Of a DNA stretch of 56,369 nt, positions 1 through 56,369 are shown piece by piece. The notes beneath the pieces are model-generated. The model saw only the letters and a program-made list of their open reading frames with translations. It did not search any database and had not been told where the DNA came from. The stretch's first letter is position 1. Each line of letters opens with the position of its first letter. The stretch is from Candidatus Uhrbacteria bacterium (lineage in GTDB: Bacteria > Patescibacteriota > Patescibacteriia > 2-12-FULL-60-25). Made by a program: the position numbers and the translations under genes. The stretch lies in NCBI GenBank assembly GCA_903829075.1, contig CAIKOH010000027.1, forward strand, positions 1 to 56,369, given 5' to 3'.

Positions 1-2306
1 AGAATCACCGTGTCCGCCGCAGTTAACGTTAAACCTGTGCCGCCGGCTTTCAAACTTAAGAGAAATACCTGCGCTTTTGGATCGGTCAAAAAGGTATCAA
101 TCTGCGTTTGGCGATCGCGCGTCTTGCCTTCGATCGTGACATGGCCAATCTCCAAACGATCAAGTGCTTCACGCAAAATATCCAACATCGAGGTGAACTG
201 ACTAAACAGCAACACCTTATGCCCACCAGACACCGCCTCCTGCACGAGCTCGATTGCGAGCGCCATTTTTCCAGACAACGCTTCGGTGCGCGGCAAGCGA
301 CGATCGACGAGTGCGGGGTGATCCGTGATGCGGCGGAGCTTCATGAGCGCAGATAAAATCTCCACACGCGCACGCGCAAACCCACGACGCTCAACCGCGG
401 CAGCGACTTCTTGACGAACCTCTGCTAACGTTCGCGCATAGACGACCAACTGCTCTGGTGTGAGCGTGGCGATGGAGGTCTGCTCAATTTTTGGTGGCAA
501 TCCTTTCAAGTGCGACTCTTTTGTACGTCGTAACACGAACGGACGGAGACGGCGCTGCAGATCCATTAACACGTCTGTGCTGGAACGCTCCTCAATCGGA
601 CGTTCGAAGCGCGTACGAAAGGTTTGTGCATCGCTCAAAAATCCCGGCATTAAAAAATCAAAGATCGACCACACCTCACGCACACGATTCTCAAGTGGAG
701 TCCCTGTCACCGCAAGACATAGCTTCGCAGACACAGCGCGCACCGCCTGGGCCGTGAGCGTACGGGCATTTTTCACGTATTGCGCTTCATCAAGGACACA
801 GTAAACGAAGGGACGATCGCGCCGCCCCACGTACCACAAAATATCACGCGCCAAAGCCGAATAGGGCGTGATCACCACATCATATGAATCCAGTGTTTCA
901 AAAATCTGCTGACGCTCAGCGCGCGTTCCATCGAGAATCACCACCGAAAGTTCTGGCGTAAATTTTTTCACCTCGTTGAACCAGGTCATGGTCAAGGTCT
1001 TTGGACACACAACTAACGACGTCCCCTGAAGACGATCGCGAGTCAACGACAGCAATCCTAAGACCTGCAAGGTCTTTCCCAATCCCATGTCGTCTGCGAG
1101 CACGCCGCCAAACCCATAGCGTTGCAAAAATAACATCCAGGCCACACCGTCTTTTTGATACTCACGCATCACGCTCGTCAGATGCGTTGGCCACTCGATC
1201 GGTTCTTGCAGACGACCGGTTTGGACCTCTTGCAAAAAACGTTCGAACGTTTCATTCATGGCTGCCAGATGCGCCGAACGACTACCTCGAATCAGTTCCA
1301 AAATCGCGGGCGCGAGACGCAAACGCGAACGATACGTTCCAGCGCCGACATGCTCTGTCTCATCCATCGTGGATAACCAGGTCTTCACCTCATCGCGATT
1401 CGCGCACACGACAAACGTTCCATCGGCGCGACGGATATATGGCTGTTGACTGGAGACCATCTGCCGCAACTCATCAAATGAAACCTGCGTTTTACCGCAA
1501 TGCCACTCCACAGAAAAATCAAACCAATCCTGCTGCGTCTCTTGCGCAAACTTCCACTCAGAACCGATGGTCTCGCGCTCCACATCGAGCAACGGCTGCA
1601 AGGTATCGTCCACGCGCACGTCAAACGCTTCCATCAAATCTGGAAAACCAACCGTCAACAATTGATACAATCCAGATGCAGGCACCACAAATCGCATCTC
1701 AAGAAATGAAACCGGCGGTCCGAAATGGCGCGTACAACGAGCAACCGCTTCTTGCTCCGCAACCCAATCACGCTCAATCGCACGCCCAGATGGATCAGGT
1801 GTCACCGCCGTTGATTCCAACAAAGAAAACATGTGCGGACCATACACGCTCGTCGCCAACACCGTGACCTCGTCGCGTTCACGATCATAAGAAGCTTCCA
1901 ACTGAATTCGATCCAACGTAAACGGACGAAACCTTGAAGGAAGACGAGCTCCAACACCCTCCGTTCTGTTCGTCTCTTCCTTCGTAAGAGGGAGCGCTGC
2001 ACGAGAAAGGGCAGGATCTGTCTGATGCATGGCCGCAAACCCAAGCGCAACCTCGTGTGCACACATCCCCGGGCGATCTTCTCCGCAGGTACAATGAAAC
2101 GTTTCTACGCGTTGATGATCAGGGGAAATAATCAAACGCACGCGTTTCGGCTCACGTCGATCAACGCTGCCCGTCACGTTCAAGCTTCCATTTCTCGCAG
2201 CATGCACTGAAACATGCACCACCTGATTACTCCAATACAAACGCTGCCCATGCGCAAATGCGTTGGCGGACGCCCAATCCTCTAAGACATGTTCGGTGAA
2301 TAACAT
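1..2306 (-). CDS. SNF2/SWI2-type helicase with SWIM zinc finger (3' end cut by window edge)
   Basis: The reading frame is open from an ATG at 2306 through the window edge, giving 768 visible residues. A SWIM-type zinc motif is visible at about residues 72-84 (C-x-C-x7-C-x-H). The ATPase core follows: Walker A ADDMGLGKT near residue 405, a DEAQ box near 503, TGTPLENR near 535, and the helicase-C motif SLKAGGTGLTLT at the edge. SWIM plus SNF2 is a known bacterial Rapid/HepA-like architecture; such proteins are ATP-driven DNA or nucleoprotein remodelers. The final residues lie outside the window. Upstream is an extended -10 (TGCTAGACT) about 16 nt before the ATG and no SD. The family call is secure; the substrate is unknown. 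Confidence 0.9.
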   Translation of the reverse strand, partial: MLFTEHVLEDWASANAFAHGQRLYWSNQVVHVSVHAARNGSLNVTGSVDRREPKRVRLIISPDHQRVETFHCTCGEDRPGMCAHEVALGFAAMHQTDPALSRAALPLTKEETNRTEGVGARLPSRFRPFTLDRIQLEASYDRERDEVTVLATSVYGPHMFSLLESTAVTPDPSGRAIERDWVAEQEAVARCTRHFGPPVSFLEMRFVVPASGLYQLLTVGFPDLMEAFDVRVDDTLQPLLDVERETIGSEWKFAQETQQDWFDFSVEWHCGKTQVSFDELRQMVSSQQPYIRRADGTFVVCANRDEVKTWLSTMDETEHVGAGTYRSRLRLAPAILELIRGSRSAHLAAMNETFERFLQEVQTGRLQEPIEWPTHLTSVMREYQKDGVAWMLFLQRYGFGGVLADDMGLGKTLQVLGLLSLTRDRLQGTSLVVCPKTLTMTWFNEVKKFTPELSVVILDGTRAERQQIFETLDSYDVVITPYSALARDILWYVGRRDRPFVYCVLDEAQYVKNARTLTAQAVRAVSAKLCLAVTGTPLENRVREVWSIFDFLMPGFLSDAQTFRTRFERPIEERSSTDVLMDLQRRLRPFVLRRTKESHLKGLPPKIEQTSIATLTPEQLVVYARTLAEVRQEVAAAVERRGFARARVEILSALMKLRRITDHPALVDRRLPRTEALSGKMALAIELVQEAVSGGHKVLLFSQFTSMLDILREALDRLEIGHVTIEGKTRDRQTQIDTFLTDPKAQVFLLSLKAGGTGLTLTAADTVI

Positions 2307-2351
2307 AACGCGCAAGACGATCCAGTCTAGCAGAAATGCGGATGTTTGTCT

Positions 2352-2380
2352 TTGACCTTTTCGCTGAGACCAGTGATACT
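2352..2380 (+). promoter_or_regulatory. smpB promoter, leaderless
   Basis: TTGACC, 17-nt spacer, GATACT; the -10 ends 6 nt before the smpB ATG at 2387, so the transcript should start at or next to the start codon. No SD is present. Confidence 0.6.
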
Positions 2381-2386
2381 ACTCGC

Positions 2387-2839
2387 ATGAAGCCCTACGC
2401 CGACAACCGTTACGCCGCCCACGCCTATGAATGCCTCAAAACACTTGAAGGTGGGTTAGCGTTACTTGGCGCAGAAACAAAAAGCATTCGTGAGAACGGC
2501 ATGCGCTTACGCGGCGCCTACTTACGCATTGAAAAAGGTGAGCTCTGGCTCATCGGATCCCATATCGCGATGTACAGCAAGGCTGCGGCACAGGATGGAT
2601 ATGAGCCTGATCGTCCAAGAAAAGTACTCGTTCACAAACAAGAACTCCATTTTTTAGCAGAAAAAACTCATGAAAAAGGATTGACATTGATCCCATTTTC
2701 GGTGTATCCTTCAAAGCGCCGCATCAAACTTTCGTTTGGTGTCTGCCGTGGAAAAAACGTCCACGATAAACGTGAATCCATCAAACAACGCGAGGTCACC
2801 CGATCGACTCGCCGCGTCATGCGAGGAGAGGACGAATAA
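2387..2839 (+). CDS. smpB: SsrA-binding protein SmpB
   Basis: This 150-aa protein matches SmpB throughout: an N-terminal NRYAAHAYE block, the KSIRENG...LRGAYLRI segment, a PERPRK-like DRPRKVLVHK core, and the C-terminal GKNVHDKRESIKQRE tail that enters the decoding centre. SmpB binds the tRNA-like domain of tmRNA and directs it to stalled ribosomes. I chose ATG 2387 over the in-frame ATG at 2336, because the family N-terminus begins at MKPYADN and a TTGACC-17-GATACT promoter lies between the two. The stop codon is one nucleotide from the 5' end of tmRNA, so the two are almost certainly co-transcribed. Confidence 0.95.
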   Translation: MKPYADNRYAAHAYECLKTLEGGLALLGAETKSIRENGMRLRGAYLRIEKGELWLIGSHIAMYSKAAAQDGYEPDRPRKVLVHKQELHFLAEKTHEKGLTLIPFSVYPSKRRIKLSFGVCRGKNVHDKRESIKQREVTRSTRRVMRGEDE

Positions 2840-2840
2840 T

Positions 2841-3250
2841 GGGGATGAATCAGCATCGACGACATGCAACGTATCGTTCGGCAAGCCGAGCAGGCAACGA
2901 CGCCTCGTATAAACCGCGTTGCACATGACACCTGCCAACGTCATTTCCCGAGTGAAGAGCGCTGTGGCTTCGGCCTTCAGCGTTCCGAGCTTTGCTCCGT
3001 CCTTCGCCTAACCGCGAACCGTGACGGCCGATCCCCGCTTCTGCGCCTCAGAGCAACGGTGTGATCGCCATAATCTGTAGGCTTGAGCGCGCGCATGTTC
3101 TCTGCACACGTTGACCGGCCCGAGAACTTACGTTATGCCCACTCGTTCGTTCCATGATGCATAGCGGACACTCCTTGAACGAACCAAGCTTGTGAAGACG
3201 TGCGGTACGTCCATGCTCGGACGGGGGTGCGATACCCCCCATCTCCACCA
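2841..3250 (+). ncRNA. ssrA: tmRNA (ssrA)
   Basis: A one-piece tmRNA of about 410 nt. The 5' GGGGATG pairs with 3' CATCTCC, followed by discriminator A and an encoded CCA at 3248-3250. The T-arm is GGGGG-TGCGATA-CCCCC. The best tag reading frame starts at GCT 2961 and ends at TAA 3009-3011, giving the 16-residue tag AVASAFSVPSFAPSFA. This frame choice is an inference from the alanine resume codon, length and in-frame stop. The tag ends in SFA, not the common LAA, and the T-loop has G where U55 is expected. The gene is immediately downstream of smpB and upstream of an intrinsic terminator. Confidence 0.9.
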
Positions 3251-3251
3251 T

Positions 3252-3285
3252 AAAAAAATTCCTGCCATGAAGGCGGGATTTTTTT
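3252..3285 (+). terminator. Bidirectional intrinsic terminator
   Basis: A-run, CCTGCC-ATGA-GGCGGG stem, T-run. It lies between tmRNA (plus) and tdk (minus) and can serve both. Confidence 0.8.
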
Positions 3286-3294
3286 ATGAAACTT

Positions 3295-3948
3295 TTATAC
3301 TGCAACCGTTTCTCTTTCCATTAATACCTCTGAGGCCAGTGACTCAACTTGCGCTGGCAGCACCACATGATGTTCCAAACATCGTGCTTCATACGTCGTT
3401 TCTTTCGCAGAATGTTCAATCAAAACTAGTGGATCATCAAAAAATACTGGTTGTCCGTTGCGGAGACGTTGCGTACGCGTTGCATTGTAGCGATGACAGA
3501 CAGCACATACCGCTCGCGAACGAGAGACGATTGTTTCAGGCAACGACATGATCGCTTGCGCCGCAGGAAACAGTAACCCGCGAAAATCCGCGTCCAATCC
3601 CGCAACCAACAACGTCTTCCCTTGACGCAATGCCTGTTCTAAAACCTGGATAATCGTCGGTGTAAAAAATTGCACCTCATCAATCCCAATCACCTGAGCC
3701 TCGCTCAGATACCTCGTCAGCATCGTCAGATTCTGCGGATCAACCGCGATCGCATCTTGCAATAACCCATCGCGCGATTGAACCGTCGGTGTGCGATTGT
3801 CCGTGGAAGGACGCAAACACACCAACGGAACCTGCTGTTCACGAAAAATATGCAGATGACGCACGAGCTCAAAGGTTTTTCCACTTGCCATCGGGCCAGT
3901 AAAAAATGTCAGCGAGCCGTGTTCCGTAAGCAGAAGGGGCGAGTTCAT
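3295..3948 (-). CDS. tdk: Thymidine kinase (type II)
   Basis: Phosphorylates thymidine to dTMP in the salvage pathway. The 217-aa protein shows the P-loop GPMASGKT near the N-terminus, the Walker-B-like IDEVQFF, the GLDADFRG motif of the TK1-like family, and a zinc lasso with CAVC and CLEH ligand pairs. Start: ATG 3948 (MNSPLLL) is preferred over the in-frame ATG at 3969, because an extended -10 (TGTTATCCT, hexamer at 3960-3965) overlaps the upstream ATG and sits 11 nt before ATG 3948. It converges on tmRNA and shares a terminator with it. Confidence 0.93.
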   Translation of the reverse strand: MNSPLLLTEHGSLTFFTGPMASGKTFELVRHLHIFREQQVPLVCLRPSTDNRTPTVQSRDGLLQDAIAVDPQNLTMLTRYLSEAQVIGIDEVQFFTPTIIQVLEQALRQGKTLLVAGLDADFRGLLFPAAQAIMSLPETIVSRSRAVCAVCHRYNATRTQRLRNGQPVFFDDPLVLIEHSAKETTYEARCLEHHVVLPAQVESLASEVLMERETVAV

Positions 3949-4008
3949 ATAATAATCGCAGGATAACATGCCACCTCAACGACCGAAAGACCGAACCATT
4001 CTCTGTCC

Positions 4009-4758
4009 TTAAAGAGCGGTTATCAGCCCCGCCACACGTTCACGTGTTCTTCCCTGCGTCTTATCATGTCCTCGTTGCAACGCATGCGCTGTGCGCAATG
4101 CGGCAAATGTCCGCGCTGCAGTGATCGATGGTCCGCTTCGATCCACCAAAAATTCCCTTGCCCGCGCCTCCCAATACGCGACGCTTTGCTGTAGAGGCTG
4201 CTCTATCTTCTTGCGCCAAGCCTCATTCAACGCCGCCTCATGATCTAAATCCCAACGCATCGAACGCACGTCGATACGTGCAATCAATGGCGCCGCAGGT
4301 CGTGCATTCTCTTGTTCTTCTTCCTCTGTGATCGATACGTTCGTCAAAACGGTGACACCGCGCACCGCCAACTCTGAACGCACCAGCTCTTGTTGCAAAC
4401 GACGCAATGCTTCATCTTCAACGCAGGTGTAGCGCTGCCAATCATGCCATTCATCAAGTAATGATCGCGTCTCGCGCTGCGCGAGCTGCATACGCATGAC
4501 GCGCACATCAAGCGCCCGCTGAGCAGCTATAATTTGCGGCGCTTCACGCGAGATATCCGCATCCGCAACACGCTGAACACGCTCCGCTAACGTCCGCAAC
4601 TCCTCTTCAGAAGACTGCAACAGCGCTTGAACCGCCTGCGTCAAACGACGCTGCTCTATCATTAATTCTGTGCGCAGCTGCTTCTGTTTACGCGCCAATT
4701 TCAAACGCTTCTCGTCCTGCGACGAACTCTTTTTTTTCTGCTTCCACCAGGATGACAT
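4009..4758 (-). CDS. Coiled-coil protein of unknown function
   Basis: I do not recognise a family in this 249-aa protein. It begins with a Lys/Ser-rich stretch (WWKQKKKSSSQDEK). Residues 15-130 are strongly charged and heptad-like (Glu, Arg, Gln, Leu), predicting a long coiled coil. An acidic ITEEEEQE patch sits near residue 150, then another mixed helical region. No signal peptide or membrane segment is visible. It starts 8 nt after the stop of the O-antigen-ligase/TPR gene and is probably co-transcribed with it; no SD is seen. Confidence 0.75.
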   Translation of the reverse strand: MSSWWKQKKKSSSQDEKRLKLARKQKQLRTELMIEQRRLTQAVQALLQSSEEELRTLAERVQRVADADISREAPQIIAAQRALDVRVMRMQLAQRETRSLLDEWHDWQRYTCVEDEALRRLQQELVRSELAVRGVTVLTNVSITEEEEQENARPAAPLIARIDVRSMRWDLDHEAALNEAWRKKIEQPLQQSVAYWEARAREFLVDRSGPSITAARTFAALRTAHALQRGHDKTQGRTRERVAGLITAL

Positions 4759-4766
4759 AAAAATAT

Positions 4767-7358
4767 CTACGAACGAGGTGCGGGGCCCTCTACCGGCAGC
4801 GGCTGCGGCAGATTCATGCTCTGTACGGGACGATGCGCGATCCGCGCTCGCTGCGCGTCCACCAGATCCTGTCGAATTGTTTGGTTCTGTGGCAAGACCT
4901 GTGCGATCGCTTGCAATTGTACCACAGCGTCATCCCACTTGCCCTGCATCCCATCAAATGAAGCCAAATACCACCGCGCATCCGTATTCGCCGGATCTAC
5001 GCGCACGATCTGTTGCAGCAAATTTACGGCCTGCGGCAATTGATGGTTCTCCTCATACAACAACGCCAACTCAAACGCGACAGATTCGTCATGCGCGTTC
5101 GCGCGCAGCACCTGTTCAAGCTGCATAATCGCCTCATTCAAGCGGTGCAAACGCTCCAAAGCCACGCTCGATTCATACCGCGCAGGAATATAATCGGATT
5201 TTAATTGGATGGCTTGCGCGAATAATCCGAGCGCTTGCTGCCAATCCGCTTGCGAGGATTCAACCAACGAACCGTCTGAAGGCTGCTTCGCTGGAAGCGC
5301 CGCGATGCGTTCGCCACGTGTCATCAAAATTTTTCCCATCTCTGTCACAAACACCGGATTCCACGGATCCAATGCATGCGCTTGCTGATAAAAATGCAAT
5401 GCCGCAGACGGTTGCGTGAGAGTGAGCGGACTCACCTGCTCCCAGGCTTCAAAAGCCAATCCCGCACTCGCCCAATTATCAGCATTCGCCGGATGGTTCG
5501 TCACCAATGTTTGTGCGGCATCACGCGCTGCGGCAAACGCCTCAAGCACCGTAGCCGAAGAGGACGTCACGTTAGCCTGCTCTGCTTGCATCGCCAAGGA
5601 CGTTTCCCCCTGAACCACCCCACGCGCATACGCATCATTCCAAGGATCAAGCGCTACTGCTGTTTGCAAGAAAGGCATTGCCTGATTTAATCCATCGCCC
5701 GCTTGATACTGTTGCATCGCGGTCCGATAGGAAGCATTCGCCTCCACGCGCTGCACCAACATCCATCCACCGCCAATCAAGAGACAGGCGAACAACGCGC
5801 ACACGACCGCATATCGTTGACGTGAACTTCGATGCGCAAGAGAAATCCCAAACGTAGGCCACAATTCACTTCCAAGAATACCTAACAACAACCAAAAGCT
5901 CATGCTCTGCGTCATGTTTGAAGGGGCAACACAAAGACTCACGAGAACCACCGACCATCCCACCACGGTCGCACAAAAAATAGGCCAACGCTCAGACACA
6001 GCAAGGAGTCGCGACTTCTGCCTAACAGCCGCACCAACCCCAACGATCAACCCAAACCAAGCCAACATCCCAACCAGGCCGATCGTTGGCACAAGCGTCA
6101 AAACCGTAGAAAAGCCTTGGTCAAATCGCGTCTGCCAAAACGGCGACTGGTTCAGCAACGAGGTATGAAATTGCGTGTAATCAAACGCCCATGTTGTTGG
6201 ACCAGAACCAAACAACGGAAATTGTTTCAAGGTCGCCACAGCAATGTCCCATGAAGCCAAAAATGACGGAGCGATCTCCGGTGGCAGGACAACACTCATC
6301 CCATTTGAACCACCGCGCAAAAACCAATACACAGGAAGCAACATCAACAATCCAATCCAATTCCACGAAGAACCTTTTTTTGAACATTCCTCCCATGCCG
6401 TTCGCGCGACTATTAAAATAACCGCGCCTAACACAATCCATGACGGCGCAGAAAGCAACACAATCGGCAACAGAAGCCAGGCGTGTAACGGCGCCCACAA
6501 AAATAACGGAATCAGCATGAGCTGAGCACACGCGTACAACGCAATCCCACAACAGATCCATGACCACAGAGTACGCGCTTGCTGCCGGTGACGAGCGACC
6601 TCAAGCAACAGCAACCCAACGACCCCTCCGCCAAGCACCATCCACGCCATCTGCACATTCGCAAGAACCTCCGCCGCACACAGGAGCATGCTTGCACATA
6701 TCAATACTAGACCCCAACCAATAACCTCACGCTTCGCCTGTGTGGTTTTACTTTTTTCATACGCACTCGGCGCATGTATCAGAAGTCCAATAGCAACGCA
6801 CAGCGGTGTAACCAACAGCATCGCCAATGCATACACATCACCCACGGTGTTAAAAGACTGCGCCTGCATTCTCGCAAACGACCAGATCCAAAACCCTGCC
6901 GCTGCTGCACAGGCGCACACATACGTCCGCACATACTGCTCGCCTCGATGCTCCGTCGCTGCTCGCTCCCCTATCAGATGAGCCAACAGCACCCCTCCAA
7001 GCAACGTCAACCAACTAAATGACGTTTGCGCAGGCAGTCCAAAGAGCGATTGCAAACGATCTTGCGAAAAAGCAACCACCAAAAATTGAATCAATAAAAA
7101 CAGCATGCCCCCAAGAATAAACATCCCGTGCACACGCCGTTCGCCACGAATCCACCCACTCGCCAACCACAACAGCATGAGCACGCCGATAGACATCAGC
7201 ACCATAACCTGCTTGATCAGTTCAAGCTGCTCCGCTCCCCAAGGAAAAAACAGCAACGGAACCACCGCAATCAACAGATGCACGCCGCACTCGATCAACC
7301 AGTCGAACGCACGCAACCAACGCTGTTTACGGAGCGGTAAAAGAACATCATTATGCAT
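4767..7358 (-). CDS. O-antigen ligase/Wzy-like membrane protein with C-terminal TPR repeats
   Basis: This 863-aa protein has about 12 hydrophobic segments over residues 20-540, typical of the O-antigen ligase/polymerase (Wzy_C) superfamily, including a large extracytoplasmic loop containing FGSGPTTWAFDYTQFH. From about 560 to the end there are tetratricopeptide repeats (for example NDAYARGVVQ, PARYESSVALERL, TDARWYLASFDG). This fusion is common in patescibacterial and Gram-positive genomes, where the enzymes are thought to attach or polymerise cell-surface glycans; the substrate cannot be told from sequence. ATG 7358 (MHNDVLLP) is chosen over 7385 because the extended -10 TGCTATACT lies just upstream. 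The coiled-coil gene follows. Confidence 0.8.
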   Translation of the reverse strand: MHNDVLLPLRKQRWLRAFDWLIECGVHLLIAVVPLLFFPWGAEQLELIKQVMVLMSIGVLMLLWLASGWIRGERRVHGMFILGGMLFLLIQFLVVAFSQDRLQSLFGLPAQTSFSWLTLLGGVLLAHLIGERAATEHRGEQYVRTYVCACAAAAGFWIWSFARMQAQSFNTVGDVYALAMLLVTPLCVAIGLLIHAPSAYEKSKTTQAKREVIGWGLVLICASMLLCAAEVLANVQMAWMVLGGGVVGLLLLEVARHRQQARTLWSWICCGIALYACAQLMLIPLFLWAPLHAWLLLPIVLLSAPSWIVLGAVILIVARTAWEECSKKGSSWNWIGLLMLLPVYWFLRGGSNGMSVVLPPEIAPSFLASWDIAVATLKQFPLFGSGPTTWAFDYTQFHTSLLNQSPFWQTRFDQGFSTVLTLVPTIGLVGMLAWFGLIVGVGAAVRQKSRLLAVSERWPIFCATVVGWSVVLVSLCVAPSNMTQSMSFWLLLGILGSELWPTFGISLAHRSSRQRYAVVCALFACLLIGGGWMLVQRVEANASYRTAMQQYQAGDGLNQAMPFLQTAVALDPWNDAYARGVVQGETSLAMQAEQANVTSSSATVLEAFAAARDAAQTLVTNHPANADNWASAGLAFEAWEQVSPLTLTQPSAALHFYQQAHALDPWNPVFVTEMGKILMTRGERIAALPAKQPSDGSLVESSQADWQQALGLFAQAIQLKSDYIPARYESSVALERLHRLNEAIMQLEQVLRANAHDESVAFELALLYEENHQLPQAVNLLQQIVRVDPANTDARWYLASFDGMQGKWDDAVVQLQAIAQVLPQNQTIRQDLVDAQRARIAHRPVQSMNLPQPLPVEGPAPRS

Positions 7359-7437
7359 AAAACATCTACAAAAAGTATAGCACACACGTAGCAGGCAACA
7401 GAAAAAAACAGGACCTGTGGTCGAAAAACGGGTCGAG

Positions 7438-7446
7438 TGCTAGATT
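7438..7446 (+). promoter_or_regulatory. glyA extended -10, leaderless
   Basis: TGCTAGATT, with the hexamer at 7441-7446, ends 9 nt before the glyA ATG at 7456. No SD is present, so the predicted mRNA is leaderless or nearly so. Confidence 0.5.
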
Positions 7447-7455
7447 ACCCTGCAT

Positions 7456-8781
7456 ATGTTGCCCACCGAACACGCCGACCAAGAGATGAATGATCTGCTT
7501 ATCCAAGAAGCCCAACGCCAACAGGATGAGCTCAGTCTGATCCCTTCAGAGAACTATGTTTCGCGAACCGTGCGTGAGGTAACCGGCAGCGTGATCACCA
7601 ACAAATACGCCGAAGGGTATCCGGGCAAGCGTTACTACGCTGGCAACGAAATCGTCGACAAGGTTGAAACGCTTGTACAAATGCGAGCACAAAAATTGTT
7701 CAATGTTCCTTTTGTAAACGTGGAGGCCTATTCAGGGAGTCCAGCGAATCTAGCTGTGTATCTGGCAACCTGTGAACCGGGTGATGTGGTCATGGGACTT
7801 GATCTCTCGAGCGGTGGACACTTAACTCATGGATGGAAAAATTCTATCACCGGCCAATTTTGGAAAAGCGTCCCCTATCATGTCACCCCTGATGGACAGA
7901 TCGACTTTGATGAACTCGCACGTCTTGCCAAAGAACACAAACCAAAACTTATCTGGTGCGGTGGAACGGCGTTGCCGCGCACCCTCGACTTCGCGCGCTT
8001 TGCCGCGATTGCGCATGAGGTTGGCGCGATCTTAGCCGCAGATATTTCGCATATCGCCGGATTGATTGTCGGCGGAGAACATCCAAGTCCGGTTGACTAT
8101 GCCCATATCGTGACAACCACGACCCACAAAACTCTCCGCGGTCCGCGCGGCGCCCTCATCATGGTCACACACAAGGGACTGCAGCACGATGCAACCTTGG
8201 GAGAAAAAATTGATCGCGCGATTCTTCCTGGCCTACAAGGCGGTCCGCATGAGAATGTAATTGCCGCCATTGGCGTCGCCCTACACGAAGCCGCGCAACC
8301 CGCATTCAAAACGTATGCACAACAAATTGTAAAAAACGCGCGCGCTCTGGCAGACGCATTACAGAAACATCAATTCACCCTCGTCTCCGGGGGAACCGAC
8401 AACCATCTTCTGTTGCTCGACCTGACCTCTGACGGTCCTGGTCGCGGCGCTTTTCTGCATCTTGCATTGGAACGCATCGGTCTCACCACGAACAAAAATA
8501 CCATCCCTAATGAACCGAGCTCTCCGTTCTATCCAAGTGGTCTGCGACTCGGCACACCTGCCGCCACCACTCGTGGAATGCAAGAACAAGAGATGCAGCG
8601 TCTGGCGGACTGGATCAAACAGACGTATGATTACATCAAACACCTCCAACTACCCGTTGATAAACTGGAACGCGCAGAGAGTCTAAACGCATTCAAAAAA
8701 ACCTTGAACGACGATGCTTTCTACGCCAAGCTGCGTACCGAGGTGACAACATTCTGCGGACAGTTTCCCGTTCCAAAGTAA
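7456..8781 (+). CDS. glyA: Serine hydroxymethyltransferase
   Basis: PLP enzyme interconverting serine and glycine with tetrahydrofolate, supplying one-carbon units. The 441-aa protein is full length. The N-terminal LIPSENYVS motif, TNKYAEGYPGKRYY, GSPANLAVY, the DISHIAG segment, the PLP-lysine motif VTTTTHKTLRGPRG (Lys near residue 226) and the GLQGGPHEN loop are all present. It starts at ATG 7456 next to a -10 box. A small membrane protein gene follows after 27 nt. Confidence 0.96.
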   Translation: MLPTEHADQEMNDLLIQEAQRQQDELSLIPSENYVSRTVREVTGSVITNKYAEGYPGKRYYAGNEIVDKVETLVQMRAQKLFNVPFVNVEAYSGSPANLAVYLATCEPGDVVMGLDLSSGGHLTHGWKNSITGQFWKSVPYHVTPDGQIDFDELARLAKEHKPKLIWCGGTALPRTLDFARFAAIAHEVGAILAADISHIAGLIVGGEHPSPVDYAHIVTTTTHKTLRGPRGALIMVTHKGLQHDATLGEKIDRAILPGLQGGPHENVIAAIGVALHEAAQPAFKTYAQQIVKNARALADALQKHQFTLVSGGTDNHLLLLDLTSDGPGRGAFLHLALERIGLTTNKNTIPNEPSSPFYPSGLRLGTPAATTRGMQEQEMQRLADWIKQTYDYIKHLQLPVDKLERAESLNAFKKTLNDDAFYAKLRTEVTTFCGQFPVPK

Positions 8782-8808
8782 ATCGCCACACGCCCCTTTC
8801 CCTCATCT

Positions 8809-9216
8809 ATGAACAAAGAAAAGATTGCCTACCTCATCCCGGGAATCATCCTGCTCTTCACAGGATACTATTTTTCTCTGCCGACAGTTGGATCTTCCCC
8901 TTTTAGACTGGCGGTGGTCCAAGCACTTTCGTCTCTAAACCTGAGCACCCTCTTCCCGTTGCAGGATATCGTTCCCGCAGTCTTCTTCTTGACCGGTCTG
9001 GGAATTTTTTTGCGCCCGTTCATCAAATCCACCTGGATACTATTAGCGGTGTTGGTCTTACTAGGTTTTCTGTTGACGAAATACGCTTCGCTTCTTCCTA
9101 TCGGATACACTATGGCTCAAGAAACGCGCTATTTCTTTATGTTCACGCTGGCCCTTCTTTTGTGGATCACACTGCAGATCGTTGATCGTGCCTACAAAGC
9201 TGTTGCATCAGAGTAG
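8809..9216 (+). CDS. Small four-helix membrane protein, unknown
   Basis: A 135-aa protein with four clear hydrophobic segments, at about residues 6-23, 50-70, 74-96 and 104-125, joined by short loops with few charges. No family is recognised. It lies 27 nt downstream of glyA on the same strand, without a visible promoter or SD, so it is probably read from the glyA transcript. Position alone does not link its function to glycine metabolism. Confidence 0.7.
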   Translation: MNKEKIAYLIPGIILLFTGYYFSLPTVGSSPFRLAVVQALSSLNLSTLFPLQDIVPAVFFLTGLGIFLRPFIKSTWILLAVLVLLGFLLTKYASLLPIGYTMAQETRYFFMFTLALLLWITLQIVDRAYKAVASE

Positions 9217-9291
9217 ATCTTGTCAACAGATCCTCTGTCGAACATCTGACGCGTCGTGTATCATAGCTCTATCTTTCTTCGATCTTTTCCT

Positions 9292-11559
9292 ATGCCCTCA
9301 TTTTCCCCACGCATTTTCGCCATCAGCTCTCTTCTTGGAACAACGCTACTTCTTCCGTTCGCGTGTGCACACGCGTACACGCTTGATACGAAATCGACCC
9401 CTTCCAGTTTACAAGTTGGAACATTTACGGCTTCCACCGATCAAGCTGTGTCAGGTGTTCCCATGAATTTTTATGTGACTGCCTCAGATACCGCCGGCAC
9501 GCCGAGCTGCGACCTTTTCATTGATCAACTCGACATGGGCTGGATGTCGCTTGATCCTTCAACGGGCATTTTTGTCGGCAAATATACTTTTTACTCGGCC
9601 GATATAGGAAAAGCACACAACGTCAGCGCCACCTGCCATGATGCAGCAGGAACAAATGCCATCTCATCAAACTCGATCAGCCTGTCGGTTACCGATTCAG
9701 CCCCGACCCCCACTCCTTCGAAACCGTCGCCAACACCAACTCCTTCCGCGCCTGTCACCCCTGCGCTCTATGTTGGTGACATAACCCTTTCGACTGATAC
9801 GCCCGTCGCGGGCAGCCAGATCGAATTTTCCGTCAACGTCAATAACAATAAACTCGCGCAACGATGTTTTATTTCGCTGGACGGATCTCAATCGCTGATT
9901 GAACTCACCCTCAATACAAACGGTTCCTGGCTACGCGACTGGTCATTTCCTTCGGCGAGCGCAACGGTTGAGCACTCAGTTCAAGCGCAGTGTCAAGATA
10001 CGCAAGGAAACTCCGTGAGTTCGAAAAACGTGCGAAATTTCTACGTCTCGCCAAACCTTCAACCAACACCAACTCCAACCCCGACACCTCAACCGCAAGC
10101 CACATTAACTGTAGGTGACGTCTTTCTTTCGAATAGCACCGTGAACGCAGGCACCACCGTTCTCGCGTACATGGACGTAAATGATAACAATCTCACCAAC
10201 TCCTGCTATCTCCAGATGGATGGAACCGCCGCAAACACACAGATGAGTTTAAATGGCAGCGGCACCTGGCAGGTCTCAATGAATTTTCCAAACAGCTCCT
10301 CCGACATCGTACATTCACTTCAAGCGTACTGCCTTGATTCCATCGGACGAGAAGTCTGGTCACCGCAAATAGAGTACGTGCATGTATACGCCTCAAACAA
10401 CTCGTACTACTCGTACAACCACCGGTACTCAGGACAAAACTATACGTACAACAGCTACAACGGATACACTAACCTGTACCAACAAAATCAAGGCTCGTAC
10501 ATCAACGTGAGCAACGTTTCCATGTCTGCGAGTAGCCCCGTGAGCAATATTCCGGTCATCTTCTCGATCCAGGCCTACAGTAACTACGCAATCGCCCACT
10601 GCGATCTTGATTTAGACAACAGCCTGCAATCCATGTTCTTAGACAGTTCGCAATCAGCCGGCACGTACGAAGTTGCCTACACCTTTTCCAGATTTGATAG
10701 CTACTCCTCGCACTCGCTCAGCGCTCGATGCACGGATGTGAATGGCCGAGTCTATACCTCCCCTTCAACACTCACCTTCCAGGTTCTTCCAAACGGATCA
10801 ACGAACACGTCAAACCAAACAACGTCACCTTCAAACGTGTCGTTTGAACCACAGGAGACCTTTCAAACGCTATACCACTTCACCTTCAACAAAAAACCGG
10901 GCGTGATTATTTTCAACTGTCTGGGCAATTTGATTGGGAGTGGCGCACCGGACATGTTGCAAAACGTCGGCCTGTGCAACAGCACCACAAAGGTTTACGT
11001 CAATTGGAACGGTCGTCTCACCTGGGCAAAAATCGACACACGTTTTCAACAAAATGTAGATCAAGGAAGTCCGCAAACCGAAGGCTATGTCTGGCAAAGC
11101 CCAATCGTCGTCAAAGGCACACACAAACGCTCACTGGTCTTCGGAGCAAACCAGGTGAAGGATGTGCTCGGCCCAGGCGGACGCTACTTCGCCTCATTCT
11201 TCATCTACAATTTTGACAATGGAACTTTCGCGAGACTCGCTGTTCCAAGCACCGATTACATTATCTGGAATAAAGGTGGCACACGCGGTGCATTCATCAC
11301 CAGCACCTGCGAAGGATCAGGGTGCGATGCAACAAACGCCGCTCCCGTCACGGTCCTAAGCCTGACCACCGGAAAACTCAACAGCCCAAGTCCATTTAGA
11401 GCCTCCTCCTCCGGTAATGATCCTTCGTGGCCACTACAAGACAGCAACGGCCAAAACGTCACCACCTGGAAATCCCTCCACTGGATCAATGACACCACTC
11501 TCGAAGAGAGCTACATCGCAACGAACGGCAAAACAAAAACCATCCGCGTCCGCGCCTAA
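9292..11559 (+). CDS. Secreted surface protein with four Ig-like repeats and Tyr-rich linker
   Basis: The 755-aa protein has an N-terminal signal peptide (FAISSLLGTTLLLPFACAHA, cleavage after AHA). Four tandem beta-sandwich-like repeats of about 95 residues follow, each opening with a VGDITLS- or VSNVSMS-like strand and carrying two cysteines (pattern C-F/D/Y-L ... ARC/AQC/AYC). Thr-Pro linkers (TPTPTPTP type) separate repeats 1-2 and 2-3, and a tyrosine/asparagine-rich segment separates repeats 3 and 4. The last ~220 residues form a different domain with scattered cysteines, including a TSTCEGSGCD motif. Start ATG 9292 opens the signal peptide; a -10-like TATCAT lies at 9259-9264 and the short leader is pyrimidine-rich without SD. 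Probably a surface or adhesive protein. Confidence 0.8.
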   Translation: MPSFSPRIFAISSLLGTTLLLPFACAHAYTLDTKSTPSSLQVGTFTASTDQAVSGVPMNFYVTASDTAGTPSCDLFIDQLDMGWMSLDPSTGIFVGKYTFYSADIGKAHNVSATCHDAAGTNAISSNSISLSVTDSAPTPTPSKPSPTPTPSAPVTPALYVGDITLSTDTPVAGSQIEFSVNVNNNKLAQRCFISLDGSQSLIELTLNTNGSWLRDWSFPSASATVEHSVQAQCQDTQGNSVSSKNVRNFYVSPNLQPTPTPTPTPQPQATLTVGDVFLSNSTVNAGTTVLAYMDVNDNNLTNSCYLQMDGTAANTQMSLNGSGTWQVSMNFPNSSSDIVHSLQAYCLDSIGREVWSPQIEYVHVYASNNSYYSYNHRYSGQNYTYNSYNGYTNLYQQNQGSYINVSNVSMSASSPVSNIPVIFSIQAYSNYAIAHCDLDLDNSLQSMFLDSSQSAGTYEVAYTFSRFDSYSSHSLSARCTDVNGRVYTSPSTLTFQVLPNGSTNTSNQTTSPSNVSFEPQETFQTLYHFTFNKKPGVIIFNCLGNLIGSGAPDMLQNVGLCNSTTKVYVNWNGRLTWAKIDTRFQQNVDQGSPQTEGYVWQSPIVVKGTHKRSLVFGANQVKDVLGPGGRYFASFFIYNFDNGTFARLAVPSTDYIIWNKGGTRGAFITSTCEGSGCDATNAAPVTVLSLTTGKLNSPSPFRASSSGNDPSWPLQDSNGQNVTTWKSLHWINDTTLEESYIATNGKTKTIRVRA

Positions 11560-11574
11560 CCTCGTCTAAATTAG

Positions 11575-11611
11575 AAATCCTCGTCATGCACGTATGCACG
11601 ACGAGGATTTT
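11575..11611. terminator. Hairpin terminator between convergent genes
   Basis: AAATCCTCGTC pairs with GACGAGGATTT around a 13-nt loop, followed by a short T-run. It lies after the Ig-repeat gene (plus) and the Gly/Tyr-rich gene (minus). Confidence 0.7.
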
Positions 11612-11651
11612 GAGAAGCCCTGACACAGACCCGATCGACGGACAGAAACGA

Positions 11652-11990
11652 TCAACGTCGCCTTCCGCCATGGAATCCGCCACCACCCATCGACACACCA
11701 CCCTGACGGTAGTTGCCTCCGCCATAGGCCGGCGACACAACAGCGCCGCCACCGTAAACCATTCCGTTGGTGAGGACGGGACGCGCGTAGACGCCACCGG
11801 GGTTGTAGCCGTATCCGTAACCCGGCTGCGCGTATCCCCTGGGATTGTACCCATAACCCGTGGTGTACCCGTACCCTCCTCCGTACGAACCGCCGAACCC
11901 GCCGCCGTATCCGCCCACCATGCACCCTCCGCAGAGGAGGCTGGAAAAGAAGATACCCACCACCGCAAACACGATCTTCAGCGTCATCAT
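11652..11990 (-). CDS. Gly/Tyr-rich small exported protein
   Basis: A 112-aa protein whose N-terminus is a hydrophobic export signal (MMTLKIVFAVVGIFFSSLL) ending near CGGC, possibly a non-standard lipobox. The rest is low-complexity Gly-Tyr with GYGYNPGG-like units and an Arg-rich tail (GGRRR). No family is recognised; such sequences occur in surface or matrix proteins. ATG 11990 is chosen over 12035: AAGGGAG SD 6 nt upstream and a strong promoter (TTGACT-17-TATACT) at 12026-12054. Promoter plus SD place it with the accessory gene class of this window. Confidence 0.7.
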   Translation of the reverse strand: MMTLKIVFAVVGIFFSSLLCGGCMVGGYGGGFGGSYGGGYGYTTGYGYNPRGYAQPGYGYGYNPGGVYARPVLTNGMVYGGGAVVSPAYGGGNYRQGGVSMGGGGFHGGRRR

Positions 11991-12025
11991 GATGGACTCC
12001 CTTGTTCTTGATGTTTCTATAAAAA

Positions 12026-12054
12026 AGTATAACACATTTTTTCAAAAAAGTCAA
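12026..12054 (-). promoter_or_regulatory. Promoter of the Gly/Tyr-rich gene
   Basis: On the minus strand TTGACT, 17-nt spacer, TATACT; the leader is about 30 nt and has an SD. Confidence 0.75.
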
Positions 12055-12065
12055 GTAAAAAACAC

Positions 12066-12091
12066 AAAAACAGCTCTTTTAAGCTGTTTTT
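12066..12091. terminator. Terminator after tRNA-Ser(TGA)
   Basis: Perfect AAAAACAGCT / AGCTGTTTTT stem with a 6-nt loop; it works in both directions. Confidence 0.8.
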
Positions 12092-12118
12092 GCTGGTCAC
12101 AATTCTACACAATTGTCA

Positions 12119-12208
<90 letters not shown>

Positions 12209-12281
12209 CTGTTTCATTCCAAAAAATATTGACCTCCACAAGCATACGTAAAAACAAAAAAACTGTCGAGTGCATCAGCAC

Positions 12282-12310
12282 TTGTCTTGTTCTTTCATTT
12301 TTGTTAGTCT
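12282..12310 (+). promoter_or_regulatory. Promoter of tRNA-Ser(GCT)
   Basis: TTGTCT, 17-nt spacer, TAGTCT, about 40 nt upstream of the tRNA 5' end. Confidence 0.5.
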
Positions 12311-12351
12311 GGCATGGCTTGGTTCGCTAAAAAGCGACGTACAGCAAACGC

Positions 12352-12442
12352 GGAGAGGTACCCAAGAGGCTGAAGGGGGGAGATTGCTAATCTCCTAGGC
12401 GGGTCAAACCGCGCGAGGGTTCGAATCCCTCCCTCTCCGCCA
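12352..12442 (+). tRNA. tRNA-Ser(GCT)
   Basis: 91 nt with acceptor GGAGAGG/CCTCTCC, discriminator G, encoded CCA, long variable arm and anticodon loop TTGCTAA giving GCU. The acceptor is identical to the other two tRNA-Ser genes in the window, as expected for seryl-tRNA synthetase recognition. Confidence 0.97.
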
Positions 12443-12449
12443 TCAAATG

Positions 12450-12486
12450 ACAGTGAACATCGTTAGACGATGTCCACTGTTTTTTG
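12450..12486 (+). terminator. Terminator after tRNA-Ser(GCT)
   Basis: ACAGTG-A-ACATCGT / ACGATGT-C-CACTGT stem, TAG loop, then T6. Confidence 0.85.
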
Positions 12487-12592
12487 TTTACCTGGGCAAA
12501 GAAAAGAAGATTTATTCAAGCGTAAATTACAAGCTTCGTTTAGAACGATAAAATCGTGTGTACGCAAGCGGTATAGGCTCCGTGCTTCCCAC

Positions 12593-13447
12593 CTAAACTA
12601 ACTTCTCCGTCTTTATTTGATCTTTCTTCGTGACAGATAGATAGACAACCAGGCACAAAATCGCTGCAAGAAAAATACCGCTCGTCACTGTTGTTCCAAG
12701 CGCAAGACCTCCGTCATCATGCGATTGGGACATGTAGTCACCGATGGATGCACCGAGCGGACGCGTAAGGACGTAGGCTAACCAGAAGGCAAGAATCGCG
12801 TAGGCTGATTGCAGCTGATGCTTAACCGCTAATCTTCTTTTAACAAGGTAGTAGACGCCGGTCACGAGCGCGATGCAGCCCGCAAACAAAAGAACTGAAT
12901 TTAGATAACCAACGCTAAATTGTTCTGCGATGAGATCCCCAGAAGCCGTTCCAAGTGCGAACGTAAACAAGATCGTTAGCCAATAAAACGCCTCACGTTT
13001 CGTGGTGACGATACTGTGAACGGACAGGGTTTTCTCACTTGCGTACCAAGCGGCGAAGACGACTGCCAATAGTACAGAGAATACAACGGTGGTTATTTTA
13101 AGACTGATTCCAAAGCCATCGGTAAGATTATCCGTTATTAAGGTTCCTACAACGCTGATGAGGACGACGGCGATCCAATACATTCCCGGAATATATTTTT
13201 TGGCCTTGAATTGAAAAAAGAGTACGACGAGAAGCAGTGTGCCGATGACGTAGGTGGTATTGGTTAGACCAAGATTCAAATTTGTATTCAAATAGTCGGC
13301 AAACGTCTCGCCGACCGTCGTGCACAGAATCTTGATGATCCAGAAATACAATGTCACCTCTGGAACCTTGTTGAGCATCTGACGAAACTTAGAAGGATCC
13401 GTACTTTTCTGTTCAGTTAGATTCGCAGTTGAGACGGTAGTTGTCAT
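12593..13447 (-). CDS. COG4705-family membrane protein, copy 1
   Basis: A 284-aa protein with about 8 transmembrane segments. It contains three similar GE/GD-rich helices: TTVGETFADYL, TASGDLIAEQF and PLGASIGDYMSQ, each followed by a glycine- or leucine-rich segment. This repeated G-[ED]-x-x-A/G pattern is typical of the uncharacterised COG4705 family. Molecular function is unknown. It is highly similar along nearly its whole length to the protein at 55247-56086, some 42 kb away in opposite orientation. ATG 13447 is preferred over 13462; no SD is present, and the ATTGACCA...TTTT leader resembles that of copy 2. Confidence 0.85.
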   Translation of the reverse strand: MTTTVSTANLTEQKSTDPSKFRQMLNKVPEVTLYFWIIKILCTTVGETFADYLNTNLNLGLTNTTYVIGTLLLVVLFFQFKAKKYIPGMYWIAVVLISVVGTLITDNLTDGFGISLKITTVVFSVLLAVVFAAWYASEKTLSVHSIVTTKREAFYWLTILFTFALGTASGDLIAEQFSVGYLNSVLLFAGCIALVTGVYYLVKRRLAVKHQLQSAYAILAFWLAYVLTRPLGASIGDYMSQSHDDGGLALGTTVTSGIFLAAILCLVVYLSVTKKDQIKTEKLV

Positions 13448-13627
13448 AAAAAAGATGGTCAATAAGCTGGGATAAAGACCGTTAGATCATACCGGCCTGT
13501 CAGAAATAAGAAAACGTCAAGCCCATGTCTCTCAACATCCAACGCTGCTAGCCTCTAACGCTACTAACAGCATTTTTCAAAACTGTTTTTTTGTTTACTG
13601 ACCGGGCCGTATTCTGTTAGCAGCCCT

Positions 13628-13656
13628 TTGACTTTCCTTTATGATCGTGCTATTTT
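13628..13656 (+). promoter_or_regulatory. Promoter of the 13708 gene
   Basis: TTGACT, 17-nt spacer, TATTTT; about 45 nt leader to the SD. Confidence 0.65.
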
Positions 13657-13707
13657 AACGTGTTCCAATCCCGTTCATAGGTAGCGGTATTTGGACGAGG
13701 AGGAAGC

Positions 13708-14022
13708 ATGCGCATCTATTTCCCCGCCCCTTTCTATCTGCTCGACTTCAATCAGCCTCCACACACCAAGAGACACCTCGAGCATCCTGCTGGTGAATAC
13801 GAGCTGTTCGTGGGCTCGCATCCGGAAGAGATGTTCCGAACATACGGTACCGGTGATGACGCGGTGCCGAATCCCGTGCTCTTCCTCAGCAACCACCCCT
13901 CCATTGGTGCTTGCCAGCTGTGGTGGGAGGCTGAGGTAATTTATGGTAGGGCTCAGTGGACCATTCCGCCTCGGGCCAGGCCAAGTACGAAGACCATCGA
14001 GATGCGGGTCAAAGAAACGTAG
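13708..14022 (+). CDS. Unknown accessory protein, 104 aa
   Basis: No family is recognised. The protein is soluble-looking, rich in Pro and aromatic residues (IYFPAPFYLLDF, CQLWWEAEV), with a basic C-terminus. The start at 13708 is supported by a strong SD (GAGGAGG, 5 nt upstream) and a TTGACT-17-TATTTT promoter, and a good terminator follows at 14078. Its own promoter, SD and terminator make it a one-gene unit of the accessory class. Confidence 0.65.
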   Translation: MRIYFPAPFYLLDFNQPPHTKRHLEHPAGEYELFVGSHPEEMFRTYGTGDDAVPNPVLFLSNHPSIGACQLWWEAEVIYGRAQWTIPPRARPSTKTIEMRVKET

Positions 14023-14077
14023 CACCAGCGCCCTGTAAACCGTGATTCGATACAGCTCCTGCCACAAAACTCTTCGT

Positions 14078-14111
14078 CGCCATCACCTATTCAACGGGTG
14101 GTGGCGTTTTT
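14078..14111 (+). terminator. Intrinsic terminator of the 13708 gene
   Basis: CGCCATCACC / GGTGGTGGCG 10-bp stem (one G-U), then T5. Confidence 0.85.
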
Positions 14112-14180
14112 CATATCCAATCTGATACTTATCTGCGGAGAGCGGCAAGACACTGAATACAGACTTCGACCTCTCTCGAA

Positions 14181-14209
14181 TTGACGAAATCATCTTTCTA
14201 CGATACTCT
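14181..14209 (+). promoter_or_regulatory. Promoter of the 14276 gene
   Basis: TTGACG, 17-nt spacer, TACTCT. The leader contains a GTGACA-GGGAT-TGTCAC hairpin just before the SD. Confidence 0.65.
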
Positions 14210-14275
14210 ATGTCGTTCAGCAAAACTGAGCCCTCGTGACAGGGATTGTCACACACTCATTTCAAGGAGGCCTTC

Positions 14276-14830
14276 ATGAATCAAGCGCCACGTTTCCCGA
14301 TCACCGGCCAGATGCCCTACGGTGTACAGCGTCTTCAGATCCAACGCTACACGCTTCCGCTCATGATTGGCAGCGATGAAGAGCGGGAGGCGGCAGCCCG
14401 TCTTCTCGTCCTCATGCAGGAAAAAGGGGGTTGGACGGGCATCACGCGGCGCGAGATCGACACTCAGATCAAAGTTGATGCCGTCGCGTTTACCGAGAAG
14501 AGCACGGCGACCTACGGATACGACGATCTCGTCCAGCAGCACGCCAAAGCACGCTTTTGGTACGAGTTCTGGTGCATCGTGACCCTCGGCATCTACTGGC
14601 TGGCTGCCGAGAAACCCGCGTCACCGAAGCAACCTGAATATAGGTCCGTACCTGCCACCAAAGTCTTCGAAGCCGGCATCGGCATGGACTTCGTCGTCAA
14701 CGGACTCGACACCCTCATCCGCGATGGACTGGTTGAGCAGAAAACCATCACCTTGGATGGGGCGATTGAGAAGGTCTTCTACCCGACCCCAGCGCTCGCC
14801 AAGGCCGTTGAGGCCTACGCGACACAGTGA
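14276..14830 (+). CDS. Unknown accessory protein, 184 aa
   Basis: No family is recognised. The start MNQAPRFP is set by an AAGGAGG SD 6 nt upstream; the in-frame ATG at 14246 precedes that SD. The sequence is mostly charged and helical, with a hydrophobic aromatic stretch (RFWYEFWCIVTLGIYWLA, about residues 100-117) that could be one membrane-associated helix. The promoter is TTGACG-17-TACTCT. GC is higher than in nearby core genes and codon third positions are mainly G or C. Confidence 0.7.
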   Translation: MNQAPRFPITGQMPYGVQRLQIQRYTLPLMIGSDEEREAAARLLVLMQEKGGWTGITRREIDTQIKVDAVAFTEKSTATYGYDDLVQQHAKARFWYEFWCIVTLGIYWLAAEKPASPKQPEYRSVPATKVFEAGIGMDFVVNGLDTLIRDGLVEQKTITLDGAIEKVFYPTPALAKAVEAYATQ

Positions 14831-14845
14831 TTTCTCGCGCATCAT

Positions 14846-14920
14846 GCGCAACACAAGAGCCATCCGTCATCCGACGGCTTCGCGCTCTCCTGTTGTCGGA
14901 TGCGCTCTTTGTTTTCCACG
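14846..14920 (+). promoter_or_regulatory. Overlapping alternative hairpins after the 14276 gene
   Basis: AGAGC...GCTCT encloses CCGTC/GACGG in one fold. In a competing fold CATCCGAC pairs with GTCGGATG just before GCTCTTTGTTTT. Only the second looks like a terminator. It may be a processed 3' end or a conditional terminator. Confidence 0.4.
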
Positions 14921-14952
14921 CTTTATCTTACTAAATAACACTTTCAATACAA

Positions 14953-14976
14953 AAGAGACGCTTGAAGCGCCTCTTG
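14953..14976 (-). terminator. Terminator of the GLUG/PA14 surface protein gene
   Basis: Minus-strand stem GAGGCGCTT / AAGCGTCTC followed by TTTTGT. Confidence 0.7.
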
Positions 14977-14981
14977 TATCC

Positions 14982-17900
14982 TTATTTCATCCTGTTTATC
15001 AACCCACGCGTCACCGCATCGAATTGTCCGGCCGCCTGCTTTTTCTTGAATCCGACCAATTGCTTGAGATGTGCAAGTTGAAAACGTTTGAGCGCTCGCG
15101 ATAGACGCTGAGCAAAGGTGGTCGTTTCTTTTCCTGGCGATCCAGGACCGTTCTTCGCCAAGAGAAAACCGTGCGTGTTCAGGAACTGCGCCAAGCGTTT
15201 CACATCTGGACTCGTATCCCCACGCTTCAAGTTGCGCGTAAACAGCGTTATTGAATGAACGGCTGGGGCAGCGCTTGAAGTGTCCGCGCTAAATGAAGCG
15301 CCGGACATCGAAGAAACACCTGTCGCAGTCGCATTTGTGCCGGCAAGACGCAACTCAATCACATGATGAACCAACGTTGATGGCTGACCCGTGGATGCAT
15401 AGTACTGCACGTAAACCGTGTACACACCTGAAGCATTGGGCAAGGCGAAATGCGTCGATGACACATAGGCAATCATGGACGAACTAGCTGCCCCGGCATT
15501 CAACGAGATCGTATATCCGCGCAACGCGGAAGCATCGCCGTTAAAAGCGAGTTGCAGCATCGGATCAGTCGCAACACCTGAGCCACCGTTGATCGTAAAA
15601 TCAAGCATCGGATGCGCGGTAGTCTCCGAACCTTGCGACGAAACAAACGGCGCTCCTCCCCCACCGCCACCACCTCCGTGAGCACATCCAGACGTTTCAA
15701 ACGTCATCGGACTGCTCGTCGTGACGTCTCCATACTCATCAAATGAAACCACTTTATAGTTATATGTGAGACAGGAAGCGAGCGATGGGATGAAAACCGA
15801 ATGCGCCGTAACACGCGGAGCTACATCCGCGAGGCCCGTGGAAAATCCATACGAATTGTCGGAGCTATAGACGACATTGCTTGAAGCAATTTTATCTGTC
15901 GTCCAGGTGACGAGTGCGGAACCTGGCGTTGGTGCTACGCTAATCACAGAAATCAACGGGCTCGCAAAGCTCAGCACAACCGGACTCAGTAAAAACGTAG
16001 GATAAGACGAGACGTGCGACAACCACACCGTGGAAAAATCCCAACTCGCTAGCGGCGCATGACTTGAAGCGTAAAAATACGTTGGATCAGATTGCAACGT
16101 ACAAAAACCGGTCGACCCCGCATTTCCCACGCAGGCAGCTGTGGTTGTTGAAACCGGACTGTACGCAAGATCCATGGAAGACGCACCGGATAGACTTCCA
16201 ATCGTCCAACCAAGATCCGTCGCTACACCACTAGGATCAAGAAGATTGGTCACGGCAAACGCATGTTCAACAGTCGTGCTCAAATTTGATGCCTGCGTCG
16301 ATCCGATCAAACCTCCGATATTCGAAGGGGCCACGCCGCTAGTCGTCACCGTGCTTGAAGCATACGCACGGCTCAATTTCGCGAACGAAAATTCTGAATA
16401 CAAGCTCCCCAACAAACCACCAACATCCCTCGTTCCGCTAACGCTTCCAATGGAGTACAGGTCTTCCATGCGATTGTCACCATCAGCCTGTCCGATCAGT
16501 CCACCCACGTACCGATATCCCTGCACGTTTCCGCTCGCCTGATCTTGCTGAAGAGCACAGGCAGCAAACTGCGTTGGATTATTTGATTCGCAATCCAAGT
16601 ATCCGACAAATCCTCCAGCATGCAACGCATTGTCGCTCCCACTGTTGCCGGTAACGTTTCCGCTCGCGGTACTGTTAAAGATCGTCAGTCCCCCAGTCCC
16701 CAAACCGTTAATGTAGATACCAGCCCCGGCTCCATCTGTCCCTCCAAGAAAACCACCTACATTCGTATCACCAGAGACCGTTCCTGCAGCAGAATCTGTT
16801 TCAAAGTCAATGGTCGAATTAATCGCATGCGTTGAAAGATTCGTCACCTTTCCCACAAAGCCACCGATATCCGTACCCTGACCCGTGACCGTCGAATAGG
16901 CTTGGTCATTCATAAAGCTTGCCATGATGGATGACCCGCCATCCGTTGCCTGAATCTGCCCCACCAATCCTCCAAGATTACTTCCGCCGGTCACACTACC
17001 AGAAGAACTCGAACTCGAAATCGTTAAATTCATCGAACCCGAACCATTGAGAACCGCATTTCCGATCAGTCCACCATCATTCGAACCCGTGTTTATAGCG
17101 ATTGTTGTGGAGGCGTTGGAACCAGTCATTAACAGTGTCGACGTGTTGCTCAAGCTCAACAGTCCAATCAATCCACCGAGATTATTCACCTCTGATCCCG
17201 GAAAAAAAGGGCCGATCGTACCGGATCCATGCACATCATTCATGACAACATGCGAACCGCCGCTCACAGATACATATCCGCTCATGGCACTCGCATCATC
17301 GGAACCTAAAACCGTACTACTTACCACAACGTGTGCCCAGGTCGTCGTTGTCCCATTATCAAAAGACAGCATCCCTACCAAGCCGCCCATCCCTCCAAAT
17401 CCGAATCTAGAAGTCACGGACAAGCTACTGGTGACATTTGTCAATGTTAGATTCTGAGCAAAGCCGACAAGACCTCCGGTCTCTTCAAAACCCTGTCCCA
17501 CCGACCCAGAAGCAAGAGTGAGATTCTTGACCGTGGCTCCATCCATCTGCTCGAACAGACCGACCCACGGATCGCTCGTATTGATCGTCAAATTACTAAT
17601 CGAGTGTCCGTTCCCATCAAAGACACCGATGTAGGGATGTCCCGACCACCTCAACGGAATAAAACGTCCACCCGTACAATCCATATCGCTATCAAGAATA
17701 AAATCTTCGGCGTAATAGGTGCTTGTAGCATCCAAGGCCCGAAGGTCTGCACAGCTCGAAAGATGGCGTGGCACCGGAGGAGCCACGGTAAACGACGGAA
17801 CACCTACTTCGCTCGTATATCCGGTGTCCGGATCCATGATCGTCGCCGTACAACTTACATAGGTTCCGTCTGGAAAAGCAGTCATGGTTAGCGTACTGGT

Positions 17901-18884
17901 GCCTACGCCAATGTTAATTGGATTAGTGGTCGTACATCCTCCAGCAAGCGAAACGCTCCCGGCTGTATCGGTGTGGACTTCAAAAAATGGGGCGATGCGA
18001 TCATTTACTGGAGAGGAAACCGGCGCTCCAATGACGAAGAGCGGTGCGATTGGCGTATCAATTGGATAAAAGGAAAAATACAAATCTGCAGCACCGGTAT
18101 GCTCGTAATACTTGATGTCAATCGTGTGCGTTCCAGCGCTCACGAACAACCGTTTCGTAAAAGGCGACGAGGGTAATGGCTGAAGAAAGTAGTCGCTGAT
18201 CACCGTCACTCCATCAAGCGTGATCACCGAACCATCATCGCTCGCAACTTCAAATTCATACCATCCACCCGCACCAAAACTCACCGTCTTCGTCGCTTCC
18301 ACATACCAATCATCGGCCTGAATACCAGGATAAGGCGAGGTATCATCAGGCCAATGAAACGCGACCGTGGAAGTGGTGAAGGTGTACACCGGCGGCGTGC
18401 TGCTTGCAGGAAACGGGATAACACTGGCATTGCCAGAGGAATTCCACACCTTTATGACATAGCTGCTTGTTGCTTCAATACCAAAATCATACACGTTCGT
18501 AGAACCGCTCACCGATGATGTCGCCACATCCGGATCAACCCAACTATAAAACGGAAGCGGCGTCAGTCCAATCACTGGATGCACCTGCGTCATAAAGGTG
18601 CTGCTGGAAGTACGAAAACTCAAACCGCTCCCGCTCGCACAGGTCGTGCCAGCCGTCGGATCACCCTCCACAGTTCCACTCGCATCCGTCGTTCCCAGCG
18701 TTCCGAAGGTTGAATGGTTACACGTTACCTCAACAGTAGCGCCCGTAACCGGATTTCCCGCCTCATCGTGAAGCGTCACCTTCACCTGACCCACTGCCGC
18801 AAACGCCGCTGAAACAGGAATCAGTATCGGAAGCAGTGCAAACGCACCAATCACAAAGGAACGGGTTACTTGAAAAGAGCGCAT
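14982..18884 (-). CDS. Large secreted surface protein: PA14-like domain, GLUG repeats, peptidoglycan-binding-like C-terminus
   Basis: A 1300-aa exported protein. It has a signal peptide (FVIGAFALLPILIPVSAAFA), a carboxypeptidase-regulatory-like strand set (KVTLHDEAGNPVTGATVEV), and a PA14-like carbohydrate-binding region (WYEFEVASDDGSVITLDG ... YYEHTGAADLYFSF). Then come many GLUG-type repeats with GGLVG/GGFVG/GGLIG cores spanning several hundred residues, a fibronectin-like segment, a Gly-rich run, and a C-terminal peptidoglycan_binding_1-like helix bundle (KRGDTSPDVKRLAQFLN ... ALKRFQ). This order suggests a wall-anchored adhesin. ATG 18884 starts the signal peptide; the -10 TATACT lies about 25 nt upstream and no SD is present. 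Confidence 0.85.
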   Translation of the reverse strand: MRSFQVTRSFVIGAFALLPILIPVSAAFAAVGQVKVTLHDEAGNPVTGATVEVTCNHSTFGTLGTTDASGTVEGDPTAGTTCASGSGLSFRTSSSTFMTQVHPVIGLTPLPFYSWVDPDVATSSVSGSTNVYDFGIEATSSYVIKVWNSSGNASVIPFPASSTPPVYTFTTSTVAFHWPDDTSPYPGIQADDWYVEATKTVSFGAGGWYEFEVASDDGSVITLDGVTVISDYFLQPLPSSPFTKRLFVSAGTHTIDIKYYEHTGAADLYFSFYPIDTPIAPLFVIGAPVSSPVNDRIAPFFEVHTDTAGSVSLAGGCTTTNPINIGVGTSTLTMTAFPDGTYVSCTATIMDPDTGYTSEVGVPSFTVAPPVPRHLSSCADLRALDATSTYYAEDFILDSDMDCTGGRFIPLRWSGHPYIGVFDGNGHSISNLTINTSDPWVGLFEQMDGATVKNLTLASGSVGQGFEETGGLVGFAQNLTLTNVTSSLSVTSRFGFGGMGGLVGMLSFDNGTTTTWAHVVVSSTVLGSDDASAMSGYVSVSGGSHVVMNDVHGSGTIGPFFPGSEVNNLGGLIGLLSLSNTSTLLMTGSNASTTIAINTGSNDGGLIGNAVLNGSGSMNLTISSSSSSGSVTGGSNLGGLVGQIQATDGGSSIMASFMNDQAYSTVTGQGTDIGGFVGKVTNLSTHAINSTIDFETDSAAGTVSGDTNVGGFLGGTDGAGAGIYINGLGTGGLTIFNSTASGNVTGNSGSDNALHAGGFVGYLDCESNNPTQFAACALQQDQASGNVQGYRYVGGLIGQADGDNRMEDLYSIGSVSGTRDVGGLLGSLYSEFSFAKLSRAYASSTVTTSGVAPSNIGGLIGSTQASNLSTTVEHAFAVTNLLDPSGVATDLGWTIGSLSGASSMDLAYSPVSTTTAACVGNAGSTGFCTLQSDPTYFYASSHAPLASWDFSTVWLSHVSSYPTFLLSPVVLSFASPLISVISVAPTPGSALVTWTTDKIASSNVVYSSDNSYGFSTGLADVAPRVTAHSVFIPSLASCLTYNYKVVSFDEYGDVTTSSPMTFETSGCAHGGGGGGGGAPFVSSQGSETTAHPMLDFTINGGSGVATDPMLQLAFNGDASALRGYTISLNAGAASSSMIAYVSSTHFALPNASGVYTVYVQYYASTGQPSTLVHHVIELRLAGTNATATGVSSMSGASFSADTSSAAPAVHSITLFTRNLKRGDTSPDVKRLAQFLNTHGFLLAKNGPGSPGKETTTFAQRLSRALKRFQLAHLKQLVGFKKKQAAGQFDAVTRGLINRMK

Positions 18885-18970
18885 AAAATAAAAAGAAATA
18901 AAATCAAGGGAAGTATAACACAAAATAAAAAACATGTACTCAAAAAACGAAAAACATCGCACACCGTTGC

Positions 18971-18999
18971 TTGACAAAGAATGTGCCTGAATATATTTC
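18971..18999 (+). promoter_or_regulatory. Promoter of the 19052 gene
   Basis: TTGACA, 17-nt spacer, TATTTC. Confidence 0.55.
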
Positions 19000-19051
19000 C
19001 ACTGCTATCTTATAAATACATTTCTCTGAATCATCCACAAGGAGAAGATCG

Positions 19052-19378
19052 ATGGGAAACTCTTTCGCCTATCGCGGTAACCCGAGTGAATCCTTGGAAG
19101 AGGCGTATCATGCTCTGAAAAGGAGGTATGACGCCGTATGCGCGCTGTGCTGGAAACTCGCGAGCACCGTCCTCGTTCTCGTCGGGATCTGCGCCGTCTT
19201 CGTGGGCGGAGAGCTCGCGCTCATCAAGGACTTCGTGAACAACCACCGAGCCGCATCAGGCAACAGGATCTCTCGAACGGTTCAAACGCAGCCCATCGTC
19301 GTTCGTGCGTTGATCATCTCATGCGATGATCGCCGCATTCAATCCCCTCTCATCTGTTCATTCGAGAACAAATACTGA
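19052..19378 (+). CDS. Small single-pass membrane protein, unknown
   Basis: A 108-aa protein. Residues 1-35 are charged and helical, followed by one transmembrane segment (STVLVLVGICAVFVGG) and a basic tail. The start is supported by an AAGGAGA SD 7 nt upstream and a TTGACA promoter. A GC-rich terminator follows. The family is unknown; it belongs to the accessory SD class. Confidence 0.65.
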   Translation: MGNSFAYRGNPSESLEEAYHALKRRYDAVCALCWKLASTVLVLVGICAVFVGGELALIKDFVNNHRAASGNRISRTVQTQPIVVRALIISCDDRRIQSPLICSFENKY

Positions 19379-19387
19379 GTGGCTCAT

Positions 19388-19420
19388 CCCCGCACGCGGA
19401 CCTCGCCTGCGGGGTTTGCT
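19388..19420 (+). terminator. Probable terminator of the 19052 gene
   Basis: CCCCGCA / TGCGGGG stem followed by a weak TTTGCTCTT tail. Confidence 0.6.
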
Positions 19421-19436
19421 CTTAAGAAATAAAACG

Positions 19437-19479
19437 CCCCCAACCGCAATCGACGAGGGGTCGTCTTGCGATTGGGGGG
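19437..19479 (-). terminator. Structured terminator, related to 19867-19922
   Basis: On the minus strand CCCCCAATCGCAA...TTGCGGTTGGGGG with inner ACGA/TCGT pairing, then CGTTTTATTTC. It ends the 19492 gene. Stem layout and sequence resemble the second hairpin 430 bp away. Confidence 0.7.
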
Positions 19480-19491
19480 AGAGTCTCTCGT

Positions 19492-19779
19492 CTACCGCTC
19501 CATCACAGAACGGTGGAAGTGGCCGTTCTTCGTGTTGGCATCGTAGTAACCTTCCACGGGCTGCCCATCCACACGCCCCGTAATCAGATAGTCTCCCGGC
19601 ACGAGAGTCATGCCGTTGTAACGAACACCGGTGATCTTCACCCTCACCTCACCATGGTTCGTTTGGAAAGGAACACCCCGATCACTCAGGTCAGGCGCTT
19701 TGAGATAGGCCTTGGTTACGTCCTCGGCGCTTGGGTTGGAAGGGTCGGACACAATCGTGATCACATGTTCACTGGCCAT
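19492..19779 (-). CDS. Unknown accessory protein, 95 aa
   Basis: No family is recognised. The protein is soluble and mostly beta-like (EVRVKITGVRYNGMTLV, DYLITGRVDGQPVEGYYD) with a helical SAEDVTKAYLKA segment. It has a strong SD (AGGAGG, 5 nt upstream of ATG 19779) and its own structured terminator. No convincing promoter is seen between it and the upstream 45-aa gene; it could be transcribed by read-through. Confidence 0.7.
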   Translation of the reverse strand: MASEHVITIVSDPSNPSAEDVTKAYLKAPDLSDRGVPFQTNHGEVRVKITGVRYNGMTLVPGDYLITGRVDGQPVEGYYDANTKNGHFHRSVMER

Positions 19780-19866
19780 GAACTACCTCCTAGGATGTTC
19801 TTGCTGAGATCTATTGGACCATTTCTCGCTCAACTTGAACCGATGACTCTACATCAAATTCGTATA

Positions 19867-19922
19867 AAACGCAACACCCCCCGACCGCAGGCGACAAGGA
19901 CTGTCGTGTTGCGATCAGGGGG
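19867..19922 (-). terminator. Structured terminator, related to 19437-19479
   Basis: Minus strand CCCCCTGATCGCA...TGCGGTCGGGGGG with inner CGACA/TGTCG pairing, then GCGTTTTATAC. It ends the 45-aa gene. Confidence 0.65.
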
Positions 19923-19931
19923 AAGAGAAGT

Positions 19932-20069
19932 TTAGTAGCACCTCCGTCGAGAGCGCGAGGCTCCCAACGAAACGATGAAGCCAAGGAACACGAGAACCCC
20001 GAACGCCCCCGCCATCCAGACGAGAGACTCGGGAACAAGGATGCCACAGATCTCGATCGCTTCTTCCAT
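19932..20069 (-). CDS. 45-aa small membrane protein
   Basis: ATG 20069 has a GGAGGT SD 5 nt upstream and the frame ends at TAA 19932-19934. The peptide begins MEEAIEICGILVPESL, has one transmembrane helix (AGAFGVLVFLGFIVSLGA) and ends in a basic ASRSRRRCY tail. This negative-negative / helix / positive layout is typical of small membrane proteins. A possible promoter (TTGATC-18-GAGAAT, 20092-20121) lies upstream and a structured terminator follows. Family unknown. Confidence 0.65.
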   Translation of the reverse strand: MEEAIEICGILVPESLVWMAGAFGVLVFLGFIVSLGASRSRRRCY

Positions 20070-20091
20070 ACGTCACCTCCGAACCGAATCC

Positions 20092-20121
20092 ATTCTCTCA
20101 GACGCTCGATCACGCGATCAA
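20092..20121 (-). promoter_or_regulatory. Possible promoter of the 45-aa gene
   Basis: Minus-strand TTGATC, 18-nt spacer, GAGAAT; weaker than the other accessory promoters. Confidence 0.35.
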
Positions 20122-20199
20122 GCTGTCAGTCGAGGTGGGGAGCGCTGCATGAAGTTCATCATGTGTGCCTCCCCTAAGTCTCTGTTTTTTTGTAACGCG

Positions 20200-20511
20200 C
20201 TAGCGACGGTGGCCGTGGTGATGGTGCCGGGCCGTGGCGGGCGCGACGACGAAGCCGTCGACGATCCGCACTCCGGGCTCGACCGTCACGGCCAAGAGCC
20301 TACCGTGCACGCGTCCGATGACGCGGCGCGAAATAGGCCGGGGCGGCTGCACGACGGAGCGGTCGCGCAGCACGCCGACTGCATCCGGCGTCCCCCGCGA
20401 TCTCTCGGCGTGGGCTGCGCTCGCCACGAGGGTGGCGATCAGAAAAGCCAGGAAGAAAGTGGGAACAAGGCCGCCGACGAGACAGAAATAAATGTGACGG
20501 AGAACGCTCAT
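20200..20511 (-). CDS. Exported His-rich small protein, unknown
   Basis: A 103-aa protein with a signal peptide (FLAFLIATLVASAAHA, cleavage after AHA). The mature part is basic, with PQ-like strands (VVQPPRPISRRVIGRVHG) and a His-rich end (RHHHHGHRR) that could bind metal. Start ATG 20511 gives the best signal peptide, with GAGGGT just upstream; the in-frame ATG at 20556 is an alternative. The promoter at 20661-20689 is near consensus. Family unknown. Confidence 0.6.
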   Translation of the reverse strand: MSVLRHIYFCLVGGLVPTFFLAFLIATLVASAAHAERSRGTPDAVGVLRDRSVVQPPRPISRRVIGRVHGRLLAVTVEPGVRIVDGFVVAPATARHHHHGHRR

Positions 20512-20660
20512 GATACCCTCGAATACGTTGCGAGGCGTTTTGAATTCCGGAGCCATTCAGCCTTAGTTCGCTTCTTTGCGATGGGCTGCCGGGGCGTGAT
20601 TCCAACAGGTTCGTGTTGGGCTTAGAATCAGGCCGACCAGCTCATCAGCTAAGAAAATAC

Positions 20661-20689
20661 ACTATACCAGAAAACAGCCTTTCTGTCAA
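20661..20689 (-). promoter_or_regulatory. Strong promoter, minus strand
   Basis: TTGACA, 17-nt spacer, TATAGT. It drives the His-rich exported protein gene with a leader of about 140 nt. Confidence 0.75.
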
Positions 20690-20949
20690 GACATCACTTA
20701 CAGCGTAAAGATCTCGCGTGTCATACGGCGGTAACCGCCACTCCTTTATTTACAAGAAATACCATTTTAAAGGATCTTTAACCTAACGAAAGGACAGAAT
20801 ATTGTTCATACATATAAGGACAGATGCCATTTGTCTGGGTGATTTTGCGTATATTAGACAAATAAAAAGCATTTAATGAGGCTCTGCCCTATCAGCTTGT
20901 TTGTTTTTAGCCAAATTTATTCTATTTTACACACTTTGTACACTGCCTC
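20690..20949. other. AT-rich intergenic stretch
   Basis: 260 bp between two divergent strong promoters. It is distinctly AT-rich compared with its flanks. The only structure I see is GGCGG-TAA-CCGCC near 20725. No ORF with SD or leaderless promoter is apparent. Confidence 0.5.
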
Positions 20950-20978
20950 TTGACAAAACTTTCAAAAGGTGGTAGACT
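20950..20978 (+). promoter_or_regulatory. Strong promoter, plus strand
   Basis: TTGACA, 17-nt spacer, TAGACT. It drives the unit ending at terminator 21438-21464. Confidence 0.75.
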
Positions 20979-21037
20979 GATATGATTGAGTTTGAAAGCC
21001 ACTTCGGCAATCGCTCGGTCGGAAAGGTTTTAACGCC

Positions 21038-21256
21038 TTGAGTCAGAACAGCAGCGCCTTTCGGGCATCGGAGGTCTTCGGTCCGCACGCAGTCGGGGAC
21101 GTCCCCCCGCCGTGCAGGCTGGTGAAGACACACTTCACCGCGCCGAAGGCAGCAATGCTGCGGATCGGTCTGGTCTACGTGCGGGACACGAGACCGAAGG
21201 TGACGCCTCAACGGGTCGTCTCGACCTCGCTCAATCGTCGCGGGATGAAGAAGTAG
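21038..21256 (+). CDS. Unknown accessory protein, 72 aa (TTG start)
   Basis: The frame 21038-21256 has about three quarters G/C at third positions, a clear coding signal against the other frames. The start TTG is preceded by GGAAAGG about 11 nt upstream. The peptide is basic (MSQNSSAFRASEVFG ... VSTSLNRRGMKK), of unknown family. An ATG at 20982 opens a 19-codon frame (MIEFESHFGNRSVGKVLTP) whose TGA overlaps the TTG. Joined by a one-base shift they would make a longer N-terminus, so either coupling or a sequence error is possible. Promoter at 20950. Confidence 0.5.
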   Translation: MSQNSSAFRASEVFGPHAVGDVPPPCRLVKTHFTAPKAAMLRIGLVYVRDTRPKVTPQRVVSTSLNRRGMKK

Positions 21257-21282
21257 TTCTTCCCCGCGGCAAACCATCAACT

Positions 21283-21310
21283 CGAGGACGCGCATCGCTG
21301 CACGTCCTCG
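21283..21310 (+). repeat. 8-bp hairpin after the 21038 gene
   Basis: CGAGGACG / CGTCCTCG with a 12-nt loop and no T-tail. Confidence 0.5.
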
Positions 21311-21325
21311 CCCAACCTCGACACA

Positions 21326-21423
21326 CGATCATTCGCGTTTCAAGGCTGGTGCTTTCACAACTGAATATCATCATCTTAGAAAGAGAGAGCTAAGAAGATA
21401 CGACTCACCCGCGATCATTCGCG
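21326..21423. repeat. Direct repeat CGATCATTCGCG x2
   Basis: The 12-mer occurs at 21326-21337 and 21412-21423; the second copy is part of a CGCGA-TCAT-TCGCG hairpin. Confidence 0.5.
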
Positions 21424-21437
21424 AGGCCGTGTTTTCG

Positions 21438-21464
21438 ACGCTCTACTCATCCCAGAGCGTTTTT
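21438..21464 (+). terminator. Terminator of the 20950 transcription unit
   Basis: ACGCTCT / AGAGCGT stem followed by T5. Confidence 0.75.
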
Positions 21465-21474
21465 AAAACTCTCT

Positions 21475-21638
21475 GCGCAATATTTTGGAGGACCCACCAC
21501 CCATCTTCATTCTCACGAATGAATTGGAGGGGTCAACCTCGGGCAGTCTCGGTGAAAACTGAACCTGTTCCGAGTGCGATCCCACGGATATGAACCTGGA
21601 CTTCGGCCATGCGTTCTATCCCCTCCAAAATTTTGCGC
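21475..21638. ncRNA. Candidate structured RNA closed by a 17-bp stem
   Basis: GCGCAATATTTTGGAGG at 21475-21491 pairs with CCTCCAAAATTTTGCGC at 21622-21638 (16 of 17). Inside are a TTCATTC-TCAC-GAATGAA hairpin and CTCGG/CCGAG pairing. On the minus strand the same region holds a 25-codon ORF (MAEVQVHIRG...) with GGAGG inside the stem. No promoter is found on either strand. It could be an RNA, a leader, or a DNA-level inverted repeat. Confidence 0.35.
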
Positions 21639-21925
21639 AGACGAACGAACGTGGAGGAGGAGCCTTTCAGGAAACCAAACACGGCCACCTGAAGGAAGGA
21701 AGATCGATCTCAGACTCGGCGGCTCACCCTGCCACATCTGACAGTACATCTTCGCGTGGTCGATTCACCCTTCGGGGTGACATCAACCATTCACCTCTAC
21801 ATTCGTTCGCCTGTGCAGGCTCCTTAAAAAGGGCGCATTGCGCCCCTCAAGTACTCGAACCATCGAGCATTTGAGGGACGCAACGCGACAACTTCGTCGC
21901 TACGCGATCTACCTTGGGTGAACCC
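21639..21925. other. Non-coding stretch before the 21926 gene
   Basis: No coding frame is supported. It contains GGGCGC-ATT-GCGCCC near 21835 and CTCAA-GTA-CTCGA-ACCA-TCGAG-CAT-TTGAG just upstream of the gene, so the leader is probably highly folded. No consensus promoter is found. Confidence 0.45.
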
Positions 21926-22840
21926 ATGACGCAGGACACCAACGCGACCGATACCACCGTGACCATGATCATCACCGAGAAGCCCGCCGCGCCCGTGAAG
22001 TCCCTGTTCGAGGGCATCTGGAAGGCGTTGCGATTCATGGCCGCCATGGAGCAGGCGCAGGCCGAGGTCAGCCGGGGCAAGTTGCCCGAGCAGCTGCCGA
22101 CCGAGCTCACCGTCGCGAACGCGGAGGCCCTGATCCCCGGCCAGGTCCCCGGCACCTTCGTCCGGGACGTACAGCGGATCAAGCCGGGGTACAACCCGGC
22201 CGCGGACGCCCCGAACGGGACGACCGCGCAGGTCTGGTCGCACAGCCTGGTGGACGTCCGGGCGCCCGTGGTCCGGAAGTACCTGCCGCTCCTGGTCCCC
22301 CTCCACGACACCTTCAAGACGGACCGGGCTCCGCTCGGGACGACCTGGAGGCGGCAGCTGGAGGTGCTGACCGAGGTCCGCGGGGAGATCGTGGCCGACC
22401 GGAAGCGGCGCCTGGAGACGTGCGAGAAGCACCTCCGGGCCATCGCCAAGGAGGCCAAGTCCCTCGACGTGGAGACCCAGCGCGGGGTCGACGCCTCCCT
22501 CAAGGAGCACCAGGGTCAGATCGAGGCCATCCGCGCGATGGTCACGACGGTCGACCCCGACCCCATCGCCCTGATGGCGGTCCACCAGATCCTGATCGAC
22601 CTGGTGAAGGACCTCGCCCGCTGGGAGACCGGGATCACGGGCAAGGCCAAGGCCGCCCGCCGCGCCAAGGCGGAGGCCGAGAGCCAGGCGCAGGCGAGAG
22701 CGCAGATCGAGGGGCGGAGGGCGCAGGAGAAGGCGACCGCCTCCCTCGCCGAGCAGCAGATCGCCGCGCTCCAGGCCGCCCTGCGGACCCCCAAGACCTG
22801 GGGCACGCAGGCGTCGGCCGAGGAGCGCAAGGCCGCCTAG
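21926..22840 (+). CDS. GC-rich coiled-coil protein, unknown, 304 aa
   Basis: No family is recognised. The gene is extremely GC-rich, with nearly every third position G or C, unlike the core genes. The N-terminal ~30 residues are Thr-rich. The middle has WSHSLVDVRAPVVRKYLP and a long helix with EKHLRAIAKEAKSLD. The C-terminal third is an Ala/Glu/Lys/Gln coiled coil (ARRAKAEAESQAQARAQ). No signal peptide or membrane span is visible. ATG 21926 is chosen; an in-frame TTG at 21914 is possible and no strong SD precedes either. It looks horizontally acquired. Confidence 0.7.
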   Translation: MTQDTNATDTTVTMIITEKPAAPVKSLFEGIWKALRFMAAMEQAQAEVSRGKLPEQLPTELTVANAEALIPGQVPGTFVRDVQRIKPGYNPAADAPNGTTAQVWSHSLVDVRAPVVRKYLPLLVPLHDTFKTDRAPLGTTWRRQLEVLTEVRGEIVADRKRRLETCEKHLRAIAKEAKSLDVETQRGVDASLKEHQGQIEAIRAMVTTVDPDPIALMAVHQILIDLVKDLARWETGITGKAKAARRAKAEAESQAQARAQIEGRRAQEKATASLAEQQIAALQAALRTPKTWGTQASAEERKAA

Positions 22841-23020
22841 TCGGACCCGTTCCGACCAGCTCAATCATGAGCTGTGAGTCAACCACCGAATGTTGACAAC
22901 TGATGCTCGGGGACATCGGCTTGATGTTCCTACGAGGCGAAGCGCACTCACGCTCGCCTCCGAATCTTGCCATCTGATTTCGATCGGATCTCAAGACTCG
23001 TCAGTACGGATCAGCATCGC
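22841..23020. other. Non-coding stretch with a long hairpin
   Basis: After the 21926 gene, GAGGCG-A-AGCG / CGCT-CGCCTC (about 22934-22961) forms a 10-bp stem without a T-tail. No ORF is supported here. Confidence 0.45.
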
Positions 23021-23049
23021 TTGTCATGCGCATGTTCAACAGATACGTT
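23021..23049 (+). promoter_or_regulatory. Possible promoter of the cloverleaf-like RNA
   Basis: TTGTCA, 17-nt spacer, TACGTT. Confidence 0.45.
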
Positions 23050-23115
23050 TAAAAGAGATGAAAGCGAAACACATTCGCTCTGCCACATTTTCATTCAAGT
23101 CATTAAATGAAGGTG

Positions 23116-23221
23116 TGGCAGCAAACCCCGTTCAACGGAACACGACGAACGGCGTCCGTGGAGGACGTAAGAGCGGTTTATCCCGCTTGGAAGATTGGTT
23201 CAAATCCAGTCAACGCTGCCA
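23116..23221 (+). ncRNA. Candidate cloverleaf-like (tRNA-like) RNA
   Basis: A 106-nt element closed by TGGCAGC / GCTGCCA (7 bp). It encloses CCG-TTCAA-CGG, CGTCC-GTGGA-GGACG, GCGG-TTTATC-CCGC and a T-arm-like GATTGG-TTCAAAT-CCAGTC. The T-loop matches tRNA consensus. It is not a standard tRNA: three nucleotides separate the T-arm from the closing stem, there is no CCA after the closing stem, and no U33-type anticodon loop. A promoter lies upstream and a strong terminator follows, so a stable transcript is likely. Confidence 0.4.
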
Positions 23222-23231
23222 ACAACTCCCA

Positions 23232-23277
23232 ACCCGCGATCGAGCCTGTACCAGGTTCTCGCGGGTTTTTCTTTTTT
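23232..23277 (+). terminator. Strong intrinsic terminator
   Basis: ACCCGCGA / TCGCGGGT outer stem with inner GAGCCTG/CAGGTTC, then a long T-run. Confidence 0.85.
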
Positions 23278-23290
23278 CATAAAGTTGCTC

Positions 23291-23319
23291 TTGACAAAAT
23301 TTTAAAAATCGCTTAAGGT
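23291..23319 (+). promoter_or_regulatory. Promoter of the 23448 gene
   Basis: TTGACA, 17-nt spacer, TAAGGT. Confidence 0.6.
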
Positions 23320-23348
23320 TTCCTGTCGTTCTTTTCTCTGATCACAGC

Positions 23349-23402
23349 TCATCCGGAACCACCTCCAGATATACCCTTATGTCTTGAACTGGTTCCGGAT
23401 GA
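23349..23402 (+). promoter_or_regulatory. Leader hairpin of the 23448 gene
   Basis: TCATCCGGAACCA (23349-23361) pairs perfectly with TGGTTCCGGATGA (23390-23402), a 13-bp stem in the 5' leader between promoter and SD. It may be a stabilising or regulatory RNA element or an operator. Confidence 0.55.
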
Positions 23403-23447
23403 TGAAACCTATTGTTTCCATCTTGGAGCGCTAGAGAGGTGCTGATC

Positions 23448-24629
23448 ATGAGCAACGAATTCATTTCACCCACCACGGGAGAGCCTGCTCCCAAGCTCGT
23501 CTTCAAGTTCGCCGCCGGCTTCGGCAACGACGGAGACCCGTTCAGCAAGGAGCAGTACACAGGCGGGAGCAAGCCGCTCATGGACCGACGCCTCTTCTGC
23601 GTGGCAGGGGTCGCGCTCGACATGAGTATGGCCCCCATCGTGGGCAAGGGCGACAAGGTACTCGCGCCGTACACCGAGATCGTCCTGTCTCTCGGCGAAA
23701 GCACGGTGCGCAAGGATGACGAGGACGCGCCCTTCATCCTGGTCGGAAACGAGAAGGTCAAGTGGGGAGATCTGATCAAGAGGCATGCTCCTGGAAGCAT
23801 CGAAGCGCTCTGGCGCGGTCGTTGGAAGCAGGAGGGAGAGGAGGAGAAGGTGCTCGTGAGGCAGCACCCCCTCCGTCGCGACGCGAGCCAAGACGATCTG
23901 AACAGGGCTCAATACAAGCTCGACGTGTACTACGTCGACGCCGGAAATCGCCCGCCGACGAAGCATCGACAGGGCGGCGCTCGGACGGAAGGCGACAAAC
24001 GCCAACTGTTCACCGTCCATCTGCATGATCTGGTCCAAGCGATCAACTCGATCCGCGCGGCAAATACGGACGTGGACATGGTCCAGGGAGTCGCCTGGCA
24101 GAGCCTCGGGCATGCCGCCTTCGGGATGAACTTCCAGCCCAGCACCGCACCCGGAGTTCTGAGGCCGAAGGCGATCGGCGTGGTCTGCTGCCGAACGGAT
24201 GGCAGCCGACGCGAGAACCGTGACAGCAGGACGGTCCGGGTCTTCCGCAGCGACAACGCTGCGGGCATCCTGGTCATGAGCGTCGATCTGGCCCGACAGA
24301 TCGTCTCGCAGATGATCCTCGAGGGCATCAATCTCGACGGGATCAGGGGTGTGTCGGCGGAACAGCGGCAAGCCTTGAACGGGCTCGGCCTCGATGATCA
24401 GCTGCCGAGCGGGTGCAAGGGACTGACCAATGCCCTGGCGCTTCTGCCTCCCCGTCTCCACGCTCGTTTGCAACAGGAGCCGACGGGATTCGACGAGAGG
24501 CTCGCGAGGGAATGGACGCGGGAGCGGGAACAGCGGGAAAAGGCTGATCGCACCGCGGCTGAAGCGGCGGCCCAGACCACGACGCCCCCCGCAACGGACA
24601 ACGGTGGGACCGGAGGCGCGGGCACCTAG
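23448..24629 (+). CDS. GC-rich unknown protein, 393 aa
   Basis: No family is recognised. The start MSNEFISP is supported by GAGGTG 6 nt upstream. The body looks globular (FKFAAGFGNDGDPFSKEQY, FCVAGVALDMSMAPIVG, ALDMSM, HAAFGMNFQPSTAPG). The last ~60 residues are low-complexity: a charged helix (REREQREKADRTAAEAAA) and a Thr/Gly tail. There is no signal peptide. Codon third positions are strongly G/C. It has its own promoter, folded leader and perfect terminator: a self-contained accessory unit. Confidence 0.75.
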   Translation: MSNEFISPTTGEPAPKLVFKFAAGFGNDGDPFSKEQYTGGSKPLMDRRLFCVAGVALDMSMAPIVGKGDKVLAPYTEIVLSLGESTVRKDDEDAPFILVGNEKVKWGDLIKRHAPGSIEALWRGRWKQEGEEEKVLVRQHPLRRDASQDDLNRAQYKLDVYYVDAGNRPPTKHRQGGARTEGDKRQLFTVHLHDLVQAINSIRAANTDVDMVQGVAWQSLGHAAFGMNFQPSTAPGVLRPKAIGVVCCRTDGSRRENRDSRTVRVFRSDNAAGILVMSVDLARQIVSQMILEGINLDGIRGVSAEQRQALNGLGLDDQLPSGCKGLTNALALLPPRLHARLQQEPTGFDERLAREWTREREQREKADRTAAEAAAQTTTPPATDNGGTGGAGT

Positions 24630-24652
24630 CCTCGCGCCAGAATCACAACTCA

Positions 24653-24690
24653 AGCTCTCGAGCAGACACCTGTCGCTCGAGAGCTTTTTC
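24653..24690 (+). terminator. Terminator of the 23448 gene
   Basis: Perfect 11-bp AGCTCTCGAGC / GCTCGAGAGCT stem, then T5. Confidence 0.9.
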
Positions 24691-24717
24691 GTTTTTCAAA
24701 AATGATAGACGCGACAG

Positions 24718-24746
24718 TTGACCAATACCTCGCTTAGCGATATGCT
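24718..24746 (+). promoter_or_regulatory. Promoter of the 6S-like RNA
   Basis: TTGACC, 17-nt spacer, TATGCT; the predicted start at about 24753 is two bases before the closing stem. Confidence 0.65.
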
Positions 24747-24752
24747 CAAAAA

Positions 24753-24910
24753 TAGGTGCTCCTTTGAAAGCTGCGTGGCCGGCACTTCGTCCTTACAGCG
24801 ACCGTCCGATCTCGTATCGGATACTCTCTCCTTTCGCCATCAGGACGAATCCTCGCGGGAACTCCCGCAAGATCTCGCCGCGCTCCGCAGCTTTAAACGG
24901 AGCACCCAAC
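24753..24910 (+). ncRNA. 6S-like regulatory RNA (candidate)
   Basis: The ends 24755-24775 and 24886-24906 pair over 21 positions with only two mismatches. The interior has an apical stem TTCGTCC/GGACGAA carrying TCCGAT-CTCGT-ATCGGA, and a small hairpin GCGGG-AACT-CCCGC on the 3' side. A long closing stem, a wide central opening with a small 3'-side hairpin and an apical stem, at about 155 nt, is the layout of 6S RNA, which mimics an open promoter and binds RNA polymerase. Its own promoter starts exactly at the stem. The SRP signature GGAAGGAAGCAG and RNase P motifs are absent. The call rests on fold, not sequence identity. Confidence 0.45.
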
Positions 24911-24956
24911 CCGCTGCGCCTCGCCTCCTTTTTTTGCGAGCGGATCATCGATTCCG

Positions 24957-27185
24957 CTATTCAGTTTTTTTTAATTTCTCCACATCCTCCAATTTCACTG
25001 AAAGCAACTGCGACAACCCATCCTGACCCATCGTCACCCCATACAACACATGCGCTTGCATCATCGTCATACGATTATGCGTGATCACCACAAATTGCGT
25101 GTGATGTGCGAGGTCGTGGATAATTTCTCCAAACTTTCGTGCGTTGGATTCATCGAGCGCCGCATCAACCTCATCAAGAACGATGAAGGGCGAGGGGTTC
25201 GTTGCCATGATGGCACAGATCAACGCAATCGAGGTCAAGGCACGTTCACCGCCAGATAATAGAGCGATGGATTTGAACCGTTTACCGGGTGGAGTAGCCT
25301 GAATTTCGATGCCGGCGATAGCTTCTTTGTTCTCTGTGCCTCCAATCTCATTCCCCTCTTCGTCGACCTCCGGCTCTGCCTGCATTTCAACCAAACTCGC
25401 TTCCCCACCACCAAACAACCGCTTAAACGCAGCAGAAAATTCTCGATTCAACGTTTCAAAAGCCTTCACCGAACGTTCGCGAATCGTCGCATCTAATTCC
25501 GTCACCACGATTTCAAGATCTGCGATGCTGGCGTTCAGATCCATGACCTGCGTCTGCAAAAAATCATAGCGCGTTTTTGTGTCCTCAAATTCCTTGATGA
25601 CTTGCGGATCAATCCCACCGATCCATTCAAGCTGCGTACGCGCCTTTTGCAGACGCGCCGGAGCTTCCGGTTCCAACGGACGATCATCAAGCGTAGAGGC
25701 AATCGCTTCTAATTCGTTCTCGAGTTGCGGCGCATGCAAACGCAGCTCTGAAATAAATCCTTCGCGACGCGTTTCTTGACGCGCAACCTCGATCGCAGCC
25801 TCCGATACACGACGCTCGATCGTACGCACAGATTCACGCAAACTCGTCAGCTTGTGCTGCGTAACAAATACCTGCTGACGCGAATCACGCTCCTTGGCGT
25901 GCCATGTTTCTACCTCCTGTTGCGCGTGCGCAAGACGCGTTTCCATATCCTGCATGGCCTGCACGAGCGCAAAATATTCACGCTCCAAAGCTGGATCAGA
26001 CTGAACGGTTGTGGTCGGTTCCGGAGCTGGCCGCTGCAACTTCCCGATTAAATCCGCGCTCAATGCATGCAGTTCCTCGAAGGCCTGACGCACACTTACA
26101 ACGTCAACGGACTGTTCTCGCAGGATCTGCAGCAACGCCTCATGCTTCGCATGCATCGCGTCCAATCGTTCAATAATTTTTGATAGTGGCAATGGCGACC
26201 AGGGTTTTTCCGCACGCACTGCCGCAACCGCACGCTTCGTTTCAAGCGCGAGCTGTTGTTCGCGAATTTTTGTTCGTTCACGTTGCAACGCATCCAGCGT
26301 TTTCCGCGCTTCTTGAAAACCATCCAATACGGGAACAGCTTGCTCCATTCCATCCAACTCGCGCTGCAACGTCTGCATCTCCGTCTCTTTGGCGGATTGT
26401 TCGGCAACAACCTGCACATGACGATCACGCGCCGTTTTCAACGCACGCGACAGCTCACGATATTGAATACCGTACACACGCCGTTCAAGCGTTCGGACCT
26501 CTTCCAAGAGAGAATCGCGCTCCTGCAAACGCTTTGCCTGTCGTGCGAGGCTCGAAACGCGTGGTTCAAGTTCACGTAAAATCGCCTCGGTTTGCCCCAC
26601 ATGTTCACGTGTCGCATCAAGTTTATGCAACGCATTTTGTCGTTTGAGTTGAAATGGACGCACGCCAAATGCTTCTTCAAAAAATTCCTTACGCTCTGCT
26701 GGACTTGCGACAAACACATGATCGATCATGCCCTGGCCAATGACGCTATAACTGCGCTGACTCACCCCAGCCTGCGACAAAAATAACACGATATCCTGCA
26801 AACGCGCGGCCTCACGGTTCAACAAATATTCTGATTGACCATCACGATAGAGTCGACGCGTGATCTCCAATTCGGCCGGCATGCCGTCCACATGCGCGGA
26901 ACCTGCCTCATTTTCTAATATCAAGGTTACCTCAGCAAAACCTGAACGCGCGCGCGAGGTACTGCCAGAAAAAATGACATCTTCAGATTTTTTGCCACGC
27001 AATAATTTCAAACTCTGCTCCCCCATCACCCAACGAATCGCATCCGCGACGTTCGATTTCCCTGATCCGTTTGGACCAACAATCGCAGTGATCCCACGAC
27101 GACCTTGCGCGTCAGGCAAAAATTCCAACGCCGTTTTTTGCGCAAAAGTCTTGAATCCCTGGAGTTCGAGGCGTTTAAGAAACAT
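24957..27185 (-). CDS. smc: Short SMC chromosome-segregation ATPase, apparently hinge-less
   Basis: This 742-aa protein has a complete SMC head. It starts FLKRLELQGFKTFAQKT, with Walker A GPNGSGKSN near residue 40, an N-terminal arm, and at the C-terminus LSGGE (near 640) and Walker B FIVLDEVDAALDE (near 670), then the ITHNR switch. Canonical bacterial SMC is about 1150-1200 aa. Here the two arms meet around residues 330-400 with only a short Pro/Thr linker (LQRPAPEPTTTVQSDP) and no recognisable hinge. The head ATPase that organises chromosomes is intact. ATG 27185 has a TACCAT box 10 nt upstream and no SD; divergent from epmA. Confidence 0.9.
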   Translation of the reverse strand: MFLKRLELQGFKTFAQKTALEFLPDAQGRRGITAIVGPNGSGKSNVADAIRWVMGEQSLKLLRGKKSEDVIFSGSTSRARSGFAEVTLILENEAGSAHVDGMPAELEITRRLYRDGQSEYLLNREAARLQDIVLFLSQAGVSQRSYSVIGQGMIDHVFVASPAERKEFFEEAFGVRPFQLKRQNALHKLDATREHVGQTEAILRELEPRVSSLARQAKRLQERDSLLEEVRTLERRVYGIQYRELSRALKTARDRHVQVVAEQSAKETEMQTLQRELDGMEQAVPVLDGFQEARKTLDALQRERTKIREQQLALETKRAVAAVRAEKPWSPLPLSKIIERLDAMHAKHEALLQILREQSVDVVSVRQAFEELHALSADLIGKLQRPAPEPTTTVQSDPALEREYFALVQAMQDMETRLAHAQQEVETWHAKERDSRQQVFVTQHKLTSLRESVRTIERRVSEAAIEVARQETRREGFISELRLHAPQLENELEAIASTLDDRPLEPEAPARLQKARTQLEWIGGIDPQVIKEFEDTKTRYDFLQTQVMDLNASIADLEIVVTELDATIRERSVKAFETLNREFSAAFKRLFGGGEASLVEMQAEPEVDEEGNEIGGTENKEAIAGIEIQATPPGKRFKSIALLSGGERALTSIALICAIMATNPSPFIVLDEVDAALDESNARKFGEIIHDLAHHTQFVVITHNRMTMMQAHVLYGVTMGQDGLSQLLSVKLEDVEKLKKTE

Positions 27186-27256
27186 ACTTCGCCCTATGGT
27201 AGCCGGAGACGCGTGGCTTGTCGATCAACCGGTACGATGCTAGCATCTTTCGACCT

Positions 27257-28240
27257 ATGTCCCTCGATTATCTTCGCACGCGCAGCCAGATCATCCGTCT
27301 TGTTCGACGATTTTTTGATGAACAAGGATTTACCGAGATGCACACCCCGCGACTCGTCGGCTTCCCCGGCCAAGAAGCATATCTTGAATCCGTTTGCGCG
27401 CAGGTCCACGAACAAAATGGACGCGCGCACGAAGCAGGACTCATCACCTCGCCGGAATATTCCATGAAAAAGTTGCTTGGTGCAGGCATGGATAAGATTT
27501 ATGATCTTGGTCCGTGCTTTCGCGACGGTGAACCTTGGGACGGTACGCATGATCTCGAATTTTTGTTGCTTGAATGGTATCGACGTGATGCGGGATTAGA
27601 AGAATTAATGAACGATACAGAAGCGATGATCCGATACGTTGCAGGACAAGATGACAGATTCGGAACCGAACCGTTCCGCCGTCTGTCCGTCAGCGAGTCC
27701 CTGAAGATCTATGCGAACGTCGAACTTGAACCGCTCCTCGAAGATCGCGAAGCCTTATCAAAAGTCGTCCGTGAACACGGGCAAACGGTTCAACCCGATG
27801 ATTCCTGGGATGATTTGTTCTTCAAACTCTTTTTAAGCGAGGTGGAACCAAAGTTGGGCTGGTCAGATAACAAAAAGAGACACCGGCCAACCTTTCTCTA
27901 TAACTATCCTGCCTGCATGGCTGCGCTTGCACGACGTGATCCAAAGGATCCGCGTTTTGCGCTGCGCACGGAGCTCTACATCGGCGACTTAGAGCTGGCA
28001 AATGGATTTGCCGAGCTCTGCGACCCCGTCGAACAACGCGTGCGTTTTATCGAAGAACAGAAATTACGAAAAAAACTTGGAAAAAAAGTTTGGCCGCTCG
28101 ATGAACATTTTCTAATGAGCCTTCCGGGGATGGGAAATGCTGCTGGAATTGCCTTTGGCGTGGATCGCTTAGTGATGTTGCTGACAGGGATAACCTCGAT
28201 CAGCGAACTAATGCCAGTACCAATTCGAGAAAGGTTCTAA
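27257..28240 (+). CDS. epmA: EF-P lysyl-lysine ligase-like class II synthetase
   Basis: A 327-aa stand-alone class II lysyl-tRNA-synthetase catalytic core without the anticodon-binding domain, as in EpmA/GenX/PoxA. Visible motifs are ITSPEYSMKKLLGAG, IYDLGPCFRDGE, HDLEFLLLEWYR, the ELANGFAELCDP segment and the motif 3 GIAFGVDRLVMLLTG. EpmA attaches (R)-beta-lysine, made by EpmB, to the conserved lysine of EF-P; efp is two genes downstream, which supports the assignment. No epmB is in this window. ATG 27257 follows an extended -10 (TGCTAGCAT) by 10 nt with no SD. Confidence 0.88.
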   Translation: MSLDYLRTRSQIIRLVRRFFDEQGFTEMHTPRLVGFPGQEAYLESVCAQVHEQNGRAHEAGLITSPEYSMKKLLGAGMDKIYDLGPCFRDGEPWDGTHDLEFLLLEWYRRDAGLEELMNDTEAMIRYVAGQDDRFGTEPFRRLSVSESLKIYANVELEPLLEDREALSKVVREHGQTVQPDDSWDDLFFKLFLSEVEPKLGWSDNKKRHRPTFLYNYPACMAALARRDPKDPRFALRTELYIGDLELANGFAELCDPVEQRVRFIEEQKLRKKLGKKVWPLDEHFLMSLPGMGNAAGIAFGVDRLVMLLTGITSISELMPVPIRERF

Positions 28241-28285
28241 CTTCTTCGTCTTCGCCGAGAGCGTCTGCTATCATGGGTCTCATCT

Positions 28286-28618
28286 ATGGGATATCTTCTT
28301 GCGACGCTATCGGCGCTCGTGGAGGTCAGCGCAGATTTTTTATCCAAACGCTGGTCGATTCAGGGTGGGGTTGCGCTAGCGACGTTGGCAATCGCCTTGT
28401 ACGCGACCAACGGAGCACTCTTTTTGGCCTCGCTTCACTACGGAAAACTGACCGTTCTCGCGGCCGTATGGGTCGTGATGGTGTTCGTCGCCACCTCTTG
28501 CATCGGCATTTTTGTGTATCACGAATCCATCAACCGAATTGAATTCTTGGCGCTCGCTCTTGGTTTTTGCTCAATTCTCCTCTTCGTATCAGATGAAATT
28601 TTAACGCATCGAAGTTGA
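28286..28618 (+). CDS. SMR/EmrE-like small membrane transporter
   Basis: A 110-aa protein with four transmembrane helices, matching the small multidrug resistance family in length and layout. The first helix carries a glutamate (ALVEVSADFLSKRW) at the position of EmrE Glu14, the proton/substrate site; helix 3 reads AAVWVVMVFVATSCIGIF. It could export cationic compounds or act as an EamA-type half transporter. The start follows TGCTATCAT by 11 nt. It sits between epmA and efp, an arrangement without an obvious functional link. Confidence 0.75.
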   Translation: MGYLLATLSALVEVSADFLSKRWSIQGGVALATLAIALYATNGALFLASLHYGKLTVLAAVWVVMVFVATSCIGIFVYHESINRIEFLALALGFCSILLFVSDEILTHRS

Positions 28619-28653
28619 CACGGTCGCCATGTTTCGGCATACTCGGGTCAACT

Positions 28654-29217
28654 ATGGCCTCCCCTTCTGACATCAAAAAAAATATTGTATTGCGTGACGC
28701 CCAAGGCTTGTGGATTGTGGTGGATTTTCAACACGTGAACCCGGGTAAAGGCGCTGCTTTTGTGCGCACACGCATGAAAAATATCCAGAGTGGAAAGGTT
28801 TTGGAAACAACCTTTAAGACCTCCGAAAGCGTGGACATTGTCGAGGTTGAACATCGCCGCATGCAGTATCTGTACCACGATGCCACGGGGTACACCTTCA
28901 TGGATCAGGGCACCTACGAACAGGCCACCATGTCAGATGACGACGTAGGCGATCAAGGACGCTACCTGCGCGAAGGCATGGAAATCCAGGTCTCGACCTT
29001 TGAAGAACGTCCGATTGCGATCGAACTTCCACGCAAAATGACCTTTAAGGTGATCGAAACCGCCGAAGCTGTAGCCGGAAACACCGCCAGCGGTGGCAAC
29101 ATGAACAAAGAGGCGGTCGTCGAAGGCGGCATCCACATTCGTGTTCCACTCTTCATCAAACAGGGTGAAGAGGTCATCATCAACACCGAAAGCGGAGAAT
29201 ATGTCGAACGAGCGTGA
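28654..29217 (+). CDS. efp: Translation elongation factor P
   Basis: Relieves ribosomes stalled at polyproline. The 187-aa, three-domain protein has the KOW-like N-terminal domain with FQHVNPGKGAAFVRT; the lysine at residue 32 is the site modified by EpmA. The middle FMDQGTYEQ and C-terminal IHIRVPLFIKQGEEV and NTESGEYVERA match EF-P. ATG 28654 is favoured over 28615: it gives the standard length, and a CATACT -10 lies 10 nt upstream. Terminator at 29261. Confidence 0.95.
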   Translation: MASPSDIKKNIVLRDAQGLWIVVDFQHVNPGKGAAFVRTRMKNIQSGKVLETTFKTSESVDIVEVEHRRMQYLYHDATGYTFMDQGTYEQATMSDDDVGDQGRYLREGMEIQVSTFEERPIAIELPRKMTFKVIETAEAVAGNTASGGNMNKEAVVEGGIHIRVPLFIKQGEEVIINTESGEYVERA

Positions 29218-29260
29218 GATCAAACACGCGCTTCACTCCATATCACCCTGATTGATCAAC

Positions 29261-29288
29261 AAAAAACGCTCTCCAAAGAGTGTTTTTT
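29261..29288 (+). terminator. Terminator of efp
   Basis: AAAAAACGCTCT / AGAGTGTTTTTT with a CCAA loop. Confidence 0.85.
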
Positions 29289-29316
29289 GATAGGAACATC
29301 TGATATACTTGAATCC

Positions 29317-29925
29317 ATGTCAACATCTTCTGTGAAACGGATGCGTGCACCGCTCGTTCTTGTCTGCGCTCTGATCCTCTTCGGCGCAGGTTGTTCGTCC
29401 ACAAAAAAACCAGCCTACATTCCAGGACAACTCCTGAATGACACGCAGCGCAGAACGCTCAGCGATGCAGATCGCGAAGCCGCGATGCAATCGTATCTTC
29501 AGGCACATCCCCTCGCAACATCCACGCCTGACATCGCGACACAAGATACGGCTGCTGCTCAAGCACGAACCATTGCAGCACATGAAACACCGGAACGTGT
29601 CGCGAATTTTTCTGGAGACGCGCATCATGCACAAGGCATGGTTCGTCTATTTACGCATGGCCAAGAAAAACACCTGGTCCTATCTGATGATTTCACAGTT
29701 GATGCCGGGCTAGATCTGATGATCGCCCTCAGCACCTCATCCGCCCCCATCACCACACATATCGCCGACGTAACCTCCCTCATCAACATAGGAACACTCA
29801 CCTTCTCACATGGCGGACAGATGTATCCATTACCAACAGATCTTGAACTTAATCAGATACATTCCGTTGTCGTGTACTCATCCTCATTCAATGTGGTGTT
29901 CGGGACAGCGAGTTTTGATGAATAA
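29317..29925 (+). CDS. DM13-domain lipoprotein
   Basis: A 202-aa lipoprotein with signal LVLVCALILFGAGC and lipobox cysteine. After a spacer of about 80 residues the C-terminal domain reads LVLSDDFTVDAGLDLMIALST ... NIGTLTFSHGGQMYPLP ... SVVVYSSSFNVVFGTASF. This matches the DM13 fold, a small beta domain proposed to act in electron transfer or surface interactions. The extended -10 TGATATACT ends 7 nt before ATG 29317, so the mRNA should be leaderless. Confidence 0.85.
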   Translation: MSTSSVKRMRAPLVLVCALILFGAGCSSTKKPAYIPGQLLNDTQRRTLSDADREAAMQSYLQAHPLATSTPDIATQDTAAAQARTIAAHETPERVANFSGDAHHAQGMVRLFTHGQEKHLVLSDDFTVDAGLDLMIALSTSSAPITTHIADVTSLINIGTLTFSHGGQMYPLPTDLELNQIHSVVVYSSSFNVVFGTASFDE

Positions 29926-29929
29926 GAAA

Positions 29930-29952
29930 CGCCCGCAGAGCATGCAGGCGTC
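29930..29952 (-). terminator. Probable terminator of the 29994 gene
   Basis: Minus strand ACGCC-T-GCA / TGC-G-GGCGT stem followed by TTCTTATTC. Confidence 0.55.
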
Positions 29953-29993
29953 AGAAACGAACCATGGACCACGAGGTTGAAAAACTGAGCGGA

Positions 29994-30467
29994 TCAGATC
30001 TCGAACGCGCCGGAATGCGCTTGCGGCGGACGCTCACTCTCGGATGTTCCGAGGTGGCACAACGGTCGAGAACCATCCAATTCCGCGACGCTGCAAAAAA
30101 AATCCGCCATAGACTCAAGCTCCAACAATGGAATACCGGAACTGTGTCGATTCAATTGCAGGGTGCGGAGCCATCCCTTCCAACGCTCCAACACCCTATC
30201 CTCACGAAACTCAACAGGCACCATTTCGCGCAACCTGTTTCGACAGAGCTCGCAGTTCGTAAACGGTTGCCCATCCTCCCCCCTCATGAGATCAATCACA
30301 CACGCCGCATCCATGAAGGCGTCGTGCAGCCCCTCCTTTCTTTCACCCCTTCTACGAGTCCGTGGATCCATACATAGCCGAATGTATTGACCCATACTGG
30401 CGGCCGATGTGCGCCACGCATTCGAAAGCAGCAGGTGCTTGATCTGACCCCCACCATGCGTCCCCAT
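29994..30467 (-). CDS. Unknown accessory protein with CxxC motif, 157 aa
   Basis: No family is recognised. The start ATG 30467 (MGTHGGGQIKH) is supported by AGGAGT 8 nt upstream; a GTG at 30503 precedes the SD. The protein is charged and helical with a NCELCRNRLREM segment and other scattered cysteines, which might bind zinc. Promoter TTGAGG-17-TATGAT lies at 30513-30541. It lies immediately upstream of, and divergent from, tRNA-Leu. One of the SD-type accessory genes. Confidence 0.6.
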   Translation of the reverse strand: MGTHGGGQIKHLLLSNAWRTSAASMGQYIRLCMDPRTRRRGERKEGLHDAFMDAACVIDLMRGEDGQPFTNCELCRNRLREMVPVEFREDRVLERWKGWLRTLQLNRHSSGIPLLELESMADFFCSVAELDGSRPLCHLGTSESERPPQAHSGAFEI

Positions 30468-30512
30468 CGATCTTACACTCCTTGTCAAAAATTCCTGCGC
30501 CACGTGTCCCCC

Positions 30513-30541
30513 ATCATAAAAATAAGGAGTCTACACCTCAA
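30513..30541 (-). promoter_or_regulatory. Promoter of the 29994 gene
   Basis: Minus strand TTGAGG, 17-nt spacer, TATGAT. Confidence 0.6.
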
Positions 30542-30575
30542 CATCCTTAACATAGATTGAAGAGTTTTGCAAGGA

Positions 30576-30604
30576 TTGCCTAAACACCTGCAATCCTTTA
30601 CTCT
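30576..30604 (+). promoter_or_regulatory. Promoter of tRNA-Leu
   Basis: TTGCCT, 17-nt spacer, TACTCT; start predicted about 8 nt before the tRNA. Confidence 0.65.
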
Positions 30605-30619
30605 AGAACTTGTTCGCCT

Positions 30620-30706
30620 GGGCGAGTGGCGAAATTGGCATACGCGCCAGCCTTAGGAGCTGGTGGATTTACCTCCGTGCGGGTTCAAGTCCCGCCTCGC
30701 CCACCA
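30620..30706 (+). tRNA. tRNA-Leu(TAG)
   Basis: 87 nt with acceptor GGGCGAG/CTCGCCC, discriminator A, encoded CCA, class II variable arm and anticodon loop CTTAGGA giving UAG. Confidence 0.97.
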
Positions 30707-30708
30707 CA

Positions 30709-30746
30709 AAAACTTTCATTGTTTAGATGGAGGTTTTTTGTTTTTT
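30709..30746 (+). terminator. Terminator of tRNA-Leu
   Basis: AAAACTTTCAT / ATGGAGGTTTT stem with G-U pairs, then T-rich tail. Confidence 0.75.
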
Positions 30747-30818
30747 CAACTACACAAAGAGAAAACCGTCCTCACATGAGAAGCCGACAAAGGCATCTGC
30801 AAAGACAGTCGTGAAAGT

Positions 30819-31112
30819 TCAGGCGACGTCGCGAAGGATCTCGGACGCTTCGTCGCACACCTCGTCATGATCCTCATCTTCCCCAAACGGATCAGGTTCA
30901 TCACACGGCGGAAAAACATGGTACTTAGCAACATAGATCCCGCCCGCGACCTTGATAACGACATCTGCTTCGTATTCATCACCGGGCAGAATAGATCGCA
31001 CGCATCCATGACATCGATGCTCCTTGTACGCTATTCTTTGATAGTGCCGAAGGCGCCTGTATCGCGACTTACGTGGCCGTTTCTCCTCATGACGCACGAT
31101 TCGCAGTCCCAT
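30819..31112 (-). CDS. Probable zinc-binding accessory protein, 97 aa
   Basis: The N-terminus is very basic (RIVRHEEKRPRKSRYRRLRHYQR), followed by a CHGC pair, a short beta region, H-x3-PPC as a second ligand pair, and an acidic C-terminus (DEPDPFGEDEDHDEVCDEAS). Two Cys pairs with a His suggest a small zinc ribbon; phage and plasmid proteins with this look exist, but I cannot name a family. SD AGGTG lies 5 nt before ATG 31112 and a near-consensus promoter is at 31144-31172. Confidence 0.6.
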   Translation of the reverse strand: MGLRIVRHEEKRPRKSRYRRLRHYQRIAYKEHRCHGCVRSILPGDEYEADVVIKVAGGIYVAKYHVFPPCDEPDPFGEDEDHDEVCDEASEILRDVA

Positions 31113-31143
31113 GTGTCACCTCGCGAGTTCGTCTGTGATCAAA

Positions 31144-31172
31144 ATGCTACCCATACACCTACGGATTGTCAA
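31144..31172 (-). promoter_or_regulatory. Promoter of the 30819 gene
   Basis: Minus strand TTGACA, 17-nt spacer, TAGCAT. Confidence 0.75.
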
Positions 31173-31235
31173 CCATAACATTAGAAGCAGAATATCTTTC
31201 ATCAAAATCTCCTCGCGTGCTATCCTCTTCGTACT

Positions 31236-31508
31236 ATGTTTCCTTCCACCTCCGCTCCTTTACGACCAACCTCATCGAGATTCGCTCCTCCAAGATCTGC
31301 CGCCTCATCAGATCTCTTTGATCCATCCTCGCCACCAGCGGCCTCACGTCTACGACAACTCAGCCGTGAACTTGAAGAGGCTACGCGCGATCTTGAGAAG
31401 GCGTTAGCACGTTACAAAAATCTGTCGATGCGTCTACGCGAAGAAAGCGAAGACGACACCATGCGCACACGCTTGCAACGGAATATCGATCAGGATGATC
31501 TCGTATAA
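31236..31508 (+). CDS. Small coiled-coil protein, unknown, 90 aa
   Basis: The N-terminal 35 residues are Ser/Pro-rich and probably disordered. Residues 37-75 form a single strongly predicted coiled coil (RLRQLSRELEEATRDLEKAL). No family is recognised. The extended -10 TGCTATCCT (hexamer 31221-31226) ends 9 nt before the ATG with no SD, in the leaderless style of the core genes, which supports it being real. Confidence 0.65.
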   Translation: MFPSTSAPLRPTSSRFAPPRSAASSDLFDPSSPPAASRLRQLSRELEEATRDLEKALARYKNLSMRLREESEDDTMRTRLQRNIDQDDLV

Positions 31509-31521
31509 AAATCTTGCAATC

Positions 31522-31549
31522 AAAAATTCCTCACGCGTGAGGAATTTTT
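31522..31549. terminator. Bidirectional terminator
   Basis: Perfect palindrome AAAAATTCCTCACG / CGTGAGGAATTTTT between the 31236 gene and tRNA-Thr. Confidence 0.85.
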
Positions 31550-31551
31550 CG

Positions 31552-31627
31552 TGGAGCCGACGACCGGGATTGAACCGGTGACCTCATCCTTACCATGGAT
31601 GTGCTCTACCAGCTGAGCTACGTCGGC
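31552..31627 (-). tRNA. tRNA-Thr(GGT)
   Basis: 76 nt with acceptor GCCGACG/CGTCGGC, discriminator T, encoded CCA and anticodon loop ATGGTAA giving GGU. Its first 10 nt are also the last codons and stop of the TPR gene on the same strand. Confidence 0.97.
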
Positions 31628-32517
31628 GACTGTTCCAGTGTCTCTACTTTTTTCTTCCAGGCCTGCAATTTATTCGCATCATCCGTCAACAAACGTAAAC
31701 GCTGATAACGGTGACGCGATTCAGCGACGTCCTGTAACGCCACGGCGGTCGCGAGGCACAGCTCGGTGTACTTTGGACTGCTTGGCTCAAGCTCTGAGGC
31801 ACGCACGGCGAATGGCTTCGCCTTCGCTGCCTGTTCACGATCAAGATAAAACGTGGCGAGCGAAGCCTGATGCTGCGCCTGTTTTGGCGCTGCAGCCACG
31901 GCCTTGAGATGCAATGACTCGGCTTGCGCAACATCGCCCTCGGCTTCGGCAATATCGGCTAACGCGGAAAATGCAGCGTCGTCATTTTTGCGTATCTTCA
32001 GCACAAAGTCAAATGTCTCTCTGGCTTGTGGGTACAGTTTCTGCTTTAGATAGATCTGCCCCAACCCTTTATAGGCCTCAATATGATGCGTGTTTAACGA
32101 AAGGACCTCCAAAAAACGACGTTCTGCATCTACCCATTTCTGATCTCTAGCTAAGGACTTTCCTTCACTCATCAAGCTCTGCACGCGCTCGCGCACTGAT
32201 GGGGACATCGCGGCCAAGGGCGATTGGACACGACGATACATGCGCTCAAACGCATACAAACGCGCCTCCCAATGACGCGCCTGACGCTCCGCAAGCACGC
32301 GCACGCGGCGCGAAAGACGATACAGCGGCTCAAGTCGATCTGAGGTTAAGCGCTGCAAGCGCTGTTCGATCAGATGATATCGCTGTCGACGCTGCTGTTC
32401 GCTTTTGACAGAGGTTGGATCAAGCAGACGCATCTCATTCCAATGGCGCGCCACAATCACGCCCATGGTGCCCAGGGCGACGATGGTGATACCGAGTGAT
32501 GCGAGTGCGAGGATCAT
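31618..32517 (-). CDS. Membrane-anchored TPR protein
   Basis: A 299-aa protein with one N-terminal transmembrane helix (ALASLGITIVALGTMGVIVA) and a basic helical linker. From about residue 125 there are tetratricopeptide repeats (WVDAERRFLEVLSLN, IEAYKGLGQIYLKQKLY, DDAAFSALADIAEAEGD, AQHQASLATFYLDREQ). It is probably a scaffold at the membrane face. The start 32517 avoids the overlap with tpiA that the ATG at 32562 would cause. The stop TAG at 31618-31620 lies inside the tRNA-Thr acceptor stem, so processing of the tRNA would cut the 3' end of the mRNA. Confidence 0.8.
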   Translation of the reverse strand: MILALASLGITIVALGTMGVIVARHWNEMRLLDPTSVKSEQQRRQRYHLIEQRLQRLTSDRLEPLYRLSRRVRVLAERQARHWEARLYAFERMYRRVQSPLAAMSPSVRERVQSLMSEGKSLARDQKWVDAERRFLEVLSLNTHHIEAYKGLGQIYLKQKLYPQARETFDFVLKIRKNDDAAFSALADIAEAEGDVAQAESLHLKAVAAAPKQAQHQASLATFYLDREQAAKAKPFAVRASELEPSSPKYTELCLATAVALQDVAESRHRYQRLRLLTDDANKLQAWKKKVETLEQSPT

Positions 32518-32537
32518 AGTAAACACGCTTCTCCCTT

Positions 32538-33293
32538 CTACGCCGGTGACGCCGCACGACACACCAAACCAAAGGCTCGCGGATCAAGCGACGCACCGCC
32601 AACCAACACGCCGTCGATTGCGGTGGTGGACACGTATTCGTGCACGGTACGTACATCCACGGATCCGCCGTAGATCACGCGCATCGTTTCTCCATCTTTT
32701 CCAAATTTTTTCTTGAGAACATCACGCGCAACCTCATGCATCTGACGAGCATCGTTTGGTTCGCACGGCTTCCCACTACCAATAGCCCAAACAGGTTCGT
32801 AGGCGATCACAATATCAACGCCCTGCGCACTCTTCAGCCCAGACAATGCAGACGTGAGTTGCGCACGCACAATTTTCGAGGCTTCGCCTTTTTTCCGCTG
32901 TACTTCGGTTTCACCAATACAGATAATCGGCTGAATTTTCTGGTGCACAAGTGCGGCGACTTTTTTTGAAATCATCTCATCTGTTTCGCCCAACAACAAC
33001 CGACGCTCGCTGTGGCCAACGATGCAAAACGTGCTGCCCAATTCTTGCAACATGCCCGGCGACGTTTCCCCTGTATACGCTCCCTCTTCTGCCCAGCAGA
33101 CATTCTGCGCACCCAACCACGGCACGCTCGCACGTCCAAGAGAGGAACGAGCTGCGGCAAAGGAAATATGTGGAATGGCGACACCAATATCCAAATCCTT
33201 TGGCAGACGTTCGCGACGAAAGGCCCGAATCCACGCTCCAGCCTTAATCGGACCGTAGTGCATCTTCCAGTTCGCGATGATATATTTGCGCAT
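32538..33293 (-). CDS. tpiA: Triosephosphate isomerase
   Basis: Interconverts DHAP and glyceraldehyde-3-phosphate. The 251-aa protein has the N-terminal NWKM (catalytic Lys), GHSERR (catalytic His), AYEPVWAIGSGK (catalytic Glu), IYGGSV and DGVLVGGASLD phosphate-binding loops. Length is standard. GGGGGAG lies 4 nt before the ATG and a TTGCCA-17-TAAAAA promoter is visible in the gap after the M16 gene, so it can be transcribed separately from that operon. Confidence 0.96.
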   Translation of the reverse strand: MRKYIIANWKMHYGPIKAGAWIRAFRRERLPKDLDIGVAIPHISFAAARSSLGRASVPWLGAQNVCWAEEGAYTGETSPGMLQELGSTFCIVGHSERRLLLGETDEMISKKVAALVHQKIQPIICIGETEVQRKKGEASKIVRAQLTSALSGLKSAQGVDIVIAYEPVWAIGSGKPCEPNDARQMHEVARDVLKKKFGKDGETMRVIYGGSVDVRTVHEYVSTTAIDGVLVGGASLDPRAFGLVCRAASPA

Positions 33294-33340
33294 AGACTCC
33301 CCCTTTTTTACCTTAAATTGACTTTTTTGGCAAGTTTTGA

Positions 33341-34621
33341 CTATTTTAAATCAAACCATTTCGCTACCTTTTCTTTTTCCTCGAATGGCCCAATCACAGC
33401 CGCGGCCATACGCTTTGGATCAAACATGCGGCGGGCGAGCTCACGCATTTCTACTGCAGTGACGCGCTCGATTTTTTTCAAACGCTCCTCTGGTGTCAAC
33501 GCGAGTTTCTGAAAGGTCCATTGACGACCGTACCAATCTGCTTGCTGCGAAGAATCTTCCATGGCCAACATGAGTTTCCCGCGAATATGATCCTTTGCGC
33601 GCCGCAGCTCTTCTGGTTTCACCAGTTCTGTGGTTGTGCGTTTTAATTCCTTCCAGATCACCTTAACCGCTTCTTCCATGCGATTCTTTTCCAGACCAGA
33701 CATCACGGTAAACACCCCCGTGTCTTCCAGTGATTGATGCGAGGTGTAGATGTTGTAGCACAACCCAAGACGTTCACGCACCTGAATAAACAGACGCGAA
33801 GACATGGTTCCGCCAAGCACGGTTGAAAGGAGCGTTGCGGCTGACGTCGCTTTGTCGCCAAATGGCAACCCGTAAAACGCCATGCCGAGTTGTACCTGTT
33901 CCGTTTTTTTTGATTGAAGCGCAACCGGTTCAACCAAAATTTTCGGCGCTTCAAACGAGGTGAACGATTGATCAGATGGTTTTTTTGGTTCATGGACCTT
34001 GCCGAACGTTTTTTCCAACAATTCAAGCGTCCCTGGTTGCACGCATCCAGCTACCACGACAGTCATGCGCGATGGGATGTAGTATCGATCACGATACGTG
34101 GTCAGCTGATCGCGTGTCACGCTACGGATCACCTCGCGCGGTCCGGCAATATCCCAGCCGAGGGTATTTCCCGCGAACAACGCCGCTTCGAGCAGATTGT
34201 CGATGTGCATGCGCGGGTTATCCTCGTACATGTTGATCTCTTCGACGATCACGCCGCGTTCACGGTCCAATTCTTTTTGATCGTACTTCGAGTGGAACAG
34301 CATGTCGTGCAACATGTCGATCGCAAGCGGCGTCTGCGCCGCGTCCATCTTGATGTAGTAGGCTGTTAAGTCCTTTCCCGTAAATGCGTTGTATTCTGCC
34401 CCATAACGATCAAGCTCCTTGCTCAAGGTCAACGTATCTGGACGACGCTTGGTCCCCTTGAACATCAGATGTTCGATAAAATGCGATGCGCCATTGATCT
34501 CTTTGGTTTCATACCGCGAACCTACGCGCGTAAACACCATCGCGGTCATCGAGGTTGCCCCTTTTTGCGGAACCAAAATCGCGGTCATGCCATTTTTCAA
34601 GGTTTTTATTTTTGGGGACAT
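33341..34621 (-). CDS. M16-family zinc metallopeptidase
   Basis: A 426-aa M16 protease with the inverted zinc motif HFIEH (residues about 47-51) and the distal Glu in EEINMYEDNP. It has the single-unit bacterial processing-peptidase-like length and the C-terminal inactive half (EKTEQVQLGMAFYGLPFGD, RLGLCYNIYTSHQ). Substrate unknown; relatives trim peptides or process exported proteins. No signal peptide, so cytoplasmic. It starts about 9 nt after glyQS stops and is probably co-transcribed. Confidence 0.92.
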   Translation of the reverse strand: MSPKIKTLKNGMTAILVPQKGATSMTAMVFTRVGSRYETKEINGASHFIEHLMFKGTKRRPDTLTLSKELDRYGAEYNAFTGKDLTAYYIKMDAAQTPLAIDMLHDMLFHSKYDQKELDRERGVIVEEINMYEDNPRMHIDNLLEAALFAGNTLGWDIAGPREVIRSVTRDQLTTYRDRYYIPSRMTVVVAGCVQPGTLELLEKTFGKVHEPKKPSDQSFTSFEAPKILVEPVALQSKKTEQVQLGMAFYGLPFGDKATSAATLLSTVLGGTMSSRLFIQVRERLGLCYNIYTSHQSLEDTGVFTVMSGLEKNRMEEAVKVIWKELKRTTTELVKPEELRRAKDHIRGKLMLAMEDSSQQADWYGRQWTFQKLALTPEERLKKIERVTAVEMRELARRMFDPKRMAAAVIGPFEEKEKVAKWFDLK

Positions 34622-34630
34622 AGGGAAAAA

Positions 34631-36019
34631 TTAGTTCATGTGCTCCTGCAACCACGCCGGTACGTCTTGCAGCGCGATGCGTGTCTGCGTCATCGCGTCA
34701 CGTTCGCGGATGGTCACGGTTCCATCCTCCTTGGTTTGATAGTCTACGGTCACGCACCACGGCGTCCCAATTTCATCCTGGCGGCGATACCGTTTGCCGA
34801 TGGAACCCCCTTCATCATATTCAATCATGAAGTTGGTTCGACGAAGGTTGGTCGCCAATGTTTCTGCGAGTTCAGACAGTCCGTCTTTTTTCTGCAACGG
34901 CATAACCGCCATCTTAATCGGCGCGAGACGCGGATGAAAACGCAACACCATGCGCGATTCACCATCAGCGAGCTCCTCTTCCGCGAATGCTTCTGACAGG
35001 AACGCCAACGCCATACGTCCAACACCCACCGACGATTCGACGATGTGCGGCACGTACCGTTCTTGCGTGTACGGATCAAGATAATTCAAGGCCTGGCCTG
35101 AAAATTTCGCGTGCTGCGTCAGATCATAATCGCCGCGTGCGTGCACGCCTTCCAACTCTTTCCATCCAAACGGATATTCATATTCAATATCAAACGCCCG
35201 TTTCGCGTAGAACACAAGCCGCTCATGTTCATGCCAACGAATATGGCCTGGGTTCATGCCCAAATCAAGATAAAATTGCCAACGCGCAGCGCGCAACCTC
35301 TCGTACTCCTCCATTTCTTGCGCTGGCGAGGTGAAGTACTGCATCTCCATCTGCTCAAACTCGCGCGTACGGAATACGAACTGACGTGCCGTAATCTCAT
35401 TGCGGAATGCCTTACCGATTTGCGCGATTCCAAATGGAACTTTGACGCGCATGGAATCAAGAATGTTCTTGTAATTCACGTAAATCCCCTGACACGTTTC
35501 TCCGCGCAGATAGACGGGCTCCTTGGTCCAGTCACCAGTAAAGTTTCCGAGATTGGATTGAACCAATAGATTAAATTTTTTGACTGGCGTAAATTCTCGT
35601 TGACCGCATTTTGGACAACGAAGGCGGTCCTTCGACGCTTCAAGCAACTCATTAATTGAAGCCTCGTCCATTTTTTCATCTGCCTCAACACCGATCTCTT
35701 CAAGCAGATGATCGGCACGCAAACGCGCGTGGCAAGTTTTACATTCCGTTAACGGATCAGAAAATCCCGCGACATGTCCGGATGCTTCCCAAATCTTGGG
35801 ATGCATAAAAATCGCGGAATCGAGCCCGACTACGTCAGAACGCCGCTGAACCATGGCGCGCCACCATTCGCGTTTCAAAGTGTTGATCAATTCAACACCA
35901 TACGGCCCGTAATCGTAGACTGCAGCAAACCCGCCATAAATTTCCGAGCTCGGAAAAATAAACCCGCGTCGTTTACACAACGACACGAGTGCCTCCATTT
36001 TTTGTTCTTGTGGGATCAT
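34631..36019 (-). CDS. glyQS: Glycyl-tRNA synthetase, single-chain dimeric type
   Basis: The 462-aa alpha2-type enzyme charges tRNA-Gly. It shows SLCKRRGFIFPSSEIYGG, YDYGPYGVELINTLKR, a zinc site with CKTC and CPKC pairs, motif 2 GKAFRNEITARQFVFRTREFEQME, and motif 3 VGVGRMALAFLSEAF, then the anticodon-binding domain. Its ATG overlaps the frr stop (ATGA), giving translational coupling. Confidence 0.95.
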   Translation of the reverse strand: MIPQEQKMEALVSLCKRRGFIFPSSEIYGGFAAVYDYGPYGVELINTLKREWWRAMVQRRSDVVGLDSAIFMHPKIWEASGHVAGFSDPLTECKTCHARLRADHLLEEIGVEADEKMDEASINELLEASKDRLRCPKCGQREFTPVKKFNLLVQSNLGNFTGDWTKEPVYLRGETCQGIYVNYKNILDSMRVKVPFGIAQIGKAFRNEITARQFVFRTREFEQMEMQYFTSPAQEMEEYERLRAARWQFYLDLGMNPGHIRWHEHERLVFYAKRAFDIEYEYPFGWKELEGVHARGDYDLTQHAKFSGQALNYLDPYTQERYVPHIVESSVGVGRMALAFLSEAFAEEELADGESRMVLRFHPRLAPIKMAVMPLQKKDGLSELAETLATNLRRTNFMIEYDEGGSIGKRYRRQDEIGTPWCVTVDYQTKEDGTVTIRERDAMTQTRIALQDVPAWLQEHMN

Positions 36020-36570
36020 ACCGTCAAAATATCATGTTCCTTGTCCTCCGCTAACGCGTCGATCTTCTTGTTCCATTCTGCCACGGCCTTATCCAAGGTT
36101 TCCAAGTGTCGTCGTCGTTCATCTTCGGAAATGGTTTTCGCTTTTTCATCTGCCACAATCGCCGCTTTCACTTTTTCACGCACATTACGCGCGCCCACTT
36201 TTGCCGCTTCCGCTTTCTGATGAAGAACCTTTACTAGATTTTTGCGGTTCTCCTCTGTCATCGGTGGCATCACAAGACGAATCACCGTTCCCGCGACGTT
36301 CGGCTGCATTCCGAGCGAGGCTTCGACCAGTGCTTTCTCAATCTCTTTCACCATGGATTTGTCCCAGGGTTCAATCTGAATCGTTTTTGCATCCGGTACT
36401 GTCATCGAAGCCACAGATTTTAGATCCGTGCTCTGCCCGTACGCCATGACGCGCACCCCTTCCACCAACGCTGGATTGGCGCGACCTGTACGCAAACCAG
36501 AAATTTCTTTTTGAAAGTGCTCGAGGACGTGCTGAAACTCAGCACCGTGTTCTTCAAGTCGCGTGGGCAT
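36016..36570 (-). CDS. frr: Ribosome recycling factor
   Basis: The 184-aa RRF splits post-termination ribosomes with EF-G. It shows EISGLRTGRANPALVEGV, the MTVPDAKTIQIEPWD strand set, the PPMTEENRKNLVKVLHQ segment and the helical tail. It is the first gene of the frr-glyQS-M16 block; its TGA overlaps the glyQS ATG. No SD is seen. Confidence 0.96.
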   Translation of the reverse strand: MPTRLEEHGAEFQHVLEHFQKEISGLRTGRANPALVEGVRVMAYGQSTDLKSVASMTVPDAKTIQIEPWDKSMVKEIEKALVEASLGMQPNVAGTVIRLVMPPMTEENRKNLVKVLHQKAEAAKVGARNVREKVKAAIVADEKAKTISEDERRRHLETLDKAVAEWNKKIDALAEDKEHDILTV

Positions 36571-36634
36571 AGTACAAGGATTTTGTCACGAAAGAGCCTC
36601 ACGCGTCAAACAGGGGAACGCGTACGATAGATTT

Positions 36635-36666
36635 CAAACACCCTGACGTTCTCCTCAGGGTGTTTG
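36635..36666. terminator. Terminator between the BNR lipoprotein gene and frr
   Basis: CAAACACCCTGA / TCAGGGTGTTTG perfect stem; the T-run is better on the plus strand, but it lies after the minus-strand BNR gene. Confidence 0.7.
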
Positions 36667-36683
36667 CTTCGTTTTTTTTATTT

Positions 36684-37745
36684 TTACGAGCGGCTAATCG
36701 TTCCCAAATATAAGGACTGTGTCGCTTCGTGGTCGTACATCAAGAAGGAAACACCGCGCGTGGTTGGTAACGCCTTGGATGACCAGGTCGTACCACCATC
36801 GGAGCTGAACACGATGGCGTTGTCTGTCGCGTACACAAGGCTGTTCGAATTAACCGGGTTGACGGCAAACGCCCGAATGGTGACTGCTCCCGGCGCGCTC
36901 ACGAGCGACATCGATTTCCAGGTCGCAGCACCATCATCGCTGCGCAATAAGCCATAGCGTGAAACCTCGTATATGCGCCCAGCGGCGTTCGGATCAAGCA
37001 CGAGCTGAGTCACACCACGCGCACCATCAAACGCTTGCAACGGGGTGTACAACACCTGCCAGGTCGCTCCACCATCCAGACTCTTCAAAACACCTGAGCC
37101 ATTCGTTCCCGCATAGATCGTGGATGACGTTCGTGGATCAATCTCAAGGTCTGTGATACGAAAACCTGTCACGCGCGTTAACGATCGCCAACTTGAACCT
37201 CCGTTATCAGAACGCAGGACATCGCCGGCCGTATTCCCCGCATAAATCGTCGCCGGCTGCTGTGAATCGATCGCGAGCGCCGTAAAGTTGACCGTGGTAC
37301 GCGCATCGCTCACCGCCACGCTCCAATCACGCAAACAATCCGTGGTTTTAAAAATTTGATTCACGTGTGCCGCATACACCGTGCATTTGTCATGCGGATC
37401 AACAGCAACCGCGCTCACCGCACCAAAGGACACCCCTGACGCCGAACGCCAGGCCTCTCCCCCATTCAAGGTGTACATCAATCCATTGTTCACCGTACCA
37501 ACATACATCACATGATCATCCTGCGCATCAAACCGCGCAGTCAATGTACTCACATCCGCAATGCTCCCCAACTGCGTTTCCAAATTCAGCGTTTTCATCT
37601 GCTTCCATTGATTCGCCTGTAAACGAAACACGCCACCATCAGGACCTCCTGAACCCGCTGACGTGCTAACACAACCCGCTCCCGCAAGAATCAAGAGGAC
37701 TCCCGGAAGAAAAAATCGAATGGTCTTGAAGGAAAGAAAACGCAT
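36684..37745 (-). CDS. BNR/Ycf48-like beta-propeller lipoprotein
   Basis: A 353-aa lipoprotein with signal FFLPGVLLILAGAGC and lipobox cysteine. The rest contains repeated Asp-box/BNR-like motifs (LRSDNGGSSWRSL, LKSLDGGATWQVL, LRSDDGAATWKSM, FSSDGGTTWSSK) with TIYAGT-type strands between, i.e. a sialidase/Ycf48-type beta-propeller. No catalytic residues of a sialidase are recognisable; a surface binding or assembly role is more likely. It begins 20 nt after the holB stop. Confidence 0.88.
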   Translation of the reverse strand: MRFLSFKTIRFFLPGVLLILAGAGCVSTSAGSGGPDGGVFRLQANQWKQMKTLNLETQLGSIADVSTLTARFDAQDDHVMYVGTVNNGLMYTLNGGEAWRSASGVSFGAVSAVAVDPHDKCTVYAAHVNQIFKTTDCLRDWSVAVSDARTTVNFTALAIDSQQPATIYAGNTAGDVLRSDNGGSSWRSLTRVTGFRITDLEIDPRTSSTIYAGTNGSGVLKSLDGGATWQVLYTPLQAFDGARGVTQLVLDPNAAGRIYEVSRYGLLRSDDGAATWKSMSLVSAPGAVTIRAFAVNPVNSNSLVYATDNAIVFSSDGGTTWSSKALPTTRGVSFLMYDHEATQSLYLGTISRS

Positions 37746-37765
37746 ACTGTGAAAAGAAGAACAAT

Positions 37766-38713
37766 CTAGTAAATATGTTTCAAATAGGGTCGTGCGTAGA
37801 CGGAAGGGATGGCGGTTTCATCGAGCGCGTAGCGCGTCAGGTTCCATTCTATCACGAATCGCGGAGAAATGGAGGAGCCGATCATCTGCCAGGCCTGCGC
37901 CAAACCAAGACCCACGCGCACCGCTTCACGCGGCGAGCTCTTGCTCTGCAAACGACACATGTCCATCCCTGCACGCAACTCCTCGCGCCAACTCGCCGCG
38001 GGATCTTCGGTACTCTCCGCGCGCTGTTGCATCTGCTCGAGGCTCTGGCAACGCTGTCCTAGATTTTGCGTAAAAAAATCCTGCCAACGTTCGATACGCC
38101 GCTCCCGTTCACGACGCACATCTGCCTCGCGCCACAAACTCAGGGCGCGACCAGGACATCCCTGCGACGCCTGCGCGCACGCAGATGCTTCCGTTTCACC
38201 TGCGCCCTGTTGTTGCAACCAGGTTTGAATTTCCAACGGCCGCAATGGAAAAAAAGACACCGGCACCAAACGTGAACGCAAGGTATCCGGTAAGCGCTCG
38301 GCACGTTCTGCGATAAAAATATACGTTGTAGCATCAGTCGCCTCTTCCACTGCTTTCAATAATGCATTGCACGCCTCTTCATTTAAACGATCCGCCTCAA
38401 CCACTAACGCGACCTTGCGACCACCACGCGCCGCGCTCAAACGCATGCGCTGCACTAGCTCACGAATCTGTTCCACACCAATATCGCGCGCCTCCGTCTG
38501 TCGCTCGACAACCATCGCGTCTGGATGTGCGCTCAACGGCGCATCATTCTCCATGTTCAACAGGAGTCGCGCAAATCGTTCTGCGACACGATGCTTCCCC
38601 ACACCTTCTGGACCAACAAAAAGATATCCAGGCGCTGGACGCTCTGCATTCATCAACAGTACGCGCTTGATCTGATCGTGGCCGACAACGTCATCAAAAG
38701 AAGAAGCTTCCAT
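37766..38713 (-). CDS. holB: DNA polymerase III subunit delta' (clamp-loader)
   Basis: A 315-aa AAA+ clamp-loader subunit. It starts FDDVVGHDQIKRVL, with a degenerate Walker A GPEGVGKHR (His where Ser/Thr is expected), the helical RKVALVVEADRLNEEACNALLKAVEEA segment and LRSRLVPV sensor-type motif. Delta' does not need to hydrolyse ATP, so the loss of the P-loop Thr is compatible with function. No zinc-finger cysteines of DnaX are present. ATG 38713 is chosen: the extended -10 TGCTATGCT ends 8 nt upstream. Confidence 0.88.
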   Translation of the reverse strand: MEASSFDDVVGHDQIKRVLLMNAERPAPGYLFVGPEGVGKHRVAERFARLLLNMENDAPLSAHPDAMVVERQTEARDIGVEQIRELVQRMRLSAARGGRKVALVVEADRLNEEACNALLKAVEEATDATTYIFIAERAERLPDTLRSRLVPVSFFPLRPLEIQTWLQQQGAGETEASACAQASQGCPGRALSLWREADVRRERERRIERWQDFFTQNLGQRCQSLEQMQQRAESTEDPAASWREELRAGMDMCRLQSKSSPREAVRVGLGLAQAWQMIGSSISPRFVIEWNLTRYALDETAIPSVYARPYLKHIY

Positions 38714-38752
38714 GAAAAAAAAGCATAGCATGCAGAAAAAAATAGAACAACG

Positions 38753-38796
38753 AAAAGAGCCCGGTGACATGATCTTGAGGATCACGCCACCGAGCT
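38753..38796 (-). terminator. Terminator of the GC-rich island
   Basis: Minus strand GAGC-T-CGGTG...TGATC-CTCAA-GATCA...CACCG-G-GCTC, then T4. Confidence 0.85.
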
Positions 38797-38815
38797 CAGA
38801 GTGAAAGGAACACTG

Positions 38816-40384
38816 TCAGTAGCAGGCGTCGCCGGCCGTGAGGCGCGCCGCGCTCGTGCAGTACCCGCCGTCGCAGCCGTTGAAGCGCGAGACGGGGTGT
38901 GCGGTCGCGCCCTGGTTGAGATCGATGCAGCGCGGGTCGCCCATCGCCGGCACGACCGTTACCGGAGTCTGGATCGTGCCCGTGACCGAAGCCATGTAGA
39001 CCTGGCCGGTGAGCTCCTCGCTCGACGACACACCATCGTACCCGGCCAGGAAGACCCGACCGCTGGTCGCCGAGGTTCCGGGGGACGGGAACCAGGCGTT
39101 GATATCGCCCGTTCCTTGGATCGACGTGCGCACCCGGAAGGCCAGGCATACGAACGTCCCAACGGGCACGGACGGGAAGGTCGCCACCGTGAGACCGCCG
39201 CCCGGATGGCGACGGCTTCCGTCGAAGTCGATGGTGATCCCGGGCGTGATGCCCCGGATGAAGTCCGGGCACGCCGACGACCGACAGACGGCAGCTGCGA
39301 CGCAGGCGACCCACGTCTGCATCCCCGGCTCGTCCGCGACCGCCGACTCCGTGATCGGCCGTCCACCCATGACCGCCGCCGTGTCGACCAGGTTGATGAA
39401 ACCCTCGCTGGCGATCATCGGCGAGCAGATCCCACTGGAGCAGGTCAATCCACTGTTGCAGGTGCCCCCGCAGCAGATCTGGCTCACCGCACCGCACGGG
39501 GTGAACGGGGTACAGATGCCGCTTGACGAGCAGCTCAGCCCGGCTCCGCAGCCGCCGCCGATACCGCCGCAGCAGCCTTCGCTCGCTGCGCCGCAGGGCA
39601 CCTGGCAGGTGTCGCTGCTGTCGCAGACGAGGCCGGAGCTGCAGGCGCTCCCCGTGGAGCAGCACACCTGGCTCGCGGCACCGCAGGGCGGAGGCGTCGG
39701 CTGGCAGATGCCCAGCGCGTCGCAGCTCGTCCCGGTACCACAGGCCCCACCGATACCACCACAGCAGGTCTCACCTGCACCACCACACGGCGGCGTCGGC
39801 TGGCAGGTGCTCGAGATGCAGCTCAACCCCGAGCCGCAGATCGTCCCGCTGGTGCAGCAGAGCTGTCCCAACAGGCCACACGGCGGGGGCGGGGGCGTCT
39901 GGCACATGCCGAGACTGTTGCAGACGAGGCCCGTGTTGCAGGGGCTCCCCGTGGAGCAGCACACCTGGCTCGCGGCACCGCAGGGCGAGCCGCTGTCGGT
40001 CACGGGCATCCCGCTGTCGGCGGGGGTTCCCGTATCGGGCGAGCCGCTGTCCGCCACGCCGCTGTCGACGACAGGGGCGGGCTGACAGGTTCCGCTCTGG
40101 CAGGTCAACGAAGCGTTGCAGGCCGCGGTCCCGCAGCAAGCCTGGTGCAGCGCGCCGCAGGGCGCACCGCTGTCGACGACCGTGCCGGTGTCGGTCCCGG
40201 TGTCGTACGTGCCGGAGTCCACGGGCAACGTACCCGTGTCCTGACCGGCGTCCGCAGGAGGCGTGGCGTCGACGGGCATCATGCCCGTATCCGCCGGTCC
40301 GCTGTCGATGGCGAACTTGGGGTCCTCCCAGCTCGCACAGGCAGGAACCATCAAGGCACCCATCAAGGCAATGATCTTCTTCAT
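38816..40384 (-). CDS. Cys-rich seven-repeat lipoprotein, GC-rich
   Basis: A 522-aa protein with signal KKIIALMGALMVPAC (lipobox-like). It has an Asp/Gly/Thr-rich spacer (DTGTDTGTVVDSG), then seven tandem repeats of about 30 residues on the pattern C-G-x3-Q-x-C-C-x4-C-x2-G-L-x-C-x5-C-Q, joined by Pro-rich linkers. The C-terminal ~190 residues form a separate domain with several cysteines (CVAAAVCRSSAC). This composition resembles surface lipoproteins of Myxococcota more than the local core genes. SD GAGGAGAG lies before ATG 40384. Second gene of a two-gene operon. Confidence 0.8.
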   Translation of the reverse strand: MKKIIALMGALMVPACASWEDPKFAIDSGPADTGMMPVDATPPADAGQDTGTLPVDSGTYDTGTDTGTVVDSGAPCGALHQACCGTAACNASLTCQSGTCQPAPVVDSGVADSGSPDTGTPADSGMPVTDSGSPCGAASQVCCSTGSPCNTGLVCNSLGMCQTPPPPPCGLLGQLCCTSGTICGSGLSCISSTCQPTPPCGGAGETCCGGIGGACGTGTSCDALGICQPTPPPCGAASQVCCSTGSACSSGLVCDSSDTCQVPCGAASEGCCGGIGGGCGAGLSCSSSGICTPFTPCGAVSQICCGGTCNSGLTCSSGICSPMIASEGFINLVDTAAVMGGRPITESAVADEPGMQTWVACVAAAVCRSSACPDFIRGITPGITIDFDGSRRHPGGGLTVATFPSVPVGTFVCLAFRVRTSIQGTGDINAWFPSPGTSATSGRVFLAGYDGVSSSEELTGQVYMASVTGTIQTPVTVVPAMGDPRCIDLNQGATAHPVSRFNGCDGGYCTSAARLTAGDACY

Positions 40385-40493
40385 GGCACTCTCCTCTTCG
40401 TCGGTGAAAGACCTATTGAAGCGCGGTATTGACCCCATGTCTCACGCATCTTCGTAAGAATTGACCTCGTGAGAGATCACTTCTTGTGAAGAC

Positions 40494-40525
40494 GGAATGC
40501 GCAGGTTACCCTACGCATTCCGTTA
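40494..40525 (-). promoter_or_regulatory. Intercistronic hairpin of the GC-rich island
   Basis: ACGGAATGCG / CGCATTCCGT, 10 perfect pairs, no T-run. It probably stabilises or attenuates between the two genes. Confidence 0.6.
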
Positions 40526-40540
40526 GGAAACTGGAAAGAG

Positions 40541-41752
40541 CTACAGAAGCGGAATCACCCCCTCGATCCGGAGCAATCCGCCGCCCACTACGCTCGCCCA
40601 GATCCCTCCGCTCGAGTCGGTCTGGAGCTGGGTCGGGGCCGTCGGGATGGTCACGGACGAGTAGCCGGCCGCGAATCCCGCGATGACGGCGAGCTGGGGA
40701 AACGGCTGGAAGCGCACGCCGGCGAACAGATCGCCTTCGCGCACGATCAACCCGTGGACGGAAACCGTGCCGTTGTGTCCATCTTCGGAGGCGAGGTTGA
40801 ACCCGACTCCGAACTGGAGGGCGAAGAGATGGTCGTGGTTCAACCACGCCAAGGCACCAACTTGGGCGCCACCGCCCAAGAGGTGCCCGGGGTAGCTGTC
40901 GAGCATCTGGTAGCACGGGCCATATCCGTTCACATATGCACCCCAGGTCGACTGGCGGCTCGCGAACAGAATTCCTACGCTCGGGCAGAAGCTCTCGAAT
41001 CCCGGGGTCGAGATCGAGGCCTGCGCGCCGATGGTAAGGTGCACGGAGTTCGACTGGGCAACGGCCGGAGCGGAGGCGCTCGGAGCGGCTCCCCCGGGAT
41101 GCAGCGGGCAGTTCTCCGGAGTCCGCTCGCACTGCTCGACCACGGTCAGACGAGGCACGATCTGCTCGTGCACCTCGTGTGCGAGGGGCGAGTTGGCGAT
41201 GCGCCCGTCGATCCGCCCATTGAGGTCGATGCAGTTGTTGCTGAACCGCACGGTATTCCCGCTCACGGTGTGACTGAGGAGCGCCAGGTCCTCCGGCGGA
41301 CACGGCGTCTCATCGAAGGTGACCGAGGGGGTCGACGTGGTCGGCACCCCGTTGGCGCGATCATTCGCCTCTTGTAGGCGGATCACCTCCACCCGACGAA
41401 CTGCGTGACGGAGCGCGGCCAGATTCTCACGCACGCGCCGCAACTGCTCCTCCGTCGAGACGTGGAGCGTACGGTCGGTCTCGATCCCCCCGTTGAAGAG
41501 GTTCACGATGGCCGGTCCGGCGGCGGCCAGATGCCGCGGGTCGCTGAAGGCCGTTTGAAGCGTTGTTTGTGCGGCCTGGACGGCCTGATGCTCGGCGGCG
41601 GCGGCGGCGTTCGCGTCGCTGCGCGGCGCACCCGCCACCACCGGACGCGGTGCGGGTACGGCACCGTGGTGGTGCGAAGTGGTCTGTGCACCCACCATGG
41701 GCGCGTAGACCATTCCGACGAAACAGAGGCTGAGAAACAATCCCTTGTTCAT
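40541..41752 (-). CDS. Secreted GC-rich protein, probable beta-barrel C-terminus
   Basis: A 403-aa protein with a signal peptide (LFLSLCFVGMVYAPMVGAQ). An Ala-rich helical region follows (AAAEHQAVQAAQTTLQTAF, RRVRENLAALRHAVRRVEV), then a Cys-containing middle. The last ~180 residues carry alternating hydrophobic strands and glycines (LTIGAQASISTPG, LFALQFGVGFNLAS, LFAGVRFQPFPQLAVIAGFAAGY) ending in LLRIEGVIPLL, like an outer-membrane beta-barrel. An outer-membrane barrel would be unusual for Patescibacteria, so either the gene is foreign or the barrel reading is wrong. SD GAGGG, TTGACA promoter, ~190-nt folded leader. Confidence 0.75.
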   Translation of the reverse strand: MNKGLFLSLCFVGMVYAPMVGAQTTSHHHGAVPAPRPVVAGAPRSDANAAAAAEHQAVQAAQTTLQTAFSDPRHLAAAGPAIVNLFNGGIETDRTLHVSTEEQLRRVRENLAALRHAVRRVEVIRLQEANDRANGVPTTSTPSVTFDETPCPPEDLALLSHTVSGNTVRFSNNCIDLNGRIDGRIANSPLAHEVHEQIVPRLTVVEQCERTPENCPLHPGGAAPSASAPAVAQSNSVHLTIGAQASISTPGFESFCPSVGILFASRQSTWGAYVNGYGPCYQMLDSYPGHLLGGGAQVGALAWLNHDHLFALQFGVGFNLASEDGHNGTVSVHGLIVREGDLFAGVRFQPFPQLAVIAGFAAGYSSVTIPTAPTQLQTDSSGGIWASVVGGGLLRIEGVIPLL

Positions 41753-41813
41753 GTGGTCCCTCTTCTCTCAATCTTCAGCGCCGAAATCCTTCGGCTGGTT
41801 GTTGGAATGCAAA

Positions 41814-41909
41814 GAGCCTCTCTTGAAGGCTCGGCTCTGAAGCCGTCCCGTCCAGCTCTGAGAAGAGGAGGAGATTTCCCAAAACGGGCGGAACGAATTC
41901 AAAGCCGAG
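41814..41909 (-). promoter_or_regulatory. Folded 5' leader with overlapping stems
   Basis: The stem 41830-41841 / 41898-41909 (12 bp with one G-U) shares bases with a hairpin at 41814-41832 (GAGCCT/AGGCTC), so the two compete. A CCGAA/TTCGG hairpin lies nearer the start codon (41781-41794). Confidence 0.5.
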
Positions 41910-41951
41910 GAAAAAACGAGAAACGCTCGTATTTCTTCAAAAGAACAAGTA

Positions 41952-41980
41952 AACATACCATAATATTCTTTTTTTGTCAA
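41952..41980 (-). promoter_or_regulatory. Promoter of the GC-rich island
   Basis: Minus strand TTGACA, 17-nt spacer, TATGTT. Confidence 0.75.
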
Positions 41981-42022
41981 GAGTGTGAGGTTGTTTCTCT
42001 TAAAAACAAGGGGATTTCATCG

Positions 42023-42049
42023 AAAAATCCAGCATATGCTGGATTTTTT
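42023..42049. terminator. Terminator of the 45.8-42.1 kb operon
   Basis: Perfect palindrome AAAAATCCAGCATATGCTGGATTTTTT. Confidence 0.8.
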
Positions 42050-42069
42050 CTGTCTATTCTGACGATTCT

Positions 42070-42690
42070 CTACGCGATTCTTCGCGGCCAACGGACTAAT
42101 AACCAGAGCAACGCAACACAGAATCCTGCCACCAGTCCCAGGCCACCATTCATGAGGATATTTGGTCGCGCATACCAACGTGTGTTTAATGGAGCATCGA
42201 TCACCTGGACGCGTACGCTGTAGCCAAAAAAGTTTGGAGCCTCAAGCGCGAGCTCACGACCAACGGCGTCCGCAAGTGCGTTCGCCTGATCCGGCAAGCG
42301 GTGATACGCAGTCAGAGTCAAGATGCCGGTTCCTGGTGCCACGCTCACCTCGATCGTTTTCTGCCATTCGCTGCGCTGCGAGTATTCATCCCCGGAAAAA
42401 ACACTGGGATCAAATCCTTTTGCTTGTGCCAAAGCGTTATGAAAAAAATTTGAGGTGTAAATGAGTTCGGTTAAATTTCCTGCAATGCGCTCGGTGGATT
42501 TCATGGCCGTGTACGGATCTAATCCCGTCGCATCAGGCAGGGTGATTAGCAGACGCTCGGTTGAACCATACTGCAACGGAATAAAGGCTAACGAAAACAG
42601 GATCGCCAAACACATGCCTGCAAGCGCTGTTCCCACCAGAATGCGCCACTCACCAAAGAATCGAGATACCTGTTGCAAAGCAGAAGACAT
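42070..42690 (-). CDS. Wzz-like polysaccharide co-polymerase domain protein
   Basis: A 206-aa protein with two transmembrane helices near the termini (VGTALAGMCLAILFSLAFIP and GLGLVAGFCVALLWLLV) and an extracytoplasmic mixed domain between them, the layout of chain-length determinant (Wzz/PCP) proteins. The pre-TM2 segment VIDAPLNTRWYARPN matches the family's conserved proline-rich stretch. It lacks a kinase domain. Last gene of the operon. Confidence 0.8.
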   Translation of the reverse strand: MSSALQQVSRFFGEWRILVGTALAGMCLAILFSLAFIPLQYGSTERLLITLPDATGLDPYTAMKSTERIAGNLTELIYTSNFFHNALAQAKGFDPSVFSGDEYSQRSEWQKTIEVSVAPGTGILTLTAYHRLPDQANALADAVGRELALEAPNFFGYSVRVQVIDAPLNTRWYARPNILMNGGLGLVAGFCVALLWLLVRWPRRIA

Positions 42691-42710
42691 AGAAAAAGAA
42701 AGAACGTTGA

Positions 42711-43877
42711 TTATTTAAGAACTTGACTCGTGAGTTGATTTCCGAGTTGAAGCGGGATGGTCAACACTTTTCCTGCGCGCACAACCTGCAGAGAGACCAT
42801 AGCCCCAGGCTGAAACTCCAACAGATGCGAACCCAGATCTACCCTTCCATCTAACACATCGTTATCTAAATTTTGGAGTACATCCCCTTCTTGCAGCAGG
42901 TGCGTCGCGGGTGATGTTTTCTCGATCGACAGAACCGAGGTTCGCTGATTCGCGTGCAACCAGAATCCCTGACGAGGCAAAACTGTTGCACCTGTTTCTC
43001 GTATGACATTCGACAGATCAAATCCATTTACACCCAACGAAGCATGATGGATTGAGCCCGTGTTCAGGATCTGCTGCAACCCCGCACTCATATTTCCAGC
43101 GGGCAACACAGATGCATACGAACCATCAAATGATTCAACTAACCCGATCAAAGCTCCGTCACGATTCCAGACCGGAGCCCCAAACTCATTCTGACTCACA
43201 CGCTCAGGCAACAGGAATCGCCGATCCGCTTCATCGCTTGAAAAACGTGTATTGAAAGATTCAGGACGCGTATCTACTACCGTGGTTGGAAGAAATCGCT
43301 GGGCAACCGGTTCGATCCAAGCGGACATCCCAGCTATCGCCATATCAGATGGCAACAAGCTCGCGCTTGGCAGATGCTGCGCAGCGATTTTCAAAAAGAT
43401 CGCGTGCGTAAAATGATCACGAATGATTTTTTGAATAGGATAGGTGCGTCCGGCCCAGGCGATCTCAAAATTTTCGGCACCGTTTTGTGAAAACACCGGA
43501 TCAACACTGATCAACCACCCATCTGAGGTCACGGACACCGCATTCCCCACGATCCGATCATTCAACACGGCTGGATCTTGCGTTGCAGTATCTGCCGCCT
43601 CATGTTCAACCACCCTCGCAACAGGCGAAAGCTGCTGCGTAAAATCTGTACTCAGAATCGGGGTCGGCTGTGCGTCCGTCGACGGAATGGATATGACTGG
43701 AGGGAACATCGCCGTGCTGGTCGCGCGAAGCGTTTCCGTATGCAGCTGCTCGACATTTGCTTCAAGCGTCCGCAAGCGCAATTCCCCAAGTGCAAAAAAA
43801 ACGCCAATCGAAAGCACGACGCAGATCAATGCGATCGACACGACAATGGTGAAAGAAAGAGGGTGAAGACGTTTCAT
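42711..43877 (-). CDS. HtrA-like protein with PDZ domain and lost catalytic triad
   Basis: A 388-aa protein with one N-terminal membrane anchor (FTIVVSIALICVVLSIGVFFA), a trypsin-like domain and a C-terminal PDZ (SPATHLLQEGDVLQNLDNDVL). The protease landmarks are altered. The strand before the catalytic His reads VTSDGWLISVDPV with no His. The Asp motif is replaced by HAIFLKI. The GNSGGP serine loop reads NEFGAPVWN. It is therefore probably an inactive sensor or scaffold. It starts 4 nt after the upstream gene ends and has GGAG upstream. Confidence 0.8.
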   Translation of the reverse strand: MKRLHPLSFTIVVSIALICVVLSIGVFFALGELRLRTLEANVEQLHTETLRATSTAMFPPVISIPSTDAQPTPILSTDFTQQLSPVARVVEHEAADTATQDPAVLNDRIVGNAVSVTSDGWLISVDPVFSQNGAENFEIAWAGRTYPIQKIIRDHFTHAIFLKIAAQHLPSASLLPSDMAIAGMSAWIEPVAQRFLPTTVVDTRPESFNTRFSSDEADRRFLLPERVSQNEFGAPVWNRDGALIGLVESFDGSYASVLPAGNMSAGLQQILNTGSIHHASLGVNGFDLSNVIRETGATVLPRQGFWLHANQRTSVLSIEKTSPATHLLQEGDVLQNLDNDVLDGRVDLGSHLLEFQPGAMVSLQVVRAGKVLTIPLQLGNQLTSQVLK

Positions 43878-43881
43878 ACAA

Positions 43882-44706
43882 TCAGCTCCAACGCGCAAAG
43901 CTTAACAGACCGACGAACAACACGCACGCCACGCAGGCCTCCCCCCAAGCCAAGCGCACCGCAGGAACAGGTTGATAACCATACCGTCGAATCCGTAAAG
44001 GCACAGCGAGAAAGAGAGCGCACAGCGCTCCCTGTACAACGGTAGCCAATGGCAGGGTCACATTAAACAGCGCCACATGTACGCCCACTAGCAGACCAAA
44101 CAATACCCAGCGCCAACGACTCTGCTTATCTGCAGAGGGATGTGAGGTAAAGGCATACCATAACGCACAAAAACCCATCCAGGTAAAAAACACCACCCAT
44201 GGAGCAACGTTCAAAAAAACAAACAACGCATTCAAACTTGCCGCCAAAAAAAATCCACCAATAGGCACGAGCGCAAGATTCACGTGCGACAGGGCATTCA
44301 CCGGATAACGGGAAGGATTATACGCAGAAAGAAATAACAGCTCTAGGACCAAATAGGAAAGTGCGGCGAGAATACAGGCCACCAACCATAACTCCCACGT
44401 GGTTTCGGTCAGCACAATGCCTGCGGCAACCGCAACAAAACTCAGGAATGGCGGCAGGGCGCGTTCAAGCAGCTGCCAATGCGGAATACGTCTCCATCCA
44501 ATTAAGAGCAGCGCCCCACCGAACCAGAGCGACGCCGCAATCAATGGCCAGGGATAACTCAACGGCGCACGCGACACCCACAAACACATCGCCAACACAA
44601 AAAAAACCGTACACAATGGAAGCGCACGCAGTACCACGATCCCAATAGCTCGCGCAGAAAGGGCGCGTGCCGCAGATGAACGATGTAGGAGAGCGGACGT
44701 AGCCAT
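43882..44706 (-). CDS. Multi-pass membrane protein, unknown, 274 aa
   Basis: About eight hydrophobic helices (for example VVLRALPLCTVFFVLAMCLWV, WLVACILAALSYLVLELLFL) with a conserved-looking NPSRYPVNALSHVN loop. No family is recognised. Tight spacing on both sides (5 nt after the AI-2E permease gene, 4 nt before the HtrA-like gene) shows it belongs to the same operon. Confidence 0.75.
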   Translation of the reverse strand: MATSALLHRSSAARALSARAIGIVVLRALPLCTVFFVLAMCLWVSRAPLSYPWPLIAASLWFGGALLLIGWRRIPHWQLLERALPPFLSFVAVAAGIVLTETTWELWLVACILAALSYLVLELLFLSAYNPSRYPVNALSHVNLALVPIGGFFLAASLNALFVFLNVAPWVVFFTWMGFCALWYAFTSHPSADKQSRWRWVLFGLLVGVHVALFNVTLPLATVVQGALCALFLAVPLRIRRYGYQPVPAVRLAWGEACVACVLFVGLLSFARWS

Positions 44707-44711
44707 ACGCG

Positions 44712-45767
44712 TTATCGCGAAAGGAAGGAACGAGATGGACGAGATTTTTTCTCATGCCAACGCAGATATTCTGCCAACACCACAGAGGTTGCCGTGGCCA
44801 CCGGAATGGAAAAAATTGCACCACCCAGCCCAAACACCTTCACCCCAATCGCAAATGCCACAACGCTGACAATCGGATTCAACCCAACCGTTTTATGCAT
44901 GATCTGCGGGACAAATATATGTCCTTCCATTTGCTGAACGGTCAATAAAAAGGCGATCGTCATTCCCAGACGCAAAGGGCTTAACGATAGCGCGATGAAC
45001 GCCATGGGAACGGCGGCGAACATCGGTCCGATGTACGGAACGAATTCAAACAGACCCGCACACAGGGCCAACAGCAACGCATACGGAACTTGAATCAAGG
45101 ACAGTCCAATAAAATAAATGGAACCGATCAAAAACCCAAGCAATAACTGGCCACGTAACCACCCACCAAGCTTCTCAACCGCTTCGCCAATGAGACGTGA
45201 AGTGGTAGCTTGATAGGCTTCAGGAATCAGTTGACGAAACCATGCATGAATCGCTGCTTCCTCGACAATAAAATAAAATCCCAAGGCAAGAACAATGGCA
45301 AAGCTTGCAAGATTTACAAACACGTCTGGCAAAATCGCCAGAAGATCGCTCACCCCTTCTTGCAAGGTCGCTGGAGCAAACGAAGGCAGTGTTAATGAAC
45401 CACCGGCCGCAGGCGCAAGTGGAATCGAAATATTAAAAGCATGCGCGACCCAAGCGATCTGTGAACCATAGGTTGCCACGAGCGAATGCGTTTCATGAAA
45501 TAACGCTGGCACCAACAGGGTCACGGATGCTCCCAGCAGTCCAAATAAAAACAGGTAGAACATGAGCACCGTCACCCCGCGCGGAATGTGGTACTGAACC
45601 GCCTTTTGTACTCCGGGATACATCACCCCTGCGATCAAAATCGCGCTGAATAAAAGCAACAGAATGTCACGAATCGCCCACAGCGCCATAAGACCAAGCG
45701 CGACCGCAACAATTTTTAAGATCGTTGATGTTTCAATACTAATGCTACGCGATGAAGGGGCAGGCAT
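44712..45767 (-). CDS. AI-2E family transporter/permease
   Basis: A 351-aa protein with eight predicted transmembrane helices and the family features: the ALWAIRDILLLLFSAILIAG first helix pair, the large loop, GFLIGSIYFIGLSLIQVPYALLLAL, FEFVPYIGPMFAAVPMAF and the C-terminal GLNPIVSVVAFAIGVKVFG. Relatives include YdiK, YhhQ-neighbour types and Na+/H+ exchangers; substrate unknown. ATG 45767 is preferred: TGGTATTCT ends 6 nt upstream (leaderless), while ATG 45800 precedes that -10. Confidence 0.9.
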   Translation of the reverse strand: MPAPSSRSISIETSTILKIVAVALGLMALWAIRDILLLLFSAILIAGVMYPGVQKAVQYHIPRGVTVLMFYLFLFGLLGASVTLLVPALFHETHSLVATYGSQIAWVAHAFNISIPLAPAAGGSLTLPSFAPATLQEGVSDLLAILPDVFVNLASFAIVLALGFYFIVEEAAIHAWFRQLIPEAYQATTSRLIGEAVEKLGGWLRGQLLLGFLIGSIYFIGLSLIQVPYALLLALCAGLFEFVPYIGPMFAAVPMAFIALSLSPLRLGMTIAFLLTVQQMEGHIFVPQIMHKTVGLNPIVSVVAFAIGVKVFGLGGAIFSIPVATATSVVLAEYLRWHEKKSRPSRSFLSR

Positions 45768-45773
45768 AAAGTA

Positions 45774-45779
45774 AGAATA
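45774..45779 (-). promoter_or_regulatory. -10 of the AI-2E operon, leaderless
   Basis: Extended -10 TGGTATTCT on the minus strand, 6 nt before ATG 45767. Confidence 0.5.
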
Positions 45780-45796
45780 CCACATGCACAAGAAAT

Positions 45797-45824
45797 CCAC
45801 AGGATACGGCTCTCCTGTGGATAC
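45797..45824. terminator. Hairpin upstream of the AI-2E operon
   Basis: ATCCACAGGA / TCCTGTGGAT perfect 10-bp stem with ACTTTTT on the plus strand. It may insulate the divergent transcripts. Confidence 0.55.
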
Positions 45825-45830
45825 TTTTTA

Positions 45831-45858
45831 TTGACGAACCTCATTCACGTGCGATAAT
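45831..45858 (+). promoter_or_regulatory. Promoter of an unannotated plus-strand transcript
   Basis: TTGACG, 16-nt spacer, GATAAT. Confidence 0.6.
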
Positions 45859-45953
45859 GCAGCTGCATGCACGCAGATCTCTTCGCGAGAGATGCTTCCG
45901 GTTGCCTCTCGGTCGTTCACGCCATCCCATGGCACTCATTGAACGGGTGATAC

Positions 45954-46178
45954 CTATGCATTCAGCGTACGCATGTTTTCCCGGCCTTTGAGTCGCGCCC
46001 TGGCGCACGCATCGTTTCCTCCTGGGGCGGACGTACACCCCCGAGGACCGCAACAGATCTCGCACCGCATCTGGTGGTTTCCCGCCGTCGCACACTGCTT
46101 GGCCGGCGGGTTAGGTTCACAGTTCTCGCCAGTCTCATGGTCGCATTTCTGCGATCGCTCGAGGTCGGACCCTGTCAC
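45954..46178 (-). CDS. Possible Cys-rich small protein (GTG start)
   Basis: The 74-codon minus-strand frame contains eight cysteines in zinc-finger-like spacing (KCDHETGENCEPN, QMRCEICCGPRGC) and GGAAGAGG about 9 nt before the GTG. No minus-strand promoter is visible, and the region is opposed by a well-bounded plus-strand unit, so I hold this loosely. Confidence 0.3.
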   Translation of the reverse strand: MTGSDLERSQKCDHETGENCEPNPPAKQCATAGNHQMRCEICCGPRGCTSAPGGNDACARARLKGRENMRTLNA

Positions 46179-46245
46179 CTCAAGCCGCCTCTTCCCTGTC
46201 TGATCGCCTTCCGCCGGACGCTTCCAGCGTCCGGCAGTTCCCCCT

Positions 46246-46278
46246 CGACCCCCAACTCTGGGGGTCGTTTGTTTTTTT
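46246..46278 (+). terminator. Terminator of the 45865 transcript
   Basis: CGACCCCC / GGGGGTCG stem followed by TTTG and T8. Confidence 0.85.
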
Positions 46279-47264
46279 TAAAATCCTACCAGCTGCACCT
46301 CTTCTTCAAGCTCAATCCCAAACGTATCACGCACCTTCATCTTCATATAAGAAATCAACGCAACCACATCTTCCGCAGTTGCCCCTCCCGTATTCACCAA
46401 AAAATTTCCATGTTTTTGACTCACCTCAATCCCCCCAACGCGCTTTCCCTTCATGTCAGCCTGTTCGACCAGCCATCCTGCCCCAATTCGATGACCGGCA
46501 AGCATGGATGCTGGAATTTCATCCACGTGTCGTTTTAATAGATCCAATGCCTGCTCATCTGTGTATTCAAAATTTTTGAAGACGCAGCCCGCGCTTGATT
46601 GTCCTTGCGGTTGATCCTCCTGTCGCCGTTTTGTGATCTCGTCCAAGCGTGCACGCGATGCAGCCGGATCATCTGATGTTTTCAAGGTCAACTCACATCC
46701 AAGTAACACAAACTGCTCCTGTTTAAAGCGACTGCCACGATAGCCGAATTGACATTCGGCATTCGTCAACGCGACGCGCTGACCATCGGCCACGCGCAGC
46801 GCATCCACGCGCGTCACTGCATCCCGCATCTCTCCACCAAAACATCCGGCATTTCCAAATAGAGCGCCACCGATTGTTCCAGGGACACCACTCGCCCATT
46901 CAAATCCGGTCAATCCCGCCTCCACACTTTTGCGTGCAGCGAGCGCGGTCACGACACCGCTTTCCACGTACATCGACATGCCTTCGATCTTCAGCTGATG
47001 ATTTGCCACCTGGATCATCAACCCCTCAAACCCTTGATCTGCGACCAACAGATTCGATCCACCACCAAATATATACCATGGCACACCAACGTGTTGCGCC
47101 GCGCGCACAGCTTCTAGTAACATCTCGCTCGTTGTTGCAACTATGTACATACGCGCCTCACCCCCCATATGAAAACTGGTGTGCTTGATCATGGATTCAC
47201 GCTCAACCAACGTCGGCAAAAGCTGACGCAGTTGATCGATCTGGGAAGAAGATAACGGGTTCAT
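46278..47264 (-). CDS. murB: UDP-N-acetylenolpyruvoylglucosamine reductase
   Basis: FAD enzyme making UDP-MurNAc. The 328-aa protein has the FAD-binding ANHQL/GGGSNLLV region, GFEWASGVPGTIGGALFGNAGCFGGE, YRGSRFK and the QPQGQSSAGCVFKNF loop with the catalytic Ser, then QKHGNFLVNTGGAT. It follows murC in the same operon with a 20-nt gap. Confidence 0.95.
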   Translation of the reverse strand: MNPLSSSQIDQLRQLLPTLVERESMIKHTSFHMGGEARMYIVATTSEMLLEAVRAAQHVGVPWYIFGGGSNLLVADQGFEGLMIQVANHQLKIEGMSMYVESGVVTALAARKSVEAGLTGFEWASGVPGTIGGALFGNAGCFGGEMRDAVTRVDALRVADGQRVALTNAECQFGYRGSRFKQEQFVLLGCELTLKTSDDPAASRARLDEITKRRQEDQPQGQSSAGCVFKNFEYTDEQALDLLKRHVDEIPASMLAGHRIGAGWLVEQADMKGKRVGGIEVSQKHGNFLVNTGGATAEDVVALISYMKMKVRDTFGIELEEEVQLVGF

Positions 47265-47283
47265 ACAATCCTCGCGATGACGA

Positions 47284-48699
47284 CTACGCGCCTTTAAAAA
47301 TATTTTTGGCGATCAGATAAATATCCCCTGCCCCCATCACCAGAATCACGTCACCGGGTTGATGCACCTGACGAAGCAGCGCAAGCGCTGCTTGCGGATC
47401 TGCGGCATATTCAACCAACCGCGTTGCGCCACGATCTGCATCAGAATGCGCGATGGCTTGGATCAGATCTTGCGAGGAAACGGATTGCCCTTGAACTTCG
47501 TTGCGTCCGCGCACATCATACACCTCACACAGCACAAGCACGTCCGCCGCATCAAAACTCGGCACAAACTCCAAAAATAAATCCTGCAAACGTCGACGCT
47601 GATGCGGCTGAAAACACACCACCAACCGTCGTCCAGGAAACCATTGCTTCGCTGCTTCGATGGTTGCGCGCACCGCTGTTGGATGATGCGCGTAGTCTGA
47701 CACGACGACCGTCTTTCCTTGTTCGTGAACAATTTCAAAACGTCGCCAGATTCCTCGAAATGCAGAAAGAACACGCTGCATCGTTCCAAACGAAACGCCG
47801 TACGTGTGCGCCACCGTGGCTGCGGCGACAGCATTCATCACGTTGATGCGACCTGGAACATGCAGGGTAAAACGTCCCCAGGCTTCACGCGCATCGCGAA
47901 TCGCAAATGATTGCTCCCCTTCTTTCGTTCGATGATCCGCGATCTGCACATCCGCATGTGAAGCAAATCCAAACGTCATGATAGTGATCCCGCGAGCCTC
48001 CAAGGCCCCGCGCATCTTTCCGATCAAGGTGCTGATTTGCGGATCATCGGCATTAGCAACGATCGTGCCACCCGATTCCATCTGCAATAATAACTGACCA
48101 AATGTTTCACGTAGATCATCAAGATTCGCAAACGTATCCGTGTGATCAAGTTCGATGTTATTCAACACGACGAGACGTGGATGAAAAGACAAAAAATGTC
48201 GCGCATACTCATCACCCTCGATCACCAAAGCATCAGTTGAACCGAGGTCTAAATTCCCGTCAGAAAAATCCGGGACCTTGCTGCCAACCGCAACCGTTGG
48301 ATGCGCCGGAATATCGCGCAAGAGCAATCCGATGAGTGCGGTGGTCGTGCTTTTCCCATGCGTCCCTGTGATCAACGTCGTGGCCTTGCCTTCGCACCAC
48401 GCCGCCCAACATTCAAAATTATTCAGCTGACGAATGTTGCGACGGCGTGCTTCGGCTCGTTCAACGTTCTGCTCAGGCACAGCTGATGAGTACACGACAA
48501 GATCTGTATCCGGTGGAACTGCCTCCGCCGTGTGACCGATGGTGACTTTAATTCCGCGTCGCTCCAATTCTTGCGTAATTTCCGAAGCCGCCGCATCCGA
48601 TCCGCTCACCGCCACGCCCGCATGCTTCAACAGCTTCGCCAAGGCAGACATGCCGATGCCGCCAATGCCAATAAAATGGACGCGCGTGACTTGCAACAT
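47284..48699 (-). CDS. murC: UDP-N-acetylmuramate-L-alanine ligase
   Basis: Adds L-Ala to UDP-MurNAc. The 471-aa Mur ligase has VHFIGIGGIGMSALAKLL, the P-loop ITGTHGKSTTTALIG, ELDHTDTF, NVMNAVAAATVAH and DYAHHPTAV with YQPHQRRR-like CFQPHQRRR. ATG 48699 places the nucleotide-binding start correctly; the ATG at 48738 would add 13 residues unlike the family. Confidence 0.96.
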   Translation of the reverse strand: MLQVTRVHFIGIGGIGMSALAKLLKHAGVAVSGSDAAASEITQELERRGIKVTIGHTAEAVPPDTDLVVYSSAVPEQNVERAEARRRNIRQLNNFECWAAWCEGKATTLITGTHGKSTTTALIGLLLRDIPAHPTVAVGSKVPDFSDGNLDLGSTDALVIEGDEYARHFLSFHPRLVVLNNIELDHTDTFANLDDLRETFGQLLLQMESGGTIVANADDPQISTLIGKMRGALEARGITIMTFGFASHADVQIADHRTKEGEQSFAIRDAREAWGRFTLHVPGRINVMNAVAAATVAHTYGVSFGTMQRVLSAFRGIWRRFEIVHEQGKTVVVSDYAHHPTAVRATIEAAKQWFPGRRLVVCFQPHQRRRLQDLFLEFVPSFDAADVLVLCEVYDVRGRNEVQGQSVSSQDLIQAIAHSDADRGATRLVEYAADPQAALALLRQVHQPGDVILVMGAGDIYLIAKNIFKGA

Positions 48700-48744
48700 A
48701 GATAGCACAAGCCTACGACAAGGCGAAGGAAAAGGCAAAATACG

Positions 48745-49452
48745 TTACGCCCCCATCGAATTCGCGCCAAAAAACTTTTCCATGTAAAAACGAATCAGCT
48801 GTTCAACCTCTGGGATACACGAGGGATCGCCTGTCCCTACTTTGCATTTTTGTTGCACCTTTTCCAGCGTGTCTGCACCATCAAGAACCGCTTCTTCAAT
48901 GTCGTGATCCGTGATTTTCAACACTTTGTCGATGATACGTCCTTGTTCAACTTGAATTTGGTCGTGACGATTATTTTTACGGTACCAATCGTTGATGGCG
49001 GCACGTAAAGCCTTGTCCCCAAGAACGGAGCAATGTACTTTGCGCGCGGGCAAGCCACCCAGACGTTCCATGATGTCTTGTGGACGTAATTTGCGTGCCT
49101 CAGTCAAGGTTTTTCCACCATCTTCCGTGATCATCACAGACATCATCGAGGTTGAGGCGATCGCTGAACCACAACCGAACGTTTTCCATTTCAGATCCGT
49201 AATGCGTTCGGTTTCAGGATCAACTTTGATCCAAATTTTCATAGCATCGCCACACGCTGGCGAGCCGACCATCCCCATCGCTGCATCACCATACGCCGCT
49301 TCATCCTGCATGAAATTTTTTGGACGAAAAAAGTGTTCCTTGACCGCGTCGGCGTAGAACCAGCCTTTACCTGCGCTTGAACCAACACCAACCACATCAC
49401 CTTGACGAGCGGCGTTGGTAGCAGATTGGATGGGAGAAGAAGCATCTGGCAT
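48745..49452 (-). CDS. iscU: IscU/NifU-type Fe-S scaffold with degenerate BFD-like tail
   Basis: A 235-aa protein. The IscU domain shows VKEHFFRPKNF, SPACGDAMKIWIKV (first Cys with Asp), FGCGSAIASTSM (second Cys) and KVHCSVLGDKALRAAI (third Cys). The C-terminus (TDHDIEEAVLDGADTLEKV ... KCKVGTGDPSCIPEVEQL) resembles the [2Fe-2S] BFD domain of NifU but has only the second cysteine pair; the usual first C-x-C is missing. A 32-residue disordered N-terminal extension precedes it. It is 8 nt after iscS. Confidence 0.92.
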   Translation of the reverse strand: MPDASSPIQSATNAARQGDVVGVGSSAGKGWFYADAVKEHFFRPKNFMQDEAAYGDAAMGMVGSPACGDAMKIWIKVDPETERITDLKWKTFGCGSAIASTSMMSVMITEDGGKTLTEARKLRPQDIMERLGGLPARKVHCSVLGDKALRAAINDWYRKNNRHDQIQVEQGRIIDKVLKITDHDIEEAVLDGADTLEKVQQKCKVGTGDPSCIPEVEQLIRFYMEKFFGANSMGA

Positions 49453-49460
49453 AGGAGAAA

Positions 49461-50693
49461 TTACAAAAAATATTTCATATCAAGATTCGTCGGACTCATG
49501 CGGCGCAAACGCTCGACGATTCCTGGCATCACCTCGATCACGCGATCAACATCTTCCTGTGTAGTTGAGTGACCCAGGGTGAAGCGCAAGGAACCATGTG
49601 CGGCTTCATACGAAAGTCCGGTGGCAAGAATCACGTGCGACGGATCAAGTGACGCAGAGGCACACGCGGAACCGGTTGAGGCCATGATCCCTTCTGCATC
49701 GAGGTACAGCACCGCGGCCTCACCTTCGATATCCAAGAACGAAATGTTCGCGCTGTTTGGGAGACGTAACGTCGGATGACCGTTCAAGCGTGACTTGGGA
49801 ATTTGTAACAATCCATCGACCAAGCGATCGCGCAAGACAGTCAGTCGCACGCATTCATCTTCACGTTCTGCTTGGGCGAGTTCAAAGGCTTTCGCGAGAC
49901 CAATAATTCCAGGAACATGTTCCGTTCCTGCGCGCAGGCCGCGCTCCTGTCCCCCGCCGCGCACCAACGGTTCAAGCTTGACGCCACGCCGCAAAAACAA
50001 CACCCCGACGCCCTTTGGTCCGTACATTTTTGATCCATTGATCACGAGCGCATCGACATGTAACGGTTCGACATTCAGATCCAAAAACTCCGCGGCCTGA
50101 CACGCATCACTATGAAAATACGGAAACGCCGTCTTCCGCTCCTTGCGCCACGCAAGCAACATACGGCCGACGTCCGCAACCGGTTGGATCGTGCCGATCT
50201 CGTTGTTCGCCAGCATCAAACTCACCAACACCGTGTTTGGTTGCAACGCTTTCTTGATCGCTTCAACATCCACAAGTCCTTCACGATCAACGGGAACGAT
50301 CGTCAGTTCGATCTCGCCGCTTTTCTGCAGGGAAAGCAACGGTTCAAGCACGGCGTGATGCTCGATCGCGCTCGCGATCACATGCGGCTTCGCCTCTTCT
50401 CCGCATTGCTGACGAATCTGCACGCGCGCCGCGCGAGGAATTCCAACCACGACCATATTGTCACCTTCGGTTCCACCTGAGGTAAACAAAATTTCATCCT
50501 CACGCACATGCAGCAGACGCGCCACACTCGCTCGCGCTTCTGCGACCAATTCCTTCGCGCGCAACCCCACCGTATGAAATGAAGACGGATTCCCAAACGT
50601 GTCGGCAAATGCCGGCTGCATGACCTCTAACACACGCGGATCGAGTGGGGTCGTGGCCGCGTGATCAAGATAAATCAGACGAGAAGAGTTCAT
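49461..50693 (-). CDS. iscS: Cysteine desulfurase
   Basis: PLP enzyme that supplies sulfur for Fe-S clusters. The 410-aa protein has LDHAATTPLDPRV, TSGGTEGDNMVV, EHHAVLEPL, NNEIGTIQPV, HSDACQAAEF, the PLP-lysine segment INGSKMYGPKGVG and the active Cys in STGSACASASLDPSH. ATG 50693 overlaps the Rrf2 gene stop (ATGA), with GGGAG upstream. Confidence 0.95.
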   Translation of the reverse strand: MNSSRLIYLDHAATTPLDPRVLEVMQPAFADTFGNPSSFHTVGLRAKELVAEARASVARLLHVREDEILFTSGGTEGDNMVVVGIPRAARVQIRQQCGEEAKPHVIASAIEHHAVLEPLLSLQKSGEIELTIVPVDREGLVDVEAIKKALQPNTVLVSLMLANNEIGTIQPVADVGRMLLAWRKERKTAFPYFHSDACQAAEFLDLNVEPLHVDALVINGSKMYGPKGVGVLFLRRGVKLEPLVRGGGQERGLRAGTEHVPGIIGLAKAFELAQAEREDECVRLTVLRDRLVDGLLQIPKSRLNGHPTLRLPNSANISFLDIEGEAAVLYLDAEGIMASTGSACASASLDPSHVILATGLSYEAAHGSLRFTLGHSTTQEDVDRVIEVMPGIVERLRRMSPTNLDMKYFL

Positions 50694-51109
50694 AGCATAT
50701 CTCCCAACCATTTTTGACTCAGCATCCGCTGCCATTCAAGACGCAATTCATCCCACACCGTTCGCGATGCACAGCTCGCATGCGCCGGACAATCCAATTC
50801 ACGATGCTGACATGCGACCAAACGAACCGGTCCATCAAGCGCCTCAAACACGCGTTGCAACGACACCTCCTTCGGACCACAAGCGAGACGATACCCGCCA
50901 CGCGGACCGGTTCGCCCCTCAATCAACCCCGCCTGCTTAAACAACGAAACGATCTCCTCTAAATATCCGCTTGAAATCGGCATGTCCCCACTCACCTGCT
51001 GCAACGTCAAATAGTCTTCCTGGTTTACCCCATACTGTTTTGCAAGGGCAAGCATAAAGATTAACCCCGCGTGATGACGTTCAGAAACATGAAGAAGACC
51101 TTGCGACAT
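50690..51109 (-). CDS. Rrf2/IscR-family Fe-S responsive regulator
   Basis: A 139-aa winged-helix protein of the Rrf2 family (LLHVSERHHAGLIFMLALA, MPISSGYLEEIVSLFKQAGLIEGRTGPRGGYRLA). Three cysteines in C-x6-C-x5-C spacing (VACQHRELDCPAHASCAS) correspond to the Fe-S ligands of IscR. As first gene of the isc operon it probably senses cluster supply and represses its own transcription. An inverted repeat overlaps the start region. SD AGGAAA lies 4 nt before ATG 51109. Confidence 0.92.
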   Translation of the reverse strand: MSQGLLHVSERHHAGLIFMLALAKQYGVNQEDYLTLQQVSGDMPISSGYLEEIVSLFKQAGLIEGRTGPRGGYRLACGPKEVSLQRVFEALDGPVRLVACQHRELDCPAHASCASRTVWDELRLEWQRMLSQKWLGDML

Positions 51110-51111
51110 AT

Positions 51112-51136
51112 ATTTCCTAGTTGACTACAAGGAAAT
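51112..51136 (-). promoter_or_regulatory. Candidate Rrf2 operator
   Basis: ATTTCCT-N11-AGGAAAT, perfect 7-bp arms with partial symmetry inside, immediately upstream of the Rrf2 ATG. Confidence 0.55.
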
Positions 51137-51167
51137 GTAGAAGACCCGCTCCTAGATGTCAACGCTC

Positions 51168-51196
51168 TCGACAAACTTCAAACAACTACGTATGCT
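51168..51196 (+). promoter_or_regulatory. Promoter of tRNA-Ser(CGA)
   Basis: TCGACA, 17-nt spacer, TATGCT. Confidence 0.5.
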
Positions 51197-51220
51197 AGCG
51201 GAGCAAAAAGCGCATGAAAC

Positions 51221-51311
<91 letters not shown>

Positions 51312-51339
51312 GACAACTTAGTATCGGATGACCCGAGTA

Positions 51340-51360
51340 CCCGCCTAAATGGCGGGTTTT
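51340..51360 (+). terminator. Terminator of tRNA-Ser(CGA)
   Basis: CCCGCC-TAAAT-GGCGGG then T4. Confidence 0.8.
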
Positions 51361-51576
51361 GTCATTTCGATTTTTTACGCAAAGTCATGACCCAAAAGGG
51401 ATTCGAGCCAAGAGGCAAGAGAGCTGAGTATCGGAGAGACCATTCAGTTTGGATATCCGTCTCCGAGTGCCTTCTGACATTCTACATTTGTACGACGCAA
51501 TTAGACATCTTTTTGGGCAGCGTTGCTGTACTTCTATGACGTCTGTATTGGTAGGTTACGAATCTGTCCCAGCGTG

Positions 51577-51582
51577 TATAAT
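51577..51582 (+). promoter_or_regulatory. -10 of the STAND nuclease gene
   Basis: Consensus TATAAT ending 12 nt before ATG 51595; no SD, no clear -35. Confidence 0.5.
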
Positions 51583-51594
51583 GAGCGATGTATC

Positions 51595-52752
51595 ATGAGT
51601 CCAGGAATTTTCACAGTTCAACCTTCTGAATTGAATACGCTTGGCCCTGATCAGGCCCAGAGTCTTTTTTGCGACTTAATTCGAATTGAATCTCGGATTC
51701 TTGGTATCCCGCTTAGTGATCTTGTCATATCTGAAAATAACAATGATGCAGACGGTGGAATTGATGCTTTGGTAGTCAATTCTTTTGGGAAGACCGGCGA
51801 CATCATTGCGAGTGGTAAAAACGGATATCAAATTAAAACAGGAGAAAATTTCGTTCCCAATAAATCTGGTCTGAAGAAAGAGTTTTTTGGTCAAGGGAAA
51901 CCAGCGGATATAGATCATTTAGCTCCTGCTATTAAGCAGTTACTCGATGATAACGGCACCTATTGCATCGTTGTATTCAAGCGTGACTTTAACGATGCAC
52001 AACGTAATCAAGCGAAGCAGATATGCATTAACTTGTTCAAAGGTTGCAATTATTCAAACCCAAAGGTTATCGTTCTCGGTCAGAGTCATTTAGCAAAGCT
52101 GTTATCTCAATACCCTTCATTGGTTTTATTTTTACGACCAGCTGATGGGCGGTTTCGTTCGTATGATAGCTGGCCACGCGTTGAATCGTTTAACAATAAT
52201 TTATTTCTAGGAGATAAGCAAAGCGAGTTGATTAATAGTCTTCAAACCGAACTACTAGGCAACAATGAGCAGGCGCTGCATATTCGTCTTATCGGTGAAC
52301 CTGGTATCGGCAAGTCTCGGTTGGCATTTGAAGTCACCAAACTCGACACCCTTAGACCGCTTGTCGTGTACGGTAAGGGAGAGGTTTTTAAAAATAGCGA
52401 TCTACTTACTAGATTGGAGGATCCCGATCAGCAGGTAAGCGCTATTTTAGTTATCGATGATTGCGATCGGGATACGGCAGCAATCATTTGGTCGCAGCTC
52501 AAAAATGCTGGTCCGCGCATTCGCATCGTCTCTATTTCAAATGATTTAGAGCAGTTCACGGGAGAGACAAAATACTTCTCAATGCCGTCTTTAGGGAATG
52601 AAGAGATTAGAAAAATACTGATCGACTATCAGCTCCAAAGTGAAGTTGCCCTAAGATGGGCAGAATTGTGCGATGGTTTCCCTCGCGTCGCGCACGTAAT
52701 AGGTTCTAACCTACAACAGCATCCCGAAGACGTTTTTTCTTCCATGGTTTAA
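51595..52752 (+). CDS. PD-(D/E)xK nuclease - STAND-like NTPase fusion, probable defence protein, short
   Basis: A 385-aa protein. The N-terminal domain carries E32, D57 (in ADGGIDALV) and Q79-x-K81 (in GYQIKTGE), the Mrr/Cap4-type nuclease pattern. A P-loop NTPase follows with Walker A GEPGIGKSRLAFEV near residue 234 and Walker B AILVIDDCDRD near 283, ending in a short winged-helix-like region. This order is that of Avs/STAND antiviral nucleases, but those continue for many hundreds of residues with a sensor domain, and here the frame stops at 385 followed by a terminator. It is either a compact form or a truncated gene. GC is lower than its neighbours; it sits next to a tRNA. Confidence 0.75.
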   Translation: MSPGIFTVQPSELNTLGPDQAQSLFCDLIRIESRILGIPLSDLVISENNNDADGGIDALVVNSFGKTGDIIASGKNGYQIKTGENFVPNKSGLKKEFFGQGKPADIDHLAPAIKQLLDDNGTYCIVVFKRDFNDAQRNQAKQICINLFKGCNYSNPKVIVLGQSHLAKLLSQYPSLVLFLRPADGRFRSYDSWPRVESFNNNLFLGDKQSELINSLQTELLGNNEQALHIRLIGEPGIGKSRLAFEVTKLDTLRPLVVYGKGEVFKNSDLLTRLEDPDQQVSAILVIDDCDRDTAAIIWSQLKNAGPRIRIVSISNDLEQFTGETKYFSMPSLGNEEIRKILIDYQLQSEVALRWAELCDGFPRVAHVIGSNLQQHPEDVFSSMV

Positions 52753-52798
52753 GTGTGCCTTCGCGTAACTTCTTAGACAAGACGTGTAGATCTGCTGA

Positions 52799-52832
52799 AC
52801 ATAAAACATCGCCCAAGAGCGATGTTTTATGT
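52799..52832. terminator. Bidirectional terminator
   Basis: ACATAAAACATCGC / GCGATGTTTTATGT perfect 14-bp stem between convergent genes. Confidence 0.85.
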
Positions 52833-52848
52833 TTTGAGAATGACTTTT

Positions 52849-53289
52849 TTACTGAGTCATGTCGTCTGCTGCCGATGGCGTCTCAACTGGAGTCGTCTTC
52901 ATTGGTTTACAAGCTTTGCGATCTTTAGCAAACTGCTGCCAAGAAGCTTTAACTGCGGCGTTGTGCATTTTTGATGCTGCGCGATGAGCGGTTCGATACG
53001 TCTTCCAAGCGGCCATGACAGCCGTTCGGATGGTTTTTGCTGTCGACATTCCCCAGGCTACCTGAAGAGCGGACTGACGAGTGGCGAGAGCGGTGGTTTC
53101 AGTGCTTGAAAAAGCAGTGAAAGCGGATGCGACCGCTGTTTCACGAGTGGTTACTGCTGTTCCAACGCATGTATAAATTGCTAATTGAGCAGGAGTCGAA
53201 GCTACAGGCATTGCCGTTGCTGCAAACGCAGGTGCGGCCATGGTCAGTGAAGAAAGAAGGAGGGCGCTGGCAACAAATTTATTTAACAT
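52849..53289 (-). CDS. Secreted small helical protein, unknown
   Basis: A 146-aa protein with signal peptide (FVASALLLSSLTMAAPAFA). The mature part is Ala/Thr-rich and helical (TETTALATRQSALQVAW, RTAVMAAWKTYRTAHRAA), with two cysteines, and ends in an acidic tail. No family is recognised; similar short exported helical proteins are common in Patescibacteria. ATG 53289 (MLNKF) starts the signal peptide. Confidence 0.75.
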   Translation of the reverse strand: MLNKFVASALLLSSLTMAAPAFAATAMPVASTPAQLAIYTCVGTAVTTRETAVASAFTAFSSTETTALATRQSALQVAWGMSTAKTIRTAVMAAWKTYRTAHRAASKMHNAAVKASWQQFAKDRKACKPMKTTPVETPSAADDMTQ

Positions 53290-53460
53290 ACACAAATAAG
53301 AATAGGAATTTAAATCTCGCTAGTTCGACCTTTGAGAACAGTATACAGGTTTTCTTAAGCGATTTTCAAGTCCTGCACGTAACTTTTATTAAAAACAGTG
53401 ACTTCATCGTCTCTTCATGTCAAAGGAGTATCCTTTTTTGAGAAACGGTTATCGATCCTT

Positions 53461-54105
53461 ATGTTTTTTCGTCGTCGAGCTCGCAAAAAAACAAGACGCC
53501 CTTATTTCATATTAATGATCTCTTTTGCGATCTGCGGGATTGCTTACTTCGTATATTCGCGGCACGCGTACCCAAAACAAAATATACCGCTTCAAAATAC
53601 ATCTGCTATTCCCGTCCCAGAACCAATTCCTATCCCAACCGCCATCGATCCAAACTTCATGACTCAAGTGTCCGATTGTTTTCTCCCTGTTGCAGCCTTC
53701 TACGGATACTCTCTCCGCATCACATCCGGTTTCCGTAGCCTAGCAGAGCAGCAGCAGCTGTACGCGCAAGGTCGTACGATCAATGGTCACATCGTGACAG
53801 AAGCGATACCAAGCAAGAGCATACATAATTATGGATATGCTGTAGATGTGGTTGATCGTTGGAGCGGATACAATATCAATTGGACGAGGCTCGGTAACAT
53901 TGGAACATATTGCGGACTAGAGCAGGGTCCTGATGGCGATCTGCCTCACCTTGAACATCGTGCGGGTCTCACGACGGATGACTTCATCGCAGGCAAAAGA
54001 CCACCACCCCTAGCGTTGCCCTGTCCGATTATGACAGTACGCGCAAAAGCAAACCATCCGCTCACACGAACAGATTTAAAGAACTGCGGCACGCCAAAAT
54101 TTTGA
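53461..54105 (+). CDS. M15-family D-Ala-D-Ala / L-Ala-D-Glu peptidase
   Basis: A 214-aa membrane-anchored peptidoglycan peptidase. One N-terminal transmembrane helix follows a basic stretch (FFRRRARKKTRR). The catalytic domain shows ITSGFRSLAEQQQLYAQGRT, the zinc motif SIHNYGYAVDVVD (His, Asp) and HLEH (general base Glu, zinc His). Relatives are VanY, CwlK and phage endolysins. It may act in wall remodelling or attack on other cells' walls; the sequence cannot decide. ATG 53461 is chosen over 53398. Confidence 0.9.
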   Translation: MFFRRRARKKTRRPYFILMISFAICGIAYFVYSRHAYPKQNIPLQNTSAIPVPEPIPIPTAIDPNFMTQVSDCFLPVAAFYGYSLRITSGFRSLAEQQQLYAQGRTINGHIVTEAIPSKSIHNYGYAVDVVDRWSGYNINWTRLGNIGTYCGLEQGPDGDLPHLEHRAGLTTDDFIAGKRPPPLALPCPIMTVRAKANHPLTRTDLKNCGTPKF

Positions 54106-54308
54106 ACAGCAGCCTTCACCTTTTCTTCACTAGGGATCTGCTATGGTCTAAACAGTCGAGAAACCCATTTTGCATATAAGCAATGGGGAAACGATTTGTC
54201 GGCGAGTTTGGTGAGCCATTCCAACATGGCTTACTGGCCTTCTACGACACGACGTTTCATTTTCTCGATCAAGGAAAATTTTATTTTTATTCCTTACCCA
54301 CTTTTCTT

Positions 54309-55097
54309 ATGAAAATATCGAAGCGATCACTCATGATTGCGAGCATGATCACGGTTTTTGGAGCTGGCGCACTTGGTGTTGGTGCCGTCTTCGCACAGGG
54401 CACACCCGGACACACGGGTTTTATGTCCGGTATTGTGACAGCGATTGCGCAAAAATTTAATCTAGATCCAGCCGTGGTACAAGCGGTTGTGGATGCGCAG
54501 AGAGCTGCAAGTCAAGCGCAGCACGAAGCCCAAGCTCAAGCACAGCTTAAAACGAAGCTTGCTCAAGCTGTACAGGCCGGAACGCTGACACAAGCACAGT
54601 CTGATCTTATCACAGCAAAACAACTTGAAATAAAGTCGTTTCAAGACAGTCTTCAGGGAAAAAGTAACGCTGATCGTCAGGCGGCTATGAAGACGGAGAT
54701 GAGCGCACTGACTCAGTGGGCAAAGACCAATAATATTCCAAGCCAATTTATTATGTTTGGTCGCGGAGGTGAAGGATTCCACGGTGGCATGGGTGGTGGG
54801 AATTCAAAGGCGATGCTCGATCAGGCTGTGAAAGATGGGAAACTTACACAGCCTCAAGAAGATTTGATCGTTGCTAAGCAAGCAGAAATAAAAACATTTA
54901 TGCAGAGCTTGAGCGGTAAGAGCGCTGCGGATCGTCAAACTGCTGTGACGACAGAGATGGCTTCTGTTACGGCTTGGGCACAGACAAACAACATCCCTGC
55001 GCAATACGTGACCTCATTTGGTGGAGGGAGAGGACGTCGTGGTGGTATGGGGGGTGGCAACGAAGGATCTGAATCTGGATCAGTACAAGGCGGCTAA
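54309..55097 (+). CDS. Exported protein with two DUF2680-like repeats and Gly-rich linkers
   Basis: A 262-aa protein with signal peptide (IASMITVFGAGALGVGAVFAQ). Two homologous ~70-residue helical repeats follow, each reading [KM]L-x-Q-A-V-x-x-G-x-L-T-Q ... AKQ-x-EIK ... DRQ-A/T-A ... WA-x-TNNIP-x-Q, separated and followed by Gly-rich segments (GGMGGGN). The function is unknown. ATG 54309 starts the signal peptide; the ATG at 54183 would place 42 unrelated residues ahead of it. Confidence 0.78.
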   Translation: MKISKRSLMIASMITVFGAGALGVGAVFAQGTPGHTGFMSGIVTAIAQKFNLDPAVVQAVVDAQRAASQAQHEAQAQAQLKTKLAQAVQAGTLTQAQSDLITAKQLEIKSFQDSLQGKSNADRQAAMKTEMSALTQWAKTNNIPSQFIMFGRGGEGFHGGMGGGNSKAMLDQAVKDGKLTQPQEDLIVAKQAEIKTFMQSLSGKSAADRQTAVTTEMASVTAWAQTNNIPAQYVTSFGGGRGRRGGMGGGNEGSESGSVQGG

Positions 55098-55115
55098 TGG
55101 CTTATTCTTATCGAC

Positions 55116-55141
55116 AAAAAACATCCTACCAGATGTTTTTT
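55116..55141 (+). terminator. Terminator of the 54309 gene
   Basis: AAAAAACATC-CTACCA-GATGTTTTTT. Confidence 0.85.
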
Positions 55142-55246
55142 GCTTATTCTCACGTATCACGAGTGCCGTAGCATTACATTCTTCCTGAAAGATAGGTACC
55201 ATTCTGACAGTCCTTACTCTTTTTCGCTCATTGACCACTTTTCATT

Positions 55247-56086
55247 ATGTCTGCCACCGTTCAAGCGAGTAGTCCTCCAGCTCCATCAAAACTCCGACAG
55301 ATGTTGAACAAGGTTCCAGAAGTAACGCTGTATTTTTGGATTATCAAAATTTTATGCACGACAGTCGGTGAAACGTTTGCGGACTATTTGAGCACGAACT
55401 TGAATCTAGGTCTGACCAACACGACGTACATCATGGGCGTGCTGCTGTTGATCGTTCTCTTTTTTCAATTCAAGGCGAAAAAATACATCCCAGGAATTTA
55501 CTGGGTGACGGTCGTCCTGATCAGTGTTGTCGGCACCTTGATTACAGACAACCTGACTGACGGCTTTGGAATCAGTCTTAAAATCACCACAGCTGTGTTT
55601 TCTGTCATTTTAGCAATCGTCTTCGCCGCTTGGTATGCGAGTGAAAAAACTCTGTCCGTTCACAGTATCGTCACTACGAAACGCGAAGCATTTTATTGGC
55701 TAACGATTTTGTTTACGTTCGCGCTCGGTACTGCTGCCGGTGATCTTATCGCGGAACAGTTTAGTGTTGGTTATTTGAACTCTGTCCTTTTATTTACAGG
55801 CTGCATCGCGCTCGTGACTGGCGTGTATTACCTCATTAAGACAAGATTAGCTGCTAAGCATCAGATGCAATCAACCTACGCGATTCTTGCCTTCTGGTTA
55901 GCCTACATCCTCACCCGTCCTCTCGGTGCATCCATCGGTGATTATTTGTCTCAAGCTCGAAGTGATGGCGGATTAGAACTCGGAACAACGGTGACAAGTG
56001 CTATTTTTCTTGGAGCTATTCTGTGCTTAGTTATCCACCTGAGCGTCACGAAGAAAGACCAGATAAAAACGGCGCAGTCGGCTTGA
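55247..56086 (+). CDS. COG4705-family membrane protein, copy 2
   Basis: A 279-aa protein, close paralog of the 12593-13447 product: the same GETFADYLSTNLN, GTAAGDLIAEQF and PLGASIGDYLSQ helices and long identical runs, with differences mainly at the N-terminus (MSATVQASSPPAPSK) and C-terminus. The leader also matches copy 1 (ATTGACCA...TTTT before ATG), so the duplication includes the promoter region. Function unknown. Confidence 0.85.
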   Translation: MSATVQASSPPAPSKLRQMLNKVPEVTLYFWIIKILCTTVGETFADYLSTNLNLGLTNTTYIMGVLLLIVLFFQFKAKKYIPGIYWVTVVLISVVGTLITDNLTDGFGISLKITTAVFSVILAIVFAAWYASEKTLSVHSIVTTKREAFYWLTILFTFALGTAAGDLIAEQFSVGYLNSVLLFTGCIALVTGVYYLIKTRLAAKHQMQSTYAILAFWLAYILTRPLGASIGDYLSQARSDGGLELGTTVTSAIFLGAILCLVIHLSVTKKDQIKTAQSA

Positions 56087-56155
56087 AAAAGTTGTTTTCT
56101 AGAACCTGAAGATGGGATTTGCTGATCCCGTGTGTTTAGCTCTCGTCAATAACAC

Positions 56156-56369
56156 ATGATACATTTTCTGTTAGCTACAGCGATCATTCATGGAACTCGG
56201 AATCCGATTTCTGATGTTAAAATTACTTTGAAAAAAGATGGCTTTTCTCAAACGGAAATTTCTCATTTCTTTTCTGATCCGCGCTTAAAGGTTTATTCGC
56301 AAAAAGTAATCGCGGGCAAGAAGGTAGATTGGGAAAAGTACCAAGCGCAGATTCTAGAAAAAACTTCCG
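56156..56369 (+). CDS. Partial gene at window end, possibly a lytic transglycosylase-like exported protein
   Basis: The frame from ATG 56156 is open to the window end (71 codons): a short hydrophobic start (MIHFLLATAIIHG), then TLKKDGFSQTEISHFFSDPR and LKVYSQKVIAGKKVDWEKYQ. The FSDPR-LKVY block resembles the beginning of some lytic murein transglycosylases, but so little is visible that this is a guess. Confidence 0.4.
   Translation, partial: MIHFLLATAIIHGTRNPISDVKITLKKDGFSQTEISHFFSDPRLKVYSQKVIAGKKVDWEKYQAQILEKTS

Follow-up and report, generated by a model that had tools for sequence, protein, structure and literature searches.

The GC-rich two-gene island of Candidatus Uhrbacteria contig CAIKOH010000027.1 is probably best read as one lineage's allele of a conserved, hypervariable surface-protein locus. 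A family of tiny Patescibacteria that probably depend on hosts shares this locus, in the order wzz, gene 1, gene 2 (optionally followed by gene 3/4), holB. The patescibacterial assignment agrees with a genome size of roughly 1 Mb and with the relatives found. Here gene 1 (gene B) encodes a secreted protein with a barrel-like C-terminal part, and gene 2 (gene A) encodes a Cys-rich lipoprotein. In the literature we found no description of this locus, nor any report of myxobacteria as hosts of such bacteria.

The island and its conserved position

In the window (the whole 56,369-nt stretch of DNA analyzed), GC content rises from about 0.52 to 0.62–0.70 over 38.8–41.8 kb, with sharp compositional edges, and GC3 is 0.82 in gene B and 0.86 in gene A versus 0.50–0.57 in the native neighbors. 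The unit and its flanks comprise the following features:

42070–42690 (−): wzz-like gene, conserved upstream flank (label from the preliminary description; without a Pfam match)
38757–41980 (−): whole unit, in the order promoter, leader, gene B, gap hairpin, gene A, terminator
41952–41980 (−): promoter TTGACA-N17-TATGTT with extended −10 (TG), by motif match
41753–41951 (−): leader, 199 nt, strongly structured (MFE z −6.3 versus mononucleotide shuffles)
40541–41752 (−): gene B, gene 1 of the locus, secreted protein of 403 aa; signal peptide ending VGAQ, barrel-like C-terminal part
40544–41077 (−): barrel-like C-terminal region of B, approximately residues 226–403 (hmmsearch 3.4e-6; hhalign 73.6%; dyad z 1.7)
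40492–40523 (−): hairpin in the gap between B and A (13/14 positions complementary; gap fold z −5.4)
38816–40384 (−): gene A, gene 2 of the locus, Cys-rich lipoprotein of 522 aa with 51 Cys; ATG with AGGAG Shine-Dalgarno
39420–40160 (−): seven CC repeats of A, CGxxxQxCC...CxxGLxCxxxxCQ, of myxobacterial type (repeat alignment and genome search)
38819–39418 (−): C-terminal head of A, 200 aa, with no relative found in searches
38757–38797 (−): intrinsic terminator ending the unit, hairpin of 18 pairs
37766–38713 (−): holB, conserved downstream flank (DNA_pol3_delta2, E 9e-25)

The longest ORF for gene A extends to 40438, giving 540 aa. The preliminary description had reported a GC-rich two-gene unit between holB and a wzz-like gene, with a single TTGACA promoter, a long leader and its own terminator, encoding a Cys-repeat lipoprotein and a partner with a barrel-like end, and each of these elements is borne out. 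Promoter-like sites are enriched in the window (three observed versus 0.8 expected from shuffling), and the strict pattern TTGACA-N14-TGnTAnnnT occurs three times, at the A/B unit and in an orphan region at 18.9–24.9 kb. Leaders from six sources matched no known RNA when scanned against Rfam. An integron or mobile-element reading of the unit was rejected, as its end repeats are merely short two-copy matches.

Neighborhoods of holB were fetched from related genomes, and the count was limited to genomes with wzz and holB on the same contig. The interval is filled in all 18 such family genomes (own included), spanning 2.9–5.8 kb, and an empty site was found in none of them. Interval GC is 0.49–0.67, versus 0.39–0.66 for the two flanking genes. 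Gene calling gives a constant layout of promoter, structured leader, secreted protein, Cys-rich lipoprotein and optional extra genes; the strict promoter pattern precedes gene 1 in 17 of the 18 loci, and both leaders and intergenic gaps are structured. Where wzz and holB lie apart, in G002, a 38-Cys lipoprotein and a gene-1 relative are encoded just downstream of wzz behind the same promoter type. Nine holB regions from the same class but outside the family keep holB and a BNR neighbor, with no unit and no wzz match.

A search with the full gene-1 profile matched 30 of 41 family genomes, nearly all at the wzz-holB locus. In several of the 11 genomes with no gene-1 match the contigs end near the locus, and in one of them (L090) the unit is present with a gene 1 beyond the reach of the profile; some of the 11 may truly be without gene 1.

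Several other parts of the window deserve mention. A second GC-rich region of orphan genes (18900–24950) includes ORFs at 21914–22840 (GC3 0.97) and 23412–24629 (GC3 0.79) as well as smaller ones, TTGACA promoters at 20950 (+), 20689 (−) and near 23290 (+), hairpin leaders, and terminators; it has no family matches, and no relatives within the fetched loci of related genomes. Two close copies of a DUF347 membrane protein lie in low-GC stretches at 12593–13462 and 55247–56086 (the Pfam assignment covers the first copy). A conserved gene upstream of wzz (42711–43898) resembles, by eye, a degenerate HtrA/PDZ protein, which could serve as a chaperone for the secreted pair. Rfam identifies a tmRNA at 2841–3250 (81 bits) that ARAGORN missed.

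Relatives and architecture of the two proteins

Gene-1 and gene-3 proteins belong to a single superfamily (98% in hhalign between clusters), and most members conserve the Cys positions. The gene-1 architecture comprises a signal peptide, a Cys-containing head, a coiled coil (collagen-like in L108), and a C-terminal barrel-like region; the coil gives a weak PDB match to trimeric fiber proteins.

The relation of B to this family surfaced only with an iterated family profile. A single-sequence search of 57 relatives and 379 Myxococcota returned chance matches only, nothing rose above chance among plasmids, viral contigs and PDB sequences, and neither B nor A has a meaningful Pfam, NCBIfam or PDB match. 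A profile built without B matches B at E 3.4e-6 in hmmsearch, the next true non-member scoring 0.43, and hhalign aligns B to the family profile at 73.6% over 110 columns of the barrel region. Reversed or shuffled B does not score against this profile in hmmsearch, and in hhalign such decoys, like the window's other GC-rich proteins, reach at most 1.5%. These profile comparisons place B in the gene-1 family as a very divergent member, joined mainly via the barrel-like region. Its position adds support: B lies directly after wzz, behind a TTGACA-N14-TG promoter, and carries a signal peptide. Single-sequence AlphaFold models, with pLDDT of 37.6 for the B C-terminus and 34.7 for the A head, are too low in confidence to interpret.

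Gene-2 proteins share a lipobox, a variable Cys-rich stalk and a beta-rich head. Gene A has the lipobox-like motif VPAC and a Cys-rich stalk of seven double-cysteine units, and is second in the locus. The stalk modules at this one position differ among lineages, being CC repeats in A, STIG1 in L090, and three MopE modules in L098. Fifteen of 23 gene-2 heads form one family, with the head of A outside it (E 2.1). When the repeat unit of A, derived from an alignment of its own repeats, was used as a query, 31 genome loci were found; 29 carry the name of Myxococcota/Deltaproteobacteria or of a genus within them, and the other two come from one Micrarchaeota and one "Proteobacteria" MAG. The Micrarchaeota contig (L032), the sole archaeal match, has an open frame of 2108 residues that contains CC-type Cys repeats. 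L011 and L016 match A in lipobox, spacer and CC layout and have different heads.

Full-length A gave no matches in PDB, NCBIfam or the genome scan, and a search of 379 Myxococcota found no relative of its 200-aa head. The gene-1 family profile likewise finds no orthologue in those 379 genomes, where partial matches of 1e-4 to 1e-6 correspond to coils and generic barrels. The module style of A is thus myxobacterial, but A and B as wholes are not traced to Myxococcota in our searches. The myxobacterial look noted in the preliminary description holds for the CC repeats of A.

The barrel-like assignment draws on several features of the gene-1 family. The barrel region of its profile gives a weak match to OprF in PDB (E 0.005) and picks up barrel-type outer-membrane proteins in Myxococcota; a single weak match to OMP_b-brl was also found. 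Sixteen of 33 gene-1/3 proteins end in an aromatic residue, versus 8.2% of background ORFs (p ~1e-9), an enrichment that persists after collapse to 28 clusters (p ~8e-7). Mean alternation (dyad) z is 1.8 in the C-terminal part of gene-1 proteins and −0.2 in the N-terminal part; gene-2 heads also alternate (z 1.4), so alternation indicates beta structure rather than a barrel. No YadA-type anchor or head domain was among the families from Pfam scans of B and 29 family members.

A search for Omp85/BamA was negative in all 41 family genomes and positive in seven of 14 control genomes. Based on this absence, it is possible, although not the reading we favor, that the gene-1 protein is a soluble beta-rich surface domain with no membrane barrel, and that the two proteins build a coat or matrix that has nothing to do with a host. 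The OprF and OMP_b-brl matches are consistent with this in being just weak ones, as is the non-aromatic final residue of many gene-1/3 members, including B, which ends in Leu. However, the frequency of aromatic C-termini and the matches of the profile's barrel region to barrel-type Myxococcota proteins argue for a barrel.

Base composition and probable exchange of alleles

The GC3 of the locus is decoupled from that of the genome. It is approximately 0.8 in every genome, while native GC3 ranges from 0.28 to 0.83, and regression of locus on native GC3 gives a slope of 0.05 ± 0.09 (r 0.15; 17 genomes). In a 380-kb sample of the AT-rich genome G020 there are just two strict promoter sites, and they drive the two highest-GC3 ORFs of 339, one of which encodes a lipoprotein. 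In the sample from the window's own genome the strict promoter is less specific than in G020. The link between promoter and high GC3 is accordingly strong for G020 and suggestive for the window's own genome. Two further G020 regions were observed: L183:11427–14900 is another high-GC3 lipoprotein gene pair behind the same promoter type, possibly a second locus of the same kind, and L181:838–6212 is a high-GC3 prophage-like module with a strict promoter before its highest-GC3 ORF.

Gene-1 distances partly track the species tree (Mantel r 0.69), so exchange can be only part of the history of gene 1. Gene 1 is nonetheless far more divergent, with identities of 0.12–0.70 versus 0.34–0.90 for native genes, and its alleles are reshuffled inside one genus: L115–L117 has the highest native identity of three pairs and the lowest gene-1 identity (0.78 and 0.28), whereas L113–L115 has 0.69 and 0.40, and L117–L096 has 0.73 and 0.39. 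We read this pattern as replacement of alleles in addition to descent. Among the donors listed in a survey of gene exchange in Patescibacteria from groundwater, there are no Myxococcota (PMC12455944).

Purely vertical inheritance of envelope proteins would require another source for the high GC3, such as a bias confined to the locus (a recombination hotspot with GC-biased gene conversion, or codon or mRNA selection) in place of import. The constancy of GC3 across genomes in which gene 1 partly tracks the species tree, the structured RNA throughout, and the equally high GC3 of the two other promoter-linked G020 genes are consistent with such a bias. We nonetheless regard it as an unlikely explanation; lineage-specific swaps of whole myxobacterial-type stalk modules and the reshuffling of alleles inside one genus both point to exchange, and the prophage-like region of G020 is also high in GC3.

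A single event that brought a myxobacterial two-gene island into this genome, which the GC3 contrast with the neighbors and the near confinement of CC repeats to Myxococcota had suggested, is very unlikely and is refuted in that form. The preliminary description had called the unit inserted and odd for a Patescibacterium, yet the same unit occupies the same position, in the same order and with the same promoter, across the 18 family genomes with both flanks on one contig. B belongs with the family's own gene-1 proteins and has homologues only within this patescibacterial family, and neither B nor the head of A, for which no homologue was found at all, has a counterpart in 379 Myxococcota; a wholesale myxobacterial origin of the island is not shown. 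An assembly chimera or contamination, a worry raised by the sharp compositional edges, can practically be dismissed, because misassembly cannot explain a flank pair and a unit of the same kind that recur in 17 other genomes, some with very few contigs and with a common promoter type, and the contamination estimate for this genome is 0.18%.

Resemblance to known systems and a possible role

Individual parts of the locus resemble known surface systems. Myxobacterial surface lipoproteins with CC repeats, STIG1 (PF04885) or MopE (PF11617) modules are similar to A and other gene-2 proteins in lipobox, Asp/Thr/Gly spacer and Cys-rich modules, but their C-terminal heads are unrelated, and gene 2 is the second gene of a conserved patescibacterial operon. 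Gene-1 proteins share with OprF/OmpA-type barrels the barrel-like C-terminal region, the frequent aromatic C-terminus and the weak OprF profile match, but add an N-terminal head and a coiled coil, in genomes without Omp85. With trimeric autotransporter adhesins (type Vc, UspA1/YadA) they share a signal peptide, head, coiled-coil stalk and C-terminal barrel-like anchor. The type Vc anchor is a short four-strand segment per chain, whereas the gene-1 C-terminal region is approximately 165 aa long, has no sequence relationship to it, and occurs without Omp85. Opa/pilin and capsule loci are hypervariable antigen or adhesin loci with cassette exchange, and the wzz-holB locus is like them in its fixed position, conserved ends, diverse cargo and reshuffled alleles. 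It differs in that variation was observed only across species and genera, neither silent copies nor repeats turned up, and its GC3 stays near 0.8.

Based on these features, we propose that the strong promoter drives a structured mRNA covering the unit. B would be exported by Sec and cleaved by signal peptidase I; in family-type gene-1 proteins, the Cys-containing head would be followed by a coiled-coil stalk, probably trimeric, and the barrel-like end. A would be held as a lipoprotein in the cell's own membrane, its Cys-rich stalk presenting the beta-rich head at the tip. The pair may act at the surface where the cell meets other cells, most likely those of a diderm host, and alleles may diversify rapidly under the pressure of that contact. 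New alleles and stalk modules (CC, STIG1 and MopE, many of them typical of Myxococcota) would be acquired when cassettes or parts of them are exchanged with GC-rich donors, and this would hold GC3 near 0.8 whatever the composition of the recipient. Epibiotic Saccharibacteria in culture depend on multiple adhesins and take up DNA by natural competence (PMC10633639); this makes the contact and exchange parts of the model plausible, but it concerns another class.

A more elaborate version, which we consider improbable, is that gene-1 barrels are a receptor supplied by the parasite: after secretion they would insert into a host's outer membrane, the host being a diderm and perhaps a myxobacterium, their stalk would dock on the epibiont's lipoprotein, and codon usage and stalk modules would follow the gene pool of the GC-rich host. 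The barrel would then be made by a cell that has neither an outer membrane nor Omp85.

The wzz-holB interval poses two testable puzzles, namely a GC3 decoupled from the genome at a conserved locus and barrel-like proteins in genomes without Omp85. With its one promoter type, its fixed order of secreted stalk protein and lipoprotein, and its changing stalk modules, the locus is a concrete candidate for the means by which Patescibacteria recognize and hold their hosts, and the modules may point to those hosts.
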